A DNA stretch of 64,000 nucleotides from Methylocystis sp. H62 (GTDB lineage Bacteria; Pseudomonadota; Alphaproteobacteria; Rhizobiales; Beijerinckiaceae). The position numbers were made by a program, and so were the translations under genes. Shown here in pieces: positions 1 through 64,000 of this stretch (positions within the stretch are counted from its first letter, which is position 1; every line of letters starts with the position of its first letter). Under the pieces are notes generated by a model that did no database searches, was not told the origin of the DNA, and was given only the letters and a program-made list of their open reading frames with translations. The stretch is from positions 152,639-216,638 of the forward strand of contig NZ_JADNQZ010000054.1 of assembly GCF_015709515.1 (NCBI RefSeq), in the 5' to 3' direction.

Positions 1-701
1 GCACCGACTTCTACACGTCGCATGAGGCGCTGCTGCTCTGCTACGAACAGGCGCTGACCCGCATCGACTCGACGACAGGCGACTATTACGCGACCTCCGG
101 CCATATGCTGTGGGTCGGCGACCGCACCCGTCAGGAAGACGGCGCCCATATCGAATTCGTCCGCGGCGTCAAAAACCCGCTTGGACTGAAATGCGGTCCG
201 AGCCTGAAGCCCGATGCGCTGCTGCGCCTCATCGACGCGCTCGATCCCGAGAACGAGCCCGGCAGGCTCACGCTGATCTGCCGTTTCGGCGCGGACAAGG
301 TCGAGGACGCGCTGCCGGCGCTGGTGCGGGCGGTGACGCGCGAAGGCCGCAACATCGTCTGGTCCTGCGATCCGATGCATGGCAACACGGTCAGCGCCGG
401 AGGCTATAAAACACGGCCGTTCGATCGAATCATGTCGGAAATTCGCAACTTCTTCGCCGTGCATCAGGCGGAAGGCTCTTACGCTGGCGGCATCCATCTC
501 GAGATGACCGGCAAGGACGTCACCGAATGCATGGGCGGCGCGCGGGCGATTTCGGAGAGCGATCTGCGCGACCGCTATCACACCTATTGCGATCCGCGCC
601 TCAACGCCGAACAGGCGATCGAAGTGGCCTTCCTGGTGGCCGAGCTGTTGAAGGCGGAACGTGTCGCCCGCGGCGTGCGGGAGCAGCACGCGGCGGAGTG
701 A
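1..701 (+). CDS. Class II 3-deoxy-7-phosphoheptulonate (DAHP) synthase, C-terminal part
   Basis: This is the C-terminal third of a class II DAHP synthase; the start lies before the window, and the frame is open from base 3. The enzyme condenses phosphoenolpyruvate with erythrose 4-phosphate in the first step of the shikimate pathway in the cytoplasm. Family hallmarks are visible: [23 protein letters not shown], a [14 protein letters not shown] segment that contributes metal-binding His and Glu, and the [10 protein letters not shown] ending. The reading frame is intact to its stop. The next gene is on the opposite strand and converges on it, so no operon partner is visible. Confidence 0.93.
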
Positions 702-735
702 GCCAAGAGTTAAGCCAAGAAGACGCGCGGGCTGG

Positions 736-1878
736 TTAGCCCGTCGTCTCCTCCGCCTCGCGCACCGTCATCTCGGCGCCGTGCCAGACGAAATCGTCGT
801 AAAGCAGCGCGTCGATGAACATCACCGGCAGCATCAGGTCGCGCACCATCAGCGCGAAGGGCGTGCGCCAGTCGAGCGGGAAGCCGCAGACGCGCGCCAG
901 CCAGATCTCGCCGCCGTGCAGCGAAAAGACGATGAGCGTCGTGACCAGCGCCACCGTGGAGATCCCGCCGTCGAGCTGAACAGCGGCATAGGCGCCAAGC
1001 ACGATCGCCGCAAAACTGCCGTTCATGAATTCCGGGACGTAATGCGCGGGAAAGGTCGCGCGCCGCAGCCGCGCCCAGCGCACATGCCGTGAATAGACCT
1101 CACGGGCGGTGCGTCGGCCAAGCGGCTGTTCGAAAGGCATGTCGACGAGGCGCACATCCATGCCTTGAGCGCGGATGACTTTGGTCGAGGCGGCGTCCTC
1201 GGCGATTTCACTCGCCAGCGCGCGAATGCCGCCAGCCCTGTCGAGCACGTCGCGCCGCCACATCATGTTCTTGCCCTGAGCGAAGGCGGCGCCGATCGCC
1301 TCGGCGCCATATTGCCAGCGCGCCTGGAATGTATTGAGGATCGCGCATTCGACCATCGCCCAGAAGCCCTTCGGACGCGAACCGATCGGCATCGACACGC
1401 TCATCGCCGTATTGTCGCGGAACGCGGCAAGCATGGTCTGGATATAGTCGCGGGGCGGCAGCGCGTTGGAGTCGGCGAGGATGACATGATGATGCCGCGC
1501 CGCGTCCCACCCCTTGACGCAGTTGTTGAGCTTGGGATTGGCGCTGACATAATCGTCGCCGACGAGCAGCCGCGCCTCGCGCTGGGGATGCGCCGCGATC
1601 AGCCGCTCGACCAGCGGAATGACCGGATCGCTCGGCGACTGCACGCAGAAGACGATCTCATAGTCGGGATAGTCGAGGTTGAAGGTCGCGCCGAGCGTCT
1701 CCTCGCTGAAAGGCTCCAGCCCGCGCAAGGGCCGCACGATGCTCACCGGCGGCGCATTCTCCGGTGCAGGCAGAGTCCGCGCCCGCGCCCGACATTTTCG
1801 GGACATCAGGGCCACGCTTGTGAAATTGAGGATGAGAATGACGGCGCACCAGCCGGCGCAGATATAGGCCAGGATCAT
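736..1878 (-). CDS. Ceramide-glucosyltransferase-like family 2/21 glycosyltransferase
   Basis: This 380-residue membrane-associated glycosyltransferase resembles ceramide glucosyltransferase and the bacterial HpnI-type enzymes. It has an N-terminal membrane segment (about residues 2-25), a GT-A catalytic domain and two or three C-terminal hydrophobic segments (about 285-365). The GT21 signature is present: an Asp in VQSPSDP (near 84), ADSN (135-138), ED (227-228) and the RHVRW form of the (Q/R)xxRW motif (264-268). By family it would move a sugar from a nucleotide donor to a lipid at the cytoplasmic face. Sphingolipid and hopanoid-lipid acceptors cannot be told apart from the sequence. It stands alone between convergent and divergent neighbours. 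Confidence 0.85.
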   Translation of the reverse strand: MILAYICAGWCAVILILNFTSVALMSRKCRARARTLPAPENAPPVSIVRPLRGLEPFSEETLGATFNLDYPDYEIVFCVQSPSDPVIPLVERLIAAHPQREARLLVGDDYVSANPKLNNCVKGWDAARHHHVILADSNALPPRDYIQTMLAAFRDNTAMSVSMPIGSRPKGFWAMVECAILNTFQARWQYGAEAIGAAFAQGKNMMWRRDVLDRAGGIRALASEIAEDAASTKVIRAQGMDVRLVDMPFEQPLGRRTAREVYSRHVRWARLRRATFPAHYVPEFMNGSFAAIVLGAYAAVQLDGGISTVALVTTLIVFSLHGGEIWLARVCGFPLDWRTPFALMVRDLMLPVMFIDALLYDDFVWHGAEMTVREAEETTG

Positions 1879-2122
1879 GAACGGCGCTTTTTCTTAAGAG
1901 TCGTAACGCAGAGAATCGGAACGCCGAACGCCCACGGAGTGGCTCGGCTTGCGGCGCGAGACGCCGGGGCGCGGCCATTTCGAAATTCCGCCTGACAAAG
2001 ACGCGGCGTCTTGGCAAAAGGAGGGTGGCGCGAGAATCTTCTCCCGACGCGCGGCTGTTGAAAATTCCTGCTGAAAGCTCTGCTGCCGAATTCCCTGTTG
2101 AAACTCCTGACGAAGCTTCCTC

Positions 2123-3475
2123 ATGACCTCTCCGATCGTTCGTTTCGCGCCTTCGCCGACCGGCCGCATTCACATCGGCAACGCGCGCGTCGCGCTATTC
2201 AATTTTCTGTTCGCCGCCGCCAACCTTGGACGATTCGCGCTACGGTTCGATGACACTGATTTTGCTAGATCCAGCGAGGAATTCGCGCGTGGAATCGAGA
2301 TTGATCTCGCCTGGCTGGGCGTCGTTCCGCACGAGGTTTTCCGCCAGTCGGAGCGCGTCGCGCTCTATGAGGACGCCGCCGATCGCCTGCGGCGATCCGG
2401 CCGTCTCTATCCTTGCTACGAAACCCAGGAAGAGTTGGATAAGCGCCGCAAAATGCAGCAGGCGCGCGGACTGCCGCCGGTCTACGATCGCGCCGCGCTG
2501 CGCCTCTCCGCGTCTGATCGCGCCGCGCTCGAAGCCGAGGGACGCCGGCCGCATTGGCGATTCATGCTCGAGCCGGGCGTCGCCGAATGGAACGATATGG
2601 TTCGCGGTCCGGCGCACATCGACTGTTCGGCGCTGTCGGACCCGGTGCTGATCCGCGGGGACGGCAGTTTTCTATACACGCTGCCCTCGGTCGTCGACGA
2701 CATCGATATGGGAATCACCCATGTCATTCGGGGCGAAGACCACGTCACCAATACGGCCGTGCAGTTGCAGCTCATCCGAGCGCTTGCGCCGCATGCGCCG
2801 GCGCCGATTTTCGCCCATCACAATCTTCTCATCGGCGCGGGCGGCGAAGCCCTATCGAAGCGGACGGGGTCGCTCTCCATCGCTTCGCTGCGCGAAGACG
2901 GCTATGAGCCCCTCGCCGTCGCTGCGCTGGCGACGCTGACCGGCTCCTCGGACAATGTCCATGCGGTGCGCTCGCTCGGCGAACTGGCGCAGAGGTTCGA
3001 TCTGTCGCATGTCTCGCGCAATCCGGCGCGTTTCGACCCCGCCGATCTCGAAACGCTGACGCATCGGACGCTCGCGCTCTACGAATATGATGACGTGCGC
3101 GAGCGGCTCGAAGCCTTGACGATCGTCGGCCGCAAGGCGGAGCCTCTATGGCACGCGGCGCGCGGCAATCTTGCGCGTTTCGACGATATTCTGACATGGT
3201 GGCGCGTCGTGGACGCGGAGATCGAGCCGGTCCGCGAGGATGAATCATTCCTGAAAGACGCGGCAAAGCTTTTACCGTCGGAGCCTTGGGACGAGACCAC
3301 ATGGGCGGCCTGGACGAGCGACATCAAGACGGCGACCGGCAGGAAGGGCAAGGCGCTCTTTCATCCGCTGCGGCTGGCGCTGACCAGCGCCGAGAGCGGG
3401 CCGGAGCTCGCCGCGCTGCTGCCGCTCATCGGCCACGCCAAGGCGTTGTCGCGGCTCGTGGGCGCCGGCGCATGA
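2123..3475 (+). CDS. gltX: Glutamate--tRNA ligase (short form)
   Basis: Class I aminoacyl-tRNA synthetase that charges tRNA with glutamate. The HIGH-type motif appears as HIGN (residues 17-20) inside APSPTGRIHIGNARVALFN, and the KMSKS-type loop as ALSKRTGS near residue 245. At 450 residues it is the shorter of the two GluRS types that alphaproteobacteria often carry; by family knowledge such a second copy may favour tRNA-Gln or tRNA-Glu, which cannot be decided here. The ATG at 2123 is the natural start because the family match begins at residue 4. A DUF1622 gene follows after 13 bases, so co-transcription is plausible. Confidence 0.93.
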   Translation: MTSPIVRFAPSPTGRIHIGNARVALFNFLFAAANLGRFALRFDDTDFARSSEEFARGIEIDLAWLGVVPHEVFRQSERVALYEDAADRLRRSGRLYPCYETQEELDKRRKMQQARGLPPVYDRAALRLSASDRAALEAEGRRPHWRFMLEPGVAEWNDMVRGPAHIDCSALSDPVLIRGDGSFLYTLPSVVDDIDMGITHVIRGEDHVTNTAVQLQLIRALAPHAPAPIFAHHNLLIGAGGEALSKRTGSLSIASLREDGYEPLAVAALATLTGSSDNVHAVRSLGELAQRFDLSHVSRNPARFDPADLETLTHRTLALYEYDDVRERLEALTIVGRKAEPLWHAARGNLARFDDILTWWRVVDAEIEPVREDESFLKDAAKLLPSEPWDETTWAAWTSDIKTATGRKGKALFHPLRLALTSAESGPELAALLPLIGHAKALSRLVGAGA

Positions 3476-3488
3476 AAGCGATGCGCTA

Positions 3489-3881
3489 GTGCCCTATCTC
3501 GCGAGCATCCACGAGATCATCAACTTCGCCGGTCTGGCGCTCGACGTCGTCGGCGTGCTGATCATCGTCATTGGCGCGGTCCTGTCGACGCTCGCTTTTC
3601 TGACGCCCTGGAGAGCGCACCCCCTCACCTATCGCGGCTACCGAAAGAATGTCGGCCGCTCGATCCTGCTCGGGCTGGAGTTTCTCGTCGGCGGCGACAT
3701 CATCCGCACCGTCTCCGTCGAACATCCCAGCCTCGAGAACGTCTTCGTGCTCGGCCTGATCGTGATGATCCGCACGGAGATGAGCTTTACGATGGAGGCG
3801 GAGCTCGAAGGCCGCTGGCCGTGGCAGGGCCGAAGCCTGGAGACGGCGGCGCCAAGCGAAGACGAATCGGCGCCGTCATAG
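3489..3881 (+). CDS. DUF1622 family membrane protein
   Basis: A 130-residue protein with two or three predicted membrane segments (about 10-40, 57-75 and 85-100). The pattern LDVVGVLIIVIGAV followed by a YRKNVGRSILLGLEFLVGGDIIRTV segment is typical of DUF1622 integral membrane proteins. The function is unknown in the family. The likely start is the GTG at 3489, just downstream of gltX, and the acidic polar tail (EDESAPS) is probably cytoplasmic. Confidence 0.82.
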   Translation: MPYLASIHEIINFAGLALDVVGVLIIVIGAVLSTLAFLTPWRAHPLTYRGYRKNVGRSILLGLEFLVGGDIIRTVSVEHPSLENVFVLGLIVMIRTEMSFTMEAELEGRWPWQGRSLETAAPSEDESAPS

Positions 3882-3887
3882 CGCTGC

Positions 3888-4463
3888 TCACCCAGGCAGC
3901 ACCGAAACGCCGAACAGCCACGGATGCAGATAGAGCACGGTGAGGAACAGCGCCGTTCCGACGCCGAGCGCGATCGCATCGCCGCGCGTGAACTGCGAAA
4001 TCCGCGGCGCGCCGCCGTCCCCGCGCTTCTTCACCGCGATGCGGTCGAAGACGCCCCAGGCGAGAAAAGACCCGAACAGGATCATGCCGCCGAGATCGCC
4101 ATTGACGAGCAGATGCGCCAGCGCCCAGCTCTTGATCGCGACGAGCGTCGGATGTCGCAGCGCGCCGCGAATCCGGCCCGGAGGCGCGCGACGGCTCGCG
4201 ATCGCGACGAAGGCGAACCAGACGAGCGGCATGGCGAGATGGCGTCCCCATGACGGCGGCGTCCAGACATAAATCAGGCCCTCCGCGCGATACCGAATGA
4301 AGCCATAGACGATGAGGCCAAGACCGATGGCGGCGACGATCCCGTAGGCGGCCTTATAGGTTTGAAGGCCATAACGCTCGATCAGGCTGGCGCGCGTCTC
4401 GCGAAACGCCGTAAGCGTATGGACCCCGAGAAAAATCACGATTCCGAGAATGAGGATAAGCAT
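3888..4463 (-). CDS. NnrU family membrane protein
   Basis: An integral membrane protein of the NnrU family, with five or six hydrophobic segments and the typical HPTLVAIKSWALAHLLVNGD stretch in the middle. NnrU proteins are found near denitrification genes in some organisms and are distantly related to isoprenylcysteine-methyltransferase-like membrane proteins; a precise reaction is not established. The ATG at 4463 is preferred over an in-frame codon 24 bases upstream because GGAGAG sits four bases before it. The gene converges with the DUF1622 gene, and only a few bases separate them. Confidence 0.82.
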   Translation of the reverse strand: MLILILGIVIFLGVHTLTAFRETRASLIERYGLQTYKAAYGIVAAIGLGLIVYGFIRYRAEGLIYVWTPPSWGRHLAMPLVWFAFVAIASRRAPPGRIRGALRHPTLVAIKSWALAHLLVNGDLGGMILFGSFLAWGVFDRIAVKKRGDGGAPRISQFTRGDAIALGVGTALFLTVLYLHPWLFGVSVLPG

Positions 4464-4494
4464 GGTCTCTCCAGCTCTTGCATTCAATTAGCTT

Positions 4495-4842
4495 CTAAAA
4501 GCACCGCACCTGCGCCTCGGCCTGGGCGCGGCGCAATTCCTGGAGCGCATCGCGCGCCGCATCCGTATTGCGCATCAGCGCGCCGACCTGCCCCGCCTGC
4601 TGATTGACGCTCGCGACGGTCTCGGCCGTGACATACCGCTCATAAGGCAGAATGGTCGCGATGACGTCTATGGAGCAAGAGCACTGTTCCAAGGAGAGGC
4701 GCGTATCGCCGTTCGCCTTCATGCAGCCGAAGACGTAATCGGCGCGCGCGGCGGTCGGATAGTCATTGAGATCCGTCGCCCGCGCCCAGCCGCCCGGAAG
4801 CGAAAGCAGCGCGATCATGAGGAATTTCGATACCGGGCGCAT
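4495..4842 (-). CDS. Small exported protein with conserved cysteines
   Basis: A 115-residue protein with a clear signal peptide (about residues 1-22, ending GWARA). The mature part has four cysteines: one in FGCMK, a close pair in EQCSCSID and one at the C-terminus (VRCF), which suggests disulfides or a metal site in the periplasm. No family is recognised. It is divergent from an exported, membrane-anchored protein starting at 4985; the shared upstream region and shared secretion make a joint role possible but unproven. Confidence 0.65.
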   Translation of the reverse strand: MRPVSKFLMIALLSLPGGWARATDLNDYPTAARADYVFGCMKANGDTRLSLEQCSCSIDVIATILPYERYVTAETVASVNQQAGQVGALMRNTDAARDALQELRRAQAEAQVRCF

Positions 4843-4984
4843 CTTTTTCGTTCCTGCCGGGTTCTTTCCTTGGACAGCCTATCGCATGCGCGTGGGCGAC
4901 AACCGAACCGCTATTCGACGAAGGGATGACGCGCAAGCTGAGTTTCAGGGCAGCGTCGTCCAGCATTTGAACGGGGAGGACGGC

Positions 4985-5563
4985 ATGTCGAAGCTTCTTA
5001 CTCCTATCTGGTTGCTGATGATGGCGGCGCTCGTCTGCGCGCCTCTGTCATTCGCTTTCGCTCATGGCGCGATGCAGCGCCAGCAGAACGCCTGCATGCT
5101 GAAGATCGGGCCGGACTTGATGTATTTCTCCGGCTACCAGCCCGCAGTGTCGCGAAACAGGTTCTGCGAGGACATACCCACGCTTGGCGCGACAATTTTC
5201 GTCCTCGATTATGCTCAGGACGAGCTGCGGGAGATGTCGACCGACTTTCGCATCATCCGCGCCATCGGCGACACGGAGCCGCTGCAGCGCCTCGACGCCG
5301 TCACCGTGGCCTATCTGCCGCCAAAGGTCTATCCGGCCGGCACGCTGAATTTTGAACATGTCTTCAACGAGACCGGCCAATTCGTCGGGATCGTCACGGC
5401 CAAAGGTCCCAACGGCGAGCACTGGGTGTCGCGATTCCCCTTCACCGTCGGCGGCCGGCCGCTGCTCGCGCGGATGCCTTACTTTCTTTTTGCGGCCGCC
5501 GGCGTTCTCGCTCTCGTGCTTTTCGTTTGGGGAAAGGATGACGAGAGCGCGCGCGGCGGTTAG
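4985..5563 (+). CDS. Membrane-anchored periplasmic protein of unknown function
   Basis: A 192-residue protein with an N-terminal signal segment (about 8-28), a soluble domain and a C-terminal membrane helix (about 163-182, PYFLFAAAGVLALVLFVWG) followed by a short charged tail. This layout suggests a periplasmic domain anchored by its tail. The start at 4985 is supported by a strong GGGGAGGA ribosome site eight bases upstream; longer readings of the frame lack this. The domain is not recognised. Two cysteines (NACML, RFCED) could form a disulfide. A hairpin terminator follows about 90 bases after the stop. Confidence 0.75.
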   Translation: MSKLLTPIWLLMMAALVCAPLSFAFAHGAMQRQQNACMLKIGPDLMYFSGYQPAVSRNRFCEDIPTLGATIFVLDYAQDELREMSTDFRIIRAIGDTEPLQRLDAVTVAYLPPKVYPAGTLNFEHVFNETGQFVGIVTAKGPNGEHWVSRFPFTVGGRPLLARMPYFLFAAAGVLALVLFVWGKDDESARGG

Positions 5564-5654
5564 AACGTGCGGCGCAGCGTCATGCGGCCGTCAATTTGGA
5601 CGCGCATAGACTGCGGCCGAGCCTTCCGAACGTGTTGCGTATAAAGGAAGGCTC

Positions 5655-5689
5655 AAACGCCGGGCCGGAGGTACGTCCGGCGTTTTTTA
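5655..5689 (+). terminator. Rho-independent terminator
   Basis: A perfect nine-base stem, AAACGCCGG (5655-5663) with CCGGCGTTT (5677-5685), encloses a 13-base loop and runs into a T-rich tail. It lies downstream of the exported-protein gene that ends at 5563. Its A/T-rich stem base could let it work in both directions. Confidence 0.8.
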
Positions 5690-5813
5690 TTTTAGGGAGC
5701 CCCTCGGAACGGCCTGATTTCAAAAAACTATGCAATTTTGAAGACTTAACCCTATTCTGCCTCTTGCCGAAGCCGCGCTGTCTTGCCATCATCGCGGCAG
5801 GTTGGGGGCTGCC

Positions 5814-7127
5814 ATGGGCGAGTTGGTGAAGCGATTTTCAGGATTTAGTTACAGCGCGCAGGGCGGACTGCTGCGCGACGGAAAGCGCATTCAGCTGGGC
5901 CCGCAGGCGCGTCAACTCCTTGAAATGCTTCTGGAGTCGCCTGGCGTCCTGCTCACCAAGGCCGAAATCGCCGCGCGCCTGTGGCCGGATCGCGCCGCTT
6001 CCGACGATTCAATCGACCGGTGCGCCTATCTTTTGCGGAAGCCGCTGCGCGACGCCGGCGGCGAGGAGCTGATCGCCACCGCCTACGGCCGAGGGCTGTT
6101 GCTCCGCGGGACGGTCGAAACCATCGACGAAGGCGCGGCGCAAACGCTCCGTCTCGCGCCGTTGAGCGAGCCGCATATTCTCGATCTCTGGCAGACCGCC
6201 TACGAACTCGCCGGCGACCGCACGCGAGAGGGCTTCGCCCGCGCGCAGGAAGCGATCGCCTCCGCCGCCCAGATCGACCCCGGCAATCCGGCGGTCTGGT
6301 CGCTCGCCGCCGACATCGCCGCCGGCCGAGTCGTGCGCGGGTTTCTCCGTCCCGCCCAGGCGGCGGCGATGATCGAGGACTTCGCCGGCCGGGCGCTCGG
6401 CGTCCTGCGCGATCATACGCCGGCGCTGGCCGTTCTCGGCTGGGCCCGCGGCTCGCTCAGGGGCAAGGTTGCCGAGGGCCTCGCGCTCCTCGAGCAGGCG
6501 GTCGCCGATGATCCTCTCTACGGCAAAGCGCGAGTCTACCGCAGTTGGCTGCTCGCGGCGGCCGATCGTCTCGACGACGGCCTCGCCGATTGCGAAGAGG
6601 GCCTCGTCAATTCGCCGCACGATCAGGCGCTGCTGTCGTTGCGCGCGTGGCTCCTGCTCTGCGCCGGCGACCTCGAGCGGGCGCGCCGCTATGCGCGCGA
6701 CGGACTCGATTTAAGGCCCGACGCCGCGACGCTGCACTTGGTGATGTCCATCGCCTACAGCCTTCAGGGCGTTCACGAACAGGCGGTAAGCACGGCGCGC
6801 CGCGCCGTCGCCTCGAGCCCAGACGATCCCTTCCAATTGACCGTGCTCGCCTATGCGCTCGCCCGCGCCGGCCGCGCCGAGGAAGCGCAAGCGCTCATCG
6901 GCAGGCTCGTCGAGGACGCCGAGCTCTATGCGCCGCCGTGCTTTCTCGGCGCGGCGTATTTCGCTCTGGGCAAGCGCGCTGAAGCGCTTGAAGCGATTCG
7001 GCGTGGCCTTTCCGAAGGCTGTCCCTGGAGCTCCTTCGCACGCGTCGACCCGCGCTTCGTCGCCTTGCGCGGCGCGATCGACGGATTTGGCCGCTCGCAG
7101 CAGGCCGAGGCGCGCCCGGCCGGTTGA
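5814..7127 (+). CDS. Winged-helix transcriptional regulator with TPR repeats
   Basis: A 437-residue protein with an OmpR/PhoB-type winged-helix domain at the N-terminus (about 10-98; LGPQARQLLEMLL, LTKAEIAARLWP and YGRGLLL are typical) and an alpha-helical remainder that reads as tetratricopeptide-like repeats (about 120-420). This is the layout of CadC/HilA/SARP-like single-component regulators that lack a receiver domain, here without a membrane segment. Its target is unknown. The ATG at 5814 is preferred to a TTG 12 bases upstream because GGGGG lies close before it. Confidence 0.82.
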   Translation: MGELVKRFSGFSYSAQGGLLRDGKRIQLGPQARQLLEMLLESPGVLLTKAEIAARLWPDRAASDDSIDRCAYLLRKPLRDAGGEELIATAYGRGLLLRGTVETIDEGAAQTLRLAPLSEPHILDLWQTAYELAGDRTREGFARAQEAIASAAQIDPGNPAVWSLAADIAAGRVVRGFLRPAQAAAMIEDFAGRALGVLRDHTPALAVLGWARGSLRGKVAEGLALLEQAVADDPLYGKARVYRSWLLAAADRLDDGLADCEEGLVNSPHDQALLSLRAWLLLCAGDLERARRYARDGLDLRPDAATLHLVMSIAYSLQGVHEQAVSTARRAVASSPDDPFQLTVLAYALARAGRAEEAQALIGRLVEDAELYAPPCFLGAAYFALGKRAEALEAIRRGLSEGCPWSSFARVDPRFVALRGAIDGFGRSQQAEARPAG

Positions 7128-7182
7128 AATTGCCCGCGTCAGCGCTTATTGGCGCTGCACAGCATTCTTCCGGAAGGTGAAA

Positions 7183-7587
7183 ATGATCGGCCGTCTGAAC
7201 CATGTCGCTATCGCTGTCGATAGCGTCGAAAAGGCTTCCGCCGTCTATCGCGACGCCCTGGGGGCGAAGGTCTCGGCGCCAGAACGCGTCGCTGAGCACG
7301 GCGTTACGGTCGTTTTCGTCGAATTGCCGAACACCAAGATCGAGTTGCTCGAGCCTTACGGCGAAAACTCGCCGATCGCCGGCTTCGTCGCGAAAAATCC
7401 GGCGGGCGGCATCCACCACATCTGCTACGAGGTCGAAGACATCATCGCGGCGCGCGAGCAGCTCAAGGCCTCGGGCGCGCGCGTATTGGGCGACGGGGAG
7501 CCCAGGATCGGCGCGCATGGCAAGCCCGTGCTGTTTCTGCATCCCAAGGACTTCTGCGGCGCCTTGATCGAACTCGAGCAGGCTTAG
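7183..7587 (+). CDS. mce: Methylmalonyl-CoA epimerase
   Basis: A 134-residue vicinal-oxygen-chelate protein that interconverts the (R) and (S) forms of methylmalonyl-CoA in propionyl-CoA metabolism. Metal ligands of the family are visible: His in LNHVAIAV (residue 7), His in GGIHHICYEV and Glu in ALIELEQ near the end. The ATG at 7183 has a GGAAGGTG ribosome site. The DUF1467 gene starts four bases after its stop; this pairing is common in alphaproteobacteria and suggests one transcript. Confidence 0.9.
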   Translation: MIGRLNHVAIAVDSVEKASAVYRDALGAKVSAPERVAEHGVTVVFVELPNTKIELLEPYGENSPIAGFVAKNPAGGIHHICYEVEDIIAAREQLKASGARVLGDGEPRIGAHGKPVLFLHPKDFCGALIELEQA

Positions 7588-7591
7588 GCGC

Positions 7592-7828
7592 ATGCCCTTT
7601 TCATGGCCGTTGGCGGCGGCGATCTACCTGACGATCTGGTGGATCGTGCTGTTCGCCGTGCTGCCGCTTGGCGTGCGCTCTTCCGAAGAAGCCGACGAAG
7701 ATCTTCCCGAAGGCGCCGACCCTGGCGCCCCCGCCTCGCCCGATCTCTTGAAAAAAGCCGGGATCACGACGGTCGTCTCGGCTGTCCTCTTCGGCCTGCT
7801 GGTGCTTTTCGCCAAGGTGACGGCATGA
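7592..7828 (+). CDS. DUF1467 family membrane protein
   Basis: A 78-residue protein with two hydrophobic helices (about 7-27 and 56-76) separated by an acidic, proline-rich loop. The N-terminal pattern YLTIWWIVLFAVLPLGVRS is the hallmark of DUF1467, a family of unknown function that often follows the methylmalonyl-CoA epimerase gene, as it does here. Confidence 0.85.
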   Translation: MPFSWPLAAAIYLTIWWIVLFAVLPLGVRSSEEADEDLPEGADPGAPASPDLLKKAGITTVVSAVLFGLLVLFAKVTA

Positions 7829-7968
7829 GAGGGGCGCGGCGCTCCGGGGGTTGACCGGCCCGCCGCCCGCCGGTAGTTGATCGCGAGGCGCGGGACAGAC
7901 GACCCGCACGGCCGAACGGACCGACCCGCTCAGTCGACTTCGGCGGCGCCGCCCGCCGCCTCTGGAGC

Positions 7969-8044
7969 GAGCGCGTAGCTCAGTCGGTAGAGCACCTGAC
8001 TTTTAATCAGGGGGTCGTGGGTTCGAGCCCCACCGCGCTCACCA
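7969..8044 (+). tRNA. tRNA-Lys (anticodon UUU)
   Basis: The 76-base sequence folds as a standard cloverleaf: acceptor GAGCGCG pairs with CGCGCTC, the anticodon stem CCTGA/TCAGG carries the loop CTTTTAA with anticodon TTT (8002-8004), and the T arm is GTGGG-TTCGAGC-CCCAC. The CCA end is encoded. Mobile-element genes begin immediately downstream, so the 3' end of this gene is the probable integration site of the ICE. Confidence 0.97.
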
Positions 8045-8220
8045 ACAAAATCAATTAGATATCTTCTAGCCCGCTGTCGTGCTTAGCAGTCTGGTGACCA
8101 CATGGTGACCAGTCACGGGCCGCAAACTTTTTCTTGTGGATGATCGTGTGCTGTCGGCGCCGCATACCTCAATAGGCGAGCCCGCGAGACACGAGAGTGA
8201 GAGCGGGGTCGGGTTTCCGA
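8045..8220. other. Likely chromosome/ICE junction next to tRNA-Lys
   Basis: This stretch between the tRNA and the first ICE gene has no supported gene. It holds two copies of TGGTGACCA (8092-8100 and 8103-8111), spaced 11 bases apart. Tyrosine-recombinase ICEs usually insert at the 3' end of a tRNA and keep a repeat of that end at the far side. A second copy of the tRNA end was not seen in the window, so the right boundary is outside it or lost. Confidence 0.45.
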
Positions 8221-8261
8221 GACGGGTTGAGGACCGGGAGAGAGTTTCCTGGCGGCCCGTC
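8221..8261 (+). promoter_or_regulatory. Conserved 41-base leader hairpin upstream of the DUF932 gene
   Basis: A two-part stem lies directly before the ribosome site of the DUF932 gene. The outer arm GACGGG pairs with CCCGTC, an inner arm starting CCGGGA pairs with TCCTGG, and the loop is the purine run GAGAG. A second copy of the same length precedes the ParB gene at 9591-9631, with the paired positions kept. This points to a structured RNA leader. Confidence 0.6.
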
Positions 8262-8274
8262 AGGGAGACGAACC

Positions 8275-9471
8275 GTGACTCAGGTGGAAATTCTGGACGC
8301 CGCGCGCGGACATGACGGCGGCTACAAGGTGGATGCGAGCCGCGGCGTGCGGATTGGACGCGTGTCCTCTGAATGGTTCTCGCGGCCCGCGGATGAGCGG
8401 TATCTGTCGCTGTCGGAGCTGTTCGCGGCCGTGTACGGCCGGACCGAGCGCAGCCGAACGCGCACGGTAGAGAGCGCTGCGATCCGCGTCGAAGCCAGAC
8501 GCGACGATTCCGATAAGCTTGCGCTCTCGCTGCCTGGTTCCGATGCGCCAATCGCGCCGACGCATTGGAGCTTCGGGCAACTCGCCAGTCTCGTCGGCGC
8601 GCCCGCGACATATCTGCGTCAGCTGCCGGCATCGCTCGCGGGGATCAATCTGCAATATGGGCTGAGCTCGCATCGCGCCGAGCAGGTCAAGACCCTCGAG
8701 ATCGACGACGGTCGCGTTGAGCTGCGCGCAGTGACCGGTCCAGACTATGGCCGGATCTTCGATTATGAACTCGTATCCGCAGTGCAGCGCATCGCGGGCA
8801 ATGGGACAGGCGACACGCGCTGGAAAGTTCCGGGCGTGCTCGACTGGTCGACAGGAATCTACAACCCCAATGTCGACGTGACACAGGATACGACGACACT
8901 CTATGCCTCAGACCGCGACGTCTTCCTCTTCCTCGTCGATGATATGAACCCGATCGAGGCCGGCCGTCTGCCTGACGGGTCGCCTGATCTTTTCTTTCGA
9001 GGTTTCTACTGCTGGAACTCAGAAGTCGGCGCGAAAACGCTAGGCATTGCGAGCTTTTATCTTCGGGCCGTTTGTCAGAACCGCAATCTTTGGGGCGTCG
9101 AGGATTTCGAAGAGATCACGATCCGCCATTCCAAATATGCAGCATCGCGCTTCGCGCATGAGGCGGCGCCGGCGCTGACACGATTCGCCAATTCCTCGCC
9201 CATGCCCTTTATCAATGGCGTCAAGGCTGCGCGAGAACGGATTGTCGCCCACAATGACGATGATCGCGCCGAATTCCTGCGCAAGCGCGGCTTTTCGAAA
9301 CCGGAGACCGCGAAGATCATCGAAACGGTGCTGACTGAGGAAGGTCGCAAGCCGGAAAGTGTCTTCGATTTCGTGCAGGGGATTACAGCGATCGCGCGTA
9401 AGAAGACGCATCAGGACGCAAGGCTCGATCTCGAGACGCGTGCAAAGAAACTGTTCGACCGCGCGGCGTAA
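8275..9471 (+). CDS. DUF932 family protein
   Basis: A 398-residue protein matching the DUF932 family found on plasmids and ICEs of alphaproteobacteria. Typical segments are LVGAPATYLRQLP, GPDYGRIFDYELV, ASDRDVFLFLVDD and FYCWNSEVG. The molecular role is not established; related plasmid genes sit with anti-restriction and maintenance functions. The GTG at 8275 is chosen because AGGGAG lies just upstream and because an RNA hairpin also found before the next gene ends 13 bases before it. It is the first ICE gene after the tRNA. Confidence 0.85.
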   Translation: MTQVEILDAARGHDGGYKVDASRGVRIGRVSSEWFSRPADERYLSLSELFAAVYGRTERSRTRTVESAAIRVEARRDDSDKLALSLPGSDAPIAPTHWSFGQLASLVGAPATYLRQLPASLAGINLQYGLSSHRAEQVKTLEIDDGRVELRAVTGPDYGRIFDYELVSAVQRIAGNGTGDTRWKVPGVLDWSTGIYNPNVDVTQDTTTLYASDRDVFLFLVDDMNPIEAGRLPDGSPDLFFRGFYCWNSEVGAKTLGIASFYLRAVCQNRNLWGVEDFEEITIRHSKYAASRFAHEAAPALTRFANSSPMPFINGVKAARERIVAHNDDDRAEFLRKRGFSKPETAKIIETVLTEEGRKPESVFDFVQGITAIARKKTHQDARLDLETRAKKLFDRAA

Positions 9472-9590
9472 TTCCAGGCCCTACTGGCGCAGTGGCAAGC
9501 GCTGTGTGCGGCGCCCCTTGCTACCCTTGCCCTCAACTCCGTGATGTCCCGGCGTCGCCCTTAAAGTCAGAGGGCGGCGCCGCGCTTCGT

Positions 9591-9631
9591 GACGGGTTGG
9601 AGGCCAGGAGAGAGGCTCTCGGCCACCCGTC
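9591..9631 (+). promoter_or_regulatory. Conserved 41-base leader hairpin upstream of the ParB gene
   Basis: This is the second copy of the leader seen at 8221-8261. The outer stem GACGGGT/ACCCGTC is perfect, the central GGAGAGAG is identical, and several paired bases differ while pairing is kept (for example, stem position 7 is T-G in the first copy and T-A here). It ends 15 bases before the ATG of the ParB gene, just ahead of its GGAG ribosome site. Confidence 0.6.
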
Positions 9632-9646
9632 GCGGAGTTCATTGCC

Positions 9647-11791
9647 ATGGCCAAGTCGGCTCAGAAAATTCAGCTCAGCGCCTCGCGCGATATCCCTTTC
9701 AACAAGCTGGTCCTGTCTCAGGCGAATGTCCGCCGGATCAAGGCCGGCGTCTCGATCGAAGAACTCGCGGAGGATATCGCCCGCCGCACGCTCCTGCAGA
9801 GTATCACCGTGCGGCCGGTCTTCGATGATCAGGGCGCAGAGACCGGCATGTTCGAAATTCCCGCGGGAGGGCGCCGTTACCGCGCCCTGGAGCTGCTGGT
9901 GAAGCAGAGGCGCCTCGCACGCAACGCCCCAATCCCTTGCGTCATTCGTCTGGGGGGGACCCCTGAGGAAGACAGCCTCGCCGAGAACGTCCAGCGCGCG
10001 CCTTTGCACCCCCTAGATCAATTCCGGGCCTTTCTGACCTTGCGCGAGAAAGGCCAAAGTGAGGAGGAGATCGCCGCCGCCTTTTTCGTCAGCGTCGCCG
10101 TCGTGAAGCAGCGGCTGCGGCTTGCCTCGGTGTCCTCAAACCTTCTCGACATCTACGCCGAGGATGGCATGACGCTCGACCAGCTCATGGCCTTTACCGT
10201 CAATTCTGATCATGAGCGTCAGGAGCAGGTCTGGGAGGCGGTCCAGCGCTCCTACAACAAAGAGGCGTATCAGATCCGCCGGCTTCTCACGGAAGGCGCG
10301 GTGCGGGCTTCAGACAAGCGCGCGCAATATGTCGGCGAAGACTATCTCGCCGCCGGCGGGCCCATCATGCGCGACCTTTTCCAGAGCGATGACGGCGGCT
10401 GGCTACAGGATGCCGCTCTACTTGAACGGCTGGTCGCCGAAAAATTAGCACGCGACGCCGAGCCCGTCCGGGCCGAGGGGTGGAAATGGGTCCAGACGGC
10501 GATCGACTTCCCCTATGGCCACACCTATGGGCTCCGCCACCTTCAGGGCGAACGCCAGCCTTTGATCGAAGAGGAAGTCGCAACCCGTGAGTCGCTTCGT
10601 CTCGAAGCCGCTCAGCTCGAAGCGGACTATTCCGAAGCCGACGAAATCCCCGAGGAAGTCGATATGCGACTTGGGGAGATCGAGGCGGCGCTCGAAGCGA
10701 TGGAAGACCGCCCGGTTATTTACGCGCAGGAGGATATCGCCCGCGCGGGCGTTTTTGTCAGCATCGACGGCTCTGGACGGCTGCGGGTCGAGCGCGGCTA
10801 CGTCCGCCCCAAGGACGAAGCGCAAAGCGAGAAGCCCGAAGCATCAACCGCCAGAAGCGAGATCGAAAAAGCCGCTGGCGCAGGTTCGACTGCGGCCGTT
10901 GTGCCTCATCCCGACGCATCCGATGGCGATGACGCTGTTCGAACGAGTCCAGCGGAAGACGAGGAAGACGAAGGCGTTAGGCCGCTACCAGACAAATTGC
11001 TGACCGAACTCACCGCCTATCGCACGCTGGCGCTGCGCGAGGCGCTCGGCAATGACCCGGACACCGCGTTCCTCGCGGCGCTTCATGCCCTGTGTCTGCG
11101 GCTCTTCTATCGCTACGGCTCCGACACCTGTCTTGAGATCGAAGCAAAGAATGTTTGTTTCGGCGCACAGGCGCCAGGTCTCTCGGATACGCCGCTCGCA
11201 GCGAAGGTCGACGCGCGTCATCTCGACTGGTCGCAGCAACTCCCGGCGGAGCCGCAAGACCTCTGGGACGCACTCACGACCTTTGACGTCGAAGCGCGCC
11301 AGCAACTCTTCGCACATTGCGTCTCGCTGACGGTAAACGCCGTGCACGAGCCCTGGAGCCGACGGCCGCGCGCTATCGCCCATGCGGATTGTCTCGCGGT
11401 TTCGCTTTCCCTCGACATCGCAGCAACGGGGTGGACGCCAACGGTCGACAATTTCCTCGGCCGCGTCACCAAGGTGCGGATGGTCCAGGCGGTTCGCGAA
11501 GCAAAAGGTGCCGGCGCCGCCCGGCGCATCGAGGGGCTGAAGAAGGGCGACATGGCGCAAGAAGTGGAACAGCTTCTTTCCGGAACGAACTGGCTTCCTG
11601 AGCCGCTCCGCACGCCCGGACATCCGCTGAATGTTTCGGCGCACGCATCTTCCGATGCCGCCGGTCCGGAAGACTACGCGGCCGTCGAACAATCGGCGGC
11701 GATCGAAAGCGAATCGGCCATCGACGAAACCACGCCCAGGGACGATGCTGATCGGGCGTCGGTCGGCCCCCAGGGCATCGCCGCCGAGTAG
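9647..11791 (+). CDS. Large ParB/Spo0J-type DNA-binding protein
   Basis: A 714-residue protein with an N-terminal ParB domain. The nuclease-like core runs from about 15 to 120 (LSQANVRRI, AGGRRYRALELL, ENVQRAPLHPLDQF) and is followed by a KorB-like helix-turn-helix region (EEIAAAFFVSVAVVKQRLRL, about 140-165). The long C-terminal part includes a glutamate-rich coiled-coil region (about 310-345), a low-complexity acidic linker (about 395-450) and a helical end. Large ParB proteins of this type are standard on rhizobial plasmids and ICEs; roles in partition or gene control are assumed. ATG 9647 follows a GGAG site and a leader hairpin. Confidence 0.87.
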   Translation: MAKSAQKIQLSASRDIPFNKLVLSQANVRRIKAGVSIEELAEDIARRTLLQSITVRPVFDDQGAETGMFEIPAGGRRYRALELLVKQRRLARNAPIPCVIRLGGTPEEDSLAENVQRAPLHPLDQFRAFLTLREKGQSEEEIAAAFFVSVAVVKQRLRLASVSSNLLDIYAEDGMTLDQLMAFTVNSDHERQEQVWEAVQRSYNKEAYQIRRLLTEGAVRASDKRAQYVGEDYLAAGGPIMRDLFQSDDGGWLQDAALLERLVAEKLARDAEPVRAEGWKWVQTAIDFPYGHTYGLRHLQGERQPLIEEEVATRESLRLEAAQLEADYSEADEIPEEVDMRLGEIEAALEAMEDRPVIYAQEDIARAGVFVSIDGSGRLRVERGYVRPKDEAQSEKPEASTARSEIEKAAGAGSTAAVVPHPDASDGDDAVRTSPAEDEEDEGVRPLPDKLLTELTAYRTLALREALGNDPDTAFLAALHALCLRLFYRYGSDTCLEIEAKNVCFGAQAPGLSDTPLAAKVDARHLDWSQQLPAEPQDLWDALTTFDVEARQQLFAHCVSLTVNAVHEPWSRRPRAIAHADCLAVSLSLDIAATGWTPTVDNFLGRVTKVRMVQAVREAKGAGAARRIEGLKKGDMAQEVEQLLSGTNWLPEPLRTPGHPLNVSAHASSDAAGPEDYAAVEQSAAIESESAIDETTPRDDADRASVGPQGIAAE

Positions 11792-11861
11792 ACCTCCCCG
11801 AGGCCGATAGCGAGGGGCTCGCCAGAGATGGCGGGTCCCTTTTTTCTTGGAGGATGAATCA

Positions 11862-12941
11862 GTGTCGAGCTCGGTCGCCTCGGAACTGGCCCGCCGCCTC
11901 GCGCAAGAGGCTGAGGCGGTCTGCCGCCGGTATTTATCGAACGGTCGTCGCTCGGGCGGCTATTGGCTCGTCGGCGACATCAACAATACGCCGGGCCGCT
12001 CGCTTTTTGTGCGCCTGAATGGCAACGCATATGGAAGAACCGCCGCCGGCAAATGGGTGGATGCGGCGACGGGCGAGCACGGCGATTTGCTCGACGTCAT
12101 CCGCATCCGATGCAATTTGAGCAATTTCGGCGACGTGCTCGACGAGGCGCGGCGCTTGTTGAACAGCCCGCGATGCCACCCAGCACCCATGTCGACAAAC
12201 CCTACTTCGCTCTCTCCGACCGGCTCTTCCGAGTCGGCGCGCCGATTGTTCCATATGTCGTACCCGATCGCGAGCACGCTGGCGGAAGCCTATCTCAGAC
12301 ATCGCGGCATCACGGTCTTTCTCGAAACAAGCGAGCTTCGCTTTCATCCACGCTGCTACTACCGCCCCGATCGACACGCGCCGACGCAGACCTTTCCGGC
12401 GCTGATCGCCGCTATCGCCGACGCGTCGGGCGCTATCGTCGGCGTTCAGCGCACTTGGCTCGATCCGTCTGGCAAGGACAAAGCCGCGATCGAAACGCCA
12501 AGGCGCGCCATGGGCCAGCTGCGCGGTCATGGCGTCAGGTTCGGATCCGTCGAGGACACTGCGGCGGCCGGTGAAGGCGTCGAGACCATGATGTCGCTTC
12601 GGTGTGCACTACCGCGCCTGCCTATGATCGCGGCGCTCTCCGCCAGCAATCTGGCGGCCCTGTCGCTCCCGCCGACTTTGCGCCGCCTCTACATCGCGCG
12701 CGACAATGACGCCGCCGGAGACGATGCGACGGACCAACTCGCGCAACGCGCTTCATCAGCCGGCATTGAGACGATCGTCCTGTCGCCGATGCTCGCCGAC
12801 TTCAACGACGACCTCCGCCTTCTCGGTATCGCCGAACTTCTTGCGGCGCTGCGAACGCAGCTCGCTCCTGAAGATGTCGTTCGCTTCATCCCACGAATGT
12901 CAACGCACAGCGCGGTCGGTTGGCCGACGGTCCAAATCTGA
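11862..12941 (+). CDS. Toprim-domain primase-like protein
   Basis: A 359-residue protein resembling plasmid DNA primase/helicase-type Toprim proteins. The N-terminal part (about 1-95) contains RSLFVRLNG and KWVDAATGEHGDLLDVI, typical of DUF7146-like primase-associated domains. The C-terminal Toprim domain (about 225-330) has the expected acidic residues in AAGEGVETMMS and in RLYIARDNDAAGDDATDQL. It probably serves ICE replication or transfer. GTG 11862 is preferred because GGAGG is eight bases upstream. A hairpin (CGCCAGAGATGGCG) followed by a T-run at about 11820-11845 lies between the ParB gene and this start. Confidence 0.82.
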   Translation: MSSSVASELARRLAQEAEAVCRRYLSNGRRSGGYWLVGDINNTPGRSLFVRLNGNAYGRTAAGKWVDAATGEHGDLLDVIRIRCNLSNFGDVLDEARRLLNSPRCHPAPMSTNPTSLSPTGSSESARRLFHMSYPIASTLAEAYLRHRGITVFLETSELRFHPRCYYRPDRHAPTQTFPALIAAIADASGAIVGVQRTWLDPSGKDKAAIETPRRAMGQLRGHGVRFGSVEDTAAAGEGVETMMSLRCALPRLPMIAALSASNLAALSLPPTLRRLYIARDNDAAGDDATDQLAQRASSAGIETIVLSPMLADFNDDLRLLGIAELLAALRTQLAPEDVVRFIPRMSTHSAVGWPTVQI

Positions 12942-13230
12942 CGGCGCAATCGACGAATTGCTCGTGGCGATCCTGATCGCCGAAAGGGCCGCGCCTGCGG
13001 CCTTCAAAAGGGGTTGGTCCTGCGGCAAGCGATCCGGCGCCGCAACGGCGGACGGCAACTATTTTCCGCCGCACCCTCAAGGGCGCTTTGCAGCGCGAAA
13101 CAAAATAGCCGCCGCCCGCCATCCTCCGCTGCGCTACGGCCGCTGCGCGGTGCGCGCCGGCTCTTGCTTGCCGCTTCGGACGCCCATGAAGGCCGCGAAG
13201 GGCGCGGCCAATCCGGCAAAGAGCAACACC
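12942..13230 (+). other. Non-coding leader before the DUF2493 gene
   Basis: No gene is supported in this 289-base gap, although the upstream reading frame stays open. A GC-rich segment near 13118-13141 (core TCCTCCGCT) resembles one at about 19196-19218, and each lies about 90-97 bases ahead of an ICE gene start. This may be a shared regulatory leader or the trace of a duplicated backbone piece. Confidence 0.35.
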
Positions 13231-14169
13231 ATGACAGTCCATTCCGATGATTTGCGCTCGGCTTCGTCGCTCTCGACGTCCCCAACTGGGCGCGTTCTCA
13301 CCGAGTTGCAGCTCTATGGCTTTCGTCCCTTCGAGGGCGAACCCGACCCTCGGCAATTGCCGGAAGCGCAGTCTATCGCCGGCGCGGTCGCGGACATCTT
13401 CGACGCGCTCGTCTCGACGTTGTCAGATACCCGTCTCGAACCGGATATCGAAGATCTGCTGTGGTCGACGGTCAATATCTTTCATCGCGCCGTGCTGCGG
13501 ACCGAACGTGGGCTCGCCGACAATGAAGCCGCCCAAAAGCGCAGCCAGAGCGAACAAGACGGCTCCGAAATCCGTTCCGTGGAATTGGAGCGTCTGATCG
13601 CCGAAGGCGTCACCCTCATCGAGCGCCGCGACAGCATGGAGCTTTTCCGCGACGAGGCCGCCAATCAATTCGAGCGCCATACCGGCTCGGCCTGGCGACC
13701 CCGGTCGGGTTCCAGAGTCAATCACCGCGCTTTGACCTCCGCGATGATCGACAGCCGCGATTTTATCGCCGCCAAACGTCGCGCCGATTCCGACGCACTT
13801 CTTCCCCCCGGTCCAAAAATCGCCTTTACCGGCGGACTCGATTTCAACGATCATCGGGCAATCTGGGATCGTCTCGACAAGGCTCTCGCGAAACATCCCG
13901 ATATGGCGCTATTGCACGGCGGATCGCCTAGGGGCGCCGAACGCATCGCCGCCTGCTGGGCCGAGAACCGCGCGGTTCCGCAGATCATCTTCAAACCCGA
14001 CTGGAAGCGTCACGCCAAGGCTGCGCCGTTCAAGCGAAACGACCACATGCTCGCGACGCTGCCAATCGGCGTCATCGTCTTTCCCGGGTCAGGCATCTCC
14101 GCCAATCTCGCCGATAAGGCGCGAATGCTCGGCATCCCGGTATGGAAATTCATCGATGGCGGCGCATGA
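13231..14169 (+). CDS. DUF2493 domain-containing protein
   Basis: A 312-residue protein whose C-terminal third (about 200-310) matches DUF2493, a Rossmann-like fold related to SLOG nucleotide-binding proteins: IAFTGGLDFNDHRAIWDRLD, LLHGGSPRGAERIAACWA, and the FKRNDHMLATLPIGVIVFPG stretch. Such proteins are common on alphaproteobacterial ICEs and plasmids, where they follow the Toprim gene; their ligand is unknown. The N-terminal two thirds are helical and variable. ATG 13231 is chosen from the family length. The next 155 bases look like a truncated backbone segment, with a short open frame (MNYPHHATGS) ending near the 3' end of the STAND gene. Confidence 0.82.
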   Translation: MTVHSDDLRSASSLSTSPTGRVLTELQLYGFRPFEGEPDPRQLPEAQSIAGAVADIFDALVSTLSDTRLEPDIEDLLWSTVNIFHRAVLRTERGLADNEAAQKRSQSEQDGSEIRSVELERLIAEGVTLIERRDSMELFRDEAANQFERHTGSAWRPRSGSRVNHRALTSAMIDSRDFIAAKRRADSDALLPPGPKIAFTGGLDFNDHRAIWDRLDKALAKHPDMALLHGGSPRGAERIAACWAENRAVPQIIFKPDWKRHAKAAPFKRNDHMLATLPIGVIVFPGSGISANLADKARMLGIPVWKFIDGGA

Positions 14170-14324
14170 ACGTCACAACCTCACGCCATTCAGAGGATTG
14201 AAACCTATGAACTATCCGCATCACGCGACCGGCTCTTGATCGTCAGACCCTCCGATAGCCAAGCGCTGTATCTCAAATCGACGACTGCTTCTGACCCGAA
14301 GCGGACGCTACTGGCGAGCAGTGG

Positions 14325-17300
14325 TCAAGCGTTCCATTGAGCATCCCGCTCATCATCGTCGCGCTTAGCGGCTTCGACCTTCTTGCGAATTTGCAAGTGT
14401 GCTTCTCTCGCCCAGCGACGGAGAGAGCCGATAGGGTGGTCGAAGAGCGAACGCAGCGGCTCTTCATAGAGGGCATAGTAGGTCGTGAGAGAGCCAGTCC
14501 AGCCGAAGGTGTGCATGTTCTGTGTAAGGTAGCGGCGCACGTCATCGCGGTCGCCGAACTCGTTTAGAAGCCGGGTCATCAATGGATGGAACGTGCGGTC
14601 GGCGCCTTCGGCACGGGTTGTTAGAACTGGCAGAACACGCGCCAGAAATGCGGGGCCTGCGTCCGGATGGGCGTGAGCCCAAGCAAACAGAACGTCTTCC
14701 GGTAAGTGCAGGATCGCAGGCTGCTTTCTGTCGGCGAACGAAAAACCATCACCAAGCGCGTGTTCAATCAGCCAAGCCGCAGCTCGGTCCTGCACAATCG
14801 CATTCCCCAACGGCGGCCACACAGTCGAAGCGAAGTTCTTCATCATGATCGGCAACAGCGGTTTGATAAGGTCCGCTGCGTTGCCGTCGGGTTCGGATGC
14901 GAGGTACGACGCGAGCGTGCCCGCTGCCGCGCGCGCATCAGCGTCATCGTGCCCCTTCCTGAGTAGCCAACCGACAATGTGCTCGAAGTGGTGAGCATCC
15001 CTTTGCGAGCCCCGTCGCTTTGGCCGTTTGCTAACGTTCTGGACCGCCAGCATCACCTGTGGCCGGAGCTCATTCAGGCGATCAAGTTTCCCGTGAACGA
15101 ACATTCCCATCACGTCGAGAGCGACCGAATAGCCAATCCCATTCATCGTGAGGAGTTGATCGAACAACGGCGCAGCTGAGGTCGCGTCGAGCTTTGCGAG
15201 CACACCGCCGAACCCCCAGTGTGACATTGCACCCGGAGGCAAGATGCCCGCTTTGAGACTTTCACAGACAAGACGAACATCATTCGCCGTGATGCCGATA
15301 AGTAGGCAGACGAACGGCAGCGTGTGCGCATAGACCCTCGAATGAACCGCTTCGCGCTTGTATGCGGCGACCGCCTCCGGCTTTCGCGTTGCCAGGCCCG
15401 AGTAGTAGCCCGCGACCAATCCATAATTTCGGCTGTCATCGGCGACAGAAGCGTAGGCGCTTTTGATCGGCTCTTCCCATAACAGCGGATCATCCGCCAT
15501 CTCGGCAATCGCTTTGCCGAACTCAACTGACATCCGCTGCTCGCCAACAGACAGGTCGGCTAGGCACCCGCGCAATGCCTCCGGCTGCGTCAGCATCTCG
15601 CGCGCTAGATCGCGCACGATTTCAACCTGTCGCTTTCCGCGCTCGTCGAATTCGAGATCCTCGTCGACCGGATAGTCCCAAGGCATCTCGGTGACAAGAA
15701 AGCGGACGCGGCTCGCCGCATCCAGCGGAGAAAGATCAGCAATGAGTTTGCGGACACGTTCTTCTTCGCCTTCCTTGAGCCCGCTCAGGTCGTATTGGAG
15801 GACATCGCCCAGGGCATTCAAAGCTGCTGGCCAATACGGATGAACCGCCCTGGTGCGCGCTACCCAGCGTTCGATTTGTTCGATTTGGCCCCCGCCAATG
15901 TAGGAGCGAAACTGATGGGCAATGCCATTTCGTGCTCGGGCGCCGATCGCGTCGTCGCGCAGGCCAAGGTCAACCAGCCTATCAACACACGCGATGATGT
16001 AGTCCCAAGCGTCACTCCAATATTTTGGCTGCCACGGAATTAACTGCGGCCGACTGCCGTGCGTTCCAGGACCCATCATCCGCGCGTGCGAGTGCATGCT
16101 CGATGCTTCAAGTAATGCGTCCACCACGAGTGCCATTTGCATCGGATCGTTGGCTTGCAGCAATTCATCAAGGAGTTGAAGGCGAGGCTTTGCGGGCGCT
16201 GTCGTGTTGGCGCCGAGTACCGGAAAGAGCGCCTTAAATTGCCCGACCGAGTTGTCACCCCAAGTTTCGTTTTCAGCGACGGCTAGCTTTAGCAGCAACA
16301 GCGCACCGCGCTCGAAGGTGTTCTCAATGAAGGAGATGTTTTCCAGCGCATGAACAAGCCCACGACGCAAGTCGCCATCGATGCGCTTTAACTCTTCGAC
16401 GGTGAGCGGGTTCAGTATCCGCTGCAGAAGTGTGACCACGGCCGCGGCGTCGATCTCAGACATGGCGCTTAAAACGTCAGGGCTGCCCTTGCGATTGAGG
16501 GCTGTCAGCGACGCAAACGGTCCATCGAGACGCATCGCGTGGCGCGCGACCTGGGGACCGATGTCTTGCGTGTTCAACAGCGTGAGCTGATTCGCCACGT
16601 TCTTGCGCAACCGTTCCGGCAAATCGCCTGCTAACACCTCGTCCCATCTGGCTTGGCCCCATTGCCGCCACTGGCGTTCAGCAAGCTTAAGCGCAAGGGG
16701 CTTGGGCTGAAGGCTCGCTAGGCGTCCGTGTTGCTGCACGACGCCGCGTTCCTGAAGATCAGCCAAGGCGGCGCGCAGGTCTTCGGGAGATCGGTCTCGC
16801 GTGAACTTGGCGACGTGCGCAAGGTCGTCCAGTTCGTCGGTCGTGCCAAGGAGCCTAAAAGCGCCGAGCAACATGCCGGCATCTTTCAGCAAGGCGGGAT
16901 CTAACGGTTTCCGCCCAAGCAGAATACGATCGATTAGTTCATCGTTTGTGGCGGCGGCAATGGGCATATCGTTCAGCCACGCCTGACCAAGCAAGGTTGC
17001 CATCTGCGGGAAACCGCGCGCGAACTTTAGGAGCCGGCGATGATCTTCGCTCGGCAAGTCGGGAGCGATCTGCTTGATCATCCCCTCCACGACGGCGTCG
17101 GCAGCCGGTTCAACCATCAACAGCTCGTCATCACCTTTCAACGACGGCGGCACTTCGTGATCGATCGTCACTAGCGAAATCCGGCTGCCGGTCCGCTTCA
17201 CCATCCCGACCAGGTCATGGTGCGAATCCAAGGAGCAGCGGTCCACAACGACGATCGCCCGGAAGCCGGAATCGACGAGATTCTGAATGATGTTCTTAAT

Positions 17301-18356
17301 AGCCACCGATCCTGCTTCAGATTCCACCGTATAGAGAACCAGATCGCAGAGCCGCGCGCCGGAAGTCTCTTCTTCGTCCGTAGGGCCGAGGGCTTCGTGC
17401 GTGAGCCGCGACTTGCCAACGCCCGAAAGGCCAACGACTCGAGCGACGCCTCTCGGCTTCGCTACAAGAGAGCGCAGCTTCTCGCGGAACGCTGGCAAGC
17501 GAGCATCTGAAATCCAGGGCGATGCGTCGTAGCGACCAGCCCAATGGGTCCAATCCTTAAGTGGTCCGACGAGTCCCGGCTGGGTCTGCTCCAGTACCCA
17601 GGCCGCAACGGGCGGCAAGGAATTCACCCAAGAGGCAATCTGGTCGGCATCGCGGAACTGGACTTGGTCCGGACGAATCTTGAGTCCGGCCTTGGCAAGC
17701 GCCTCCCGTATGCGATCGGCCCGCGCCTTGACGAGTTTGTTTTCGTACGAATGGGCGCACGCCATAATGTAGCAGCCGCCCTGCGCTAGGGCGTCGCGCA
17801 CCATCACCTTCACCTCGCCAGCCGGCGTCAACAGATCGTCGCCCGCTTCTTTGGGTGTGATTGGGCCGGCCTTCAGCTGAAACTGCGAGATGCGGTTCGG
17901 CAGGAACTTGGTTCGCTCGGGCTCGCCCTGCCATTCGATGCGCGCATCCTCTCCCCCGTCGGCAGCGGTGATGTTTGCCGCCACGTGGATTCCGTCCATG
18001 GGCAAGTCACCGCTGAAGGCCTCGCCGTCCAGCAGCCGCCGCGTTAGGAGAACCAGTTTTCGTGGACTCAACGCCGCGATGTGCCTGCCGGTCACCTCAA
18101 ATAGCCGCGTGTCGTCCGATTCCATCGGTGCGACCTTTCCCCCGGACAACGTGATGATGGCGGAAGGCTTGACATCCAGCAGGCGCAACAAGTTCGCGGT
18201 CGCCGTCGTCGGCTTGATGGTGCCGCTCTCGTATTTCGTGAAGGCGCGGGGCCCACCACCCAAGAGCTCTCCCGCCTCGACCTGGGTCAGACCGATCTTC
18301 TCCCGGATACGCCGGATTTCTGGTGGCGAAAGTTCGCCCGAGGCTTTTAGTTCCAT
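14325..18356 (-). CDS. HTH-nuclease-like-STAND NTPase fusion, candidate defence protein
   Basis: A 1343-residue single gene in four parts. Residues 9-60 form an MqsA/XRE-type helix-turn-helix (IRREKIGLTQ-like, GGGPRAFTKYESG) without the zinc domain of MqsA. Residues about 80-255 look like a PD-(D/E)XK-like fold, with Asp in DARIEW (137) and QLK (160-162). Residues about 300-560 form a STAND-type NTPase with Walker A GLSGVGKS (309-316) and a Walker B-like VVVDR (near 370). The rest is a long helical C-terminus without a recognised family. This layout matches STAND/Avs-type anti-phage proteins by family knowledge: a sensor at the C-terminus, an NTPase switch and an N-terminal effector. It lies in the opposite direction to the ICE backbone, between the DUF2493 and DUF736 genes, as cargo. 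Defence is an inference. Confidence 0.75.
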   Translation of the reverse strand: MELKASGELSPPEIRRIREKIGLTQVEAGELLGGGPRAFTKYESGTIKPTTATANLLRLLDVKPSAIITLSGGKVAPMESDDTRLFEVTGRHIAALSPRKLVLLTRRLLDGEAFSGDLPMDGIHVAANITAADGGEDARIEWQGEPERTKFLPNRISQFQLKAGPITPKEAGDDLLTPAGEVKVMVRDALAQGGCYIMACAHSYENKLVKARADRIREALAKAGLKIRPDQVQFRDADQIASWVNSLPPVAAWVLEQTQPGLVGPLKDWTHWAGRYDASPWISDARLPAFREKLRSLVAKPRGVARVVGLSGVGKSRLTHEALGPTDEEETSGARLCDLVLYTVESEAGSVAIKNIIQNLVDSGFRAIVVVDRCSLDSHHDLVGMVKRTGSRISLVTIDHEVPPSLKGDDELLMVEPAADAVVEGMIKQIAPDLPSEDHRRLLKFARGFPQMATLLGQAWLNDMPIAAATNDELIDRILLGRKPLDPALLKDAGMLLGAFRLLGTTDELDDLAHVAKFTRDRSPEDLRAALADLQERGVVQQHGRLASLQPKPLALKLAERQWRQWGQARWDEVLAGDLPERLRKNVANQLTLLNTQDIGPQVARHAMRLDGPFASLTALNRKGSPDVLSAMSEIDAAAVVTLLQRILNPLTVEELKRIDGDLRRGLVHALENISFIENTFERGALLLLKLAVAENETWGDNSVGQFKALFPVLGANTTAPAKPRLQLLDELLQANDPMQMALVVDALLEASSMHSHARMMGPGTHGSRPQLIPWQPKYWSDAWDYIIACVDRLVDLGLRDDAIGARARNGIAHQFRSYIGGGQIEQIERWVARTRAVHPYWPAALNALGDVLQYDLSGLKEGEEERVRKLIADLSPLDAASRVRFLVTEMPWDYPVDEDLEFDERGKRQVEIVRDLAREMLTQPEALRGCLADLSVGEQRMSVEFGKAIAEMADDPLLWEEPIKSAYASVADDSRNYGLVAGYYSGLATRKPEAVAAYKREAVHSRVYAHTLPFVCLLIGITANDVRLVCESLKAGILPPGAMSHWGFGGVLAKLDATSAAPLFDQLLTMNGIGYSVALDVMGMFVHGKLDRLNELRPQVMLAVQNVSKRPKRRGSQRDAHHFEHIVGWLLRKGHDDADARAAAGTLASYLASEPDGNAADLIKPLLPIMMKNFASTVWPPLGNAIVQDRAAAWLIEHALGDGFSFADRKQPAILHLPEDVLFAWAHAHPDAGPAFLARVLPVLTTRAEGADRTFHPLMTRLLNEFGDRDDVRRYLTQNMHTFGWTGSLTTYYALYEEPLRSLFDHPIGSLRRWAREAHLQIRKKVEAAKRDDDERDAQWNA

Positions 18357-18367
18357 GCAACACCACC

Positions 18368-18410
18368 ATGGTCACTTTAATGCGCTTTACACCATTATGG
18401 TCACCTAATG
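18368..18410 (-). promoter_or_regulatory. Repeat operator upstream of the STAND gene
   Basis: Two direct copies of ATGGTCAC..TAATG (18368-18382 and 18397-18410) lie 12-54 bases before the start codon. The second sits in an inverted repeat, CCATTA at 18392-18397 and TAATGG at 18406-18411, around GGTCACC. Since the protein begins with an MqsA-like DNA-binding domain, this is the likely site of autorepression. No experiment supports it yet. Confidence 0.45.
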
Positions 18411-19314
18411 GATTTTATCGCCGATCGCAATGATTTTTTAGGGCGTGTCACGCCGTCGAAGCCGAGAAACTCTCGTTGGCGCTACAGATCGCTTGTCGGA
18501 AGCATAAGCGGCGGCTTGCGCAGGTCTGCTCCGCTTCCGTCGCCAGAGCCGCCCGTGGACAGTTTGTCCGAAGGTGGGTTGGCGGCCACCGCACTCGCGC
18601 CCGAACCAATGTCCGTTCATGGCGCTAAGCGGAAATGCACTACTGTGGCGATTCCTGAGCGGTTTCTTTGTCCGGCGTGCCGGCTTCGATTATCGTAGCG
18701 GTGGCGCTGCGGCCGATTGGTGTGTCAAGGAAACCCGCGGATGCTCAGCCTTATATTTCATCAACGTCATCGCATTCGCTATTCGGCGTGGCTTCTGTTC
18801 AATCTCACGGTTCGTGCGCGTACCAACCGCTGGCGGGTCGCTGGGCGCTTGTAGGCACGTTGACGGACCGATTAGACTCGCCGGCCGCATTTTCCTTCTT
18901 CTAGGCAGATATGTTCGAAGCGACCTATCCCTGACGCCGCCGCCTTTTCGTGCGCTGCTACTTCTTTTCCCTCGCTTTGAATTCTGCCGGTCTTGTGCTT
19001 TTTCCCTCTCGTTGGCGAAGTCATTCATAGAGGTTGCTGTCTGGCCAGCTACGACCATCACGACCTCTCTTATGGCTTCATCTGGCCGAAGACCGGCTCC
19101 GCCTCGATCGCCATAGCCGCAACAGCATAGGCGCAACCTTCTTCCCCTGACGCCTGCGGCGTCATTCCTCGCGAAGCAAGAAAGCCGCGCCCATGCCGTC
19201 CTCCGCTTCGCTGCGGCCCTGGGGGTGCGTCGACGAATCGCCTTCGGCTGCGAAGCGCCATCGAGGCCGCGATGGTCGCGGGCTCGAAGACAGCAGAACC
19301 TAAGGAGACTTACA
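18411..19314. other. Long region without a supported gene
   Basis: About 900 bases between the STAND gene promoter and the DUF736 gene. Open frames occur on both strands, but none has recognisable domains, good starts or the codon pattern of the neighbours. The last 200 bases are GC-rich and include the segment shared with the leader of the DUF2493 gene (about 19196-19218). They are probably an untranslated leader of the DUF736 gene. Confidence 0.4.
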
Positions 19315-19638
19315 ATGGCGAACATCGGCTCTTTCAAGAAGTCCGGCAATGAATTCCTCGGCGAAATCGTGACGCTCAGCGTCCAGGCCAAAGGCGTCCG
19401 CATCGTTCCGGAAGCCAACCGTTCTAACGATAACGCCCCGAGCCACCGGGTTTTCGTCAGACGCGCGGAAATCGGCGCCGCCTGGTCCAAGCGCTCGAAC
19501 GAGGGTCGCGACTATCTCTCGGTCAAGCTCGACGATCCGAGCTTCACGGCTCCGATTTACGCCAATCTCTTCGACGACGAGGATGGCGACGGCCACTCGC
19601 TGATCTGGTCGCGGGGGCGGAAGCCGAATGGAGACTGA
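19315..19638 (+). CDS. DUF736 family protein
   Basis: A 107-residue DUF736 protein, a very common small protein of alphaproteobacterial plasmids and ICEs with no assigned function. Hallmarks are the start MANIGSFKKSGNEFLGEI, the SHRVFVRRAEIGAAW core and the DYLSVKLDDPSFTAPIYANL end. AAGGAG lies seven bases before the ATG. It is followed by a GC-rich hairpin, which suggests a single-gene transcript. Confidence 0.9.
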   Translation: MANIGSFKKSGNEFLGEIVTLSVQAKGVRIVPEANRSNDNAPSHRVFVRRAEIGAAWSKRSNEGRDYLSVKLDDPSFTAPIYANLFDDEDGDGHSLIWSRGRKPNGD

Positions 19639-19646
19639 ACGCCAAT

Positions 19647-19672
19647 GCCCCGCCTGAGAAATCGGGCGGGGC
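19647..19672 (+). terminator. GC-rich hairpin after the DUF736 gene
   Basis: GCCCCGCC (19647-19654) pairs perfectly with GGCGGGGC (19665-19672) around a ten-base loop, eight bases after the DUF736 stop. The tail is only weakly T-rich (AGTCCTTCACTTT), so it may stabilise the 3' end as much as stop transcription. The XRE gene converges from the other side. Confidence 0.55.
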
Positions 19673-19731
19673 AGTCCTTCACTTTCGGATAAGTCACGCT
19701 TTGGCGCATGATTTTCCACTTACTCGCGCTG

Positions 19732-20058
19732 TTATCTTCGAGCCTTTGACTCCCGTCGCTTCGCGCTACTTTTCGACCGCCCGCGCGCTTTCCCTTCGAG
19801 GCGTCGGGCCTCTTCTTCGCGCGCTTCGTCATCCGGGGTGATCAAGGCGACATGATTGACGCCGAGCGCAAGCGCGATTTCATAAAGGCTCACGATCGTT
19901 GGATTTCGGAGACCACGCTCAAGGCCGCTCACATATTGCTGGGTAAATCCCGACTGTTCGGCAAACTTCTCTTGCGTCAGGCCTTTCTCGAGCCTGATTC
20001 TTCGCACGTTTCTTCCGACCAGCCTCCGCATATCCATGGGGAAAGGCTGGACCGACAC
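19732..20058 (-). CDS. XRE-family transcriptional regulator
   Basis: A 108-residue repressor-like protein with a standard XRE helix-turn-helix (about 12-66: IRLEKGLTQEKFAEQSGFTQ, VSGLERGLRNPTIVSLYEIA) and a basic, charged tail (GKARGRSKSSAKRRESKARR). Its place opposite the DUF2285/FseA genes is typical for rhizobial ICEs, where a regulator of this kind acts on the excision and transfer switch. The GTG at 20058 gives the longest reading; ATG codons at 20037 and 20031 are alternatives, since no strong ribosome site decides. Confidence 0.83.
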   Translation of the reverse strand: MSVQPFPMDMRRLVGRNVRRIRLEKGLTQEKFAEQSGFTQQYVSGLERGLRNPTIVSLYEIALALGVNHVALITPDDEAREEEARRLEGKARGRSKSSAKRRESKARR

Positions 20059-20148
20059 ACACTATGAGGTTTATCCACTATAGTATGTATTTGCGCCGTA
20101 ATTTCGCGCGAGACGATCGCAGGAAAGATTGGCTAGAGTAAACATCTA
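20059..20148. promoter_or_regulatory. Divergent promoter region, XRE / DUF2285
   Basis: This short gap separates two divergent genes. It holds the palindrome ACTATAGT (20077-20084) and a second CACTAT beside the XRE start, both AT-rich in a GC-rich setting. These are plausible binding sites for the XRE protein, which would give it control over itself and over the genes leading to excision. Confidence 0.4.
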
Positions 20149-20439
20149 ATGTTCCCGGAATCGGAAATCGTGCCGCACACCAAAGCCAGTTCAATCGCCG
20201 ACGTCGCGCCCACTGACAACCACGTGGTCGACTACGACCGCGCGCATTCGATCATTTATCTGCGATTGCTAGACGCCGCTAAGGAAGGGGCCGCCTGGGA
20301 GGAGGTTTCGAAGAACGTCCTTGGAATCGATCCGGAACGTGAGCCAGAACGCGCGAAGCGCGCCTATGATACGCACCTTCAGCGTGCGAAATGGATGACG
20401 ACGAGCGGCTACAGGGACTTTCTCGACGGGTCGCCGTGA
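20149..20439 (+). CDS. Small DUF2285-type protein
   Basis: A 96-residue protein whose C-terminal half matches the small DUF2285 relatives found in ICEs next to the XRE gene: YLRLLDAAKEGAAWEEVSKN, GIDPEREPERAKRAYDTHL and RAKWMTTSGYRDFL. By analogy with Mesorhizobium ICEs it may be a helix-turn-helix accessory protein for the transfer switch. It precedes the two-frame FseA gene by about 180 bases. Confidence 0.75.
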   Translation: MFPESEIVPHTKASSIADVAPTDNHVVDYDRAHSIIYLRLLDAAKEGAAWEEVSKNVLGIDPEREPERAKRAYDTHLQRAKWMTTSGYRDFLDGSP

Positions 20440-20622
20440 ATGGTTCTTTGGGCCGAGTTTTGCAGCGCTAAATTGATATGGTTCGGTCAGGACGCCATTG
20501 GGAAGGTGATGTAACGGCCGTTCGCCGAGAACGATCACGCCGTAGTTCCGGGATTTCTTAGACAAATTATCGACAAATAGTCTTTCGAACATGGGCTTAG
20601 CCACTCCTATCCGAGAATTTCC

Positions 20623-21364
20623 ATGACCATCGGCGATTGGCGCTCAGAAGGCGCATATGAGCATTTGCGAGATACGAATTGGCGCGACTACGCCTGGGAA
20701 TATCTACGGCGCAACGATGACTATCAGGCGCAATACGCCGATCCCGAGTTCCGGTCGCGGCTCGACGCTGGCATAGATGGACCCGAGCGGTGTTGGGGGC
20801 TTCGATTTCGCGGCTGACCCAGCGCTGAACGCCACTGAAGCCGAAATTTTCTGGCGTCCCGAATGCTGCTCCAGCGTTGTGATGCTCGACGCGCATCCAG
20901 CTCTTACCTCGATGCTCGCCTACGCGCCGCAAAATTGGCCCGACCTACGGTCTCGCCGCACGACGTCGGACGGAGACTATGTGATCCTTGGCGCGAGACG
21001 CCGGGAACATCGGCTCTGGTTGCCCGGCCCTCCGGCGCCAGGCGCCGCGCTTTCAGCGCTTATTCCCGTCGATAAGTCGACACAGACGCGTTCCGCAGCA
21101 ACCTTGCGCTTTCTCCGTCATGTCAATGGATCGTCCCCGGGCGCGGCGAAGATCGACGATAAGCGATTTTCAGAAATGCTCTGTGCGCTCGATGGACACC
21201 TCGCGAAGGCGTCCTATCGCGACATTGCAGAGCAGCTATTCGGTCATGAACGACTGAATCGTGAGCCCTGGAAGACATCCTCGATACGCGCCATGACGAT
21301 CCGTCTTGTGAAAGGCGGCATTGCGCTGATGCGCGGCGGCTATCGTAAGTTTCTGACGAAATAG
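20623..21364 (+). CDS. fseA: FseA-type ICE activator read through a +1 frameshift
   Basis: Two overlapping frames together encode one activator. Frame 1 (20623-20817) gives a DUF6499 domain (DWRSEGAYEHL, YAWEYLRRNDDY) ending WGLRFRG and a TGA at 20815. Frame 2 continues AADPALNATEAEIFWRPE and carries a DUF2285 domain to 21364. Fused family members read WGLRF followed directly by (A/P)xDPxLPxxEA..WRPE, so slipping forward one base after TTT (20806-20808) restores the full protein. In Mesorhizobium ICEMlSymR7A, FseA is made by such a programmed +1 frameshift and switches on rdfS and excision. An rdfS-like gene follows here. Confidence 0.82.
20797..20817 (+). other. Probable programmed +1 frameshift site in fseA
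   Basis: The zero-frame codons GGG CTT CGA TTT CGC GGC are followed by TGA (20815-20817). Skipping C20809 after TTT gives GCG GCT GAC in the second frame, which matches the family consensus exactly. The overlap of the two frames, free of stops from about 20777, covers this point. Confidence 0.7.
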
Positions 21365-21546
21365 CCGATCCGCTCGCGGACAATTCCGCTCAGTCGTTCG
21401 CGGCGCCTCGACAACTCGCAGCTGCGAGGGTGACGAATCTCGCACTCAACATATCCGTCATCCCTCCCTCCGGACCTTCTCCGCCAATGTGATCGACGAC
21501 GCCCGTCGGCTGTCGGCGGCGCGCTTCGCTATTCGAAGGTTCGATC

Positions 21547-21831
21547 ATGTCCGCACAACCAGCAGAACTCCCGCCGCGCTACCTCCGCACGCCCGAAGCC
21601 GCACGCTTCCTCGGCCTCTCCGGCCGCACGCTCGAAAAGCACCGTACCTATGGCACCGGTCCCCGCTACTCCAAGCTCGGCGGCCGCGTCGTTTATCGCG
21701 TCGACGACCTCCAGGCATGGGTGGAACGCGGAACCAAAGCCTCGACGTCCGATCCTGGCTCCGGGACCGTTCTACCCGCGCGTCGGCACGCCAGCGACGT
21801 GCTCCTGCGCGCCCATCTGCCGCTTCGCTGA
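21547..21831 (+). CDS. rdfS: RdfS-type excisionase (MerR/AlpA-like helix-turn-helix)
   Basis: A 94-residue DNA-binding protein with the excisionase-type helix-turn-helix (about 11-60): RYLRTPEAARFLGLSGRTLE, then YSKLGGRVVYRVDDLQAWVE. In rhizobial ICEs this position holds RdfS, the recombination directionality factor that turns the integrase towards excision and is activated by FseA. The spacing after the fseA frames (about 180 bases) leaves room for an FseA-controlled promoter. The C-terminal 25 residues are not conserved-looking. Confidence 0.78.
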   Translation: MSAQPAELPPRYLRTPEAARFLGLSGRTLEKHRTYGTGPRYSKLGGRVVYRVDDLQAWVERGTKASTSDPGSGTVLPARRHASDVLLRAHLPLR

Positions 21832-21848
21832 AGCGTCCGACGCACGCC

Positions 21849-22742
21849 ATGAACGGCCGACCTATGCGCCTTCGCAACGACGAACGCGAGCAGCTCAAAT
21901 TGTTTCGCGCGCTCCCCGGCGATCTCGCGGCGCGCGACGCCCAGGACCTGATGTCCTACCCATTTTTCAGCCTCGCCAAATCCAAACGCCTGACGCCGAT
22001 CGACTTCCGGATGGGAGAGATCGTCATCAAGGTCGAAGCGACGCCTGAACACGGCATGGCGACCATTTGGGACGCAGACGTGCTCATTTGGGCGGCCTCA
22101 CAGATCGTTCAGGCGCGCGACAACGGCTTAAAAACCTCGCGCCTGATGGCGGCGACTCCGTATGAAATTTTGACCTTTATCGGGCGTGCGACGAGCGCCC
22201 GAGACTATCAGCGGCTGAAGGCCGCGCTCGACAGGCTGCAGTCGACAAGCGTCGCGACATCCATTCGCCAGTCGGCAGAGCGGCGGCGCCACCGCTTCTC
22301 CTGGATCAACGAATGGAAGGAAACATCCGACGCGAACGGCCGGCCGCTCGGCGTCGAATTGATCCTACCGGATTGGTTCTACGCCGGAGTCATGAACGAA
22401 GCTTTGGTGCTGACGATCGATCGGGAATATTTCGCGCTGACGGGCGGTCTCGAGCGTTGGCTCTATCGCCTCGTGCGAAAGCATGGCGGACGTAAGGGCG
22501 GCGGCTGGAGTTTCGATTTCCGGCATCTCCACGTGAAGTCCGGCGCGCTGTCGCCGCTCAAACATTTTGCGTTTGACCTGCGCGACATCGTACGTCGGCA
22601 GCCGCTTCCAAACTACCAGCTCTCCATCCGTCACGACCCGCTTGGCGACGAGCGTCTCGTCTTCGCGCCAATTCCATTCGACCCGTTCAAGCGCGCTTTA
22701 GGCCGCCTCGATCCCTCTCTCCCCTCTGTGGATAAGCTGTGA
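21849..22742 (+). CDS. repA: Plasmid-type replication initiator RepA
   Basis: A 297-residue initiator of the TrfA/RepA-like winged-helix type found on alphaproteobacterial plasmids and ICEs. Typical segments are DLMSYPFFSLAKSKR, TPYEILTFIGRATSARDYQR, FSWINEW, LILPDWFYAGVM and LERWLYRLVRKHGGR. It starts 17 bases after the RdfS gene. Three iteron-like repeats lie directly downstream of its stop and would be its binding sites, so the excised ICE could replicate as a circle. The usual parA partner is not present between it and the DUF2840 gene. Confidence 0.85.
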   Translation: MNGRPMRLRNDEREQLKLFRALPGDLAARDAQDLMSYPFFSLAKSKRLTPIDFRMGEIVIKVEATPEHGMATIWDADVLIWAASQIVQARDNGLKTSRLMAATPYEILTFIGRATSARDYQRLKAALDRLQSTSVATSIRQSAERRRHRFSWINEWKETSDANGRPLGVELILPDWFYAGVMNEALVLTIDREYFALTGGLERWLYRLVRKHGGRKGGGWSFDFRHLHVKSGALSPLKHFAFDLRDIVRRQPLPNYQLSIRHDPLGDERLVFAPIPFDPFKRALGRLDPSLPSVDKL

Positions 22743-22749
22743 AAACGTT

Positions 22750-22812
22750 CGTGCTATCGGGGACCTACCCTATCGTGCCATCAGGGACCAGATCCTCGTG
22801 CTATCGGGGACC
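22750..22812 (+). repeat. Three iterons, probable replication origin
   Basis: Three 16-base direct repeats of CGTGCTATCGGGGACC begin at 22750, 22774 (two mismatches: CGTGCCATCAGGGACC) and 22797. The spacing of 23-24 bases places them on one face of the helix. A partial fourth copy, CCGTGCTAT, lies near 22830. Their position just after repA is where an iteron-controlled origin is expected. Confidence 0.75.
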
Positions 22813-23118
22813 AAAATGGGCACTAACGCCGTGCTATGTCATCGTTCACGGCGTTCCTAACTGTACTAACATTGAATCCTTCGGATTCATCCTAACGGAC
22901 CACGCCGCAATCCACCGTATGGATGATCGCGGCAAAGCTTTGCCGGAAAGAGAGGACAGGCAGCGACATCGGTTCGGAGCAATCGCCGCTTCTTGGCTTC
23001 CGAGCGGCACGCATCAAAGTCGCGCACCTGCGCAAAAGCGGCGCATTCAAAGAACTCCCTCCGTCGATTCAAACGTCGCAAGAAACTCAGCCAGCTCTGT
23101 GCCTCGCGGAGGCGCGCC
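22813..23118. other. Region between iterons and the DUF2840 gene, no supported gene
   Basis: About 300 bases that could contain the rest of the origin. A perfect hairpin TGAATCC-TTC-GGATTCA is found at 22873-22889. In related elements a parA partition gene usually occupies this position; no ParA motif (deviant Walker box) is visible in any frame, so it seems to have been deleted. Confidence 0.4.
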
Positions 23119-23586
23119 ATGACCGCGCTCACCGAAGTGGAGCTCTATTTTCTTAAAGGCAAGATCGAGCGCTGGATTCGTTTCGGCGCGCCCGTTAATG
23201 AACGCACGCTCGACCGCAGACGACGCATTGCTTACTTCGCGCCGGGATCCATTTTCGCATTCGTCCGTTGGGCGTCGAACGGTTACGGGACGCTTGTTTC
23301 GCGCATCGATATCCTGCGCGCCTGTGAATCGATTGAGCCCCATTCCACTATCCCCGCCGTCAAGCCCGGCGCCGAAATTCTTCTTAGAGCGGCGGGTTGG
23401 GACAGAGTTCAGCGGGTTCTGCGCGCCATCGATGCTGTTGAGTCGCTGGGCTTTGCGCCACAAGATATCTGTCCGGATCATTGGCGGCATATCCACAATC
23501 GATCGGCTGCCGGCCTGTCTACGCGACCCTATTCGCGAGAACGCCATCAAGCCTGGCTCCTGCGCGCGAGGGTCAATTCCAAATGA
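23119..23586 (+). CDS. DUF2840 family protein
   Basis: A 155-residue DUF2840 protein, a standard neighbour of traF in rhizobial ICEs and plasmids with unknown function. Hallmarks are TEVELYFLKGKIERWIRFG, RRIAYFAPGSIFAFVRWASN and YGTLVSRIDILRACE. Its stop overlaps the traF start by four bases (ATGA), so the two are translationally coupled. The ATG at 23119 fits the family length. Confidence 0.87.
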   Translation: MTALTEVELYFLKGKIERWIRFGAPVNERTLDRRRRIAYFAPGSIFAFVRWASNGYGTLVSRIDILRACESIEPHSTIPAVKPGAEILLRAAGWDRVQRVLRAIDAVESLGFAPQDICPDHWRHIHNRSAAGLSTRPYSRERHQAWLLRARVNSK

Positions 23587-24083
23587 TCAGATCCATCGTT
23601 CTCACATTGCTCGCAAGCTGCGCCGTCGCTTCAACATTCGTGACGACACACGACCCGCTTCTGGTTTGGAACGCCTCCGCCAGCGTCCCAATAGGTCTCT
23701 ATGCCGTCCAGCCTAAAGGAAAACTCGCCGTTACCAATCTTGTTGTCGCGCGACCACCGGAAGCGCTCGAAGACTGGCTAGCTGAGCGTCGCTATCTCGC
23801 TAAGGGCGCGCTGCTGATCAAGCGCGTCGCTGCATTACCCGGCCAGCGAGTCTGCCGCAATAGGCGCACCGTGATCGTCGACGGCATTGAGATGGCGGTG
23901 GCGCAGGAACGCGACCATGCCGGACGACCCCTGCCCGTTTGGAACGGCTGCCTTTCGGTGGCTGAAGACCAGGTTTTTCTCATCAACTGGGATGAACCCT
24001 CGTCGCTCGATGGACGATACTTCGGAACCATTCCTTCCGAAAAATTGATTGGACGCGCAGTCCCGCTTTGGACATTGGAGTGA
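23583..24083 (+). CDS. traF: Conjugal transfer peptidase TraF (S26 family)
   Basis: A 166-residue membrane-anchored serine peptidase of the S26 signal-peptidase family. After one N-terminal helix come the catalytic Ser in ASVPIGLY (about residue 34-40) and the Lys in LIKRVAALPGQ (about 79-82). In RP4-type systems TraF matures and cyclises the TrbC pilin, and a trbC gene is present in this ICE at 39141. It overlaps the DUF2840 gene upstream and the transglycosylase gene downstream. Confidence 0.88.
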   Translation: MIRSIVLTLLASCAVASTFVTTHDPLLVWNASASVPIGLYAVQPKGKLAVTNLVVARPPEALEDWLAERRYLAKGALLIKRVAALPGQRVCRNRRTVIVDGIEMAVAQERDHAGRPLPVWNGCLSVAEDQVFLINWDEPSSLDGRYFGTIPSEKLIGRAVPLWTLE

Positions 24084-24919
24084 CGCCATTGACGCCAAGC
24101 GAAATTCGAACACTCTCCAGCAGACGTCGCCGCCGATTGGCGTTTCCCGCGGCTATGCTCGCCTCTATGACAGCCTCCGCCGCGACTTCGCATGCGCAGG
24201 CCCGCGCCGCCCAGATCGCCAAATGCGCGCTAAATTCGACTCAGGCATCGGCGGAAGCCATCAGCAGTGCGACTGACGAGGCGTCGCGCCGCTTCCATAT
24301 CCCGCCTCAATGGATTCGCGCCGTCATGCGCGCTGAAAGTTATGGCGACGCATGCGCCGTCTCCGGCAAAGGCGCAATCGGTCTGATGCAGATCATGCCG
24401 GCGACATACGAGGAGCTACGCCTCAAGCATGCTCTTGGACCCGATCCCTTCGATCCAGGCGACAATATTTTGGCGGGCGCAGCCTATCTTTCCGAGGTGT
24501 TCGAGCGTTATCGCGAAGGCGGCTTCCTCGCCGCCTATAACGCCGGTCCACAGCGCTATGAACAATATTTGCGTGGACGCCCATTGCCGACTGAGACGAT
24601 AATTTACGTTACGGGACTTGCATCAAAACTCGGCCTCGAGGAGCTTGCTGCGACGCAAAGTTCCCCATCCGCCGACATCAGCAAACCGTCAACCTTCGTC
24701 GCTCTAACCAAACTGAATTCTACGCGGCAAATCGCCCAAAACAGCGCGGCCAGCGCCGGAGCGACTACCGGGGAATCCGTCGATCACCCTCTTTTTCCGG
24801 CGCAGCGCGATGACAAGATATTTGCGCGAGTTTCGCTTTCGGACGGTGGCTCGATTGCACGCTTGCGCGTGGTCCAGCATTCGCCTGCCGATATTTTTGT
24901 AGATCGTCGCGCTCGATGA
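24080..24919 (+). CDS. Lytic transglycosylase for conjugation
   Basis: A 279-residue protein with a signal-like N-terminus (about 18-40) and an SLT domain (about 65-170). The catalytic Glu is in IRAVMRAESYGD, followed by SGKGAIGLMQIMPATYEEL and AGAAYLSEVFERYREGGFLAAYNAGP. It would locally cut peptidoglycan so the Trb channel can cross the wall (VirB1/TrbN-like role). The C-terminal 80 residues are a variable region. GTG 24080 overlaps the traF stop; a TTG at 24089 with GGAG eight bases upstream is an alternative start. Confidence 0.86.
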   Translation: MTPLTPSEIRTLSSRRRRRLAFPAAMLASMTASAATSHAQARAAQIAKCALNSTQASAEAISSATDEASRRFHIPPQWIRAVMRAESYGDACAVSGKGAIGLMQIMPATYEELRLKHALGPDPFDPGDNILAGAAYLSEVFERYREGGFLAAYNAGPQRYEQYLRGRPLPTETIIYVTGLASKLGLEELAATQSSPSADISKPSTFVALTKLNSTRQIAQNSAASAGATTGESVDHPLFPAQRDDKIFARVSLSDGGSIARLRVVQHSPADIFVDRRAR

Positions 24920-25162
24920 TCCCTTTCAAGCTCTATCGCATGTTAGCGCAGCAACTCGCGCCTTTGTGCGCGAGCGTGGCGGAGGGAGCGCAAGTGAGTG
25001 ACCTATGGCAAGATAAAAGGGACAGCCTGCGGCTTTGTCCAGCGGTCGGTTTGTCGTTGTGCATCAATGCATTCGCGCAGGCTGTCAATTCCATCCGCAG
25101 CCTCCCCCAAACAATAACTCATTGCGCCCGCACCTTCATTTCCACTTCGCGAGACTTTTGAC
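24920..25162. other. Candidate origin of transfer upstream of the relaxase gene
   Basis: No convincing gene lies between the transglycosylase and the relaxase; one 81-codon frame overlaps the former by four bases but has no recognisable features. Two inverted repeats are visible: CTCGCGC/GCGCGAG near 24956-24975 and GGACAGCC/GGCTTTGTCC near 25020-25041. In related ICEs oriT lies next to rlxS. A nick site cannot be identified by eye. Confidence 0.4.
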
Positions 25163-26902
25163 ATGGCCAGCGATGACGATATCCGCATTCGTCCCGAGCG
25201 CATTCGGCAGACGAAGCCCGGAAAGGTAAAGTCTTTCGTTTCCCGCGTGTTGGCCGCGACGCAGAAGGCGGGCGGACTAAATCGTTCGAGTTCACACGGA
25301 AAGGGACGCCACGCTTTCGGTCGTGGCCGCGCCGCGAGCTTCTCCGCGCTGCGCGGACTGACCTCCCGACCGCGAATTGTGGTGGTGAAGGCCCGTGTGG
25401 TTCGACATCGCGGAAAGTCGATGTCCCTCGCGGCGCATCTTTCCTATCTGCGTCGCGACGGCGTCACGCGCGATGGCGCGCCCGGAAAAATGTTTGATGC
25501 CAGTGGCGATGGCGTTGACGTCAAGTCCTTCACCGAGCGATGCCAGAGCGATCGCCATCACTTTCGCTTTATCGTCGCGCCGGATGACGCGATGGAGCTT
25601 AGCGACCTGCGGGCCTTCACGCGGGATCTCATGGCCGACATGGCGCGCGATCTTGGGACCAAGCTCGACTGGGTCGCGATCGACCATTGGAACACCGAGC
25701 ATCCGCATATCCATGTCCTCTTGCGCGGACGCGCCGATGACGGCGCCGATCTCGTCATCAGTCGCGACTATATCAGCCGGGGTCTTCGCGCCCGCGCCGA
25801 GCGGCTCGCCACCCTAGAGCTCGGTCAACGCAGCGAACAAGAGATTCGCCAATCGCTCGAACGCCGGGTCGACGCCGACCGCTGGACGCCGCTTGATCAG
25901 GCGCTGGCCCGCGAAGCCGGGGAAAGGGACGGCCTCATTGATCTCCGGCCGGATGTGGAACAGGCGAACGACATGGAGCGAAGCCTCCTCGTTGGACGGG
26001 CGCGCAAGCTGGAGAAGCTCGGTCTCGCCGCCCCCGTCGGCGTGGGCAAATGGGTGATGGCCGAGGAGGCCGAGAGCGTGCTTCGCAAGCTTGGAGAACG
26101 CGGTGACATCATCAAGCGGATTCATCAAGGCCTCGCCGCCCAGGGCGTCGATCGTGCGACGGGCGATTTCTGCTGGGACGGCGAAACGCGCGGCGATCCG
26201 ATCATCGGACGACTCATCTCGCGCGGCCTCGACGACGAATTAAAGGGCTCCGCCTTCGCGATCGTGGATGGCGTCGACGGTCGCACCTATCACCTCCGCT
26301 TCAACGACATCGATGCGACGGGTGACGCCGCTCCAGGCGCGATTGTCGAAGTTCGACGCCTCACATCTGGCGACGATCGGACAGCGCGTCTTGTTCTCGC
26401 CGTTCGTTCCGATCTTTCCATTGAAAATCAGATCGACGCGAACGGCGCTACCTGGCTTGATCGACGCCTCGTCGCCAAAGAGTCTATGCCGATATCGGAA
26501 TCGGGCTTTGGTCAGGATGTCCGTGACGCGATGGAGGCGCGGGCCGACCACCTTATCGCCGACGGGCTTGCCAGGCGACAAGGTCAGCGACTGGTCTTCG
26601 CCAGCAATCTCATCGAAACGCTGCGCGCTCGCGAGCTGAACGAAGCGTCCGCCCGACTCACGTCCGAGACCGGCTTATCCCAACATTCGGTCACCGAGGG
26701 AGATTCCGTCGCTGGCGTCTATCGGCGGCGTGTGACCCTGGCGTCCGGTCGCTACGCCATGATCGATGACGGGCTCGGCTTCAGTCTTGTCCCTTGGACC
26801 CCTTCGCTCGAAAAGCAACTTGGACGGCAGGTGTCAGGCGTGCTGGGCCCAGGGGGCGGCGTGGACTGGAGCTTCGGTCGCAAGAGAGGCATCGGTTTGT
26901 AG
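25163..26902 (+). CDS. rlxS: Relaxase RlxS (VirD2-like, DUF3363)
   Basis: A 579-residue relaxase that nicks the transfer origin and leads the strand into the recipient. The N-terminal catalytic part (about 65-215) has the conserved HLSYLRRDGV with its Tyr, the HHFRFIVAPDDA block and the histidine triad IDHWNTEHPHIHVLLRG (about 173-189). The C-terminal half is DUF3363 (LGLAAPVGVGKWVMAEEAE and following). This is the relaxase type of ICEMlSymR7A and related elements. It lies directly after the candidate oriT region and before traG. Confidence 0.9.
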   Translation: MASDDDIRIRPERIRQTKPGKVKSFVSRVLAATQKAGGLNRSSSHGKGRHAFGRGRAASFSALRGLTSRPRIVVVKARVVRHRGKSMSLAAHLSYLRRDGVTRDGAPGKMFDASGDGVDVKSFTERCQSDRHHFRFIVAPDDAMELSDLRAFTRDLMADMARDLGTKLDWVAIDHWNTEHPHIHVLLRGRADDGADLVISRDYISRGLRARAERLATLELGQRSEQEIRQSLERRVDADRWTPLDQALAREAGERDGLIDLRPDVEQANDMERSLLVGRARKLEKLGLAAPVGVGKWVMAEEAESVLRKLGERGDIIKRIHQGLAAQGVDRATGDFCWDGETRGDPIIGRLISRGLDDELKGSAFAIVDGVDGRTYHLRFNDIDATGDAAPGAIVEVRRLTSGDDRTARLVLAVRSDLSIENQIDANGATWLDRRLVAKESMPISESGFGQDVRDAMEARADHLIADGLARRQGQRLVFASNLIETLRARELNEASARLTSETGLSQHSVTEGDSVAGVYRRRVTLASGRYAMIDDGLGFSLVPWTPSLEKQLGRQVSGVLGPGGGVDWSFGRKRGIGL

Positions 26903-27046
26903 GAGCGTTGCCGAATGGGCTCTCACGGCATCCCTTGGCGCGGACCGCTTGGTCTCCTCCGGTATTTGTGCGCTGTGGCGCGCCGATCTGCGACGCGAGG
27001 TTAATTTTCCTTGCAGACACAAAACTGGAAGCCACAAGCTGGCGTT

Positions 27047-29041
27047 ATGTCGGCAACGCGCATCCTCTGGGACCAGATCTTAATCGTCTTCGCCATTGTG
27101 CTCGCGACGACGTGGAGCGCGACGCAATGGACGGCCTGGCGATTGGCGTTCCAACCGGAATTGGGCCCGCCCTGGTTTCTACTCGGAACATGGCGACTCT
27201 ATCCGCCGCCGGCTTTCTTTTGGTGGTGGTATCACTTCGACGCCTATGCGCCCGATATTTTTGTCGAAGGCGCCGTCATCGCCGCATCGGGCGGCTTTGC
27301 TTCCATCGCGGTCGCCATCGGCATGTCGGTGCATCGCGCCGGCGAAGCTAAGAACGTTGTCACTTATGGTTCTGCCCGCTGGGCGACGCCGGAAGAAGTT
27401 CGACAGGCGGGGCTTCTCGAATCAGATGGCGTCATGCTCGGAAAATTCGAGGACAAATATCTGCGCCATGACGGACCCGAGCATGTCCTGTGTTTTGCTC
27501 CAACCCGTTCTGGCAAGGGCGTCGGCCTAGTCGTTCCGACGCTTCTTACCTGGCCCGGGTCCATCATCGTCCATGACATCAAGGGCGAGAACTGGTCCCT
27601 TACCGCCGGCTGGCGTGCGCGATTTGGCCGCGTGCTGCTGTTCGATCCAACGAACGCCAGCTCCTCTACCTACAATCCCTTGCTCGAAGTTCGGCGCGGC
27701 CCCGCGGAAGTGCGAGACGTCCAGAATGTCGCCGATATTCTTGTTGACCCGGAAGGGGCTCTTGAGCGACGCAATCACTGGGAAAAGACCAGCCATTCGC
27801 TTCTCGTCGGCGCCATTCTTCACGTCCTTTATGCCGAACCCGAAAAGACGCTCGCGGGCGTCGCCAACTTCCTCTCTGATCCGAAGCGCCCAATCGAAAC
27901 GACGCTGCGAGCCATGATGACGACGCAGCATCTTGGCGCGGCCGGCCCGCACCCGGTCGTCGCTTCAACCGCCCGCGAGCTCCTCAACAAATCCGAGAAT
28001 GAACGCTCAGGCGTACTTTCCACCGCAATGTCTTTTCTTGGTCTCTATCGCGACCCCGTCGTCGCTGAGGTCACGCGCCGCTGCGACTGGCGCATCGCCG
28101 ACCTTGTCTCCGGGGAGACGCCCACAACGCTGTATCTCGTCGTTCCCCCGTCCGACATCTCGCGGACCAAGCCGCTCGTGCGCCTCGTGCTCAATCAGAT
28201 CGGCCGTCGGCTGACGGAGGAGCTGGAGTCAAGGGAGCGCCGGCATCGCCTACTGCTCATGCTCGATGAGTTTCCGGCGCTCGGCCGGCTCGACTTCTTC
28301 GAATCCGCGCTGGCCTTCATGGCTGGCTATGGACTGAAAAGTTTCCTCATCGCCCAGTCGCTCAATCAGATCGAGAAGGCTTACGGCCCCAACAACGCCA
28401 TTCTCGATAATTGCCACGTCAGAGTGTCCTTCGCGACCAATGACGAACGCACGGCCAAGCGGGTCTCAGACGCGCTCGGCACCGCAACCGAAATGCGGGC
28501 GATGAAGAACTACGCCGGCCATCGTCTCAGTCCATGGCTTGGACATTTGATGGTGTCGCGTCAGGAAACCGCGCGTGCGCTGCTGACGCCGGGCGAGGTG
28601 ATGCAATTGCCGCCCGATAACGAAATCGTCCTTGTCTCCGGCCTACCGCCGATCAGAGCAAAAAAAACGCGCTATTACGAGGACCGCCGATTGGCGGCGC
28701 GAATTATGTCGCCGCCGGCGCCCCGCCCCGTCCGCGCGTCCGCGGCGCCCATGATGGCAGGCAACAGCATAACCAAGGACGATTGGACCGCGTTGCGGAC
28801 ACCGCAACCGAAAACGCCAAGCGACGAGGATTTCGCCAACTGCGGGATCCGCCGTGAACCTGAGCTCCCCGAGCACGAAGACATCGCGCTTCCAGAACCA
28901 AATTTGGTGCTGAAACCAGAAGTCTTCCTTGTCGAAGACGCGGATGACGACGAGGCGATCAGAGCTCGCATTCTACGAGCTCAATCTCGCTCGCTGGCGC
29001 GACAGGCGACGATGGACCCCGATGACGGCATAGCGCTGTAG
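27047..29041 (+). CDS. traG: Coupling protein TraG (VirD4-like)
   Basis: A 664-residue inner-membrane ATPase that links the relaxase-DNA complex to the Trb channel. Two N-terminal helices (about 5-25 and 70-95) are followed by Walker A APTRSGKGVG (about 151-160), a TraG-type HDIKGENWSLTAGWR segment and Walker B LLLMLDEFPALGRL. The acidic C-terminal tail is variable. ATG 27047 is preferred to a TTG 36 bases upstream because it fits the family N-terminus. The CopG-type gene starts nine bases after its stop. Confidence 0.93.
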   Translation: MSATRILWDQILIVFAIVLATTWSATQWTAWRLAFQPELGPPWFLLGTWRLYPPPAFFWWWYHFDAYAPDIFVEGAVIAASGGFASIAVAIGMSVHRAGEAKNVVTYGSARWATPEEVRQAGLLESDGVMLGKFEDKYLRHDGPEHVLCFAPTRSGKGVGLVVPTLLTWPGSIIVHDIKGENWSLTAGWRARFGRVLLFDPTNASSSTYNPLLEVRRGPAEVRDVQNVADILVDPEGALERRNHWEKTSHSLLVGAILHVLYAEPEKTLAGVANFLSDPKRPIETTLRAMMTTQHLGAAGPHPVVASTARELLNKSENERSGVLSTAMSFLGLYRDPVVAEVTRRCDWRIADLVSGETPTTLYLVVPPSDISRTKPLVRLVLNQIGRRLTEELESRERRHRLLLMLDEFPALGRLDFFESALAFMAGYGLKSFLIAQSLNQIEKAYGPNNAILDNCHVRVSFATNDERTAKRVSDALGTATEMRAMKNYAGHRLSPWLGHLMVSRQETARALLTPGEVMQLPPDNEIVLVSGLPPIRAKKTRYYEDRRLAARIMSPPAPRPVRASAAPMMAGNSITKDDWTALRTPQPKTPSDEDFANCGIRREPELPEHEDIALPEPNLVLKPEVFLVEDADDDEAIRARILRAQSRSLARQATMDPDDGIAL

Positions 29042-29050
29042 GAAACCTAC

Positions 29051-29482
29051 ATGGCGGTGAAGCAGCGCCTTTCCGTCTATCTCGACGCCGACATGATGGC
29101 GCAGCTCGAAAAGCTTGCAAGCAAGGAACGCGCAGCGAAGTCTTCGATCGCGGAAGCCGCGATCATTTCGTTCCTGACGGCGGACGATGCCGACCGCTGG
29201 GAAGCCGCAGTGACGCGCCGGCTCGATCGCCTAACGCGCTCCGTTGATCGCCTTGAGCGTGATCTTGAATTCTCCGTCGAGGCGCTCGCGCTCTATGTCC
29301 GCGCCTGGCTCACCGCGACGCCGCCATTGCCCGAAGGTACGCAGCCGGCGGCGCAAGCCAAGGGACGAGAACGCTACGAGAGTTTTATCGAGGCGTTGGG
29401 GCGAAGGATGGCTAAAGGACAAAGACTGACAAAAGAAATCTCGGAGGAATTCCAGTCCGAAACTGCTGGCGAGATTTCGTGA
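29051..29482 (+). CDS. CopG-type ribbon-helix-helix protein
   Basis: A 143-residue protein with an N-terminal ribbon-helix-helix (about 3-45: QRLSVYLDADMMAQLEKLAS, then SSIAEAAIISFL), a coiled-coil-like middle rich in Arg and Leu (about 52-72), and a tail. In related ICEs this gene sits between traG and trbB and is annotated as a CopG-family regulator. Here the cargo block begins just after it, so it no longer neighbours trbB. Confidence 0.85.
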   Translation: MAVKQRLSVYLDADMMAQLEKLASKERAAKSSIAEAAIISFLTADDADRWEAAVTRRLDRLTRSVDRLERDLEFSVEALALYVRAWLTATPPLPEGTQPAAQAKGRERYESFIEALGRRMAKGQRLTKEISEEFQSETAGEIS

Positions 29483-29960
29483 AAGGTCGCACTGAGATCA
29501 CGGGACTGCAAGGCATCAATCAACCCAGGCACGGTGAGCATCATGCCATAGTTTACGTCCGGTGAGCTGTTCCGTCGGGTCCGGAAACATGGATTGCTAC
29601 CGCCACTTCCACGCCGTTAAAAGCACCGGCCCACCGCCCAGCTGGGTGTCGACGCCATAGCAGATCGTGTTCGCCTGATTGCCGCTCCCCTGAAGAGGTC
29701 CGGTTGCCGTCTGTTGCGTCTGATTGTACTTATTGAGGGCCCCGACGCGCCGTAATTTCGGCGGAGGGCCATCGGCGCCATAGCCGGTGACTCCCGGGCC
29801 ATTGGCCCTTGGTTAGAAACACGAGATTCGATGTCGAAGTGATCCGAACGAAGGCCCCTTGCCGTGCAACTGCCCCCCATAGGATCAGCGACGAGTACGG
29901 CTCAGTCGTTGGCGCCGTATTCGTAGTCGGCCAACCTCAATTTATAGATGTCATCAGGGT
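29483..29960. other. Left edge of the cargo block, degenerate sequence
   Basis: About 480 bases without an intact gene. On the minus strand at about 29600-29815 one frame reads as a short protein-like stretch (GVTGYGADGPPPKLR, then GSGNQANTICYGVDTQLGGG) cut at both ends. It looks like a gene remnant of unknown family. The change from orderly backbone to remnants marks where foreign DNA was inserted between copG and trbB. Confidence 0.35.
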
Positions 29961-30305
29961 TGTACGCAGCGGCGCAATAGTCGGCCATTGAGCGTCGCAT
30001 ATTGCGGCCGCGTGGCGGCGTAAAGTCCGCACAGTTTTAGGCTGACTTCCCGAACATTGATTCGGGAGGGCGGCCGGGGACGGTGGAGATTTACGCGGCG
30101 GCTCGACGCTTTGTTTTCATTGAGGGCAATAGCCAGCGCGAAGCGGCGCGCGTGTTTGGACTGAGCCGGGACACGATCGCGAAGATGTGCCGCCATTCCG
30201 CACGGCCGGATTACGTGCGCACAAAGGCGCCGAAGCGGCCGAAGCTCGGGCTGCTGCTCACGGTGATTGACGCGATCCTGGAGACGGACAAGACTGCTCC
30301 GCAGT
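29961..30305 (+). mobile_element. IS21-family remnant (left end and N-terminus of istA)
   Basis: The frame from 30083 encodes an IstA N-terminus: YAAARRFVFIEGNSQREAAR, FGLSRDTIAKMCRHSARPDY and KLGLLLTVIDAILETDK, the helix-turn-helix region of IS21 transposases. Similarity stops near codon 74, where the sequence turns into unrelated DNA. Upstream, from about 29961 (TGTACGCAGCGG), lies a sequence like an IS21 left end. No catalytic core and no istB are present, so this is a dead fragment. Confidence 0.72.
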
Positions 30306-30502
30306 GCAAGCCGACATCAGTGGTCAGATTGCTCTTTTCATCCCAAGAGACGGCGTCGGTCACCCAGCGGCGGCCAGCAAGACACGTTTCGGACGGGCCT
30401 GCACACCCCTGGGCCTCCAGCCTTAATGATGAGCTACCCGTTGAAATGATCCGCCTGCAAAAGCCTGTTCCCTTCACATCCCCCAGATCGACCCAAATTG
30501 GT

Positions 30503-31513
30503 TCAATTCTGCTCCGCTTCGGCCAGGCATTGTGCGAGATCGTCATAGCCATACAAGAGCGCCAGCTCCCTTGGCGTCAGGCCTGCGTGCGATCTCAGGT
30601 CCAGGCGCGCGCCAGCGGCGATGAGCGCTCGCGCCGCTTCCAGATGGCCGTGCCAGACCGCATCGTGCAGCGCTGTCAAGCCGTTGTAGGCACCCTGCGC
30701 ATCCAACTCTGACGCTGGCCCAACAGCGCGAGTGCGCTTTTCCGTTAGCGCCTGGATGACCTCGGCGTGCCCGAAATAACTCGCCTCGTGGACCGGCGTG
30801 CCCCGCATCAATCCGATGGCCCGTCGCGGGTCCGCTCCCGCGTCCAGCAGTAAGCGCACGATGTCGGCCCGGCCTTGACGAGCAGCGATGCCAAGCGAGG
30901 TATAATTGTCGTCGGGGCTCCCCACGATCGGCGCCCGTTCGTCAACGCAGGCGCCGTTCGCAAGCAGCCGCTTGACCTCGCCGATGTCGCCTGCCTTGAC
31001 TGCCCCCATCAGCGCAAGCGCACCTATCTGCTTGGTGTGAGCCTCCTCTTGCGCCTCGATCAGACGCGCGATCGCGTCGAGCTTGTCCTCTCTCGCAAGG
31101 TCGAGGGCTGTTTGCCGCCAATGGTTGCTGATTGCCGCTCGGGCGCCCCGCTCCAGGAGAAGTCGGACCGCCTCCACGTGCTTGTGCAGCACCGCATCCA
31201 TTAGCGCAGTATTTCCGAGGACGGGAGACTGTTGATCGATAAAGGCGCCATGGTTCAGGAGTAGCCGGATGACGTCGGTATTGCCGGATTGCGCCGCCTT
31301 GTGAAACGCCGTCGCGCCCATCCTCGGCTCTATCACGTGGACCTCCGCACCAGCCGTGAGCAGAAGTTCGACCAATTGCGACTGGCCGAGTCCGGAGGCG
31401 ACCATTAGCGGCGTGAAGCCCTCGGGGCCGCGGCGGTTTACTTCGGCGCCTGAGCGGAGACTGTCGATAACACCCGCAAGGTCGCCGGCCCGGACCGACG
31501 CTTCGAGCGTCAC
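30503..31513 (-). CDS. Ankyrin-repeat protein
   Basis: A 336-residue protein made almost wholly of ankyrin repeats, about eight units of roughly 33 residues (for example GFTPLMVASGLGQSQLVELL, GNTALMDAVLHKHVEAVRLL and LTALHDAVWHGHLEAARALI). No signal peptide or enzyme domain is visible, so a cytoplasmic protein-binding role is likely. The start is GTG at 31513, which overlaps the stop of the upstream hydrolase gene by four bases (GTGA); the two are therefore translationally coupled, although their link in function is unclear. Confidence 0.85.
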   Translation of the reverse strand: MTLEASVRAGDLAGVIDSLRSGAEVNRRGPEGFTPLMVASGLGQSQLVELLLTAGAEVHVIEPRMGATAFHKAAQSGNTDVIRLLLNHGAFIDQQSPVLGNTALMDAVLHKHVEAVRLLLERGARAAISNHWRQTALDLAREDKLDAIARLIEAQEEAHTKQIGALALMGAVKAGDIGEVKRLLANGACVDERAPIVGSPDDNYTSLGIAARQGRADIVRLLLDAGADPRRAIGLMRGTPVHEASYFGHAEVIQALTEKRTRAVGPASELDAQGAYNGLTALHDAVWHGHLEAARALIAAGARLDLRSHAGLTPRELALLYGYDDLAQCLAEAEQN

Positions 31514-32481
31514 GTGGGAGTTCCGTCAGATGAACCGATAGCGCCGAGGAATTTGACAAGCTCGGCGTTGACGCGATCGGCCGCCTCGTGCTGGAGCCAA
31601 TGGCCGGCATTCTCCACGCGGACGACGTCGAGCAGGCCAGGCTGAGATTGCTGAAGCTGCGAGGCTGTGGGTGGCTCAGGATGAAACAGCCGGCAGAGGC
31701 CATCGTCAGCGCCCCAGATGTAGAGCGTGGGCTGCCGGATGACTGCATTCTTGAACGCCGCCGTGAGATCGAACGACGTCTGCATGGCGCGGTAGTAATT
31801 GAGCCCGCCGCGAAAGCCCGTCCTATCGAACGAGCGAATCGTGTGTTGGACGTATGCCGGATTCGCCCAACTCGGCACACCGACCGGAGAAGGCCGTAGC
31901 ATGTGCTTGGTCGGGTCGATCGGGTCCCATCTCTCGTCGGGTCGCGGGCTTGCCGAAAGCCAGTACAAAACGCTCGGTATCGTTCTCGGAGCGTCCGCGT
32001 AGCGGATCTCGGCGTCGGGCTCCATCATGTCGAACGCATAGTAGCGATTGCCCAGGCCTTTCCGGCGAAGCTCGTCCCAGAAACTGATCTCGCCACGGGG
32101 CGCAAAAGGAATGCTCAAGCTGACGAGCGCGCGAAATCGGTCGGGCCGCATCAGCATTGCGCGCTGGGCATGGTCGGCGCCCCAGTCGTGGCCGACGAGA
32201 ACGGCCGACTTGATCTCGAGAGCGTCGAGCACGCCCACGAGGTCGCCTACGATGTGCAGGGAGCTGTAAAGATTGACGTCCGGGGGAGCATAGCTTTCGC
32301 CATAGCCCCGCATGTCGATCGCCACCGCGCGATAGCCCGCCTCTTCAACAGCGCGCATTTGGCTGCGCCAAGTCTCCGCCGTGTCAGGAAAGCCGTGACA
32401 GAACAGAACGGCGGGGCCCTGACCCCGGTGGATGACATGGAATGGTGCGCTGTTGACTTGCACCTGCGCCATTTGAGCCAT
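31510..32481 (-). CDS. Epoxide-hydrolase-like alpha/beta hydrolase
   Basis: A 323-residue alpha/beta hydrolase similar to soluble epoxide hydrolases and haloacetate dehalogenases. It has the oxyanion motif HGFPD (29-33), the nucleophile Asp99 in VGHDWGADHA, the cap-domain tyrosine region LNYYRAMQ and the catalytic His in ENAGHWLQHE. An Asp nucleophile fits epoxide or haloalkane hydrolysis rather than esterase action. It sits in a minus-strand group with an SDR, 36 bases downstream of it, and an ankyrin gene that it overlaps. The likely substrate is a xenobiotic or small aliphatic epoxide, but this is inference. Confidence 0.86.
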   Translation of the reverse strand: MAQMAQVQVNSAPFHVIHRGQGPAVLFCHGFPDTAETWRSQMRAVEEAGYRAVAIDMRGYGESYAPPDVNLYSSLHIVGDLVGVLDALEIKSAVLVGHDWGADHAQRAMLMRPDRFRALVSLSIPFAPRGEISFWDELRRKGLGNRYYAFDMMEPDAEIRYADAPRTIPSVLYWLSASPRPDERWDPIDPTKHMLRPSPVGVPSWANPAYVQHTIRSFDRTGFRGGLNYYRAMQTSFDLTAAFKNAVIRQPTLYIWGADDGLCRLFHPEPPTASQLQQSQPGLLDVVRVENAGHWLQHEAADRVNAELVKFLGAIGSSDGTPT

Positions 32482-32517
32482 GCTCCGCCTTTGCTCCGAT
32501 CAGAGTCTGTCTTCTGA

Positions 32518-33255
32518 TCAATGAAACGTCGCCCCACCATCGACGACTATGATCTGGCCGGTAACGAAGCAGGCCGCCTCGCTCGCTAAAAACAGGCAGG
32601 CGCCGACGAGATCCTCCGGCCGCTCCTCGCGCGCGATCGCGCGCGACGCAATGACGCCCGCCAGCATCTCCTCTGAATAATCCTTGTTGCGTCGTATGCC
32701 TCCGGTCACGGTGAGGCCGGGCGCGATGGCGTTGACGGTGATGCCGTCACGGCCGACTTCCGCTGCGAGTGAGCGCGTCATCGCAACGATCGCTCCTTTG
32801 CTCGCAACGTAATGCAGCATGTATGGGGTGCCGACAAAGACCGTGGCCGAGGTCAGATTGACGATGCGCCCCCATTTCTTTTTCCGCATACGCGGGATGA
32901 CCGCCTTGCTGCAGAGGAACTGGCTAAGCGTATTGACGGTCAGAACGCGCGTCCAATCCTCCGGCGTGATCTGCTCGAAGGGCTTGGGCGAGATCTTCGC
33001 CGCCAGCGCGGCATTGTTGACCAGGATATCTACGCCTCCCTGACCCAGCTCTATCTGATCAATGCATGCCTGGACGCTGGAAGGATCGGCGACATTGCAA
33101 TGAACCCGCCGAACGCCGGGCGGGCTTGCGTCTTTCTTCCACGCGATGTCGGCGCCGATCACCTGCGCCCCCTGCGCCGCAAGCTCCTTTGCGATGACGG
33201 CGCCGATGCCCGTGGCCGCACCAGTGACAAGCGCGATTTTTCCTTCAAGGGTCAT
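32518..33255 (-). CDS. Short-chain dehydrogenase/reductase
   Basis: A 245-residue classical SDR that uses NAD(P). The cofactor motif is TGAATGIG (about 11-18), NNAA follows near 89, and the catalytic Ser, Tyr and Lys are in LTSATVFVGTPYMLHYVASK. The C-terminal VTGQIIVVDGGATFH is typical of FabG-like members. It is the first gene of a tight minus-strand set with an epoxide-hydrolase-like enzyme and an ankyrin protein. Oxidation of a diol or alcohol made by the hydrolase would fit, but the substrate is unknown. Confidence 0.87.
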   Translation of the reverse strand: MTLEGKIALVTGAATGIGAVIAKELAAQGAQVIGADIAWKKDASPPGVRRVHCNVADPSSVQACIDQIELGQGGVDILVNNAALAAKISPKPFEQITPEDWTRVLTVNTLSQFLCSKAVIPRMRKKKWGRIVNLTSATVFVGTPYMLHYVASKGAIVAMTRSLAAEVGRDGITVNAIAPGLTVTGGIRRNKDYSEEMLAGVIASRAIAREERPEDLVGACLFLASEAACFVTGQIIVVDGGATFH

Positions 33256-33429
33256 GGCGTAAAGCTCTTCTGGTCATGCGCTGAGCGCGCCGCTCGTCAT
33301 CCGCAAGGAGGCCGAAAATAAGCTCAACGGTTCGACCGCCTGTCGGCTGGCAAATCCCGTGATCAGAAAGAACGAAAGTTGCTCCCGGTCGGTTCCCAAT
33401 GGGTCCCGCCGCTTATTCATATCGGGTAC

Positions 33430-33592
33430 GTCGCGTTCCTCATGCTGGCTAGCCCCTCGGCGCCCGTGCTGCTGGCGTTGTAGGCGATCGCGACGGTCGC
33501 GCCGTCGGCCGCGAGCCGTTCAGCGATCGCCCTACCGATTCCGCGCGAACCTCCGGTCACGAGCGCGGTTTTTCCATGGGGGCCTGCGACAT
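33430..33592 (-). pseudogene. Truncated SDR gene fragment
   Basis: On the minus strand the frame GKTALVTGGSRGIGRAIAER continues to about 52 residues of an SDR N-terminus and then meets unrelated sequence and a stop. The ATG with the expected start context (33592) is in a different frame, so there is also a frameshift near 33560. This is a dead copy, distinct from the intact SDR gene next to it. Confidence 0.7.
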
Positions 33593-33840
33593 AAGAATCT
33601 CCTCGTTACGCGAGATGCGATTTCTGTGATTGCGGGGTGAGCTTGCGCGGCAGTTCATGCGTTCGCGGACGATCGGCCCCGGGTTTGCCTCGGTGACCGT
33701 GAGAGCCAGGCGAACGAGATCAGCGTCACCGCGCCATATTCATGGTGGGTCACGTGGTGCTGCGGAACACCGACCTGCTCCAGTTAACGGGCGCCCCTCA
33801 GGGGCCCGGCGCGCGCTGGCCAGACAAAGAGCCCAAGAAA

Positions 33841-34512
33841 TTATAGCTTCACGCCGACGCTCGCCAGGAAGGTGTCGAAACGATTGTCGACTTCAGCCTT
33901 CGTTTCAGCCCACGCCGGGAACGACTGCAACAGATTGTCGTGCCAAGCGATGAGGTTTAGATAATCCCCGAACGGAAACTTTGCGCGATCGACCTGAGAG
34001 AAGGGAGCGGCAATGTCGATGTCCGCAAAGGTCAACGCATCGCCAACCATGAACTTGCGGCCTTCGAGATGCTTGTCGAGCACCTTCGCTGCGGCACGGA
34101 TCTTGCCCTCGGCGAATGCGATGAGGGCCTCGTCCTTCGGCAGATTCATGATCGTCTTCCCGACTCGCTCGTCGAAGATGGTGGTGGTGAAGGTGCGCCA
34201 CTGCTCGCCGGACCAGAACATCCACTGAAGGACCTGAAAGCGCCCCTCCTGCGTGGTGCCGACCAATGGCGAATTCACCTTGTCGGCAAGGTACAGATTG
34301 ATCGCCGAGGCCTCATAGAGGATGGTGTCTCCATCTTCAAGAACCGGCGTCAAACCGTGGGGATTGAGGCGCGATTTGAACTCGTCGGTCTGGCTCTCGC
34401 CTTTAAACAGGTCAACGTTCACGCGTTCGAGTTCGATGCCCATGATCTTCGCAGCGGTGGTCACGCGACGCAAGCTGCCCGAGCCGGGATCGCCGTAAAT
34501 CTTCATCGTCAT
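33841..34512 (-). CDS. Glutathione S-transferase
   Basis: A 223-residue cytosolic GST with an N-terminal thioredoxin-like domain (1-80; GSGSLRRVTTAAKIMGIELE, the cis-Pro loop HGLTPVLEDGD and the ES-type EASAINLYLA) and a helical C-terminal domain (about 90-215; FMVGDALTFADIDIAA). The active-site Ser or Cys position falls in SGSLRR. AAGGA lies six bases before the ATG. It is divergent from a LysR-type gene, which suggests that the regulator controls it. With the hydrolase and SDRs it points to handling of reactive organic compounds. Confidence 0.88.
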   Translation of the reverse strand: MTMKIYGDPGSGSLRRVTTAAKIMGIELERVNVDLFKGESQTDEFKSRLNPHGLTPVLEDGDTILYEASAINLYLADKVNSPLVGTTQEGRFQVLQWMFWSGEQWRTFTTTIFDERVGKTIMNLPKDEALIAFAEGKIRAAAKVLDKHLEGRKFMVGDALTFADIDIAAPFSQVDRAKFPFGDYLNLIAWHDNLLQSFPAWAETKAEVDNRFDTFLASVGVKL

Positions 34513-34594
34513 AACAGTTCCTTTCGGTTCGAGTCCCGTAACCGGGATCGAAGTTGTCCTTTCGACCGAGAATCTAAGTCACTTAAACAATCTG

Positions 34595-34614
34595 ATAAGA
34601 TCGGAAGCCGTTAT
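34595..34614. promoter_or_regulatory. Possible LysR-type binding site
   Basis: The inverted repeat ATAA-N12-TTAT lies in the 131-base gap between the divergent GST and LysR genes. LysR-type proteins commonly bind interrupted dyads in such divergent regions. The match is short and could be chance. Confidence 0.3.
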
Positions 34615-34643
34615 GCCTTCTATTCTTGTTTGGAATGAAAGTG

Positions 34644-35549
34644 ATGGATAAGCTTGATGCGATACGGATGTTCGTACGCGTCGTCGAAAGCGGAAGCTTT
34701 TCACAGGCAGCGCGGGACCTAAAAGTCAGCCAGCCGACGGTCAGCAAACAGCTTGCTGCGCTTGAGGCGCGGCTCGGGACACAACTCGTCGCGAGAAATT
34801 CCCGTACCCTTGCCGTGACGCCCGCAGGACAGGACTATTACGAGGCCACCTTCCGTATCCTTCAGGATCTCGACTTCGTCGAAGAACGAGTCCTTGAAGG
34901 GCAATCGGCCCCCACAGGACTGGTCCGCGTGACCCTCTCGCCAGCCTTCGGGAGGATGTTCGTTATTCCCCGGCTTTTAGGTTTCAGGGAACGTTTTCCC
35001 GACGTCTCAATCGAGATGGAAGTGTCTGGCCGCCATGTAGACCTCATCGAAGAGGGAATAGACGTCGCTATCCGCATCGGTCGGCTTTCAGACTCAGCGC
35101 TCGTCGCCCAGCACATTGGCGACATGCGGATGATAACCCTAGCCTCCTCCAGCTATCTTGCCCAACACGGCACGCCGCAGACGCTGGACGAACTGCGCAG
35201 CCACCAGCGTATCAGCTATGTCTACCGGGGCGATATCATGGGGTGGGGTTTCGACGTAGACGGCCGGCAGGTCACGGTCGACGGAGGAGGAGCATTCCGC
35301 ACAAATGACGCAGAGCATGTCCGGGGCGCGGTCCTCGCGGGCCTCGGCATCGCCCATCATGCGAGTTGGTTGTTCACGGATGTGCTGGCCTCCGGCGAGG
35401 TTGTACGAATTCTGGGCCAGCATGCGCCGCCGCCCTTTCCGATTAACGCGGTTACCGTCGCCGGACGGCGCATGCCCTCCCGAGTGCGGCAATTCATCGA
35501 TTTCCTCGCTGCGATTTGCGCCGAGGAGCCGGAATTACGGGTCGGCTAG
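34644..35549 (+). CDS. LysR-family transcriptional regulator
   Basis: A 301-residue LysR-type regulator with a winged helix-turn-helix at the N-terminus (about 1-60: IRMFVRVVESGSFSQAARDL, then SQPTVSKQLAALEARLGTQL) and a substrate-binding-like effector domain (about 90-290). It is closest in pattern to the CrgA/AphB-like group that governs nearby reductases and GSTs. The ATG at 34644 (MDKLDAIR) is the typical start; ATG 34635 and TTG 34626 are in-frame alternatives. It is divergent from the GST gene. Confidence 0.88.
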   Translation: MDKLDAIRMFVRVVESGSFSQAARDLKVSQPTVSKQLAALEARLGTQLVARNSRTLAVTPAGQDYYEATFRILQDLDFVEERVLEGQSAPTGLVRVTLSPAFGRMFVIPRLLGFRERFPDVSIEMEVSGRHVDLIEEGIDVAIRIGRLSDSALVAQHIGDMRMITLASSSYLAQHGTPQTLDELRSHQRISYVYRGDIMGWGFDVDGRQVTVDGGGAFRTNDAEHVRGAVLAGLGIAHHASWLFTDVLASGEVVRILGQHAPPPFPINAVTVAGRRMPSRVRQFIDFLAAICAEEPELRVG

Positions 35550-35649
35550 GGCTAGGGCGTCAGGCAGCGAACGGCTCAGGAGTGGCCTCGCACAGGAGGA
35601 CGCTGACCAGGCCCTTTTTGTCGGTCCACTCTGCCATTGGCGAAGATCC

Positions 35650-36175
35650 CGCTGCACGCAGTAACAACGTGGCGCCCGCATGGCTGTGTTTGTGGCTATT
35701 CTCGGCGACAAGATCGGCGTCACCATAGGCTTGCTACGCGTCAGGGCGATCGGGATCGCCCCCGTCAGGTTCGCCAGCTGGATGGCGCCGAGATGAGTAA
35801 TGGCTCGCCGGGCTGAATCTTTGCTTCCTCGATCAGGGGCCATAGGCGGTTAGGAAACATGATCCAGAAGGATGCCCACTCCTCGAAGGAAAGCGATTTC
35901 GGTTGCTTGATCACCGAGCGCGCAGGCGCAATGATCATCTCCCGGTAGACGTTGTAATCGCCCAGCCAGAAGCCGGGGACCACGTTGACGCGATCGCCGA
36001 CCGCGTCGTGTGCGACGCCTGTCGCCGAAACATCGCTTCGGCACGGTTCGGACCGATCGCGTAAACGCGGATCAGTACCCCGTTGGCACCGGTGCCGGAG
36101 GTCTGGGTCTCGACGAACCGCGTGACTTCAAGGCCGCCGAATTCGGAGAATTCGATGTGGCGCGGCCAAGTCTCG
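35650..36175 (-). pseudogene. Broken zinc-type alcohol dehydrogenase / quinone reductase gene
   Basis: Pieces of one MDR-family dehydrogenase can be read on the minus strand in different frames. From upstream they are FSEFGGLEVTRFVETQ with AIGPNRAEAMFR, then VPGFWLGDYNVYREMIIAPA with LSFEEWASFWIMF, then IQLANLTGAIPIALTR. A deletion follows EAMFR (about 36020), a frameshift lies near 35800, and the C-terminus is missing. The order matches the intact family, so this is one decayed gene of the cargo block. Confidence 0.72.
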
Positions 36176-36354
36176 GCCCTTCCTGAATTGTTGTCAGACC
36201 CGCCCGCGATGGAGGGGTGGCGTTCGGCTGGTGAACATCGGTGGGGAGGCCGGATTACACCTGCTGCCTGATCTGAACAGATCGGCTTCTGTGATGTACT
36301 GGGAAGGATGGCGAAAGGGCCTCCGGTTCACGCGTCCCGAGGCCCCACGTCGGT

Positions 36355-37107
36355 CTAGAGAGCTGCCGACAGGCCACCATCGACAGGTAGGTCGATGCCG
36401 GAGATGTAGCTGCTTTCGTCGCTCGCGAGGAACAGCGCGGCCGCAGCGACTTCTTCTGGCTCGCCGATCCGCTTCATCGGCACCATCGCCGCGAAATTCT
36501 TGCGCAGCTCTGCGAGTTCCTCTGGCGAGGAGACCTGCTTCTCGAGGATCGGAGTGTCGATCGGGCCGGGGCTAATTGTATTGACGCGAATGCCGCGCTC
36601 GATCAGCTCCGTCGACCAGGTGCGGCCAAGCGACTGGATCGCCGCCTTCGAGGCGCTATAGGCACCGTAGCCGGAGAACGAGAAGTTGCCCAGCACCGAA
36701 GAGGTCAGAATTATCGATCCACCTTGGGTGAGCAGGGGACGTGCGTGGCTGATGGTGAAGTAGATGCCACGCAGATTCGTATTCAGCGTTTCGTCGAAAT
36801 TTAGCTCGGTCGCATCGGAGATGGTTTCGGGGCTTATGGTGCCCGCATTGGCCATCACGATGTCCAGCCGGCCATGGTCGGAGCCGATGCGGTCCATAAG
36901 GCGCTTGATGTCCGCACTGTTCTGGACATCGCCTTGGACGGCGATGGTTCCATTACCAATTTCGCTGGCTGCAGCGTCGAGTTTCGTCTGTCGACGTCCG
37001 AAGATATATACGGACGCACCTTCATCGACGAAGAGCTTCGCTGTCGCGCGTCCGATGCCGGTGCCGCCACCGGTGATTACTGCGATCTTTCCTGTGAGTC
37101 TGCCCAT
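36355..37107 (-). CDS. Short-chain dehydrogenase/reductase
   Basis: A 250-residue SDR oxidoreductase with the cofactor motif TGGGTGIG, an Arg in FGRRQTKLD that favours NADP, NAG near 80-90 and the catalytic Ser, Tyr and Lys in LTSSVLGNFSFSGYGAYSAS followed by K. The start MGRLTGK at 37107 is chosen because GGAAAGG lies just upstream; the frame is open 13 codons further. It is a single gene on the minus strand with decayed sequence on both sides. Confidence 0.87.
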   Translation of the reverse strand: MGRLTGKIAVITGGGTGIGRATAKLFVDEGASVYIFGRRQTKLDAAASEIGNGTIAVQGDVQNSADIKRLMDRIGSDHGRLDIVMANAGTISPETISDATELNFDETLNTNLRGIYFTISHARPLLTQGGSIILTSSVLGNFSFSGYGAYSASKAAIQSLGRTWSTELIERGIRVNTISPGPIDTPILEKQVSSPEELAELRKNFAAMVPMKRIGEPEEVAAAALFLASDESSYISGIDLPVDGGLSAAL

Positions 37108-38161
37108 GATAATCCTTTCCGAAGATATCTTGAGGCCGCGAAGCACTATTTAGTTAGCCGTCCGAGTTGTTGGCGCGGCGAGAACGGAATAGCTGATATT
37201 ATTCGCAGGAATATCTACCTGCGTTGATACTCCGTTTGCAGCAAACTCTATGTCTACCGAAACAACTTAAATTTGACCGAAGGGCTATCTTACTGCGAAT
37301 GCGAAGGATAGGACGACTGCAGGCCGATGAAGGCGACCGCCATTGCCCACGGTGAGCACCCAATCGCATCCGTCGCACTCACAAATGGCATTCCGGATTG
37401 CGGCCCAAGCGGGCGAAAAGGGTCATTGAAGTGCGTGTCTAATCCATCGTGCGTCTTGGCGCGCCGGCGTCGTGAGACCGTCAGTCTGCTTCGGCCCTCT
37501 AGATCAGCAAAACGCGCGTCGAGAGATTCGAGTTGGAAGCGCAGCGCGCCCAGCGTCGTGAGACCCGCCAGCTGCTATTACGATCGTGTTAACGATCGCG
37601 CCGAGTAAAATAGCGTAATCAATATTGATCCTCGCTCCTCCCCCTCGCGAATCTTGTGGACCGAACAGCCTGGCGAACGGATTGCGGAAAGCTGTCGCCG
37701 CTTCCACTCCCGACGCGGGTTCTTGCGACTTCTTCGGGCCGTTCTAAGAGCGGAGCCATCGAGCTCCTATGGCGCGCTGGCGGCTCCATTTGGTTCGAGT
37801 GTCCCTCGCATCGTGCGCGGCGCGAAGTTCTTTAAGAGCCGAGGAGAGAAATCCGAATATTTTTCGTACCATAGCGAACTCGGCCCTCGGGAATGCTTTT
37901 ACATCTCCCAAGGACTGAGACGAAGGGTCAGGCACGACTATCTCGATGCCTCGTCAAGAGCGAACTGCGAGATGTGGCTCAAATATTGCCGCATCTCGAC
38001 CTGATGACATTGCAAATCCCGGACCTCAGCCTTTCGCCTGTCTTTGTACGCTGTAGCCCTAATCTCCCAACTGACTTGTTGCATTCGACCCATTCCCGCC
38101 TTTCCTAATCGACCCGACTCCGAACCGTCAACTGACGATTTGAAGGGAAACGGGGACAAAC
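37108..38161. other. Degenerate right edge of the cargo block
   Basis: About 1050 bases with lower GC in places and only short open frames, none with recognisable domains. The last part before 38162 (GGGGACAAAC) provides the ribosome site for trbB. A promoter for the trb operon should lie here, because the normal upstream genes are 8.7 kb away; no clear -35/-10 pair could be fixed by eye. Confidence 0.4.
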
Positions 38162-39148
38162 TTGCCAACCCATTTCAACAACGTCGAGGCGCTATCGCGC
38201 GGCGCGCGCATGTTGCGGACGGCGCTGGGACCCGAGATTGCCTCCTGGCTAAACGACGAGAGAGTCGTTGAGATCATGCTCAATCCCGACGGCCGGCTCT
38301 GGCTCGATCGCTTAACGAGCGGGCTAGAGGACACGGGCGCCCGACTTTCGGCGGAGGATGGTGAACGCATCATACGCCTTGTTGCGCATCATGTCGGCGC
38401 CGAGGTTCATTCGGGCGCACCGCGCGTTGCGGCTGAGCTCCCCGAAACCGGCGAGCGCTTTGAGGGCGTGTTACCGCCAATCGTCTGTGCCCCCGCCTTT
38501 TCCATCCGTAAGCCTGCTGTCGCCGTTTTCTCGCTCGACGACTACGTCACCGCGGGCGTTATATCGAGGCGCCAAGCCGCGATCCTTCGAGCGTCTGTGG
38601 TGGAACGCAAAAATATCCTCGTCGCCGGCGGCACTTCGACAGGCAAGACGACACTGGTCAATGCGCTGCTGGCCGAAGTCGCCAAGTCAAACGATCGCGT
38701 TGTCCTCATCGAAGACACGCGCGAACTGCAGTGCGCCGCGCCGAATCTTGTTTCGCTGCGGACCAAGGACGGCGTTGCGTCCCTCTCCGACCTTGTTCGT
38801 TCCTCACTGCGCCTTCGGCCCGATCGCATTCCGATTGGCGAAGTGCGGGGCAGCGAAGCGCTGGATTTGCTCAAGGCTTGGGGCACGGGCCATCCAGGCG
38901 GTGTCGGCACCATTCACGCGGGTTCAGCCCTCGGCGCGCTGCGCCGTCTCGAACAGCTCATCCAGGAAGCCGTCGTCACCGTTCCGCGCGCGCTCATCGC
39001 CGAGACCATCCAGATCGTCGCCGTGCTTGCCGGCCGAGGGGCTGAGCGCAGGTTGATCGAGTGCGCGGCTGTCACAGGCCTCGGCGAACACGGCGACTAC
39101 GCGCTCATCGATCTTACCCACATCAGCTTCGGAGAAGAGCATGAATAG
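38162..39148 (+). CDS. trbB: Conjugation ATPase TrbB (VirB11-like)
   Basis: A 328-residue hexameric ATPase of the Trb mating-pair system. It has the N-terminal domain (about 1-130), Walker A AGGTSTGKTT (about 154-163), the Asp-box VVLIEDTRELQC and the GTGHPGGVGTIHAGSALGAL block with the conserved His. The start is read as TTG 38162 with GGGGACA upstream; an ATG 48 bases further is an alternative. Its stop overlaps trbC by eight bases. It is first in an uninterrupted run of ten trb genes. Confidence 0.92.
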   Translation: MPTHFNNVEALSRGARMLRTALGPEIASWLNDERVVEIMLNPDGRLWLDRLTSGLEDTGARLSAEDGERIIRLVAHHVGAEVHSGAPRVAAELPETGERFEGVLPPIVCAPAFSIRKPAVAVFSLDDYVTAGVISRRQAAILRASVVERKNILVAGGTSTGKTTLVNALLAEVAKSNDRVVLIEDTRELQCAAPNLVSLRTKDGVASLSDLVRSSLRLRPDRIPIGEVRGSEALDLLKAWGTGHPGGVGTIHAGSALGALRRLEQLIQEAVVTVPRALIAETIQIVAVLAGRGAERRLIECAAVTGLGEHGDYALIDLTHISFGEEHE

Positions 39149-39473
39149 GTTTCATAGTGGCGCGTTTCGGACGCGCTTTGGAATTGCGGTTCTCGGACTT
39201 GGCATTGCAATCGTTTCGTCGCCGGCTCTCGCCGCTGGCTCGAACATGCCCTGGGAGCAGCCGCTCCAACAGATCCTGCAATCAATCGAAGGCCCGGTCG
39301 CCAAGATCATCGCTGTGATCATCATCATCACGACCGGCCTGACCCTCGCCTTTGGCGACACTTCAGGTGGGTTCCGACGCCTCGTGCAAATCGTCTTCGG
39401 CCTGTCCATCGCTTTTGCCGCATCGAGCTTCTTTCTCTCCTTCTTCTCCTTCGGCGGCGGAGCGCTGATCTGA
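39141..39473 (+). CDS. trbC: Pilin subunit TrbC
   Basis: A 110-residue TrbC/VirB2-like prepilin: a signal segment (about 10-34, ending SPALAAGS) and two hydrophobic helices (about 52-74 and 82-105). By RP4 knowledge the mature peptide is cyclised by TraF, and a traF gene is present at 23583. It overlaps trbB upstream and trbD downstream (TGATGG). Confidence 0.87.
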   Translation: MNRFHSGAFRTRFGIAVLGLGIAIVSSPALAAGSNMPWEQPLQQILQSIEGPVAKIIAVIIIITTGLTLAFGDTSGGFRRLVQIVFGLSIAFAASSFFLSFFSFGGGALI

Positions 39474-39754
39474 TGGAAACAATTTCGTCCCCCGACGCGT
39501 CGGTCCCGGGCTTCCGTGTGTCCGTTCGCCGATCCTTGACCGAGCCGATCTTTCTTGGCGGCGCGCCGCGTTCGATCGCGATCTTGAACGGCACGCTCGC
39601 GGCGGCGCTTGGGCTCGGATTGCGGCTCTGGATCGCCGGTCTCGTCTTCTGGGTCGTCGCGCAAGCCGCCGCCGTGTGGGCGGGAAAGCGCGATCCCGAC
39701 TTCGTCGAGGTCGTGCGTCGCCACCTGCGCTATCCGGCGCATTTTGGCGCTTGA
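39473..39754 (+). CDS. trbD: TrbD (VirB3-like)
   Basis: A 93-residue inner-membrane protein of the VirB3/TrbD family: a short cytoplasmic N-terminus (PGFRVSVRRSLTEPIFLGGA), hydrophobic segments (about 40-70) and a tail RDPDFVEVVRRHLRYPAHFG. It works with TrbE at the base of the channel. Its start overlaps the trbC stop by one base, and trbE begins 12 bases after its stop. Confidence 0.88.
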   Translation: METISSPDASVPGFRVSVRRSLTEPIFLGGAPRSIAILNGTLAAALGLGLRLWIAGLVFWVVAQAAAVWAGKRDPDFVEVVRRHLRYPAHFGA

Positions 39755-39766
39755 GGGAAAGCCTCC

Positions 39767-42202
39767 ATGCTGAACCTCGCCGAATATCGAAAGAAGCCGC
39801 AAAGCCTCGCCGATTTCCTGCCATGGGCGGCGCTCGTCGCGCCCGGCGTCGTCCTGAACAAGGACGGCTCGTTTCAACGCACGGCGCGATTTCGCGGACC
39901 TGATCTGGAGAGCGCGACTCCAGCCGAACTCGTCGGCGTAACGGCGCGGCTTAACAACGCTCTACGGCGCCTTGGCTCCGGCTGGGCAATCTTTTTTGAG
40001 GCGCAGCGCAATCCAGCCCAGGATTATCCCGCAGGCTCATTTCCAGATCCAGTTTCAGTGCTTGTCGACGAAGAGCGCCGCGCGCAGTTCGAGGAGGAGG
40101 GCGCGCATTTCGAAAGTGAGTATTTTCTCACGCTTGTCTATCTGCCGCCCGAAGACGACGCATCGAGCGCCGAGAGCTGGCTCTATGAGGGCCGTTCCTC
40201 AGAGCATGATTCGAATAGCGTCCTCTCAAGCTTTATCGACCGCAGCAACCGACTTCTTCAGCTGATCGAAGGCTTCGCGCCGGAAGCCGAGTGGCTTGGC
40301 GACGCCGAAACCCTGTCGTTCCTTCATTCCTGCGTCTCGACCAAGCGCCATCGGGTGCGCGTCCCCGAGACGCCGATGCATCTCGACGCCATCCTCGTCG
40401 ACGAGCCCTTAACCGGCGGGCTCGGGCCGCGTTTGGGGAATGCCCATCTGCGCACCCTGACAATCCTCGGCTTTCCGTCATCGACCCATCCCGGGATTCT
40501 AGACGAACTTAATCGTCTCGCCTTTTCCTATCGCTGGTCGACGCGGGCGATCTCGCTCGACAAGGGAGACGCGAGTAAGGTTCTCACCCGCATTCGCCGC
40601 CAGTGGTTCGCCAAGCGCAAATCGATCCTCGCCATCCTCAAGGAGGTCATGACCAATGAGGCGGCGACGCTCGTCGACACCGACGCGCATAACAAGGCGC
40701 TCGAAACCGACGCCGCGCTTCAGGACCTCGGCTCCGATCTTATTGGCGAAGCCTATGTGACGGCGACGCTCACTGTCTGGGACGAAGATCTACGTCTCGC
40801 CGACGAGAAGCTGCGGCTTGCCGAAAAGATCATCCAGAGCCGCGACTTCAGCTGCATGATCGAGACGGTCAACGCCATTGAGGCATGGCTAGGGTCGCTG
40901 CCTGGACACGTCTACGCCAATGTCCGCCAGCCGCCGGTCTCGACCATCAATCTCGCCCATATGATCCCGCTCTCAGCAGTCTGGGCGGGACCACTGACCG
41001 ATGCCCACCTCAACGCTCCGCCGTTGCTCTTTGCCAAGACCGAAGGCTCGACGCCATTCCGCTTCTCGCTGCATGTCGGCGATGTCGGGCATACGCTCGT
41101 TGTCGGTCCGACCGGCGCCGGCAAGAGCGTGCTGCTGGCGTTGATGGCGCTGCAGTTTCGCCGCTACCACAATGCTCAAATCTTCATCTTCGATTTCGGG
41201 GGATCGGCGCGGGCGGCGACGCTCGCCATGGGCGGCGACTGGAACGATCTCGGCGGCTCGTTCAATGATGACGCCATCGACCCGGTCTCCCTGCAGCCGC
41301 TGGCGTGCATTGATGAAGTCGCGGAGCGCGCCTGGGCCGCCGAATGGATCGCCGCGATCCTCGCCCGCGAAAATGTCGGCGTCACGCCGGAGGTCAAAGA
41401 ACATCTCTGGACGGCGCTCGGCTCCCTCGCGTCAGCGCCAGTTATTGAGCGCACCCTCACCGGCCTTTCGGTCCTTCTGCAATCGAATGCGCTTAAGCGG
41501 GCGCTGCAACCTTTTTGTCTTGGCGGGCCGCATGGACGGCTTCTCGATGCGGAGGCCGAAGTTCTGGGCGCTGGCGACATCCAATCCTTCGAGACCGAAG
41601 GCCTGATTGGCTCATCGGCCGCGCCCGCCGTTCTCGCCTATCTCTTTCATCTTATCGAAGGCCAACTCGACGGCTCGCCCACTTTGCTCATCATCGATGA
41701 AGGCTGGCTCGCCCTCGACGACAAGGGCTTTGCCAGCCAGTTGCGCGAATGGCTGAAAACCCTACGCAAGAAGAACGCTTCCGTCGTCTTCGCCACACAG
41801 TCGCTCGCCGATATCGAAACGAGCCCCATTGCGCCGGCGATCGTCGAGAGCTGCCCGACGCGCTTGTTCCTGCCGAATGAACGCGCCTTCGAGCCGCAGA
41901 TCGCCGCCATCTATCGCCGCTTCGGCTTGAACGACCGCCAGATCGAGATCATCGCGCGGGCGACGCCAAAGCGCGACTACTACTGCCAATCGCGGCGGGG
42001 CAATCGGTTGTTCGAACTGGGTCTCGGTCCCCTGGCGCTGGCGCTCTGCGCGGCGTCCTCAAAGACAGATCAAAAACTCATCTCCGGGCTCCTTGCCGAA
42101 TATGGCCGTGACGGTTTTGCGCGCGCCTGGCTCGTCGCCCGCGGCCTCGTCTGGGCGGCCGATCTTCTCACCCAACAAAACGAACTGGAGGCCGCGTCAT
42201 GA
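39767..42202 (+). CDS. trbE: Conjugation ATPase TrbE (VirB4-like)
   Basis: An 811-residue ATPase that energises assembly of the pilus and channel. The CagE/VirB4 N-terminal domain covers about 150-350; Walker A is VGPTGAGKS (near 445) and Walker B is LLIIDEGWLALDD (near 641), followed by FATQSLADIETSPI. Length and order are normal for TrbE. The stop overlaps the trbJ start by four bases. Confidence 0.94.
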   Translation: MLNLAEYRKKPQSLADFLPWAALVAPGVVLNKDGSFQRTARFRGPDLESATPAELVGVTARLNNALRRLGSGWAIFFEAQRNPAQDYPAGSFPDPVSVLVDEERRAQFEEEGAHFESEYFLTLVYLPPEDDASSAESWLYEGRSSEHDSNSVLSSFIDRSNRLLQLIEGFAPEAEWLGDAETLSFLHSCVSTKRHRVRVPETPMHLDAILVDEPLTGGLGPRLGNAHLRTLTILGFPSSTHPGILDELNRLAFSYRWSTRAISLDKGDASKVLTRIRRQWFAKRKSILAILKEVMTNEAATLVDTDAHNKALETDAALQDLGSDLIGEAYVTATLTVWDEDLRLADEKLRLAEKIIQSRDFSCMIETVNAIEAWLGSLPGHVYANVRQPPVSTINLAHMIPLSAVWAGPLTDAHLNAPPLLFAKTEGSTPFRFSLHVGDVGHTLVVGPTGAGKSVLLALMALQFRRYHNAQIFIFDFGGSARAATLAMGGDWNDLGGSFNDDAIDPVSLQPLACIDEVAERAWAAEWIAAILARENVGVTPEVKEHLWTALGSLASAPVIERTLTGLSVLLQSNALKRALQPFCLGGPHGRLLDAEAEVLGAGDIQSFETEGLIGSSAAPAVLAYLFHLIEGQLDGSPTLLIIDEGWLALDDKGFASQLREWLKTLRKKNASVVFATQSLADIETSPIAPAIVESCPTRLFLPNERAFEPQIAAIYRRFGLNDRQIEIIARATPKRDYYCQSRRGNRLFELGLGPLALALCAASSKTDQKLISGLLAEYGRDGFARAWLVARGLVWAADLLTQQNELEAAS

Positions 42203-42942
42203 ATCGCAGTCGTTTACCTATCTCCGCAAGCCGCCTCGCGCTCGCTCTAGCGCTGTCCCTCGCGCCGCTTGGGGCGACGCGCGCGCAGTTCATGGTGTTC
42301 GACCCGAGCAATTACGCCCAGAACGTGATGACGGCGGCGAATACGCTGCAGCAGATCAACAATCAGATCACCAGCCTCCAGAACGAGGCGACGATGATCA
42401 TGAATCAGGCGCGCAACCTCGCCAATCTTCCCTATTCGTCGCTGCAGACCATCCAGCAATCGATCGCGCAGACCCAGCAGCTCCTGCATCAGGCCCAGCG
42501 CATCGCCTATGACGTCCAGCAGATCGATCAGGCCTTCTCGACGCAGTATGGCGCGGCGAATGTCTCGATGAGCAGCGCATCGCTGATCGATGGCGCACGG
42601 CAGCGCTGGCAGAATTCTCTCGGGGCACTGCAAGACGCGATGCGCGTCCAGGCCGGCATCGTGCAATCGATCGACACGGCCAAATTCGAAGCCGGGACGC
42701 TTCTGTCATCGAGCCAGTCGGCCGTCGGGGCGCTGCAAGCCTCGCAAGCCGGCAATCAGCTGCTGGCGCTACAGACCAAGCAACTCGCCGATGTGACGGC
42801 GCTACTCGCCTCGCAGGGACGCGCCCAGTCGCTCGAACTCGCGCGTCAGGCCGAAGCGCAGGAACAGGCGCGCGAACAGATGCGCCGCTTCATCGCGCCT
42901 GGCCAGGGCTATCAGCCCGGCAATGTCGCCATGTTTCATTGA
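42199..42942 (+). CDS. trbJ: TrbJ (VirB5-like)
   Basis: A 247-residue periplasmic protein with a signal peptide (1-29, ending GATRAQ) and a long helical, glutamine-rich coiled-coil body (QQINNQITSLQNEATMIMNQ and following). This is typical of TrbJ/VirB5 proteins, which form the pilus tip or adhesion part. It overlaps trbE by four bases. Confidence 0.9.
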   Translation: MNRSRLPISASRLALALALSLAPLGATRAQFMVFDPSNYAQNVMTAANTLQQINNQITSLQNEATMIMNQARNLANLPYSSLQTIQQSIAQTQQLLHQAQRIAYDVQQIDQAFSTQYGAANVSMSSASLIDGARQRWQNSLGALQDAMRVQAGIVQSIDTAKFEAGTLLSSSQSAVGALQASQAGNQLLALQTKQLADVTALLASQGRAQSLELARQAEAQEQAREQMRRFIAPGQGYQPGNVAMFH

Positions 42943-42954
42943 GGGCGCGCCGCG

Positions 42955-43335
42955 ATGAAGATCGAACAATGGTTTAGCCCCGAAAATCTAGGACTTATCG
43001 CCGTTGGCATTGTCATCGGCGCGGTATCGCTGATTGGGGTTGAAGCCGCCTGCGACGCCGATGTCGCGGCAAGATTGCGCGCGTCGAAAAGTTTTGAACT
43101 GATCGCGCCCTCGAAGGCTTCGCCGATCGACAGCGAAACGCTGCGCTGCGCGACGCTTCCCATTGAGCAGGCCGACGATCCCAAGTGCCAGGCGCTCTGG
43201 GCGTCGCAGCGCCGAAAGTTTCTGGCGCCGAAGAAGAAGGAAGGCGACTCGGGCGCTGCGCCAGAGATGTTTCCCTCAGTCCCGCGCGCGCTCGAGAAGC
43301 CGGCGCCCAAATCCGCGCCCGACCAGAGCGAGTAA
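42955..43335 (+). CDS. TrbK-alt, putative entry exclusion protein
   Basis: A 126-residue protein with one N-terminal membrane segment (about 13-32) and the cysteines of the TrbK-alt type (EAACDAD, LRCATLP, DPKCQALW). It is the usual gene between trbJ and trbL in rhizobial systems. TrbK proteins block entry from cells that already carry the same element; for this family that role is assumed from position. Confidence 0.8.
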   Translation: MKIEQWFSPENLGLIAVGIVIGAVSLIGVEAACDADVAARLRASKSFELIAPSKASPIDSETLRCATLPIEQADDPKCQALWASQRRKFLAPKKKEGDSGAAPEMFPSVPRALEKPAPKSAPDQSE

Positions 43336-43339
43336 GGCT

Positions 43340-44593
43340 ATGGGTGGAACTGGAGTCATCGATCGCTTCCTCGAGGTTTTCACTCGCTATATCGATAGCG
43401 GCTTTGGCCTCCTTGGCGACGAAGCCTCTTTCCTGGCTTCGAACCTCGTCGTCATCGATGTGACGCTTGCCGCTCTCTTTTGGAGCTGGGGCCCTGACGA
43501 GGACATCATCGCTCGCCTCGTCAAGAAGACCCTCTTCGTCGGCGTCTTCGCCTTTCTCATCGGCAATTGGAACAATCTCGCGAGGATCGTCTTCGAGAGC
43601 TTTTCTGGCCTTGGCCTCAAAGCCGCCGGCAGCAGCCTGTCGTCAGCGGATTTCCTGCGTCCAGGGCGCATCGCTCAGGCCGGGATAGATGGTGGCCGCC
43701 CGATCCTGGAATCGATCTCATCACTCCTCGGTTACGTCTCCTTCTTCGAAAACTTCGTTCAGATCGTCGTTCTGATGTTCGCCTGGACGGTGGTTCTCCT
43801 AAGCTTCTTCATTCTTGCCATTCAGCTCTTTGTGACGCTGATCGAATTCAAGCTGACGACGCTTGCCGGCTTCATCCTCATTCCCTTCGGTCTCTTCGGC
43901 AAGACCGCCTTTCTCGCTGAACGCGTTCTCGGCAATGTCGTTTCGTCCGGCGTCAAGATCCTCGTTCTCGCCGTTATCGTCGGCGTCGGCTCGACGCTTT
44001 TCGCGCAATTTACGCAGAGCGCGACTGGCGCTCAACCGACCGTCGACGACGCGATGGCGCTCGTCCTCGCGGCGCTGTCGCTTCTGGGTCTCGGCATATT
44101 CGGACCAGGCGTCGCCAATGGCATCGTCTCGGGCGGACCGCAACTTGGCGCGGGCGCAGTTGTCGGAACCGGTCTTACAGTTGGCGGCGCGGTTCTCGCC
44201 GGAGCCGGCGCGGCGCGAATGGCTGGCGGTGCTTTGATGGGGCCGGCCGGAAAGAGCGAGACGCAGGCCGCCGCCCTGCTGCCGCCCTCACGCGGTCCCG
44301 ACCCGCCCGGCGGCGGTCCGTCAGGCGGATATTCTCCGGGCCCAGGCGGAACGCCCGGAGGCGGAACAGCCGCCGCTGCCGAATCCTCTGCTGCGCAGTT
44401 TTCCGGCGCGCGACCGATCGGCTCTTCTGCGGCTCCAGCTTCCGCCGCTTCTCCTTCAGGCGAACCCGCCTGGGCCAAACGCCTCAAACGCAGCCAGTCC
44501 ATGGCTCACGGCGTCTCGCTCGCCGCCCATTCCATCCGCGCCGGCGACGCCCATGGCACCGGAACATCCATCAATCTTTCTGAAGGCAGCTAA
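43340..44593 (+). CDS. trbL: TrbL (VirB6-like channel protein)
   Basis: A 417-residue polytopic inner-membrane protein with about six helices between residues 20 and 300 and a long C-terminal tail of Pro, Gly, Ala and Ser (about 305-400), typical of TrbL/VirB6. The family start is GVIDRFLEVFTRYIDSGFGL. ATG 43340 lies four bases after the trbK stop. It forms the inner-membrane part of the DNA path. Confidence 0.9.
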   Translation: MGGTGVIDRFLEVFTRYIDSGFGLLGDEASFLASNLVVIDVTLAALFWSWGPDEDIIARLVKKTLFVGVFAFLIGNWNNLARIVFESFSGLGLKAAGSSLSSADFLRPGRIAQAGIDGGRPILESISSLLGYVSFFENFVQIVVLMFAWTVVLLSFFILAIQLFVTLIEFKLTTLAGFILIPFGLFGKTAFLAERVLGNVVSSGVKILVLAVIVGVGSTLFAQFTQSATGAQPTVDDAMALVLAALSLLGLGIFGPGVANGIVSGGPQLGAGAVVGTGLTVGGAVLAGAGAARMAGGALMGPAGKSETQAAALLPPSRGPDPPGGGPSGGYSPGPGGTPGGGTAAAAESSAAQFSGARPIGSSAAPASAASPSGEPAWAKRLKRSQSMAHGVSLAAHSIRAGDAHGTGTSINLSEGS

Positions 44594-45274
44594 ATGTTCA
44601 AACGCTCTTCCGTTCGCTACGGACGCACGCCCGAACCTGTCACTCCTTACCAGAAAGCCGCGCAAGTCTGGGACGAGCGCATCGGCTCGGCGCGCATTCA
44701 GGCGAAGAACTGGCGTCTTATCGCCTTTGGCAATCTGATCCTCGCCGGAGGACTAGCAATGGCGCTCGTCTGGCAAGGCGCGCGCGGGTCTATCGTTCCC
44801 TGGGTGGTGCAGATCGACAAATTGGGTGAAGCGCAGGCCGTCGCCCCGGCGATCGCCGATTATCAACCAACCGATGCGCAGATCGCCTGGCATCTCGCGC
44901 GCTTCATCGAGAATGTCCGCGCCATTCCCGCCGATCCGATCATCGTTCGTCAGAACTGGTTCAAGGCTTATGACTTTGTGACTGACAGGGGTGCGCACGC
45001 TCTCAACGACTACGCCCGCGCCAATGATCCTTTCGCCAAAGTCGGGCAAATCCAGATCGCCGTTGACGTAACGAGCGTCATTCGCGCCTCGACCGATTCT
45101 TTCCGCGTCGCTTGGACCGAGCGGCGCTACGAGAACGCCAGCCTCGCTTCGACCGAACGCTGGAGCGCGATTCTGACCATCGTCGTTCAGCCTCCGCGCG
45201 ACGCCGAGCGCCTGCGCAAAAATCCGCTCGGGCTTTTCATCCACGCCGTCAACTGGTCGAAGGAGCTCGGGTAA
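44594..45274 (+). CDS. trbF: TrbF (VirB8-like)
   Basis: A 226-residue protein with a short cytoplasmic N-terminus (RTPEPVTPYQKAAQVWDERI), one membrane helix (about 43-64) and a VirB8-type periplasmic NTF2-like domain that includes FRVAWTERRYENASLASTER. It scaffolds the inner-membrane complex. It starts directly after trbL and overlaps trbG by one base (TAATG). Confidence 0.91.
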   Translation: MFKRSSVRYGRTPEPVTPYQKAAQVWDERIGSARIQAKNWRLIAFGNLILAGGLAMALVWQGARGSIVPWVVQIDKLGEAQAVAPAIADYQPTDAQIAWHLARFIENVRAIPADPIIVRQNWFKAYDFVTDRGAHALNDYARANDPFAKVGQIQIAVDVTSVIRASTDSFRVAWTERRYENASLASTERWSAILTIVVQPPRDAERLRKNPLGLFIHAVNWSKELG

Positions 45275-46266
45275 TGACGCCGATCAGATCCAAGAAATTC
45301 ATCGCCGCCCTACTCGCTTCGAATTCGCTTTCCGCCTGCATGAGCTTCAGGCCGCCCGAGATCGCCTATGACGATATTCCCGCCCCCGCGGTGATGGAGA
45401 GCGATCCGGAGAAGCCGGTCAAGATCGTCGAGATTCCGAAGATCCTGCCGCTCCCGGGGCAGCTTAAACCCTTGTCGAACTTCAAGGAGACGCCGGAAGC
45501 GCCGGATCCCAAAGTCAGGGTGGCGCAGGCGAACGCTGCGGCGCGGGTGCAGCCCCGACGCGCCGGCTATATCAACGCCGTCCAAATCTATCCCTTCACC
45601 GAAGGCGCGCTCTATCAGGTCTATGCGTCGCCGGGAGAGATCACCGATATCGCCCTCCAGGAAGGCGAGCAGCTCGTCGGCTCTGGTCCCGTCGCCGCCG
45701 GCGATACGGTGCGCTGGATCATCGGAGATACGGAAAGCGGCGTGGGCGCATCGAAGAAAACCCACATCATGGTCAAGCCGACGCGGCCTGACATTATGAC
45801 CAATCTCGTCATCAACACGGATCGGCGCACCTATCATCTTGAGCTCAGAGCAACGGAAAAGACCTATATGGCTTCCGTCTCCTGGCAATATCCGCAGGAC
45901 GAACTCATTGCGCTTCGCCGGCGCAACGCTGCGGCCGAAGAAGTTATGCCTGTCGATACAGGCGTCGATCTCGGGAGCCTCAATTTCCGCTATGCGATCG
46001 AAGGCGACGCAGCGCCCTGGCGCCCGCTTAGAGCCTTTGATGACGGCCGCAAGGTCTATATCGAATTCCCGCGCGGCATCTCCCAAGGCGAAATGCCGCC
46101 GCTCTTCATCATCGGCGCTTCCGGCGACATTGGGCTCGTCAATTATCGCGTGCGCGGCCATCACATGGTCATCGATCGGCTTTTCGCCGCCGCGGAGCTA
46201 CGCTTTGGATCGGACGATCAAAGAGTGGTCCGTATCGTACGCAGCGATGGAAGACCGGCGATATGA
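45274..46266 (+). CDS. trbG: TrbG (VirB9-like outer-membrane complex protein)
   Basis: A 330-residue VirB9-family protein with an N-terminal signal ending in a lipobox-like LSAC (about 19-22), which suggests a lipoprotein. The VirB9 domains follow: RRAGYINAVQIYPFTEGALY, GDTVRWIIGD, THIMVKPTRPDIMTNLVINT and YRVRGHHMVIDRLF. With TrbI it builds the outer part of the channel. Its end overlaps trbI by four bases. Confidence 0.91.
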   Translation: MTPIRSKKFIAALLASNSLSACMSFRPPEIAYDDIPAPAVMESDPEKPVKIVEIPKILPLPGQLKPLSNFKETPEAPDPKVRVAQANAAARVQPRRAGYINAVQIYPFTEGALYQVYASPGEITDIALQEGEQLVGSGPVAAGDTVRWIIGDTESGVGASKKTHIMVKPTRPDIMTNLVINTDRRTYHLELRATEKTYMASVSWQYPQDELIALRRRNAAAEEVMPVDTGVDLGSLNFRYAIEGDAAPWRPLRAFDDGRKVYIEFPRGISQGEMPPLFIIGASGDIGLVNYRVRGHHMVIDRLFAAAELRFGSDDQRVVRIVRSDGRPAI

Positions 46267-47504
46267 GCCCGCCGGAGCACGAGAAGAAGCTCGCTGAGGA
46301 ACTGCGGCTGCGGCCTGAACGGACGACAGTAACCCGGCTCTCGCGCAAGGTGCTCATTGCGCTCGCCGGCGTCGCGTCTTCGCTCATTCTCGGCCTGACG
46401 CTCTGGGCGCTGCATGAGCGTTCGGGCGCCAAGGCGCCGCCCGAACTCTACAACACCGACGCCAAGACGACCGCCGACGGCCTCGCCACGCTGGCGCGCG
46501 ACTATACGGGGCTTCCGAAAAATGTGCCAAAGCTCGGACCGCCATTGCCCGGTGATCTTGGGCGGCCGATCCTCGCAGCACAGGGTCAACTCCCGCAATC
46601 TACAATCGATCCCGAAGAGCAGCGCATGGGTCAGGAGCGCGAAGCCGCGCGCACGGCGAAGCTCTTCGCATCGACCAATACCCATGAACGCGCCACGACA
46701 GCGATGCGATTGACTCAGTCATCGGATGGCGAGTCTTCATCTCAACACTCGCCCTTTTCCTTCGAACCGGCGCAGATCGATCCTGGCGCGATTCAAAATA
46801 TGCAGGATCGCAAGCTCGCCTTCGTGAATGCGCCAGCCGATCGTCGAACCATCAGCTCCGACCGGCTCGCAAATCCGGCCTCGCGTTACGTCCTGCAAGC
46901 CGGCGCGGTCATTCCAGCCGCGCTGATTACCGGCATCCGTTCCGATCTTCCCGGTCAGATCACCGCGCAGGTGACCGAAAGCGTCTATGACAGCCCGACG
47001 GGGAAATTTCTGCTGATCCCTCAGGGCTCGAAACTGATCGGCCCTTATGACTCAGCAATAGCCTTCGGACAGTCGCGGGCGCTGCTCGTTTGGAGCCGGC
47101 TCATTCTTCCTGATGGCCGCTCGATTATTCTCGAGCGCCAGCCGGGAGCCGACACATCCGGCTATTCCGGGCTTGAGGACGAAGTTGATCATCATTGGCT
47201 CCGGCTGGCCGGCGCCGCGGCGCTCTCGACCATTCTCGGCGTCGGCACGCAGCTTGGGACGACGGGCGGTGAAAACGCGCTCATTCAGGCGCTGCGCCGC
47301 GGCGGCGCGCAAAGCCTCAACCAAACCGGCCAACAAATCGTCGGCCGCAATTTCAATATCCAGCCGACGCTCACGATCCGTCCGGGGTTTCCCGTGCGGG
47401 TGATCATCACGCGCGACCTGGTGCTCGCGCCTTATCAAGAGCGCGCAACAATCGCTCAAAGCGAGTTGATCCATGACCAAGTTGAAACTCGCCGAGATCG
47501 ATGA
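46263..47504 (+). CDS. trbI: TrbI (VirB10-like)
   Basis: A 413-residue VirB10-family protein: a cytoplasmic N-terminus, one membrane helix (about 32-52), a proline-rich linker and a C-terminal barrel domain (YVLQAGAVIPAALITGIRSD, LPGQITAQVTESVYDSPTGK, LLIPQGSKLIGPYDS). It spans both membranes and couples ATPases to the outer complex. It is the last trb gene; the DUF2274 gene starts inside its 3' end. Confidence 0.93.
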   Translation: MSPPEHEKKLAEELRLRPERTTVTRLSRKVLIALAGVASSLILGLTLWALHERSGAKAPPELYNTDAKTTADGLATLARDYTGLPKNVPKLGPPLPGDLGRPILAAQGQLPQSTIDPEEQRMGQEREAARTAKLFASTNTHERATTAMRLTQSSDGESSSQHSPFSFEPAQIDPGAIQNMQDRKLAFVNAPADRRTISSDRLANPASRYVLQAGAVIPAALITGIRSDLPGQITAQVTESVYDSPTGKFLLIPQGSKLIGPYDSAIAFGQSRALLVWSRLILPDGRSIILERQPGADTSGYSGLEDEVDHHWLRLAGAAALSTILGVGTQLGTTGGENALIQALRRGGAQSLNQTGQQIVGRNFNIQPTLTIRPGFPVRVIITRDLVLAPYQERATIAQSELIHDQVETRRDR

Positions 47505-47763
47505 CGACAAACCCGTTAAGCTCACCGTCACGCTGCCGGCCTCGTTGCACCGCAATCTGGTCGCCTATGCGGAGATTCTCGCGAAGGAAACGGGAAAGCC
47601 GGTCGAGCCAGGAAAACTCATTGTGCCGATGCTAGAAAAATTCATTGCAAGCGATCGAGGATTTGCGAAAGCGCGGAATAACACGAAGAAAGATAAGTCG
47701 TTAACATCACTTTCTCCCGCACCTTCATTCGACTTTTCTTTGCCATCGTCCGGGCAGGGCTGA
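47473..47763 (+). CDS. DUF2274 family protein
   Basis: A 96-residue DUF2274 protein with the family core KLTVTLPASLHRNLVAYAEI and PVEPGKLIVPMLEKFIASDR. It resembles a small ribbon-helix-helix-like protein and is the regular last gene of rhizobial trb operons; its role is unknown. It overlaps trbI by 32 bases. The last 25 residues (after FIASDRGF) are longer and less ordered than usual, which may reflect rearrangement next to the IS66 remnant. Confidence 0.85.
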   Translation: MTKLKLAEIDDDKPVKLTVTLPASLHRNLVAYAEILAKETGKPVEPGKLIVPMLEKFIASDRGFAKARNNTKKDKSLTSLSPAPSFDFSLPSSGQG

Positions 47764-48004
47764 GATGCGACGCCTGATTCTTCCGGCCGGCGCATAGGTC
47801 GGCGGCTCGCGGCATCTCGCGCCAGGCGAGTTCCGCCATCAACTCTCGGCGAGGTAAAAACCTACCGTGTGCTCGTACCCAAAGACTCGCAGCTCAACTG
47901 CTGTCGTTGGTTGCAGGAAGGCCGAGGCTACCAGCGTGGCGCGAAGGCGCGGCGACGCAAAGTCGATGAAAGCTTGGCGCGCGGCGGACATGGAGCCTTG
48001 ATGA

Positions 48005-48409
48005 AGCCAGCGGATTGTCGACGAAGCTTTGGCGCCCGACGCGTCTGTTGCGGCGGTTGCGCGTCGGTACGGTCTGAACGCCAATCTCGTTTTCAAATGG
48101 ATACGCCGTGCGCGCGAGGGGAGGCTCGACCGGCGACGCGCGCCAGCGCAAGAGGCTGATGCCTCTGCTGTAGCGCGAGATAGCGACGCGCCGGCGTTTG
48201 TGCCCGTGAAGCTCGTGGAGCTGAACGCCGTGACGATTCCAGCATTGGCGCCGCCGCTGGCGTTGGCGAAGCCGGTTCGCGAGCCGCGAAGAATCACGCG
48301 ACGCGGGGCAATGGAGATCAGCCTGCCAAATGGCGCGCGGGTGTCGCTCGACGCGGATGTCGACGCCGAAGCGCTGCGTCGCGTCTTATCCGCGCTAGGC
48401 GATCTTTGA
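48005..48409 (+). pseudogene. IS66 tnpA remnant
   Basis: The frame encodes an IS66 TnpA-type protein: RIVDEALAPDASVAAVARRY, GLNANLVFKWIRRARE, then a linker and MEISLPNGARVSLDADVDAEALRRVLSAL. The true N-terminus is missing, with two stops in frame just upstream (about 48002). It overlaps tnpB by TGATG. Confidence 0.75.
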
Positions 48410-48754
48410 TGCTTCAGTTCGCGCCGGGCGTGAAGGTCTATTTGGCGTGCAAGCCGGTTGATATGCGGCGCGGCTTTGATGGACTTGCCGCCGATGTCGC
48501 GCAGGTTCTGCGCGCTGATCCTTATTCGGGCGCGGCCTTCGTGTTCAGGAGCAAGCGCGGCGACTATGTGAAGATTTTGACCTGGGACGGATCTGGTCTG
48601 GGTCTGTCCGCCAAACGGCTTGAGAAGGGTCGGTTTGTTTGGCCGCCGATTGTCGAGGGCGCGTTCGGCGGCGCAACTGGCGCTCTTGATCGAAGGGATC
48701 GACTGGCGCCGGACGGTTGTGCCGGACGCGCCGAAATGCCCTGCATTCCTATAG
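48409..48754 (+). pseudogene. IS66 tnpB, frameshifted
   Basis: The protein starts normally (MLQFAPGVKVYLACKPVDMR, RRGFDGLAADVAQVLRADPY, YVKILTWDGSG) but the frame is lost near 48665 after VEGAFGG. The proper end QLALLIEGIDWRRTVVPDAP is readable in another frame up to a TAG at 48752-48754. A small deletion explains this. Confidence 0.8.
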
Positions 48755-48784
48755 ATTCCAGGCATTCTTGAGCTGCGCCGACGT

Positions 48785-49703
48785 GTGTTTTGTAGTAGAC
48801 AAAATCATGTTGTGCGCCCTGCTGATTTGCCGGAAGACCCCGCCGAACTGCGTCGCTTCGAGGCGACGCTCGCCGCGGAAGTTCACGCCAAAACGCTGCT
48901 GATCGAGAAGCTGAAAATGCAGCTCGCCATTTTGCGTCGCGCGCGCTTCGGGAGATCTGGGTCCACCGCCGCCGGCGGCCTTCTATCTCTATTCGGCGGA
49001 CCGCAAGGCGGAGCATGCCCGCGCCTTGTTGAAGGATTGTCGCGGTCATCTCCATGCCGACGGCTATGCGGGCTTTGGCGGACTTAACGAGGCCGATCCA
49101 AAAACCGGCGCGCCGGCGCCGCTGATAGAGGTCGCCTGCTGGGCGCATGCGCGGCGCAAAATCTACGACGTGCATTTCGAGACAAAATCGCCGGCGGCGG
49201 CGCAGGCGCTCGAAATGATTGCGCGGCTCTTCGCCATCGAAGCCGACATCAAGGGTAGATCGCCGGCCGAGCGCGTCGACGCGCGCCGGGATTGCGCGGT
49301 CCCCATCTTGGATAAACTACGCGCCTTTCTCGACGCGACGCTCGCGAAAATCAGCGGCAAGAGCGCCTTCGCCAAAGCCATCCGCTACGCGACCTCACGC
49401 TGGACGGCGTTGACCCGCTACGTCGATGATGGGTGCCTCGAAATGTCGAACAACGCCGCCGAGCGCGCCATCAGACCACTTACTTTGGGCAGAAAGAATT
49501 ACCTGTTTGCCGGCTCCGACGACGGCGGACGTCGCGCGGCGATCATGTATACGCTGATCGAAACCGCGCGCTTCAACAATGTCGACCCCGAAGCCTGGCT
49601 TGCGGACGTCGTCGCCCGCATCGCCGATCATCCGATCAACCGCGTCGACGAACTGCTCCCCTGGAAATGGGAGAAAGCCACTCCGCAAGCAATCGCCGCT
49701 TAG
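48785..49703 (+). pseudogene. IS66 transposase tnpC, internally deleted
   Basis: The N-terminus (LPEDPAELRRFEATLAAEVH, KTLLIEKLKMQLAILRRARF, GRS) stops near 48958. The next piece in another frame is from the catalytic core: PPAAFYLYSADRKAEHARAL, HLHADGYAGFGGL, EVACWAHARRKIYDVH, then DDGCLEMSNNAAERAIRPLT and GRKNYLFAGSDDGGRRAAIM. About 200 central residues of the usual 500 or more, with the first catalytic Asp, are gone. The element cannot move by itself. Confidence 0.85.
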
Positions 49704-49710
49704 CGACGCG

Positions 49711-49731
49711 TGGTCGTCGGATCACGCTTAC
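49711..49731 (+). repeat. Right end of the IS66 element
   Basis: TGGTCGTCGGATCACGCTTAC, just after the tnpC stop, reads on the other strand as GTAAGCGTGATCCGA, typical of IS66 terminal repeats. No matching left end was found before 48005, in line with the missing tnpA start. Confidence 0.6.
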
Positions 49732-49734
49732 GCT

Positions 49735-49946
49735 TTTTTGCCGTCGAGAAAGCGCCACTCCCTGTTCGGCATAAGGCCCGTGAACGCAATCATGGAGTGG
49801 AGACGTAGATCGGCTGGAGTCTGCGGCATCGCGCCGCGCGAGATATTCCGGACTCGCGACCAAATTTTAACTCGGCAACGGACCGATGCGGACCGCAAGA
49901 TCGATTCCTTCGTGACTAGAGCCAGCTCGCCGCCCCGCTGGCCCAA
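49735..49946 (-). pseudogene. LysR-type regulator fragment
   Basis: Two frames on the minus strand give pieces of a LysR effector domain: LGQRGGELALVTKE, then VASPEYLARRG followed by MPQTPADLRLHSMIAFTGLM and NREWRFLDGKKA. Both ends are missing, and the IS66 end abuts the last residue. It is unrelated to the intact LysR gene at 34644. Confidence 0.65.
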
Positions 49947-49949
49947 GTT

Positions 49950-50520
49950 CTAGTCCCTCCGCACCATGCCGAGGAATTCCTCACGCGAGCGGGCGTCGTC
50001 GCGGATTACGCCGAGTAACCGGCTAGTGGTCAATGTGAATCCGAGCGTGTTCATGCCGCACAGGGTCATGCAACTGTGTTCGGCCTCGACAACCACTTCT
50101 ACTCCATGCGGCTCGAGAATTTCCTTGGATCGTTTCGGCAATCTCAGCGGCAAGCTTCTCTTGAGACTGTAACGACGCGCGAATCCGTGCACCATTCGCG
50201 CCAGTTTGGAGAGTCCAACCTCCCGATTTGTCGGGAGGTAATCGACATGCGTGTCCGATCACCGGCAGCATGTAATGTTCGCAAACAAGTAACGACGCGG
50301 ATGTCCTTCAAATACGACCAGTTCATCACAACCGCCCACTTCCTCGAACGTGCGCTTGACATATTTAGGAGGATCGGCGGCGTAGCCAGCGAACAATTCG
50401 CTATAAGATCGCGCCACCCGCTCGGGCGTATCGACCAAGCCTTTCGCGGTTCGGATCGTCACCCGCCCATTCGATCGAAACCGCACAGCTGCCAGCTTCA
50501 GCCTGGCAGATTGATGTCGC
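49950..50520 (-). pseudogene. folE: GTP cyclohydrolase I (folE), frameshifted
   Basis: Successive minus-strand frames spell a FolE protein. From upstream these are EWAGDDPNRE, VDTPERVARSYSELFAGYAA with KYVKRTFEE, CEHYMLPVIGHA, then QEKLAAEIAETIQ, EILEPHGVEVVVEAEHSCMT with LCGMNTLGFTLTTSRLLGVI and EEFLGMVRRD. At least three frameshifts break it, although the zinc-binding Cys-Glu-His and HSCM-type residues are still seen. It is a dead extra copy; a working folE would lie elsewhere. Confidence 0.8.
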
Positions 50521-50682
50521 GAACTGCAGCGTCATCGCCATCGCTTCCTGGACCGTCTCGGCGATGCCCACGATCTCGAAGCCCTAAGTTTCAAGCAGCA
50601 ATTCTAGGGACATCGCCACGATCGGCTTATCCTCCACGATAAGAATTCGCCGCTTGTGCTTCAGCTCGCTCGGCTCGTTCAT
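50521..50682 (-). pseudogene. Response-regulator receiver fragment
   Basis: From an ATG at 50682 the minus strand reads ELKHKRRILIVEDKPIVAMS and LELLLET, then a stop codon, then GFEIVGIAETVQEAMAM. This is the first third of a receiver domain, with the acidic pocket in IVEDKP and an in-frame stop. It joins the folE remnant near 50520. Confidence 0.62.
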
Positions 50683-50937
50683 GGTGTTAGATCCTCAAAC
50701 TAGAGTTCCATCCCCTGCCGGAGTTACTTGCTTTTATCCTGTCATTGCTGCGGCGCAACCCTTTGAAGGCCTTAGCCGCCTCCTTCAGCAGCCGATCACG
50801 TCTCCATTACTGGAGCATGTCCGCGATAATTGCAGTATTCGCGTCCCGATCGCGGGCCGCCGCTTTCGAGGTCGGCGGCGATCTCCATCGCGAACAGCGT
50901 CTCGTCCCTCGACGACGAACACGCGTCCGCGTGCGGC

Positions 50938-53900
50938 CTATGGCGCCGAGCCTGCTGCGGTCGCTCCGTTCAAACGCGGCGTCGACGGCGCGCTGCGGCC
51001 TTCGAGCACGCGTTCGGCCGCGCAATCGATGCGCCACACAAAGCCGGTCGGCGCGAAGTCGATCTCAGCGTCGCAGCCGAAGCTCATCTTGATCATGCGG
51101 CCGATCACCGTCGAGCCGAAACCGCGCCGTGTAGGCTTTGCGACCAGTGGACCGCCGCTTTCGACCCATTCCATCTTGAACCGAGTATTGCCCGGTGCGT
51201 CGGAAAGCACGGCCCAACTGATCGCCACGCGGCCAGCGTCGTTCGACAAGGCCCCGTACTTGGCGGCGTTGGTGGCGAGCTCATGCAGCGCCATGCCAAG
51301 TCCCTGAGACGCGGAGGCGGCGATCTCGACCGGCGGGCCGTGAAGCGAAACGCGCGTGCCGCGCGCGCCGCCGAAGTGCGCGAGTTGAGAGCGCACAAGA
51401 TCGCCGAGCGCCACGTTCTTCCAATCGCTGTTGACCAGCAGGTCCTGGCTGGCGGCCAACGCCTGCACGCGCTGCTCGAAGCTCTCGATGAAGTCTTCGG
51501 ACCGCGTCGCCGCCGTCTGCCGGGCGATGGCCTGGACCAAGCCCAGCATGTTCTTGGACCGGTGGCTGACCTCGCGCATGAGGAGCTGGACATGGTCCTC
51601 GGCTTGCTTGCGCTCCGTGATGTCTTGCACCATGCCGACTGAGCGGACGATCCTGCCCTCGTCGTCGCGCAGGTGCTCGCATCGCTCGTGAACAATACGG
51701 ACCTCGCCGGTGGATTTGCGGAGGATGCGGTGCTCGATCTCGTAGGTGTCGCGATTGTCGCGCACCGAGGCGGAATAAGCCGCATCCACTGTGTCGCGGT
51801 CGTCGGGATGCACGGCCTCCAGGAAGGCTTCGTAGGAGGCGCTGAACTCCTGCGGACGAAGCCCGAATATCCTGTAGGTTTCGTCGGACCAGGAGAGACG
51901 GTCCCCGACAATGTCCAGCTCCCAGCTGCCAATATGCGCGATGTTCTGCGCGCGGCTGAGCCCCTCTTCGCTCTCGCACAGCTCGCGCTCGAGGCGAGCC
52001 CGCTCCAGGCTCGTCGCGATCTGGTCGCAGATGGTCTGCAATACCTGCATGTCGCCGTCGCGAAAGTGCACGCGCTCGCGCGAGATGAACGCGACGGTGC
52101 CCACAAGCTCGCCGTACGCGACCAGCGGGAAGCCGGCGTAGCTCGTCGCCCCGGCCGCATTCAGCACCTCACTGCCGGGTTGCGTGCTGTGCTGCAGGTC
52201 CTCCACGATCAAGCGTTCACGCGTTTCGGCGACGCGTCCGCACAACAGCTCGCCGAACCGCATGGTCGCGAAGAGTTGCCGCTCCTGCGCGCTGATGCCG
52301 CCGCACGCGTCGAGGCGCAAAAGGCGCGGCTGCTCGGCCGGGCGGTAATGATAGAACATTTCGACCCCAAGGTGCTCGGCAGTCTCCCGGAAGATCGACT
52401 CGAGCAGCACGCGCTCCACCTCGCGTCCGAACAGCAGCTTCTGCGAGATGCGCGCCAGCAGATCGAGCTGCCGGACGCGCTCGTGCAGTCGCTCCTCGGC
52501 CTCCACGATGTCATGAATGTCGGTGTTGCTGCCGAACCATTTTTGGATTGCCCCATTGCCATCACGCAGTGGCACGGCGAGCGTGCGAAACCAACGGTAG
52601 GCGCCATCGTGCCGCCGGATGCGGAACTCGCCGGCGTAGTCCTTGCCGGCACCGGCCGCTTCCCGCCAAGCGGCGATCGTCGGCTCGCGATCGCCGGGGT
52701 GCAATTGCTCGAGCCACCCATAGCCGAGTTGCGTTGCCTCGGGTATGCCGGTGTAGCGGACCCATTGTGAGCTCAACCAGTCGCACGGGCCATCGGCCTC
52801 GCACGTCCAAACCATCTGTGGCAGTGATTCGGCGACTTGCCGGAACCGCGCCTCGCTCTCCCGCAGCGCGTCCTCGCTTCGGGCCCGTTCCAGTCGCAGA
52901 TAAACTCGCGTCGCCACCTCGCGGAGCAACTCCACCTGGTCGTCTCGCCATTCAGTTGGCTCGGCTCGCGCGAGACTCAGCATGAACTTCCAGCGTCCGC
53001 GATGCATGTGCGGGATATTGACCAGGGCGCCGACGCCAAGTGAGGCAAAGCGATCGGCGGCTTCTGCCGGGCGCCCCGCGCGTGTATCCTGGATGACGAT
53101 CGGCTTACCCTCAACGAGCTGCGCTCTTTCCTGCTTGGGATGGAATTCAAAGATCGGGTAGCTCCCGACGAGGCTCGGCAGGCCGTCCGCCGCGTAATCG
53201 TGAAACACCATGGCGCGATCCTGCGCCTCGTCGATAGTGACCAGCATGCAGCGCGCGGCGGCAAAGTAGTCGACAAGTCGCTGCGTCGCGATGCGGGCCA
53301 CATCCTCGCTCGCCTCGAGCGGCGCTAAAGCCTGACCGAGCTCGGCCAGGAACGCCATATTGGCCTCCGCCCGCTTGCGCTCGGCGATGTCGCGGATAAC
53401 GACCGAGATGCCGCTCACCACGCCCGCGCCATTGAACATCGGCGAAGCGTTGATCTCGACGGGCAGGAGGCTGCCGTCCTTACGGCGGCGTTCGCTCTCG
53501 AGCGCGATGGCGACATGACCGGCCCGGACGTCCGCGTACAGCTTGCGCCGCTGCTCAATCATGGGCGGCGGCACGATCAACTCCTCGATCGTGCGTCCGA
53601 CCGCCTCGTGCTCGGCGTAGCCGAACATGGTCTCTGCGCCCGGATTCCAGCTCATTACGCGATCGTTGACGCCGGTCGAGACGATGGCATCGGTGGAGGC
53701 GGCCACGATCGCGGCGAGATAGGCGTTGCGCTCCTCCGTCCGGCGGCCCTCCTCGATCAGCCGGTGGCGCTCGACGGCACCCTGCACGGCGCGCCGGAGG
53801 TTATCCTCGAAAAGGCGCTCCTTGCGGAGGTAATCGAGCGCGCCGGCCTTGATCAGCCTTGCCGCCGTCTCGCCATTGCTGGAACCGGTCAGCATGACAA

Positions 53901-54225
53901 CGGCGCAGGGCATGGCGCCGTCGGATCGGCGCAAGGCGTCGAGCACCTCGTCGCCGTCGAGGTCGGGCAGGTGGTAGTCGAGCAAGATGCAGTCCGGCTG
54001 CAGCGCCGCAGCTGCCGCCAGCCCGCGCTCGCCGGTGTCGACCTCGTTCAGCAGGTAGCCTTGCGACTCGAGTGCGAGGCGCACGACCATGCGGTCCTCA
54101 GGCGTGTCGTCGATGATGAGGACGCTGAGCGGCGCCTCGGCGGCAACTCTCGGCGCTTCTTTCGTTCGCGGGCGCGCAACCGACCGCGATGTGAGTGCGA
54201 TGACGTTGCTGTCACTAGTCTGCAT
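50938..54225 (-). CDS. Multi-sensor HWE-type histidine kinase with receiver domain
   Basis: A kinase of about 1095 residues, with a receiver domain (about 30-150; LSVLIIDDTPEDR, phospho-acceptor Asp in CILLDYHLPDLDGD), PAS (about 165-290), GAF (about 290-445), PAS (about 450-580), GAF (about 595-740), PAS (about 750-880) and a HWE/HisKA_2 kinase end. The H-box is MREVSHRSKNMLGLVQAIAR (near 890) and the ATP site starts GLGMALHELATNAAKYGALS. ATG 54225 is chosen over a TTG at 54270 that would overlap the previous gene. It follows the phytochrome and single-domain regulator genes with a 28-base gap, so one light-signalling operon is likely. HWE kinases in alphaproteobacteria often act in the general stress response. 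Confidence 0.88.
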   Translation of the reverse strand: MQTSDSNVIALTSRSVARPRTKEAPRVAAEAPLSVLIIDDTPEDRMVVRLALESQGYLLNEVDTGERGLAAAAALQPDCILLDYHLPDLDGDEVLDALRRSDGAMPCAVVMLTGSSNGETAARLIKAGALDYLRKERLFEDNLRRAVQGAVERHRLIEEGRRTEERNAYLAAIVAASTDAIVSTGVNDRVMSWNPGAETMFGYAEHEAVGRTIEELIVPPPMIEQRRKLYADVRAGHVAIALESERRRKDGSLLPVEINASPMFNGAGVVSGISVVIRDIAERKRAEANMAFLAELGQALAPLEASEDVARIATQRLVDYFAAARCMLVTIDEAQDRAMVFHDYAADGLPSLVGSYPIFEFHPKQERAQLVEGKPIVIQDTRAGRPAEAADRFASLGVGALVNIPHMHRGRWKFMLSLARAEPTEWRDDQVELLREVATRVYLRLERARSEDALRESEARFRQVAESLPQMVWTCEADGPCDWLSSQWVRYTGIPEATQLGYGWLEQLHPGDREPTIAAWREAAGAGKDYAGEFRIRRHDGAYRWFRTLAVPLRDGNGAIQKWFGSNTDIHDIVEAEERLHERVRQLDLLARISQKLLFGREVERVLLESIFRETAEHLGVEMFYHYRPAEQPRLLRLDACGGISAQERQLFATMRFGELLCGRVAETRERLIVEDLQHSTQPGSEVLNAAGATSYAGFPLVAYGELVGTVAFISRERVHFRDGDMQVLQTICDQIATSLERARLERELCESEEGLSRAQNIAHIGSWELDIVGDRLSWSDETYRIFGLRPQEFSASYEAFLEAVHPDDRDTVDAAYSASVRDNRDTYEIEHRILRKSTGEVRIVHERCEHLRDDEGRIVRSVGMVQDITERKQAEDHVQLLMREVSHRSKNMLGLVQAIARQTAATRSEDFIESFEQRVQALAASQDLLVNSDWKNVALGDLVRSQLAHFGGARGTRVSLHGPPVEIAASASQGLGMALHELATNAAKYGALSNDAGRVAISWAVLSDAPGNTRFKMEWVESGGPLVAKPTRRGFGSTVIGRMIKMSFGCDAEIDFAPTGFVWRIDCAAERVLEGRSAPSTPRLNGATAAGSAP

Positions 54226-54253
54226 CAGGTGCTGCTCTTCAATCAGGGCTCGT

Positions 54254-54682
54254 CTAAGGTGGGAGCGCAACCGTTTCTAGCCAATACGTCGCCACCCTCG
54301 CAATCATCTCCTGCCAGCGGTCGTATTCGAGCGGCTTCACCAAATAGCCGTTCGCTCCCTTGTCATAGCAAAAAGCGATATCGTCCGGGTAAGACGAGGT
54401 GGAGAGCACGATCACAGGCACGCTTCGCTCGCGGCTGCGGAACAGCTCCAGGAGCCCGCGGCCGTCGGCGCCAGGCATGTTGAGATCGAGCAGCACGAAG
54501 GCGGCCTTTCGGGTAGCGACGCAGCCCTTGTCCGAGCTGAGCGCGTCCAGCGCCGCCCGGCCGCTGGCGCAGCGCTGCACTGGATTGGTGACGCCCGCGT
54601 CGTTCAACGCTTGGCACAAGCTCGCAAAATCCTCATCGCTATCCTCAACGGAGACGATCGGGCGATTTTGATGCTCGCTCAT
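54254..54682 (-). CDS. Single-domain response regulator (Rcp1-like)
   Basis: A 142-residue receiver domain without an output domain. It has VSVEDSDEDF for the acidic pocket, Asp in VLLDLNMPGADGRGLLELFR, Ser/Thr in VLSTSS, and Lys in GYLVKPLEY. Regulators of this kind accept phosphate from bacteriophytochromes (Rcp1 with Cph1). The ATG overlaps the phytochrome stop as ATGA, which indicates coupled translation. Confidence 0.9.
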   Translation of the reverse strand: MSEHQNRPIVSVEDSDEDFASLCQALNDAGVTNPVQRCASGRAALDALSSDKGCVATRKAAFVLLDLNMPGADGRGLLELFRSRERSVPVIVLSTSSYPDDIAFCYDKGANGYLVKPLEYDRWQEMIARVATYWLETVALPP

Positions 54683-56949
54683 AGCTGGGCCCCTTGTGCC
54701 GCCGGCTGCAGCGTGAAGAAGAAGGTCGTGCCCACGTCCGGGGTAGAGGCGAGCCAGATGCGCCCACCGTGGCGCTCTATGGTCTTCTTCGCGATGGTCA
54801 GTCCGGCTCCGGACCCGCCGCCAAACTCGTCGCGCGTGTGCAGCCGCCGGAAGATCTGGAAGATGCGCTCGTGATAGCGCTCGGCGATGCCGATGCCGTT
54901 GTCGCGCACATAGATGACGGGAGGGCCGCCCCCCGCTGCCGGCTCCACCCCGATCTCGACCCATCGCTCCGACTTGTCGTTGTAATTGATGGCGTTGCCG
55001 ATAAGGTTGCTCAGCGCCTCCCGCAAACGAATGCGGTCGGCCTTTACTGTCGGCAGCTTGGCCGGGCGGCGGATCACGCAGCCGGCCTCGCTGATTCTCA
55101 GCTTGAGACCCAGCAGCGTCTCGTCGAGCACCGTATCGAGGTCGCAATCAACGAGCGCCATATCGGCGCGGCCGGTGCGCGAATACTGCAGCAGGCTCTC
55201 GATCAGATCGTCCATGCGCTTGGTGAGCCGCAGGATGGTCTGGGTCTGCTCGGCCGCATCGCCGTGCCCGCGCTTGAGGAATGTCGCCATGTGGTGAATG
55301 CCGCGCAGCGGCTCCTTCAGGTCGTGCGAGGCTATATAGGCGAAGCTGTCGAGTTCGATATTGACGTCGCGCAGCTCGCGGTTGAGCAGCTCCGTCTCTT
55401 CGGCACGCTCCAGGATCACTTCGACGATCGCCCATCTGAGGTCGGCCGCCGCCTTGACCTCGAAATCGCCCCATGGCCGAGAGCGCCCCGCGACGCTATC
55501 CTTCCAGATCGCGAACGAGGTGCGTGGCATCAGCCGGATTGTGCCGTCGGAGGTGTCGACCTCGACCGGCTTGTTCGGGTCGCCCGCCCAGGCGACCGTC
55601 TGCGCCTGCTCGACCCGGAACCACATCACGTGTTCCGGCCGCCGTTTCGACAGCCGCACCGCCAGGAGGCCCGCCGCCGACGACGCGAGCTTGGCTGCCA
55701 GCGGATAGCGCCCGGGCAGGCGGTCCGTCGCCGTGATCAGTTCTTCGCTATTGGCGAGGAGCCAAGCGCTGAGCTCGCGAATGTCGGACTCTGCGGGCGT
55801 GGCGCCGAGACAGGTGACCCTGTCCTCGGTCACGAGCGCCGCGCCATCCGCCTCGATGTAGGCGGCGATGCTGGCGCGGCCGTTACCTCCGCCGAGGCCG
55901 GCGTGCAGGTCGGAGCGCTCGTGCAGTGTCTGCATCATACTGTCGAGCACCGTTTTCATGCGCAGACGATAGGCGTAGCTCTCCGCGTCCTCCTTGGCGG
56001 CCATCATCAAGGACAGCATGTGCGCCAGGAATTCGGCCGCCATGCGCGCCTCGTAGGGCACATGCCGCGGCGCCGACTCGTGCATGCACGAGATGAGCCC
56101 CCATAGCTTGCCGTCCTTCATCAGCGGCATGACCATGGTCGACTTGACGCCCATGTTCTTCAGATAGCCCGAATACATCACCGAGACGCTGCGCAGGAAG
56201 GCGTAGCTGAGGTCGACGGGGTCGCCGGTGCGCGGATGCGCCTCGGGCGCCAGCGGCGCAGGCTGGTAGTCGACATTCGGCAGGTGGCGAAGCCAGGCCA
56301 TAGCGAACAATCGACGGGCGGGCGCAGGGATGTCGGTTGCGGGATAGTGCAGGCCGAGATAAGGCGAGAACCCTTCGGCGTTGGACTCGGCCATTACGTG
56401 GCCGCTGCCGTCCTCCAGGAACTTGTATGCCATCACCCGCTCGAAGCCGGTAAAATGGCGGATCTTGGCCACCGCCTCGTCGAAAAAGGCCTGCAGCGAC
56501 TGGGTCGTCTGCAGCCGAGAGATGGTGGCACGCAGCTGGGAGTAGAGCTCGAGCATCGGTCGCTCGGCGGCTTCCGGTACGACCTCGAACTCCAGAATGA
56601 GCACGCCGCCGGCGCGGTGCGCGAACAGGTTGAGCGGACGCTTCATCCGTTGTTGCTCGGCTATCAGGCAGGCGAGGTGCACCGGGCCGTTGTCGAGCGA
56701 CTCACTCTTGAGGCGGGCTGTGATCTCGGCCGTGCGCGCTCCGAGCACCGCCTCGACCGTGCCCCGCCGCAGCGTGTCCGGAGCAATGCCGATCAGATCG
56801 CCCGTGTTGACCGACGCCTGTAAAATGGCGAGCGACGCCTCCTCGACCACCAGCAGGCAGCCATGCGGCTGCACCGCGCCCGAGAACTGCACCTGCTCGC
56901 GATCGCAATTGGAAAGGTCCACGTTTTTCGCAGTGATGATGTCGCTCAT
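54679..56949 (-). CDS. bphP: Bacteriophytochrome histidine kinase with altered pocket residues
   Basis: A 756-residue red-light receptor: PAS (about 10-115) with the biliverdin-linking Cys15 in LSNCDREQV, GAF (about 145-310) with HYPATDIPAPARRLF (Asp206), PHY (about 325-505) with the tongue motif PRTSFAIWKDSV, then HisKA (ASHDLKEPLRGIHHM) and a HATPase domain (DNGIGIAERY, GSGAGLTIAKKT). Aligned by eye with DrBphP, His260 corresponds to Tyr259 (SVMYSGYLKNM) and His290 to Met289 (ISCMHES). Both His residues are nearly invariant in the family, so its spectrum or photocycle may be unusual. No heme oxygenase gene is nearby. It leads an operon of three signalling genes. Confidence 0.92.
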   Translation of the reverse strand: MSDIITAKNVDLSNCDREQVQFSGAVQPHGCLLVVEEASLAILQASVNTGDLIGIAPDTLRRGTVEAVLGARTAEITARLKSESLDNGPVHLACLIAEQQRMKRPLNLFAHRAGGVLILEFEVVPEAAERPMLELYSQLRATISRLQTTQSLQAFFDEAVAKIRHFTGFERVMAYKFLEDGSGHVMAESNAEGFSPYLGLHYPATDIPAPARRLFAMAWLRHLPNVDYQPAPLAPEAHPRTGDPVDLSYAFLRSVSVMYSGYLKNMGVKSTMVMPLMKDGKLWGLISCMHESAPRHVPYEARMAAEFLAHMLSLMMAAKEDAESYAYRLRMKTVLDSMMQTLHERSDLHAGLGGGNGRASIAAYIEADGAALVTEDRVTCLGATPAESDIRELSAWLLANSEELITATDRLPGRYPLAAKLASSAAGLLAVRLSKRRPEHVMWFRVEQAQTVAWAGDPNKPVEVDTSDGTIRLMPRTSFAIWKDSVAGRSRPWGDFEVKAAADLRWAIVEVILERAEETELLNRELRDVNIELDSFAYIASHDLKEPLRGIHHMATFLKRGHGDAAEQTQTILRLTKRMDDLIESLLQYSRTGRADMALVDCDLDTVLDETLLGLKLRISEAGCVIRRPAKLPTVKADRIRLREALSNLIGNAINYNDKSERWVEIGVEPAAGGGPPVIYVRDNGIGIAERYHERIFQIFRRLHTRDEFGGGSGAGLTIAKKTIERHGGRIWLASTPDVGTTFFFTLQPAAQGAQL

Positions 56950-57443
56950 CAGTATTCTACCCGCTCAAAGGGTCTGTTTCGAGCGCCGCCAACATCACGC
57001 GGCAGCCTAGTTAATTTTGTTTGTAAGACGTTGTACGCGGGCAAGTATAGCACACACTCACCCGAAAATGCTTCCTCCTGCGCGGTTCCGTGAAGAAGCT
57101 GCTCCGGTGCCGTCGGGTTCCGTACGGGCTCGAGTGTGCACGCCGCGCGCGACGGTCCCGCCTTTTGACACATAGAAGATCCCCAGCTGCACTGCACAAC
57201 AGTCCATACCCTTCCTCGCGGGACAGTTGAATGCGGGTTCGCGCTAAACGAGCGGAAGGGAGGTGAGCCCGTCGGCGGCGAGCCAGAGCGCCAGCGGCGG
57301 TAAAAATGAAGCTATGCGCTCGATGCGGGGCCCCGTTCGGATCTAAGTCGTACCCCATCCAAAATCATAAGAGCTTTGCCTCTAGACAGGCGCTGTGACG
57401 CGATGCCGACGTCTGTTTTCTTTGCGGCCGCGCCTGCCGTCGC
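56950..57443. other. Intergenic region with the likely bphP promoter
   Basis: About 490 bases between the phytochrome start and the end of the IHF-like gene. It has only short frames without recognisable similarity. Both neighbouring genes run on the minus strand, so the right part should hold the end of the IHF-like transcript and the left part the phytochrome promoter. No motif could be fixed with confidence. Confidence 0.35.
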
Positions 57444-57836
57444 TCAATCCGGAAGGCAGTCGGCGGCTTCTTGATTCATTCGCGTTAAAAGCACGGGAGA
57501 CGGACGAAAGGTCACGACCCTGCGGGCGCTAATTACCGCCTCCACCCCGGTCTTTGGGTTACGCCCGGTGCGCTGTCGCTTGGCGCGGAGGTTAAACGTT
57601 CCAAAGTTGCGCAGTTTGACGGCTTCGCCGCGAACAAGCGCGTCGGACAGCTCATCAAAGGTCTCATCGAAAATCTTGCGAGCTTCAGCGCGGGACAGCG
57701 TTGGGCAACAGTTATAAATCGCCGCTCTCAAGTCGTGTCGCGTGAAAGTTCGCACTCCTTCGCTCTTCTTCGGTATGCGACCGCCGTCAGTTGATCCGAA
57801 CCTTGCTCGTCCGCCTACAAAGATGCTCACGACCAT
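57444..57836 (-). CDS. IHF/HU-family DNA-bending protein
   Basis: A 130-residue protein whose residues about 29-125 match the integration host factor alpha / HU family: FTRHDLRAAIYNCCPTLSRA, FDELSDALVRGEAVKLRNFG and the DNA-inserting arm FNLRAKRQRTGRNPKTGVEA, with its Asn-Pro tip. The N-terminal 28 residues are extra. The reading starts at ATG 57836 beside GGAGAG; GTG 57830 and GTG 57755 are alternatives, and the last would give a normal family length. It is a second, accessory copy, judged by its setting, and may serve DNA transactions of nearby mobile DNA. Confidence 0.83.
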   Translation of the reverse strand: MVVSIFVGGRARFGSTDGGRIPKKSEGVRTFTRHDLRAAIYNCCPTLSRAEARKIFDETFDELSDALVRGEAVKLRNFGTFNLRAKRQRTGRNPKTGVEAVISARRVVTFRPSPVLLTRMNQEAADCLPD

Positions 57837-58811
57837 CTCTCCAACGGGATGTATTTCGCAGAATCTTCCATGATTATGAGACCTTTACGAGTTACGCAAG
57901 AGGCCCGCCGTTGGCGATTGCCGTTCGAGCATCACCGTCGATTTTTGCTGTGAAAAGGCATTAGGGCGGTTCAACGCTTTTTCGTCTCACCTAGCTTCGC
58001 CGATGGAGCGAGTTGCGTTTCCCTTTGTCAACTTTTTTTGGCTCGATGAGATTTGTAGAACTTCGTCAAATCGTTCTTTCATTGGCTGTTGTCAGGATCT
58101 ACGGCGTTCGTCGCCTACCGGCTTGCACGGATCGTAGCGGCAGCGCTACAACTCAGAAATGATGAAGTTACCGCGGAGGCTGCAGGCGCTTGGTGCCGAC
58201 GACGCCGTCCGTACTAGCTCATGCCGAGCACGTTCGACAATGACACCAATCGACTGCTCCCAAAATATCGACATGTGCCGTGATGCACGTCGTAAGGACG
58301 GCGTCCGAACAGCAACAAAACAGCCCCGAATCATCCGGCTTCGATGTGGTGCGCGCAGGCGTGCGCGATCGTAAGGCCGATCACCTCGACGAGGACAGAT
58401 GCATATCGGTCGCGCCGGCCGAGTAGAAGCATGGCAAAGGCAGATCGGCGGGCCGTGCGGGTTCTTTTCGGCCGAGGCTGAAGCGGTGACTGCGGCGGCT
58501 TGCGCGGCTTAGGACGCGTTTTTGGCAGGGCCCCCGCTATCGCTTAGGCTCCTGCTGGCGCGCACTCCGGGGCCGCGGGGTATCGGTTCGGACGGGATCA
58601 CCTCGACATCTGCGATGTGATAAGCGGTTTTGGTGCGAGCGCCCGACCGTCGCTTGCCGAACTCGCTACACTCTCTGGAATACCGGCGAAGATCGGCGGC
58701 ATAGACGGACCGCGTCCTATGGAGAAAAGCCGACCGGAACGGTTTTTGCTCCGACCGGGATGAACATGTGAAAGTCTACTCTGGTGTCATCGCCGCGCGA
58801 GGGATGTCAGA
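57837..58811. other. Long region without a supported gene
   Basis: About 975 bases. The half next to the IHF-like gene is AT-richer and may contain its promoter. Short frames on both strands lack domains and plausible ribosome sites. The rest looks like decayed accessory DNA. Confidence 0.4.
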
Positions 58812-59753
58812 ATGTGCACGCCGGAGCGTACACGCGCTTACTCTGGTCTCGTCTATGACAGCGCGCGCTGGGACAAGCTCACGCTGCGCGCGGGAGACAT
58901 CGTCGTCTGCACACCGGCCAAATGCGGCACGACATGGACGCAGATGATCTGCGCGCTTCTTGTGCATCAAAGCGCAACTCTACCGCAACCCCTGACGCGC
59001 CTTTCGCGATGGCTCGACCGTCTAGCACAGCCGATCGACGAAGTCGTTGCCGACTTCGAGGCGCAGCCATTCCGCCGCGTGATCAAAACCCATACGCCAC
59101 TCGACGGCCTTCCGTTCGACGCTAGAGTATCTTACGTCGTCTGCGGTCGCGATCCGCGCGATGCATTTCTTTCGATGGTGGACCACGTCAGTAATCTCTC
59201 CGACGAAACCGTGAATGAAATTATGGCCCGGCTGGGCGCTGCTGGCGACAGTCTGCCGATCCCCAACGATCCAAACGCGCTGTTCCCGGTATGGATGACA
59301 ACGCCCGAAATGCCATGGATGGAGGATGGTTTTCCATGGGGTTCCATCTTCTACTACATGCGCAGCTTCTGGAAGTTCCGTCAGCTGAATAATATTGCCT
59401 TCCTGCATTATGCCAATTTGAGTGACAACCTCGACGCCGAAATGCGCCGGCTGAGCGCCATTCTAGGTATCCCAATTGACGAGGCGAAATGGCCGTCGCT
59501 CGTTGCGGCCGGCCGCTTCGACGCAATGAAGACGATCGGCGAAGAAACTGCGCCGGGCGCGCATCTGGGCGAATGGCGGGACGCAAATGCGTTTTTCAAG
59601 ATGGCGCGACGCGGGCAATGGCGCGACGCGCTCTCGCCAGCGAATCAGGCGCTCTATGACAAACTGTCGGCGGAGCGTCTCGATCCAAGGCTAAAGGCCT
59701 GGCTTGAGGGCGGCCGTCAAGCCGCTGACCCCAAGAGCGGTGCGAGCCTTTAG
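58812..59753 (+). CDS. PAPS-dependent sulfotransferase
   Basis: A 313-residue cytosolic-type sulfotransferase that moves a sulfo group from PAPS to an alcohol or amine. The 5'-phosphosulfate loop is CTPAKCGTTWTQM (about 33-45), the 3'-phosphate site is YVVCGRDPRDAFLSMVDHVS (about 106-125), the catalytic His is likely in KTHTPLDGL, and the end FFKMARRGQWRDALSP resembles the family's GxxGxWK motif (here RRGQWRD). The substrate is unknown. It stands alone between a gene desert and an IS66 remnant, and an acyltransferase of the condensation type lies 1.4 kb further on. Confidence 0.87.
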   Translation: MCTPERTRAYSGLVYDSARWDKLTLRAGDIVVCTPAKCGTTWTQMICALLVHQSATLPQPLTRLSRWLDRLAQPIDEVVADFEAQPFRRVIKTHTPLDGLPFDARVSYVVCGRDPRDAFLSMVDHVSNLSDETVNEIMARLGAAGDSLPIPNDPNALFPVWMTTPEMPWMEDGFPWGSIFYYMRSFWKFRQLNNIAFLHYANLSDNLDAEMRRLSAILGIPIDEAKWPSLVAAGRFDAMKTIGEETAPGAHLGEWRDANAFFKMARRGQWRDALSPANQALYDKLSAERLDPRLKAWLEGGRQAADPKSGASL

Positions 59754-60014
59754 CGCTGGCGCATACGCAGTGACAGGTCAAATTCTATCCTGCTGCTCGT
59801 TTCTCGATAAAGTGGGTGTTGAACGCGAGACGGGGGACGGTTAAATTAACTGGGGAAGCTATGATACTTGATGAGCAATGGCGGCGGCTTGAACAGCCAG
59901 TCGAAGCGCGATTTAGAAGGTTGGCGGTAGGACAACTGCAAGCGCTTAGCCGATTCCCTCCAGAAGAAAAATTTCTGGTCATGCGAAGAAGCCCTTGCTT
60001 TTTAGGGTGGCTGT

Positions 60015-60435
60015 ATGACCAGAGACGTCAAAATGGACGCCCACATGGGCGTCTCGAAGGAAGGCTACGCGGGACGGATTGAGGTGGTTACCGGCCCCAC
60101 GGGCCGTCGGCGACGCTCTGAGGCGGAGAAGGCTCTGATCGCCGCCGAGAGTCTGACGCCGAACGCCATCTGGCCGATATCGCTCGCCGATACGGAGCGA
60201 CGCGCTGCAGATCTACGATTGGCACCGGCGCTTTCGGCGTGGTCTTTTGGCCGCGCCGAAAGAGGATGTCGCGTCGCCCGCGTTCGTTCCGCTAACCGTC
60301 GACGATGATCTACAACGAACGCCGAAAGCCGATATCGTCGAGGTCGCGATTGGCGACATCTTGATCCGTGTGGGACGAGACGTGGGTGAGGCGCATCTGG
60401 CGCGGATTTTCCGCGCGGCGCGCGCCGCGTCATGA
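60015..60435 (+). pseudogene. Second IS66 element: tnpA, frameshifted
   Basis: The first frame gives MDAHMGVSKEGYAGRIEVVT and GRRRRSEAEKALIAAESLTP, and then loses similarity. The rest of TnpA (ALQIYDWHRRFRRGLLAAPK, VEVAIGDILIRVGRDVGEAH, LARIFRAARAA) is readable in another frame. A deletion with frameshift near 60170-60195 explains this. It overlaps tnpB as ATGATC. Confidence 0.8.
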
Positions 60436-60787
60436 TCGGGCTCGGCGGGCAGCCGCTGACGATCTACCTGGCCACGCGGCCGGTGGATTTCCGCAAGGGA
60501 CACGATGGCCTCTCGTCGCTTGTGCAGGAAACGTTCGGGCGCGATCCGTTCAGCGGCGCCGTGTTCGTGTTCAGATCGAAACGCGCGGACAGAATCAAGT
60601 TCTTGGTCTTCGATCGAACCGGGCTGGAGTTGGAGCACAAGCGGCTTGAAGGTGGCGAGTTCGTTTGGCCCGGCATACGCTACGGCGTCATGCGATTGTC
60701 GTCCGCGCAGTTCGCGGCGCTGTTTGAAGGGCTCGGCCGGCCACTGTTCGGCCTGAGCGCGTGCGTCGTCCAGAGTTTGCTGGATGA
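60432..60787 (+). pseudogene. Second IS66 element: tnpB, frameshifted near its end
   Basis: A nearly complete TnpB (MIGLGGQPLTIYLATRPVDF, RKGHDGLSSLVQETFGRDPF, VFVFRSKRADRIKFLVFDRT, MRLSSAQFAALFEGL) loses its proper end near 60735; another frame gives RPERVRRPEFAG and a stop at 60785-60787. The original frame instead runs on into the next fragment. Confidence 0.75.
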
Positions 60788-60891
60788 ACGCGACGAATTG
60801 GCTCGGGCATCTATTTCGACGTGGCGAAAACGTCACGAATATGATTGCCTGCGGGTAAGGATGCCGCTTCTCTTGCAGAAGAAAACGCCGC

Positions 60892-61098
60892 CTGAAAGCG
60901 CTGCTCGCGCGGTCGCCATCGGATCTGGCGGGCCATCAGGCGGCGCTCGCCGCCTCCGAGGAGGCGCGCCGTCGGCTGGAAATCATCATCGACGATCTGC
61001 GACGCGAGAAGTTCGGTTCGAAGTCGGAGAAGCTGACGCCGGATCAGTTTAGTCTTCCGCTCGAGGACGTCGAGATTGCTCAGGGCGCCCAAAGATAG
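60892..61098 (+). pseudogene. Second IS66 element: tnpC N-terminal fragment
   Basis: The frame LKALLARSPSDLAGHQAALA, EEARRRLEIIIDDLRREKFG, SKSEKLTPDQFSLPLEDVEI is the coiled-coil N-terminus of an IS66 TnpC, cut off by a stop after QGAQR. The whole catalytic part is missing. The acyltransferase gene ends eight bases further on, so the IS end was deleted to that point. Confidence 0.75.
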
Positions 61099-61105
61099 GG
61101 GGTAT

Positions 61106-62437
61106 TCACCACCCTACCGCCTGCCCGAGCGCCTCCACCGCTGCATCGGCCATTTTCTCGGCATCCTCGCGTTTGAGTATATAATTGCGATAGGCGAGCG
61201 TCATCGTTAACTGATCACAGGCTGTGGAAACACCTACGGTTAAATCCCCCTCGCCAGAATTTACTGCCGGGCCATAAACGGCCTCCAACTTCAGTGAACC
61301 GCCTCTGGCAGGCAAAGAAAGCCGTCCCAAGTTCGTGAGCGAAATATCGTAAAGGGGCGGAGTGACCGCAAAAGCAGGGAGCGCCTGCCGCAGAGTGCCC
61401 AATGACAAATCCGTTAAACCAATCAAGGTGAGGACCCAGTGATACACACGCCCCGTATGGATGTCTTGTTCTAGCTGCGTCTTGATTTGACGAGCTACGA
61501 TCCAAAAATCCCGGTTGGGATCGCATTTCACGAAGGTGAAAGCGATGGACATATAGACACCGAAGGCACCTTCGGCTCTTAGGTCTTCTCGCAAATTGAC
61601 TGCGCTCCAAATGACTTGTTTCCGCCGCCGGCGGGCGGGATTGTTCTGCAAGCGAGCGCGCAACCAAGCAGCGCTTAGGGCGGCGTGAACCGACGTCCCT
61701 TCTTCCCGACACCGCGCCATGAGAAGATCGGTTTGTGCTGGGGTCAAGCGACGGCTAGTCGCGTAAATATGTTGCCAGGGCGGTCGGCCGTCAATCAGAC
61801 GATCTGCTCGTCGAAAGGGAATTCCAAGGCGCCTCCCGTGCCGAATAAACCACAACGCGGTCTTCATAACCAATACCAAGCTCTTGGTGCGAAGCGCGCG
61901 TTTTGCTCGCTCCGGGATTACGCTGTGCAACTCAGGAGATGGAGGCATATTTGGCAGTTGAGCCTCTGGATCGTCCAACAGGCAAAGCAGATCACGCAAG
62001 AAAAAAACTGCGGACATCCCATCCGCAACACCATGATGGAAAGTGAGTATTAATTCAGCGGTGGAGGGGACGCCTTTGGCGGAGTTTGAGCTTCGCTTAA
62101 GCAGGACAACGCGAATAAATGGTCCCTGTGCGGAGGGGAAGTTCTCGCCCAGCTGGTCTGCCACTACTTGGTGCCAATCGCCCTCTTGGGTGTTCTTGAT
62201 CACGCGCAGTGGGAAATCCGGGACTTCGGTTGTGTTGAAGCAAACTTCTCCACGCTCATCCTTGTCGAGCCGCACGGCAGCTGTGAGACAACGCTCGCGT
62301 AAGCTAATTAGCGCCCGGCTTATGGCGATTTCGTCTGGGTCGCCAGTAAATAAGGCGACCAGCGAAAAATTTGTCGGAACAGGCGGTTCGCTGAGGAAGA
62401 AGACTTTCTCGAAGCCAGGAGACAAAGGTCGCTGCAC
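61106..62437 (-). CDS. Condensation-domain acyltransferase (PapA-like)
   Basis: A 443-residue protein of the condensation / PapA5-like acyltransferase superfamily. The catalytic motif HHxxxDG is present as HHGVADG (134-140), and a DFGWG-like structural motif is replaced by a YGPAVNSGEG stretch (about 385-394). Such stand-alone enzymes pass acyl groups to alcohols or amines and form esters in complex lipids or tailor peptides. The substrate cannot be told here. The next gene downstream is an IS66 remnant, and a sulfotransferase lies beyond it. No carrier-protein gene is close by. Confidence 0.8.
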   Translation of the reverse strand: MQRPLSPGFEKVFFLSEPPVPTNFSLVALFTGDPDEIAISRALISLRERCLTAAVRLDKDERGEVCFNTTEVPDFPLRVIKNTQEGDWHQVVADQLGENFPSAQGPFIRVVLLKRSSNSAKGVPSTAELILTFHHGVADGMSAVFFLRDLLCLLDDPEAQLPNMPPSPELHSVIPERAKRALRTKSLVLVMKTALWFIRHGRRLGIPFRRADRLIDGRPPWQHIYATSRRLTPAQTDLLMARCREEGTSVHAALSAAWLRARLQNNPARRRRKQVIWSAVNLREDLRAEGAFGVYMSIAFTFVKCDPNRDFWIVARQIKTQLEQDIHTGRVYHWVLTLIGLTDLSLGTLRQALPAFAVTPPLYDISLTNLGRLSLPARGGSLKLEAVYGPAVNSGEGDLTVGVSTACDQLTMTLAYRNYILKREDAEKMADAAVEALGQAVGW

Positions 62438-63091
62438 GGCTCTATTCCTTGTTGCGGTTCCTTTCGACTGCTGAGACGAAGGCGCGGGTTGTTCAGAACA
62501 TGGTTACGCAGTCGCGAAAATGTCTACAGGCGCTAGCTCGTTCATGTCGCCACTTGTTTGAGAACGCGCTCGCTGAAGGACATAGAACTCGCGGCGCAAA
62601 ACGCGCAATCCGGAAGTTGCCGCAAACCGTCGCGCTCGCCGTGTGCGCGGAAAAAGGTCTCAAGCATGTCATAATAGCGAGGTCGGCGTAGCTTATCGGC
62701 CAATCCTCGCCGACGCCGTCGCGCCTCGCCACACTGAATTCGTGATCAGAGAGGCGCTGCATAGGGGAGCGGTCTCCAACTTGACGTCCCCGAATCCAGC
62801 GGAATGGCTTGTCCCGGAGCTTGGAGTAAAACATGGCGGGTGTCGTCGACAAACAGCCGCGGGTTCGCTTGCCAAAAGATCGCGTGGCGCTCTTGGATGT
62901 GCTGTCGAACAGTGACGTGCGCATGGAGCTGGCGCACGAAATTCGTCGCCGGCGAACTATAGCATTTGTCACTCCGGACCGCTGAACCGGCTTCGACTAC
63001 TAGAGCGGGTTCGTTGTTTTCCGATTCTGTTCGGGATTCCCGAATCGGCGAGAGCATGATTCTTTCATCGCGATAGCGATGGAGGCGACGC
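62438..63091. other. Region without a supported gene, IS630 left flank
   Basis: About 650 bases with only unconvincing short frames on both strands. The last 100 bases include the inverted repeat CGATTC...GAATCG (near 63022-63047) and probably the left end of the IS630 element, whose transposase begins at 63092. Confidence 0.35.
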
Positions 63092-64000
63092 ATGGCGAGG
63101 GCCTACAGCCAGGATTTGCGTGATCGCGTGATTGACGCCGCGTTGGCGGGAGTGCCGGCTCGCCATGCGGCAGCAAGGTTTGGGGTCGGCGACGCCACGG
63201 CGATTGTCTGGGTGCGGCGGGCGCGAGAGACCGGGGAGCGCACGGCGCGCAAGCAGGGACAGCCTCGACGCTCGAAGCTCGATCCCCATCGGGACTATCT
63301 GCTGGGATTGATCGAGGCGACGCCGGACTTGACGATCAGCGAACTCCTGGAGCGGCTGCTTGCCGAGCGCGGCGTGAAGGCCAGTCGCGCGACATTGTGG
63401 ACGTTTCTCGACCGTTTGCGGTCTGACGTTCAAAAAAAGACCGCCCATGCGAGCGAACAGGACCGCCCGGACGTAAAGGCGCGGCGCGAAGCCTGGTTCG
63501 AGAGCCAGCTCGATCTCGATCCGGAAAGGCTCGTCTTCATCGATGAGACCTGGACCACGACCAACATGGCGCGCAAATGCGGGCGCGAACAGAAAGGCGA
63601 GCGGCTGCGCGCGAGCGTTCCGCACGGACATTGGAAGACGACGACCTTCATCGGCGGTCTGCGCTGCGACCGCATGACGGCGCCGATGGTTCTCGACGGG
63701 CCGGTCAACGGCCAATGGTTCCAAGCCTATGTCGATCAGGTTCTCGTCCCGACGCTCTCGCGGGACGACATCGTGATCATGGACATGTATGGACGCCCCC
63801 GCCGGTGCAAGAAGAATCTTCGAAGTTGCGCAGCGCATGGTCAGGTGCTGACATGTATCCGGCCTCTGATGCGGCGCAGTCACATGCCGCGGGCCCGTAT
63901 GGGAGTTCGCGGATCGGATCCATTACAATCTCGCGCGCTCGTGGCGCTCGTCCATGAACTGGTTTTCCCGATCCCGTCTCGTCGACCGTTGCGCCATACC
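63092..64000 (+). CDS. IS630-family transposase, C-terminus replaced, runs off the window
   Basis: From ATG 63092 an IS630 transposase is readable: helix-turn-helix YSQDLRDRVIDAALAGVPAR with ARHAAARFGVGDATAIVWVR (about 5-45), then ATPDLTISELLERLLAERGV, the first catalytic Asp in LVFIDETWTTTNMARKCGR, and the second in DDIVIMD (near residue 229). After this, from about 63785, the expected LPPYSPDLNPIE segment with the catalytic Glu is absent, although the frame stays open to base 64000. The element therefore seems truncated and joined to foreign DNA, so it is probably inactive. Confidence 0.75.
   Translation, partial: MARAYSQDLRDRVIDAALAGVPARHAAARFGVGDATAIVWVRRARETGERTARKQGQPRRSKLDPHRDYLLGLIEATPDLTISELLERLLAERGVKASRATLWTFLDRLRSDVQKKTAHASEQDRPDVKARREAWFESQLDLDPERLVFIDETWTTTNMARKCGREQKGERLRASVPHGHWKTTTFIGGLRCDRMTAPMVLDGPVNGQWFQAYVDQVLVPTLSRDDIVIMDMYGRPRRCKKNLRSCAAHGQVLTCIRPLMRRSHMPRARMGVRGSDPLQSRALVALVHELVFPIPSRRPLRHT

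Follow-up and report, generated by a model that had tools for sequence, protein, structure and literature searches.

Several described systems stand close to the locus reported here. PD-Lambda-4 came out of an experimental phage selection, as described by Vassallo et al. (2022, PMC9519451). Among toxin-antitoxin systems, MqsA is described as the repressor of its own operon, with XCCX-N3 palindromes as operators near the promoter or the ribosome site, ACCT-N3-AGGT as the published operator and Asn97/Arg101 as contact residues of the E. coli protein (PMC5422877); the toxin MqsR is described as lifting MqsA off the DNA, which leads to derepression (PMC5422877, PMC4803016). As for the NLR-like systems, the account of the toxic LypABC system of Caulobacter has it repressed at its promoter by CdxB, an XRE-type HTH protein (PMC13236601).

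How cells hold potentially lethal NLR-like receptors ready yet harmless is an open question. A candidate answer is legible in the DNA analysed here: a repressor built into the receptor, together with its sites in the promoter of the gene, would let the receptor control how much of itself is made. Our main reading, to which a probability of roughly 0.6 is given, is that the gene's product, a STAND protein resembling PD-Lambda-4_A, is probably an anti-phage immune receptor, with an added HTH that is predicted to bind two promoter palindromes and so to repress the gene.

Domain architecture and genomic setting

The gene lies on the minus strand at positions 14325..18356 of the window (the whole 64 kb stretch of DNA that was analysed), as a single intact ORF of 1343 aa. 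From its N-terminus, the protein joins an MqsA-type HTH, a PD-(D/E)XK-like domain, a STAND NTPase and a long C-terminal half, which is helical. This order of parts had been proposed in the initial annotation and is borne out by profile matches, invariant motifs and a structure model of residues 80-1279 (mean pLDDT 88.9). A structure prediction made without an alignment was poor (pLDDT 39.8) and was set aside. The PADLOC model PD-Lambda-4_A (PDLC03991) matches residues 85-1338 with an E-value of 3.1e-81. The suggestion of a candidate new defence system is not supported, the core being that of an already catalogued family with at least 876 relatives; likewise, the C-terminal half, first taken to be without a known family, falls inside this same match, and Pfam gave nothing convincing for it. 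Purifying selection was found in all four gene parts tested, with dN/dS values of 0.02-0.12 (10 pairs, 5 genes), dS being above 1, near saturation, in most region comparisons that involve the window gene.

The PD-(D/E)XK-like domain comprises residues 85-265 (17562..18104, minus strand). Its motifs E112, D133-x-G-E-D137 and Q160-x-K162 (residue numbers are the model number + 79) are invariant at E112, D133, G135, E136, D137, Q160 and K162 in a 58-sequence alignment with identities down to 26%. This alignment was relied on, as the invariance seen in the alignment of the domain alone is partly circular, its fragments having been chosen by motif pattern. The order of strands and helices predicted in the model fits a PD-(D/E)XK fold, whereas searches with the nuclease-domain alignment against PDB sequences and Pfam returned chance matches only and no named nuclease family. 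The tentative nuclease-like assignment is based on conserved motifs and predicted strand order, and profile searches with the domain alone attach no family name to it.

The STAND core, together with a winged-helix region, covers residues 268-603 (16548..17555, minus strand), with the Walker A motif GLSGVGKS at 309-316 and Walker B at about 366-374, the Walker residues being invariant in 58 sequences. Over these residues, the model aligns with NLR, apoptosome and ORC/Cdc6 NTPases, the top aligned chains being those of NLR resistosomes, Dark, CED-4, Apaf-1 and Cdc6/ORC. With both Walker motifs set in a conserved core of the STAND type, the region is a P-loop NTPase, in agreement with the STAND NTPase first proposed. 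The remaining residues, 604-1343 (14325..16547, minus strand), form a repeat half that is all-helical in the model and lies within the PD-Lambda-4_A match; by analogy with STAND proteins in general, it is predicted to be the sensor.

Concerning the genomic setting, the interval 14173..19035, which holds the gene and its 5' region, is absent from three related plasmids (pMpar-1, M. heyeri and Indioceanicola), whose homology to the window ends at 14165-14172 and restarts at 19036-19060. It is flanked on the left by an ORF at 12706..14169 (plus strand; ORF list and plasmid homology), which holds the DUF2493 gene, and on the right by a DUF736 ORF at 19225..19638 (plus strand; profile match, E 4.3e-35). 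Profile matches also located the conjugation genes of the carrier element on the plus strand of 25163..47504, with a DUF3363 relaxase-type gene (25163-26902), TraG (27011-29041), TrbE (39767-42202) and TrbI (46263-47504). The insert missing from the three plasmids and the presence of these genes corroborate the view of the gene as cargo on a conjugative element; a repeat of the tRNA-Lys end, as might mark the limits of the element, was not found within the window. Other defence genes were present at most 8 kb away in all five sibling loci with flanks.

The HTH module and the promoter palindromes

The HTH comprises residues 9-66 (18159..18332, minus strand). Pfam MqsA_antitoxin matches residues 10-65 (E 1.2e-12), NCBIfam TIGR03830 matches above its cut-off, and the solved HTH of E. 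coli MqsA matches residues 9-66, R37 and K41 being aligned with its Asn97 and Arg101. The Pfam match covers only profile positions 70-125 of 131, at the extreme start of the protein, and the N-terminal zinc/toxin-binding domain of MqsA is absent. The recognition-helix residues are nearly invariant, and conservation of the HTH matches that of the remainder of the protein (dN/dS 0.02-0.10). In the best 120 of at least 876 relatives, the whole fused protein is kept at 48-100% identity. Since relatives without the HTH are widespread, it is dispensable for the core; it is an added module on a PD-Lambda-4_A-like core and marks one clade in a tree of 117 core sequences. In nine relatives, the P0143 group, the corresponding position is occupied by another HTH. 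An independent second fusion was considered for this group and withdrawn: the two HTH clades adjoin in the same tree (support 0.992), so that a single capture, after which the helix was altered or exchanged, is the simpler account. No P0143-clade DNA, and hence no promoter of this clade, was present in viral contigs, plasmids or 398 genomes of the phylum. Phage records gave a single match, confined to the HTH, and viral contigs gave none.

Upstream of the gene, two operator-like palindromes were found. The first, ACCATAATGGT on the gene's strand (18391..18401), is directly 3' of the second hexamer of a putative promoter, TTGCGA-N17-TAGGTG (18402..18430, minus strand); the second, ACCATGGTGGT on the gene's strand (18362..18372), lies between this putative promoter and the start codon. 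They are the sole ACCA-N3-TGGT sites in the 64 kb window. A palindrome immediately 3' of a promoter-like TTGnnA-N17-hexamer is common to the six loci examined, this pattern having been written only after the six had been seen, and a scan with the sigma-70 consensus did not detect the putative promoter. In five of these six loci a second copy follows 29-30 bp further (one copy with a mismatch), and the palindromes persist while the spacers between them vary. At most 300 bp upstream of the gene, the strict site occurs in 7/7 distinct HTH-fused loci with DNA and in 0/42 HTH-less relatives (distinct loci, repeats merged). By shuffling, the chance of one site per locus is 0.003-0.005; two sites never arose in 20,000 shuffles per locus. 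When all TGACCATNNTGGT sites in this genome and in that of B. ivorense are considered, a pair spaced 29-30 bp is unique to this locus.

The site ACCA-N3-TGGT is the published MqsA site with one letter changed per half, and it also precedes some free MqsA-like operons from the same order. A tie between K41 and the changed letter is suggestive only, because neither site accompanies several of the free MqsA-like proteins that have a lysine at that position. The initial proposal of self-repression through the HTH now has support at the level of sequence, in the form of operator-like palindromes.

The HTH might instead work within the immune reaction, its DNA binding placing the nuclease or sensing invading DNA, with the promoter sites as a secondary effect. 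Such a role would suit an HTH that directly adjoins the nuclease-like domain, in a fusion kept whole among the best 120 relatives mentioned above; the palindromes, however, sit in a fixed layout at the gene's own promoter, are missing upstream of all 42 HTH-less relatives and resemble those of a known own-operon repressor, which makes this explanation improbable. Equally improbable, in our view, is a role outside phage defence, in which the gene would serve the element as an addiction or toxin-antitoxin-like module or would regulate other genes. The HTH is of antitoxin type, relatives are named 'antitoxin MqsA family protein' in databases and the carrier is conjugative, but the toxin-binding half of MqsA is lacking, no free MqsA relative of the HTH was found in this genome, the core family and the neighbours at sibling loci are of defence type, and elsewhere in the genome TGACCATNNTGGT occurs singly, the one site inspected (C59) falling within an ORF. 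That the protein is a PD-Lambda-4_A-like defence protein whose HTH and palindromes no longer act would fit the many HTH-less relatives, but is very unlikely given an HTH under the same constraint as the rest, its nearly invariant recognition helix and palindromes that outlast their spacers.

Proposed mechanism and its significance

Under the preferred reading, that of a self-repressing anti-phage receptor, a small number of receptor copies would occupy the ACCA-N3-TGGT sites in an uninfected cell and hold synthesis down; this would be important, since a STAND nuclease, once activated, is likely toxic. Upon infection, the helical C-terminal half would detect a phage product, and NTP-driven oligomerisation of the STAND core would assemble the PD-(D/E)XK-like domains for nucleic acid cleavage. 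In the course of this rearrangement the HTH would come off its operators, so that detection would also raise the supply of receptor; by analogy with MqsRA, the receptor's own activation would take the part of MqsR in lifting the repressor off the DNA. We infer in this way DNA binding, repression, release upon activation, nuclease activity and phage defence. The fuller proposal, to which even odds are given, is that a single polypeptide serves as sensor, NTPase switch and nuclease and also represses its own gene: the DNA-binding half of an antitoxin would have been captured with its operator type, an NLR-like sensor would have replaced the toxin-sensing half, and activation would both fire the effector and lift repression, making detection self-amplifying.

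If true, the locus would offer a compact model linking detection to supply, and would indicate that toxin-antitoxin systems and NLR-like immunity swap parts. Database names such as the one mentioned above can also mask proteins of more than 1300 residues that belong to a defence family.

Comparison with known systems

With PD-Lambda-4_A, the window protein has in common the order of nuclease-like domain, STAND core and long C-terminal half. An Enterobacter protein that fills the whole PD-Lambda-4_A model is 23% identical to residues 85-1014; its gene had no near match in E. coli genomes. In contrast to PD-Lambda-4, the window protein adds an N-terminal MqsA-type HTH with putative operators, and PD-Lambda-4_B (PDLC03992, the single B model searched) had no match in the whole genome; likewise, none of the 10 neighbouring ORFs gave a PADLOC match to PD-Lambda-4_B.

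As for MqsRA of E. coli and Pseudomonas putida, both the HTH family and the operator form, an XCCX-N3 palindrome, are shared. The window protein differs in lacking the zinc/toxin-binding half and in being fused to a receptor, in its site (ACCA-N3-TGGT vs. ACCT-N3-AGGT in the MqsA operator) and in its aligned contact residues (R37/K41 vs. Asn97/Arg101 in E. coli MqsA).

Concerning Avs and the bacterial NLR-like STAND proteins, an N-terminal nuclease-like effector, a STAND switch and a long C-terminal repeat half are held in common, and the likeness to NLR/Avs-type defence noted initially is upheld by this shared layout and by the NLR-type model alignments. PADLOC includes Avs models; none was among the PADLOC matches up to E 1, a search in which HMMER filters drop weak matches. 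Unlike these proteins, the window protein has a built-in putative repressor domain. In LypABC, as described, the repressor CdxB is a separate protein, whereas the window receptor would contain its own. Among the papers listed in searches of the open-licence literature, no description of an MqsA-HTH/STAND fusion was recognised. Set against these systems, the core is not a new one, and what is new is the evidence for self-regulation.

A known core behind an MqsA-type HTH

The window gene is an intact open reading frame (14325–18356, minus strand) encoding 1343 residues, and a search of the 4.5 Mb genome at E ≤ 1e-3 returned itself as the sole match. MqsA_antitoxin (residues 10–65, E 1.2e-12) is the sole convincing Pfam match, and the helix-turn-helix (HTH) was likewise the only convincing one with NCBIfam. 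The rest of the protein matches the PADLOC model PD-Lambda-4_A (residues 85–1338, E 3.1e-81), and its core is thus of a known kind. PD-Lambda-4 is described as coming from an experimental phage-resistance selection in E. coli (PMC9519451), and a table of another paper gives it a P-loop NTPase domain. Since component B was found neither by PADLOC among 10 window ORFs nor genome-wide with one PD-Lambda-4_B model, the protein was filed as PD-Lambda-4_A-like, not as a PD-Lambda-4 system. Among ten pairs of five genes (the window's and four from Bradyrhizobium), dN/dS is 0.02–0.12, alike in the HTH, nuclease-like, STAND and C-terminal parts, the values being rough in pairs with the window gene, where dS is about 1–2.5.

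The protein search gave at least 876 relatives at E ≤ 1e-3. The HTH profile, built from the same best 120 relatives that were scored, was matched by 116 of them, the other four having 818–1274 residues. A second search, using an HTH-less plasmid relative as query, provided 259 relatives, none of whose best 120 matched this profile. Plasmid matches begin at residue 77 or later of the window protein (among the 40 listed of 84) and, together with the HTH-less relatives, place the module boundary near residue 80. For the midpoint-rooted core tree, 120 sequences were chosen and 117 kept, three lacking the anchor motif. As a whole, the 38 MqsA-HTH proteins form a single clade (support 1.0), whose sister group is made up of nine proteins carrying another type of HTH (support 0.992), and both HTH clades are nested inside the remaining 70 HTH-less sequences. 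This other HTH, at the same N-terminal place, is of the XRE type (P0143, P0147, P0150–P0152, P0156, P0158, P0187 and P0212).

Genome surveys turned up few full-length HTH-fused genes. That of the window was the single one in 101 kin genomes and in 397 genomes of the order; the 385 genomes of the class added the one of G145 (L030/L038), broken into two frames. The genus of Bradyrhizobium ivorense has four in 265 genomes, plus a 3'-end remnant in one genome (G923), and the 248 genomes of its family, at a stricter cut-off, have that of B. ivorense only. Proteins of 1336–1343 aa carry database names such as 'type II TA system antitoxin MqsA family protein', most likely derived from the HTH alone. 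On a Rhizobium leguminosarum plasmid, an HTH protein of 1372 aa (L007:1819–5937, plus strand), which aligns weakly with the family and has no clear Walker A, is encoded 63 bp ahead of a PD-Lambda-4_A gene that lacks the HTH. In another relative (L046:1447–5385, minus strand), the N-terminus resembles by eye an alpha/beta hydrolase in place of the nuclease-like domain, which reads like effector swapping.

Operator-like palindromes at a putative promoter

Two ACCA-N3-TGGT palindromes, ACCATAATGGT and ACCATGGTGGT, spaced 29 bp, lie upstream of the start codon. No other such site occurs in the 64 kb window, where 0.25 would be expected, and two sites anywhere in it arose in 2 of 100 shuffles. The TGACCATNNTGGT form occurs six times in the window genome and 18 times in that of B. 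ivorense; among all of these, a pair spaced 29–30 bp is found only before the HTH-fused gene. Contig C59 of the window genome has one perfect palindrome, the same on both strands, inside an ORF.

Counting distinct loci with repeats merged, a strict site was found in the 300 bp preceding the matched start in all seven HTH-fused genes with available DNA, and in none of the 42 HTH-less ones. Four of the seven have two strict sites, L003 has one plus a second with one mismatch, L030 one plus a half site, and L110 a single one. Per locus, 0.3–0.5% of shuffles yielded one site and 0 of 20,000 yielded two. In all six HTH-fused loci considered (L030 left out), a pattern written after inspecting them was found: TTGnnA, 17 bases, a hexamer (TAGGTG, TAAGTG three times, TAAGGG or CATGTG), then the first palindrome. 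The spacer bases between palindromes vary among loci.

As for free MqsA-like loci, a possible source of the operator, strict sites occur in 4 of 19 (L012, L022, L013 and L019) and one with a single mismatch in L010; in L010, L012, L022 and L013 the site precedes an mqsR-like gene, judged by eye. In the other 14, neither this site nor the form known from E. coli is present in 450 bp. All four carriers of a GGGP helix fall among the five loci with a site. In E. coli and Pseudomonas putida, MqsA is reported to bind ACCT-N3-AGGT, with seemingly unimportant spacer letters, Asn97 and Arg101 being important for DNA binding (PMC5422877). R37 and K41 of the window protein align with these two residues, which would fit a possible contact-residue change coupled to the one-letter site change.

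Carrier element and defence neighbours

Relaxase-type, TraG, TrbE and TrbI genes identify the carrier as a conjugative element. A tRNA-Lys lies at 7969–8044; no repeat of its end, such as would mark the element end, was found in the window. Just past this tRNA, at 8091–8112, the near-palindrome CTGGTGACCACATGGTGACCAG contains ACCA-N2-TGGT, operator-like with a 2-base spacer. Homology with Methylocystis parvus plasmid pMpar-1 ends at 14165 and restarts at 19036, the flanks being separated by 475 bp in pMpar-1 vs. about 4.87 kb in the window. M. heyeri and Indioceanicola plasmids keep both flanks 0.9–1.2 kb apart, these three being those with both flanks at this site among eight plasmid stretches compared. 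Going by the element's similarity alone, the host is probably Methylocystis or a relative. Two genes akin to the window element (80% over 75 residues; 40% over 198) are found in L003, no more than 5 kb from the homologue. Elsewhere in the window are a small HTH protein near the insert's right flank (19732–20058, minus strand), matching restriction-control and CapH-type profiles, and, also on the minus strand, a phytochrome-type histidine kinase (54679–56949), a PAS/GAF/HWE kinase (50938–54270) and an ankyrin-repeat protein (30503–31513) between TraG and the trb genes.

PADLOC matches were found within about 8 kb in all five sibling loci with sufficient flank, from proteins chosen by eye in sets of ten, several of them without match: LmuB-like, SIR2 and Orf5/HEC-06 in L002; MkoA (E 9e-245), MkoB (5e-91), a PycC-like cyclase (8e-11) and a SoFic-like protein in L003; JetC and JetD (Wadjet) and an LmuB-like protein in L109; SIR2 and a GajB/UvrD-like helicase in L110; AbiEi and AbiEii in L111. 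The 10 window ORFs tested gave general HTH matches only. A SIR2-like gene lies directly 3' of the HTH-fused gene in L002 (11977–13584, plus strand) and L110 (7004–8482, minus strand), two Bradyrhizobium genomes, with 81% identity, and none adjoins the window gene; its product is a possible partner of the HTH-fused protein. In L110, the SIR2-like gene separates the HTH-fused gene from an HTH-less PD-Lambda-4_A-like gene (3167–6982, plus strand) about 1.6 kb away.

A receptor with its own predicted repressor

Layout, family and neighbours point to a predicted role in defence, and the promoter sites to predicted self-repression. What is new is a receptor that has a repressor-type domain built in, together with sites to match in front of its gene. 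That the protein binds DNA, represses its gene, is released, cuts nucleic acid and defends against phage is predicted. MqsR is reported to remove MqsA from its DNA (PMC4803016), a precedent for the proposed release on activation. The usefulness of such control is shown by a toxic NLR-like system described in Caulobacter (PMC13236601), whose repressor is a separately encoded protein, whereas in the window protein the repressor-type domain is built into the receptor itself.
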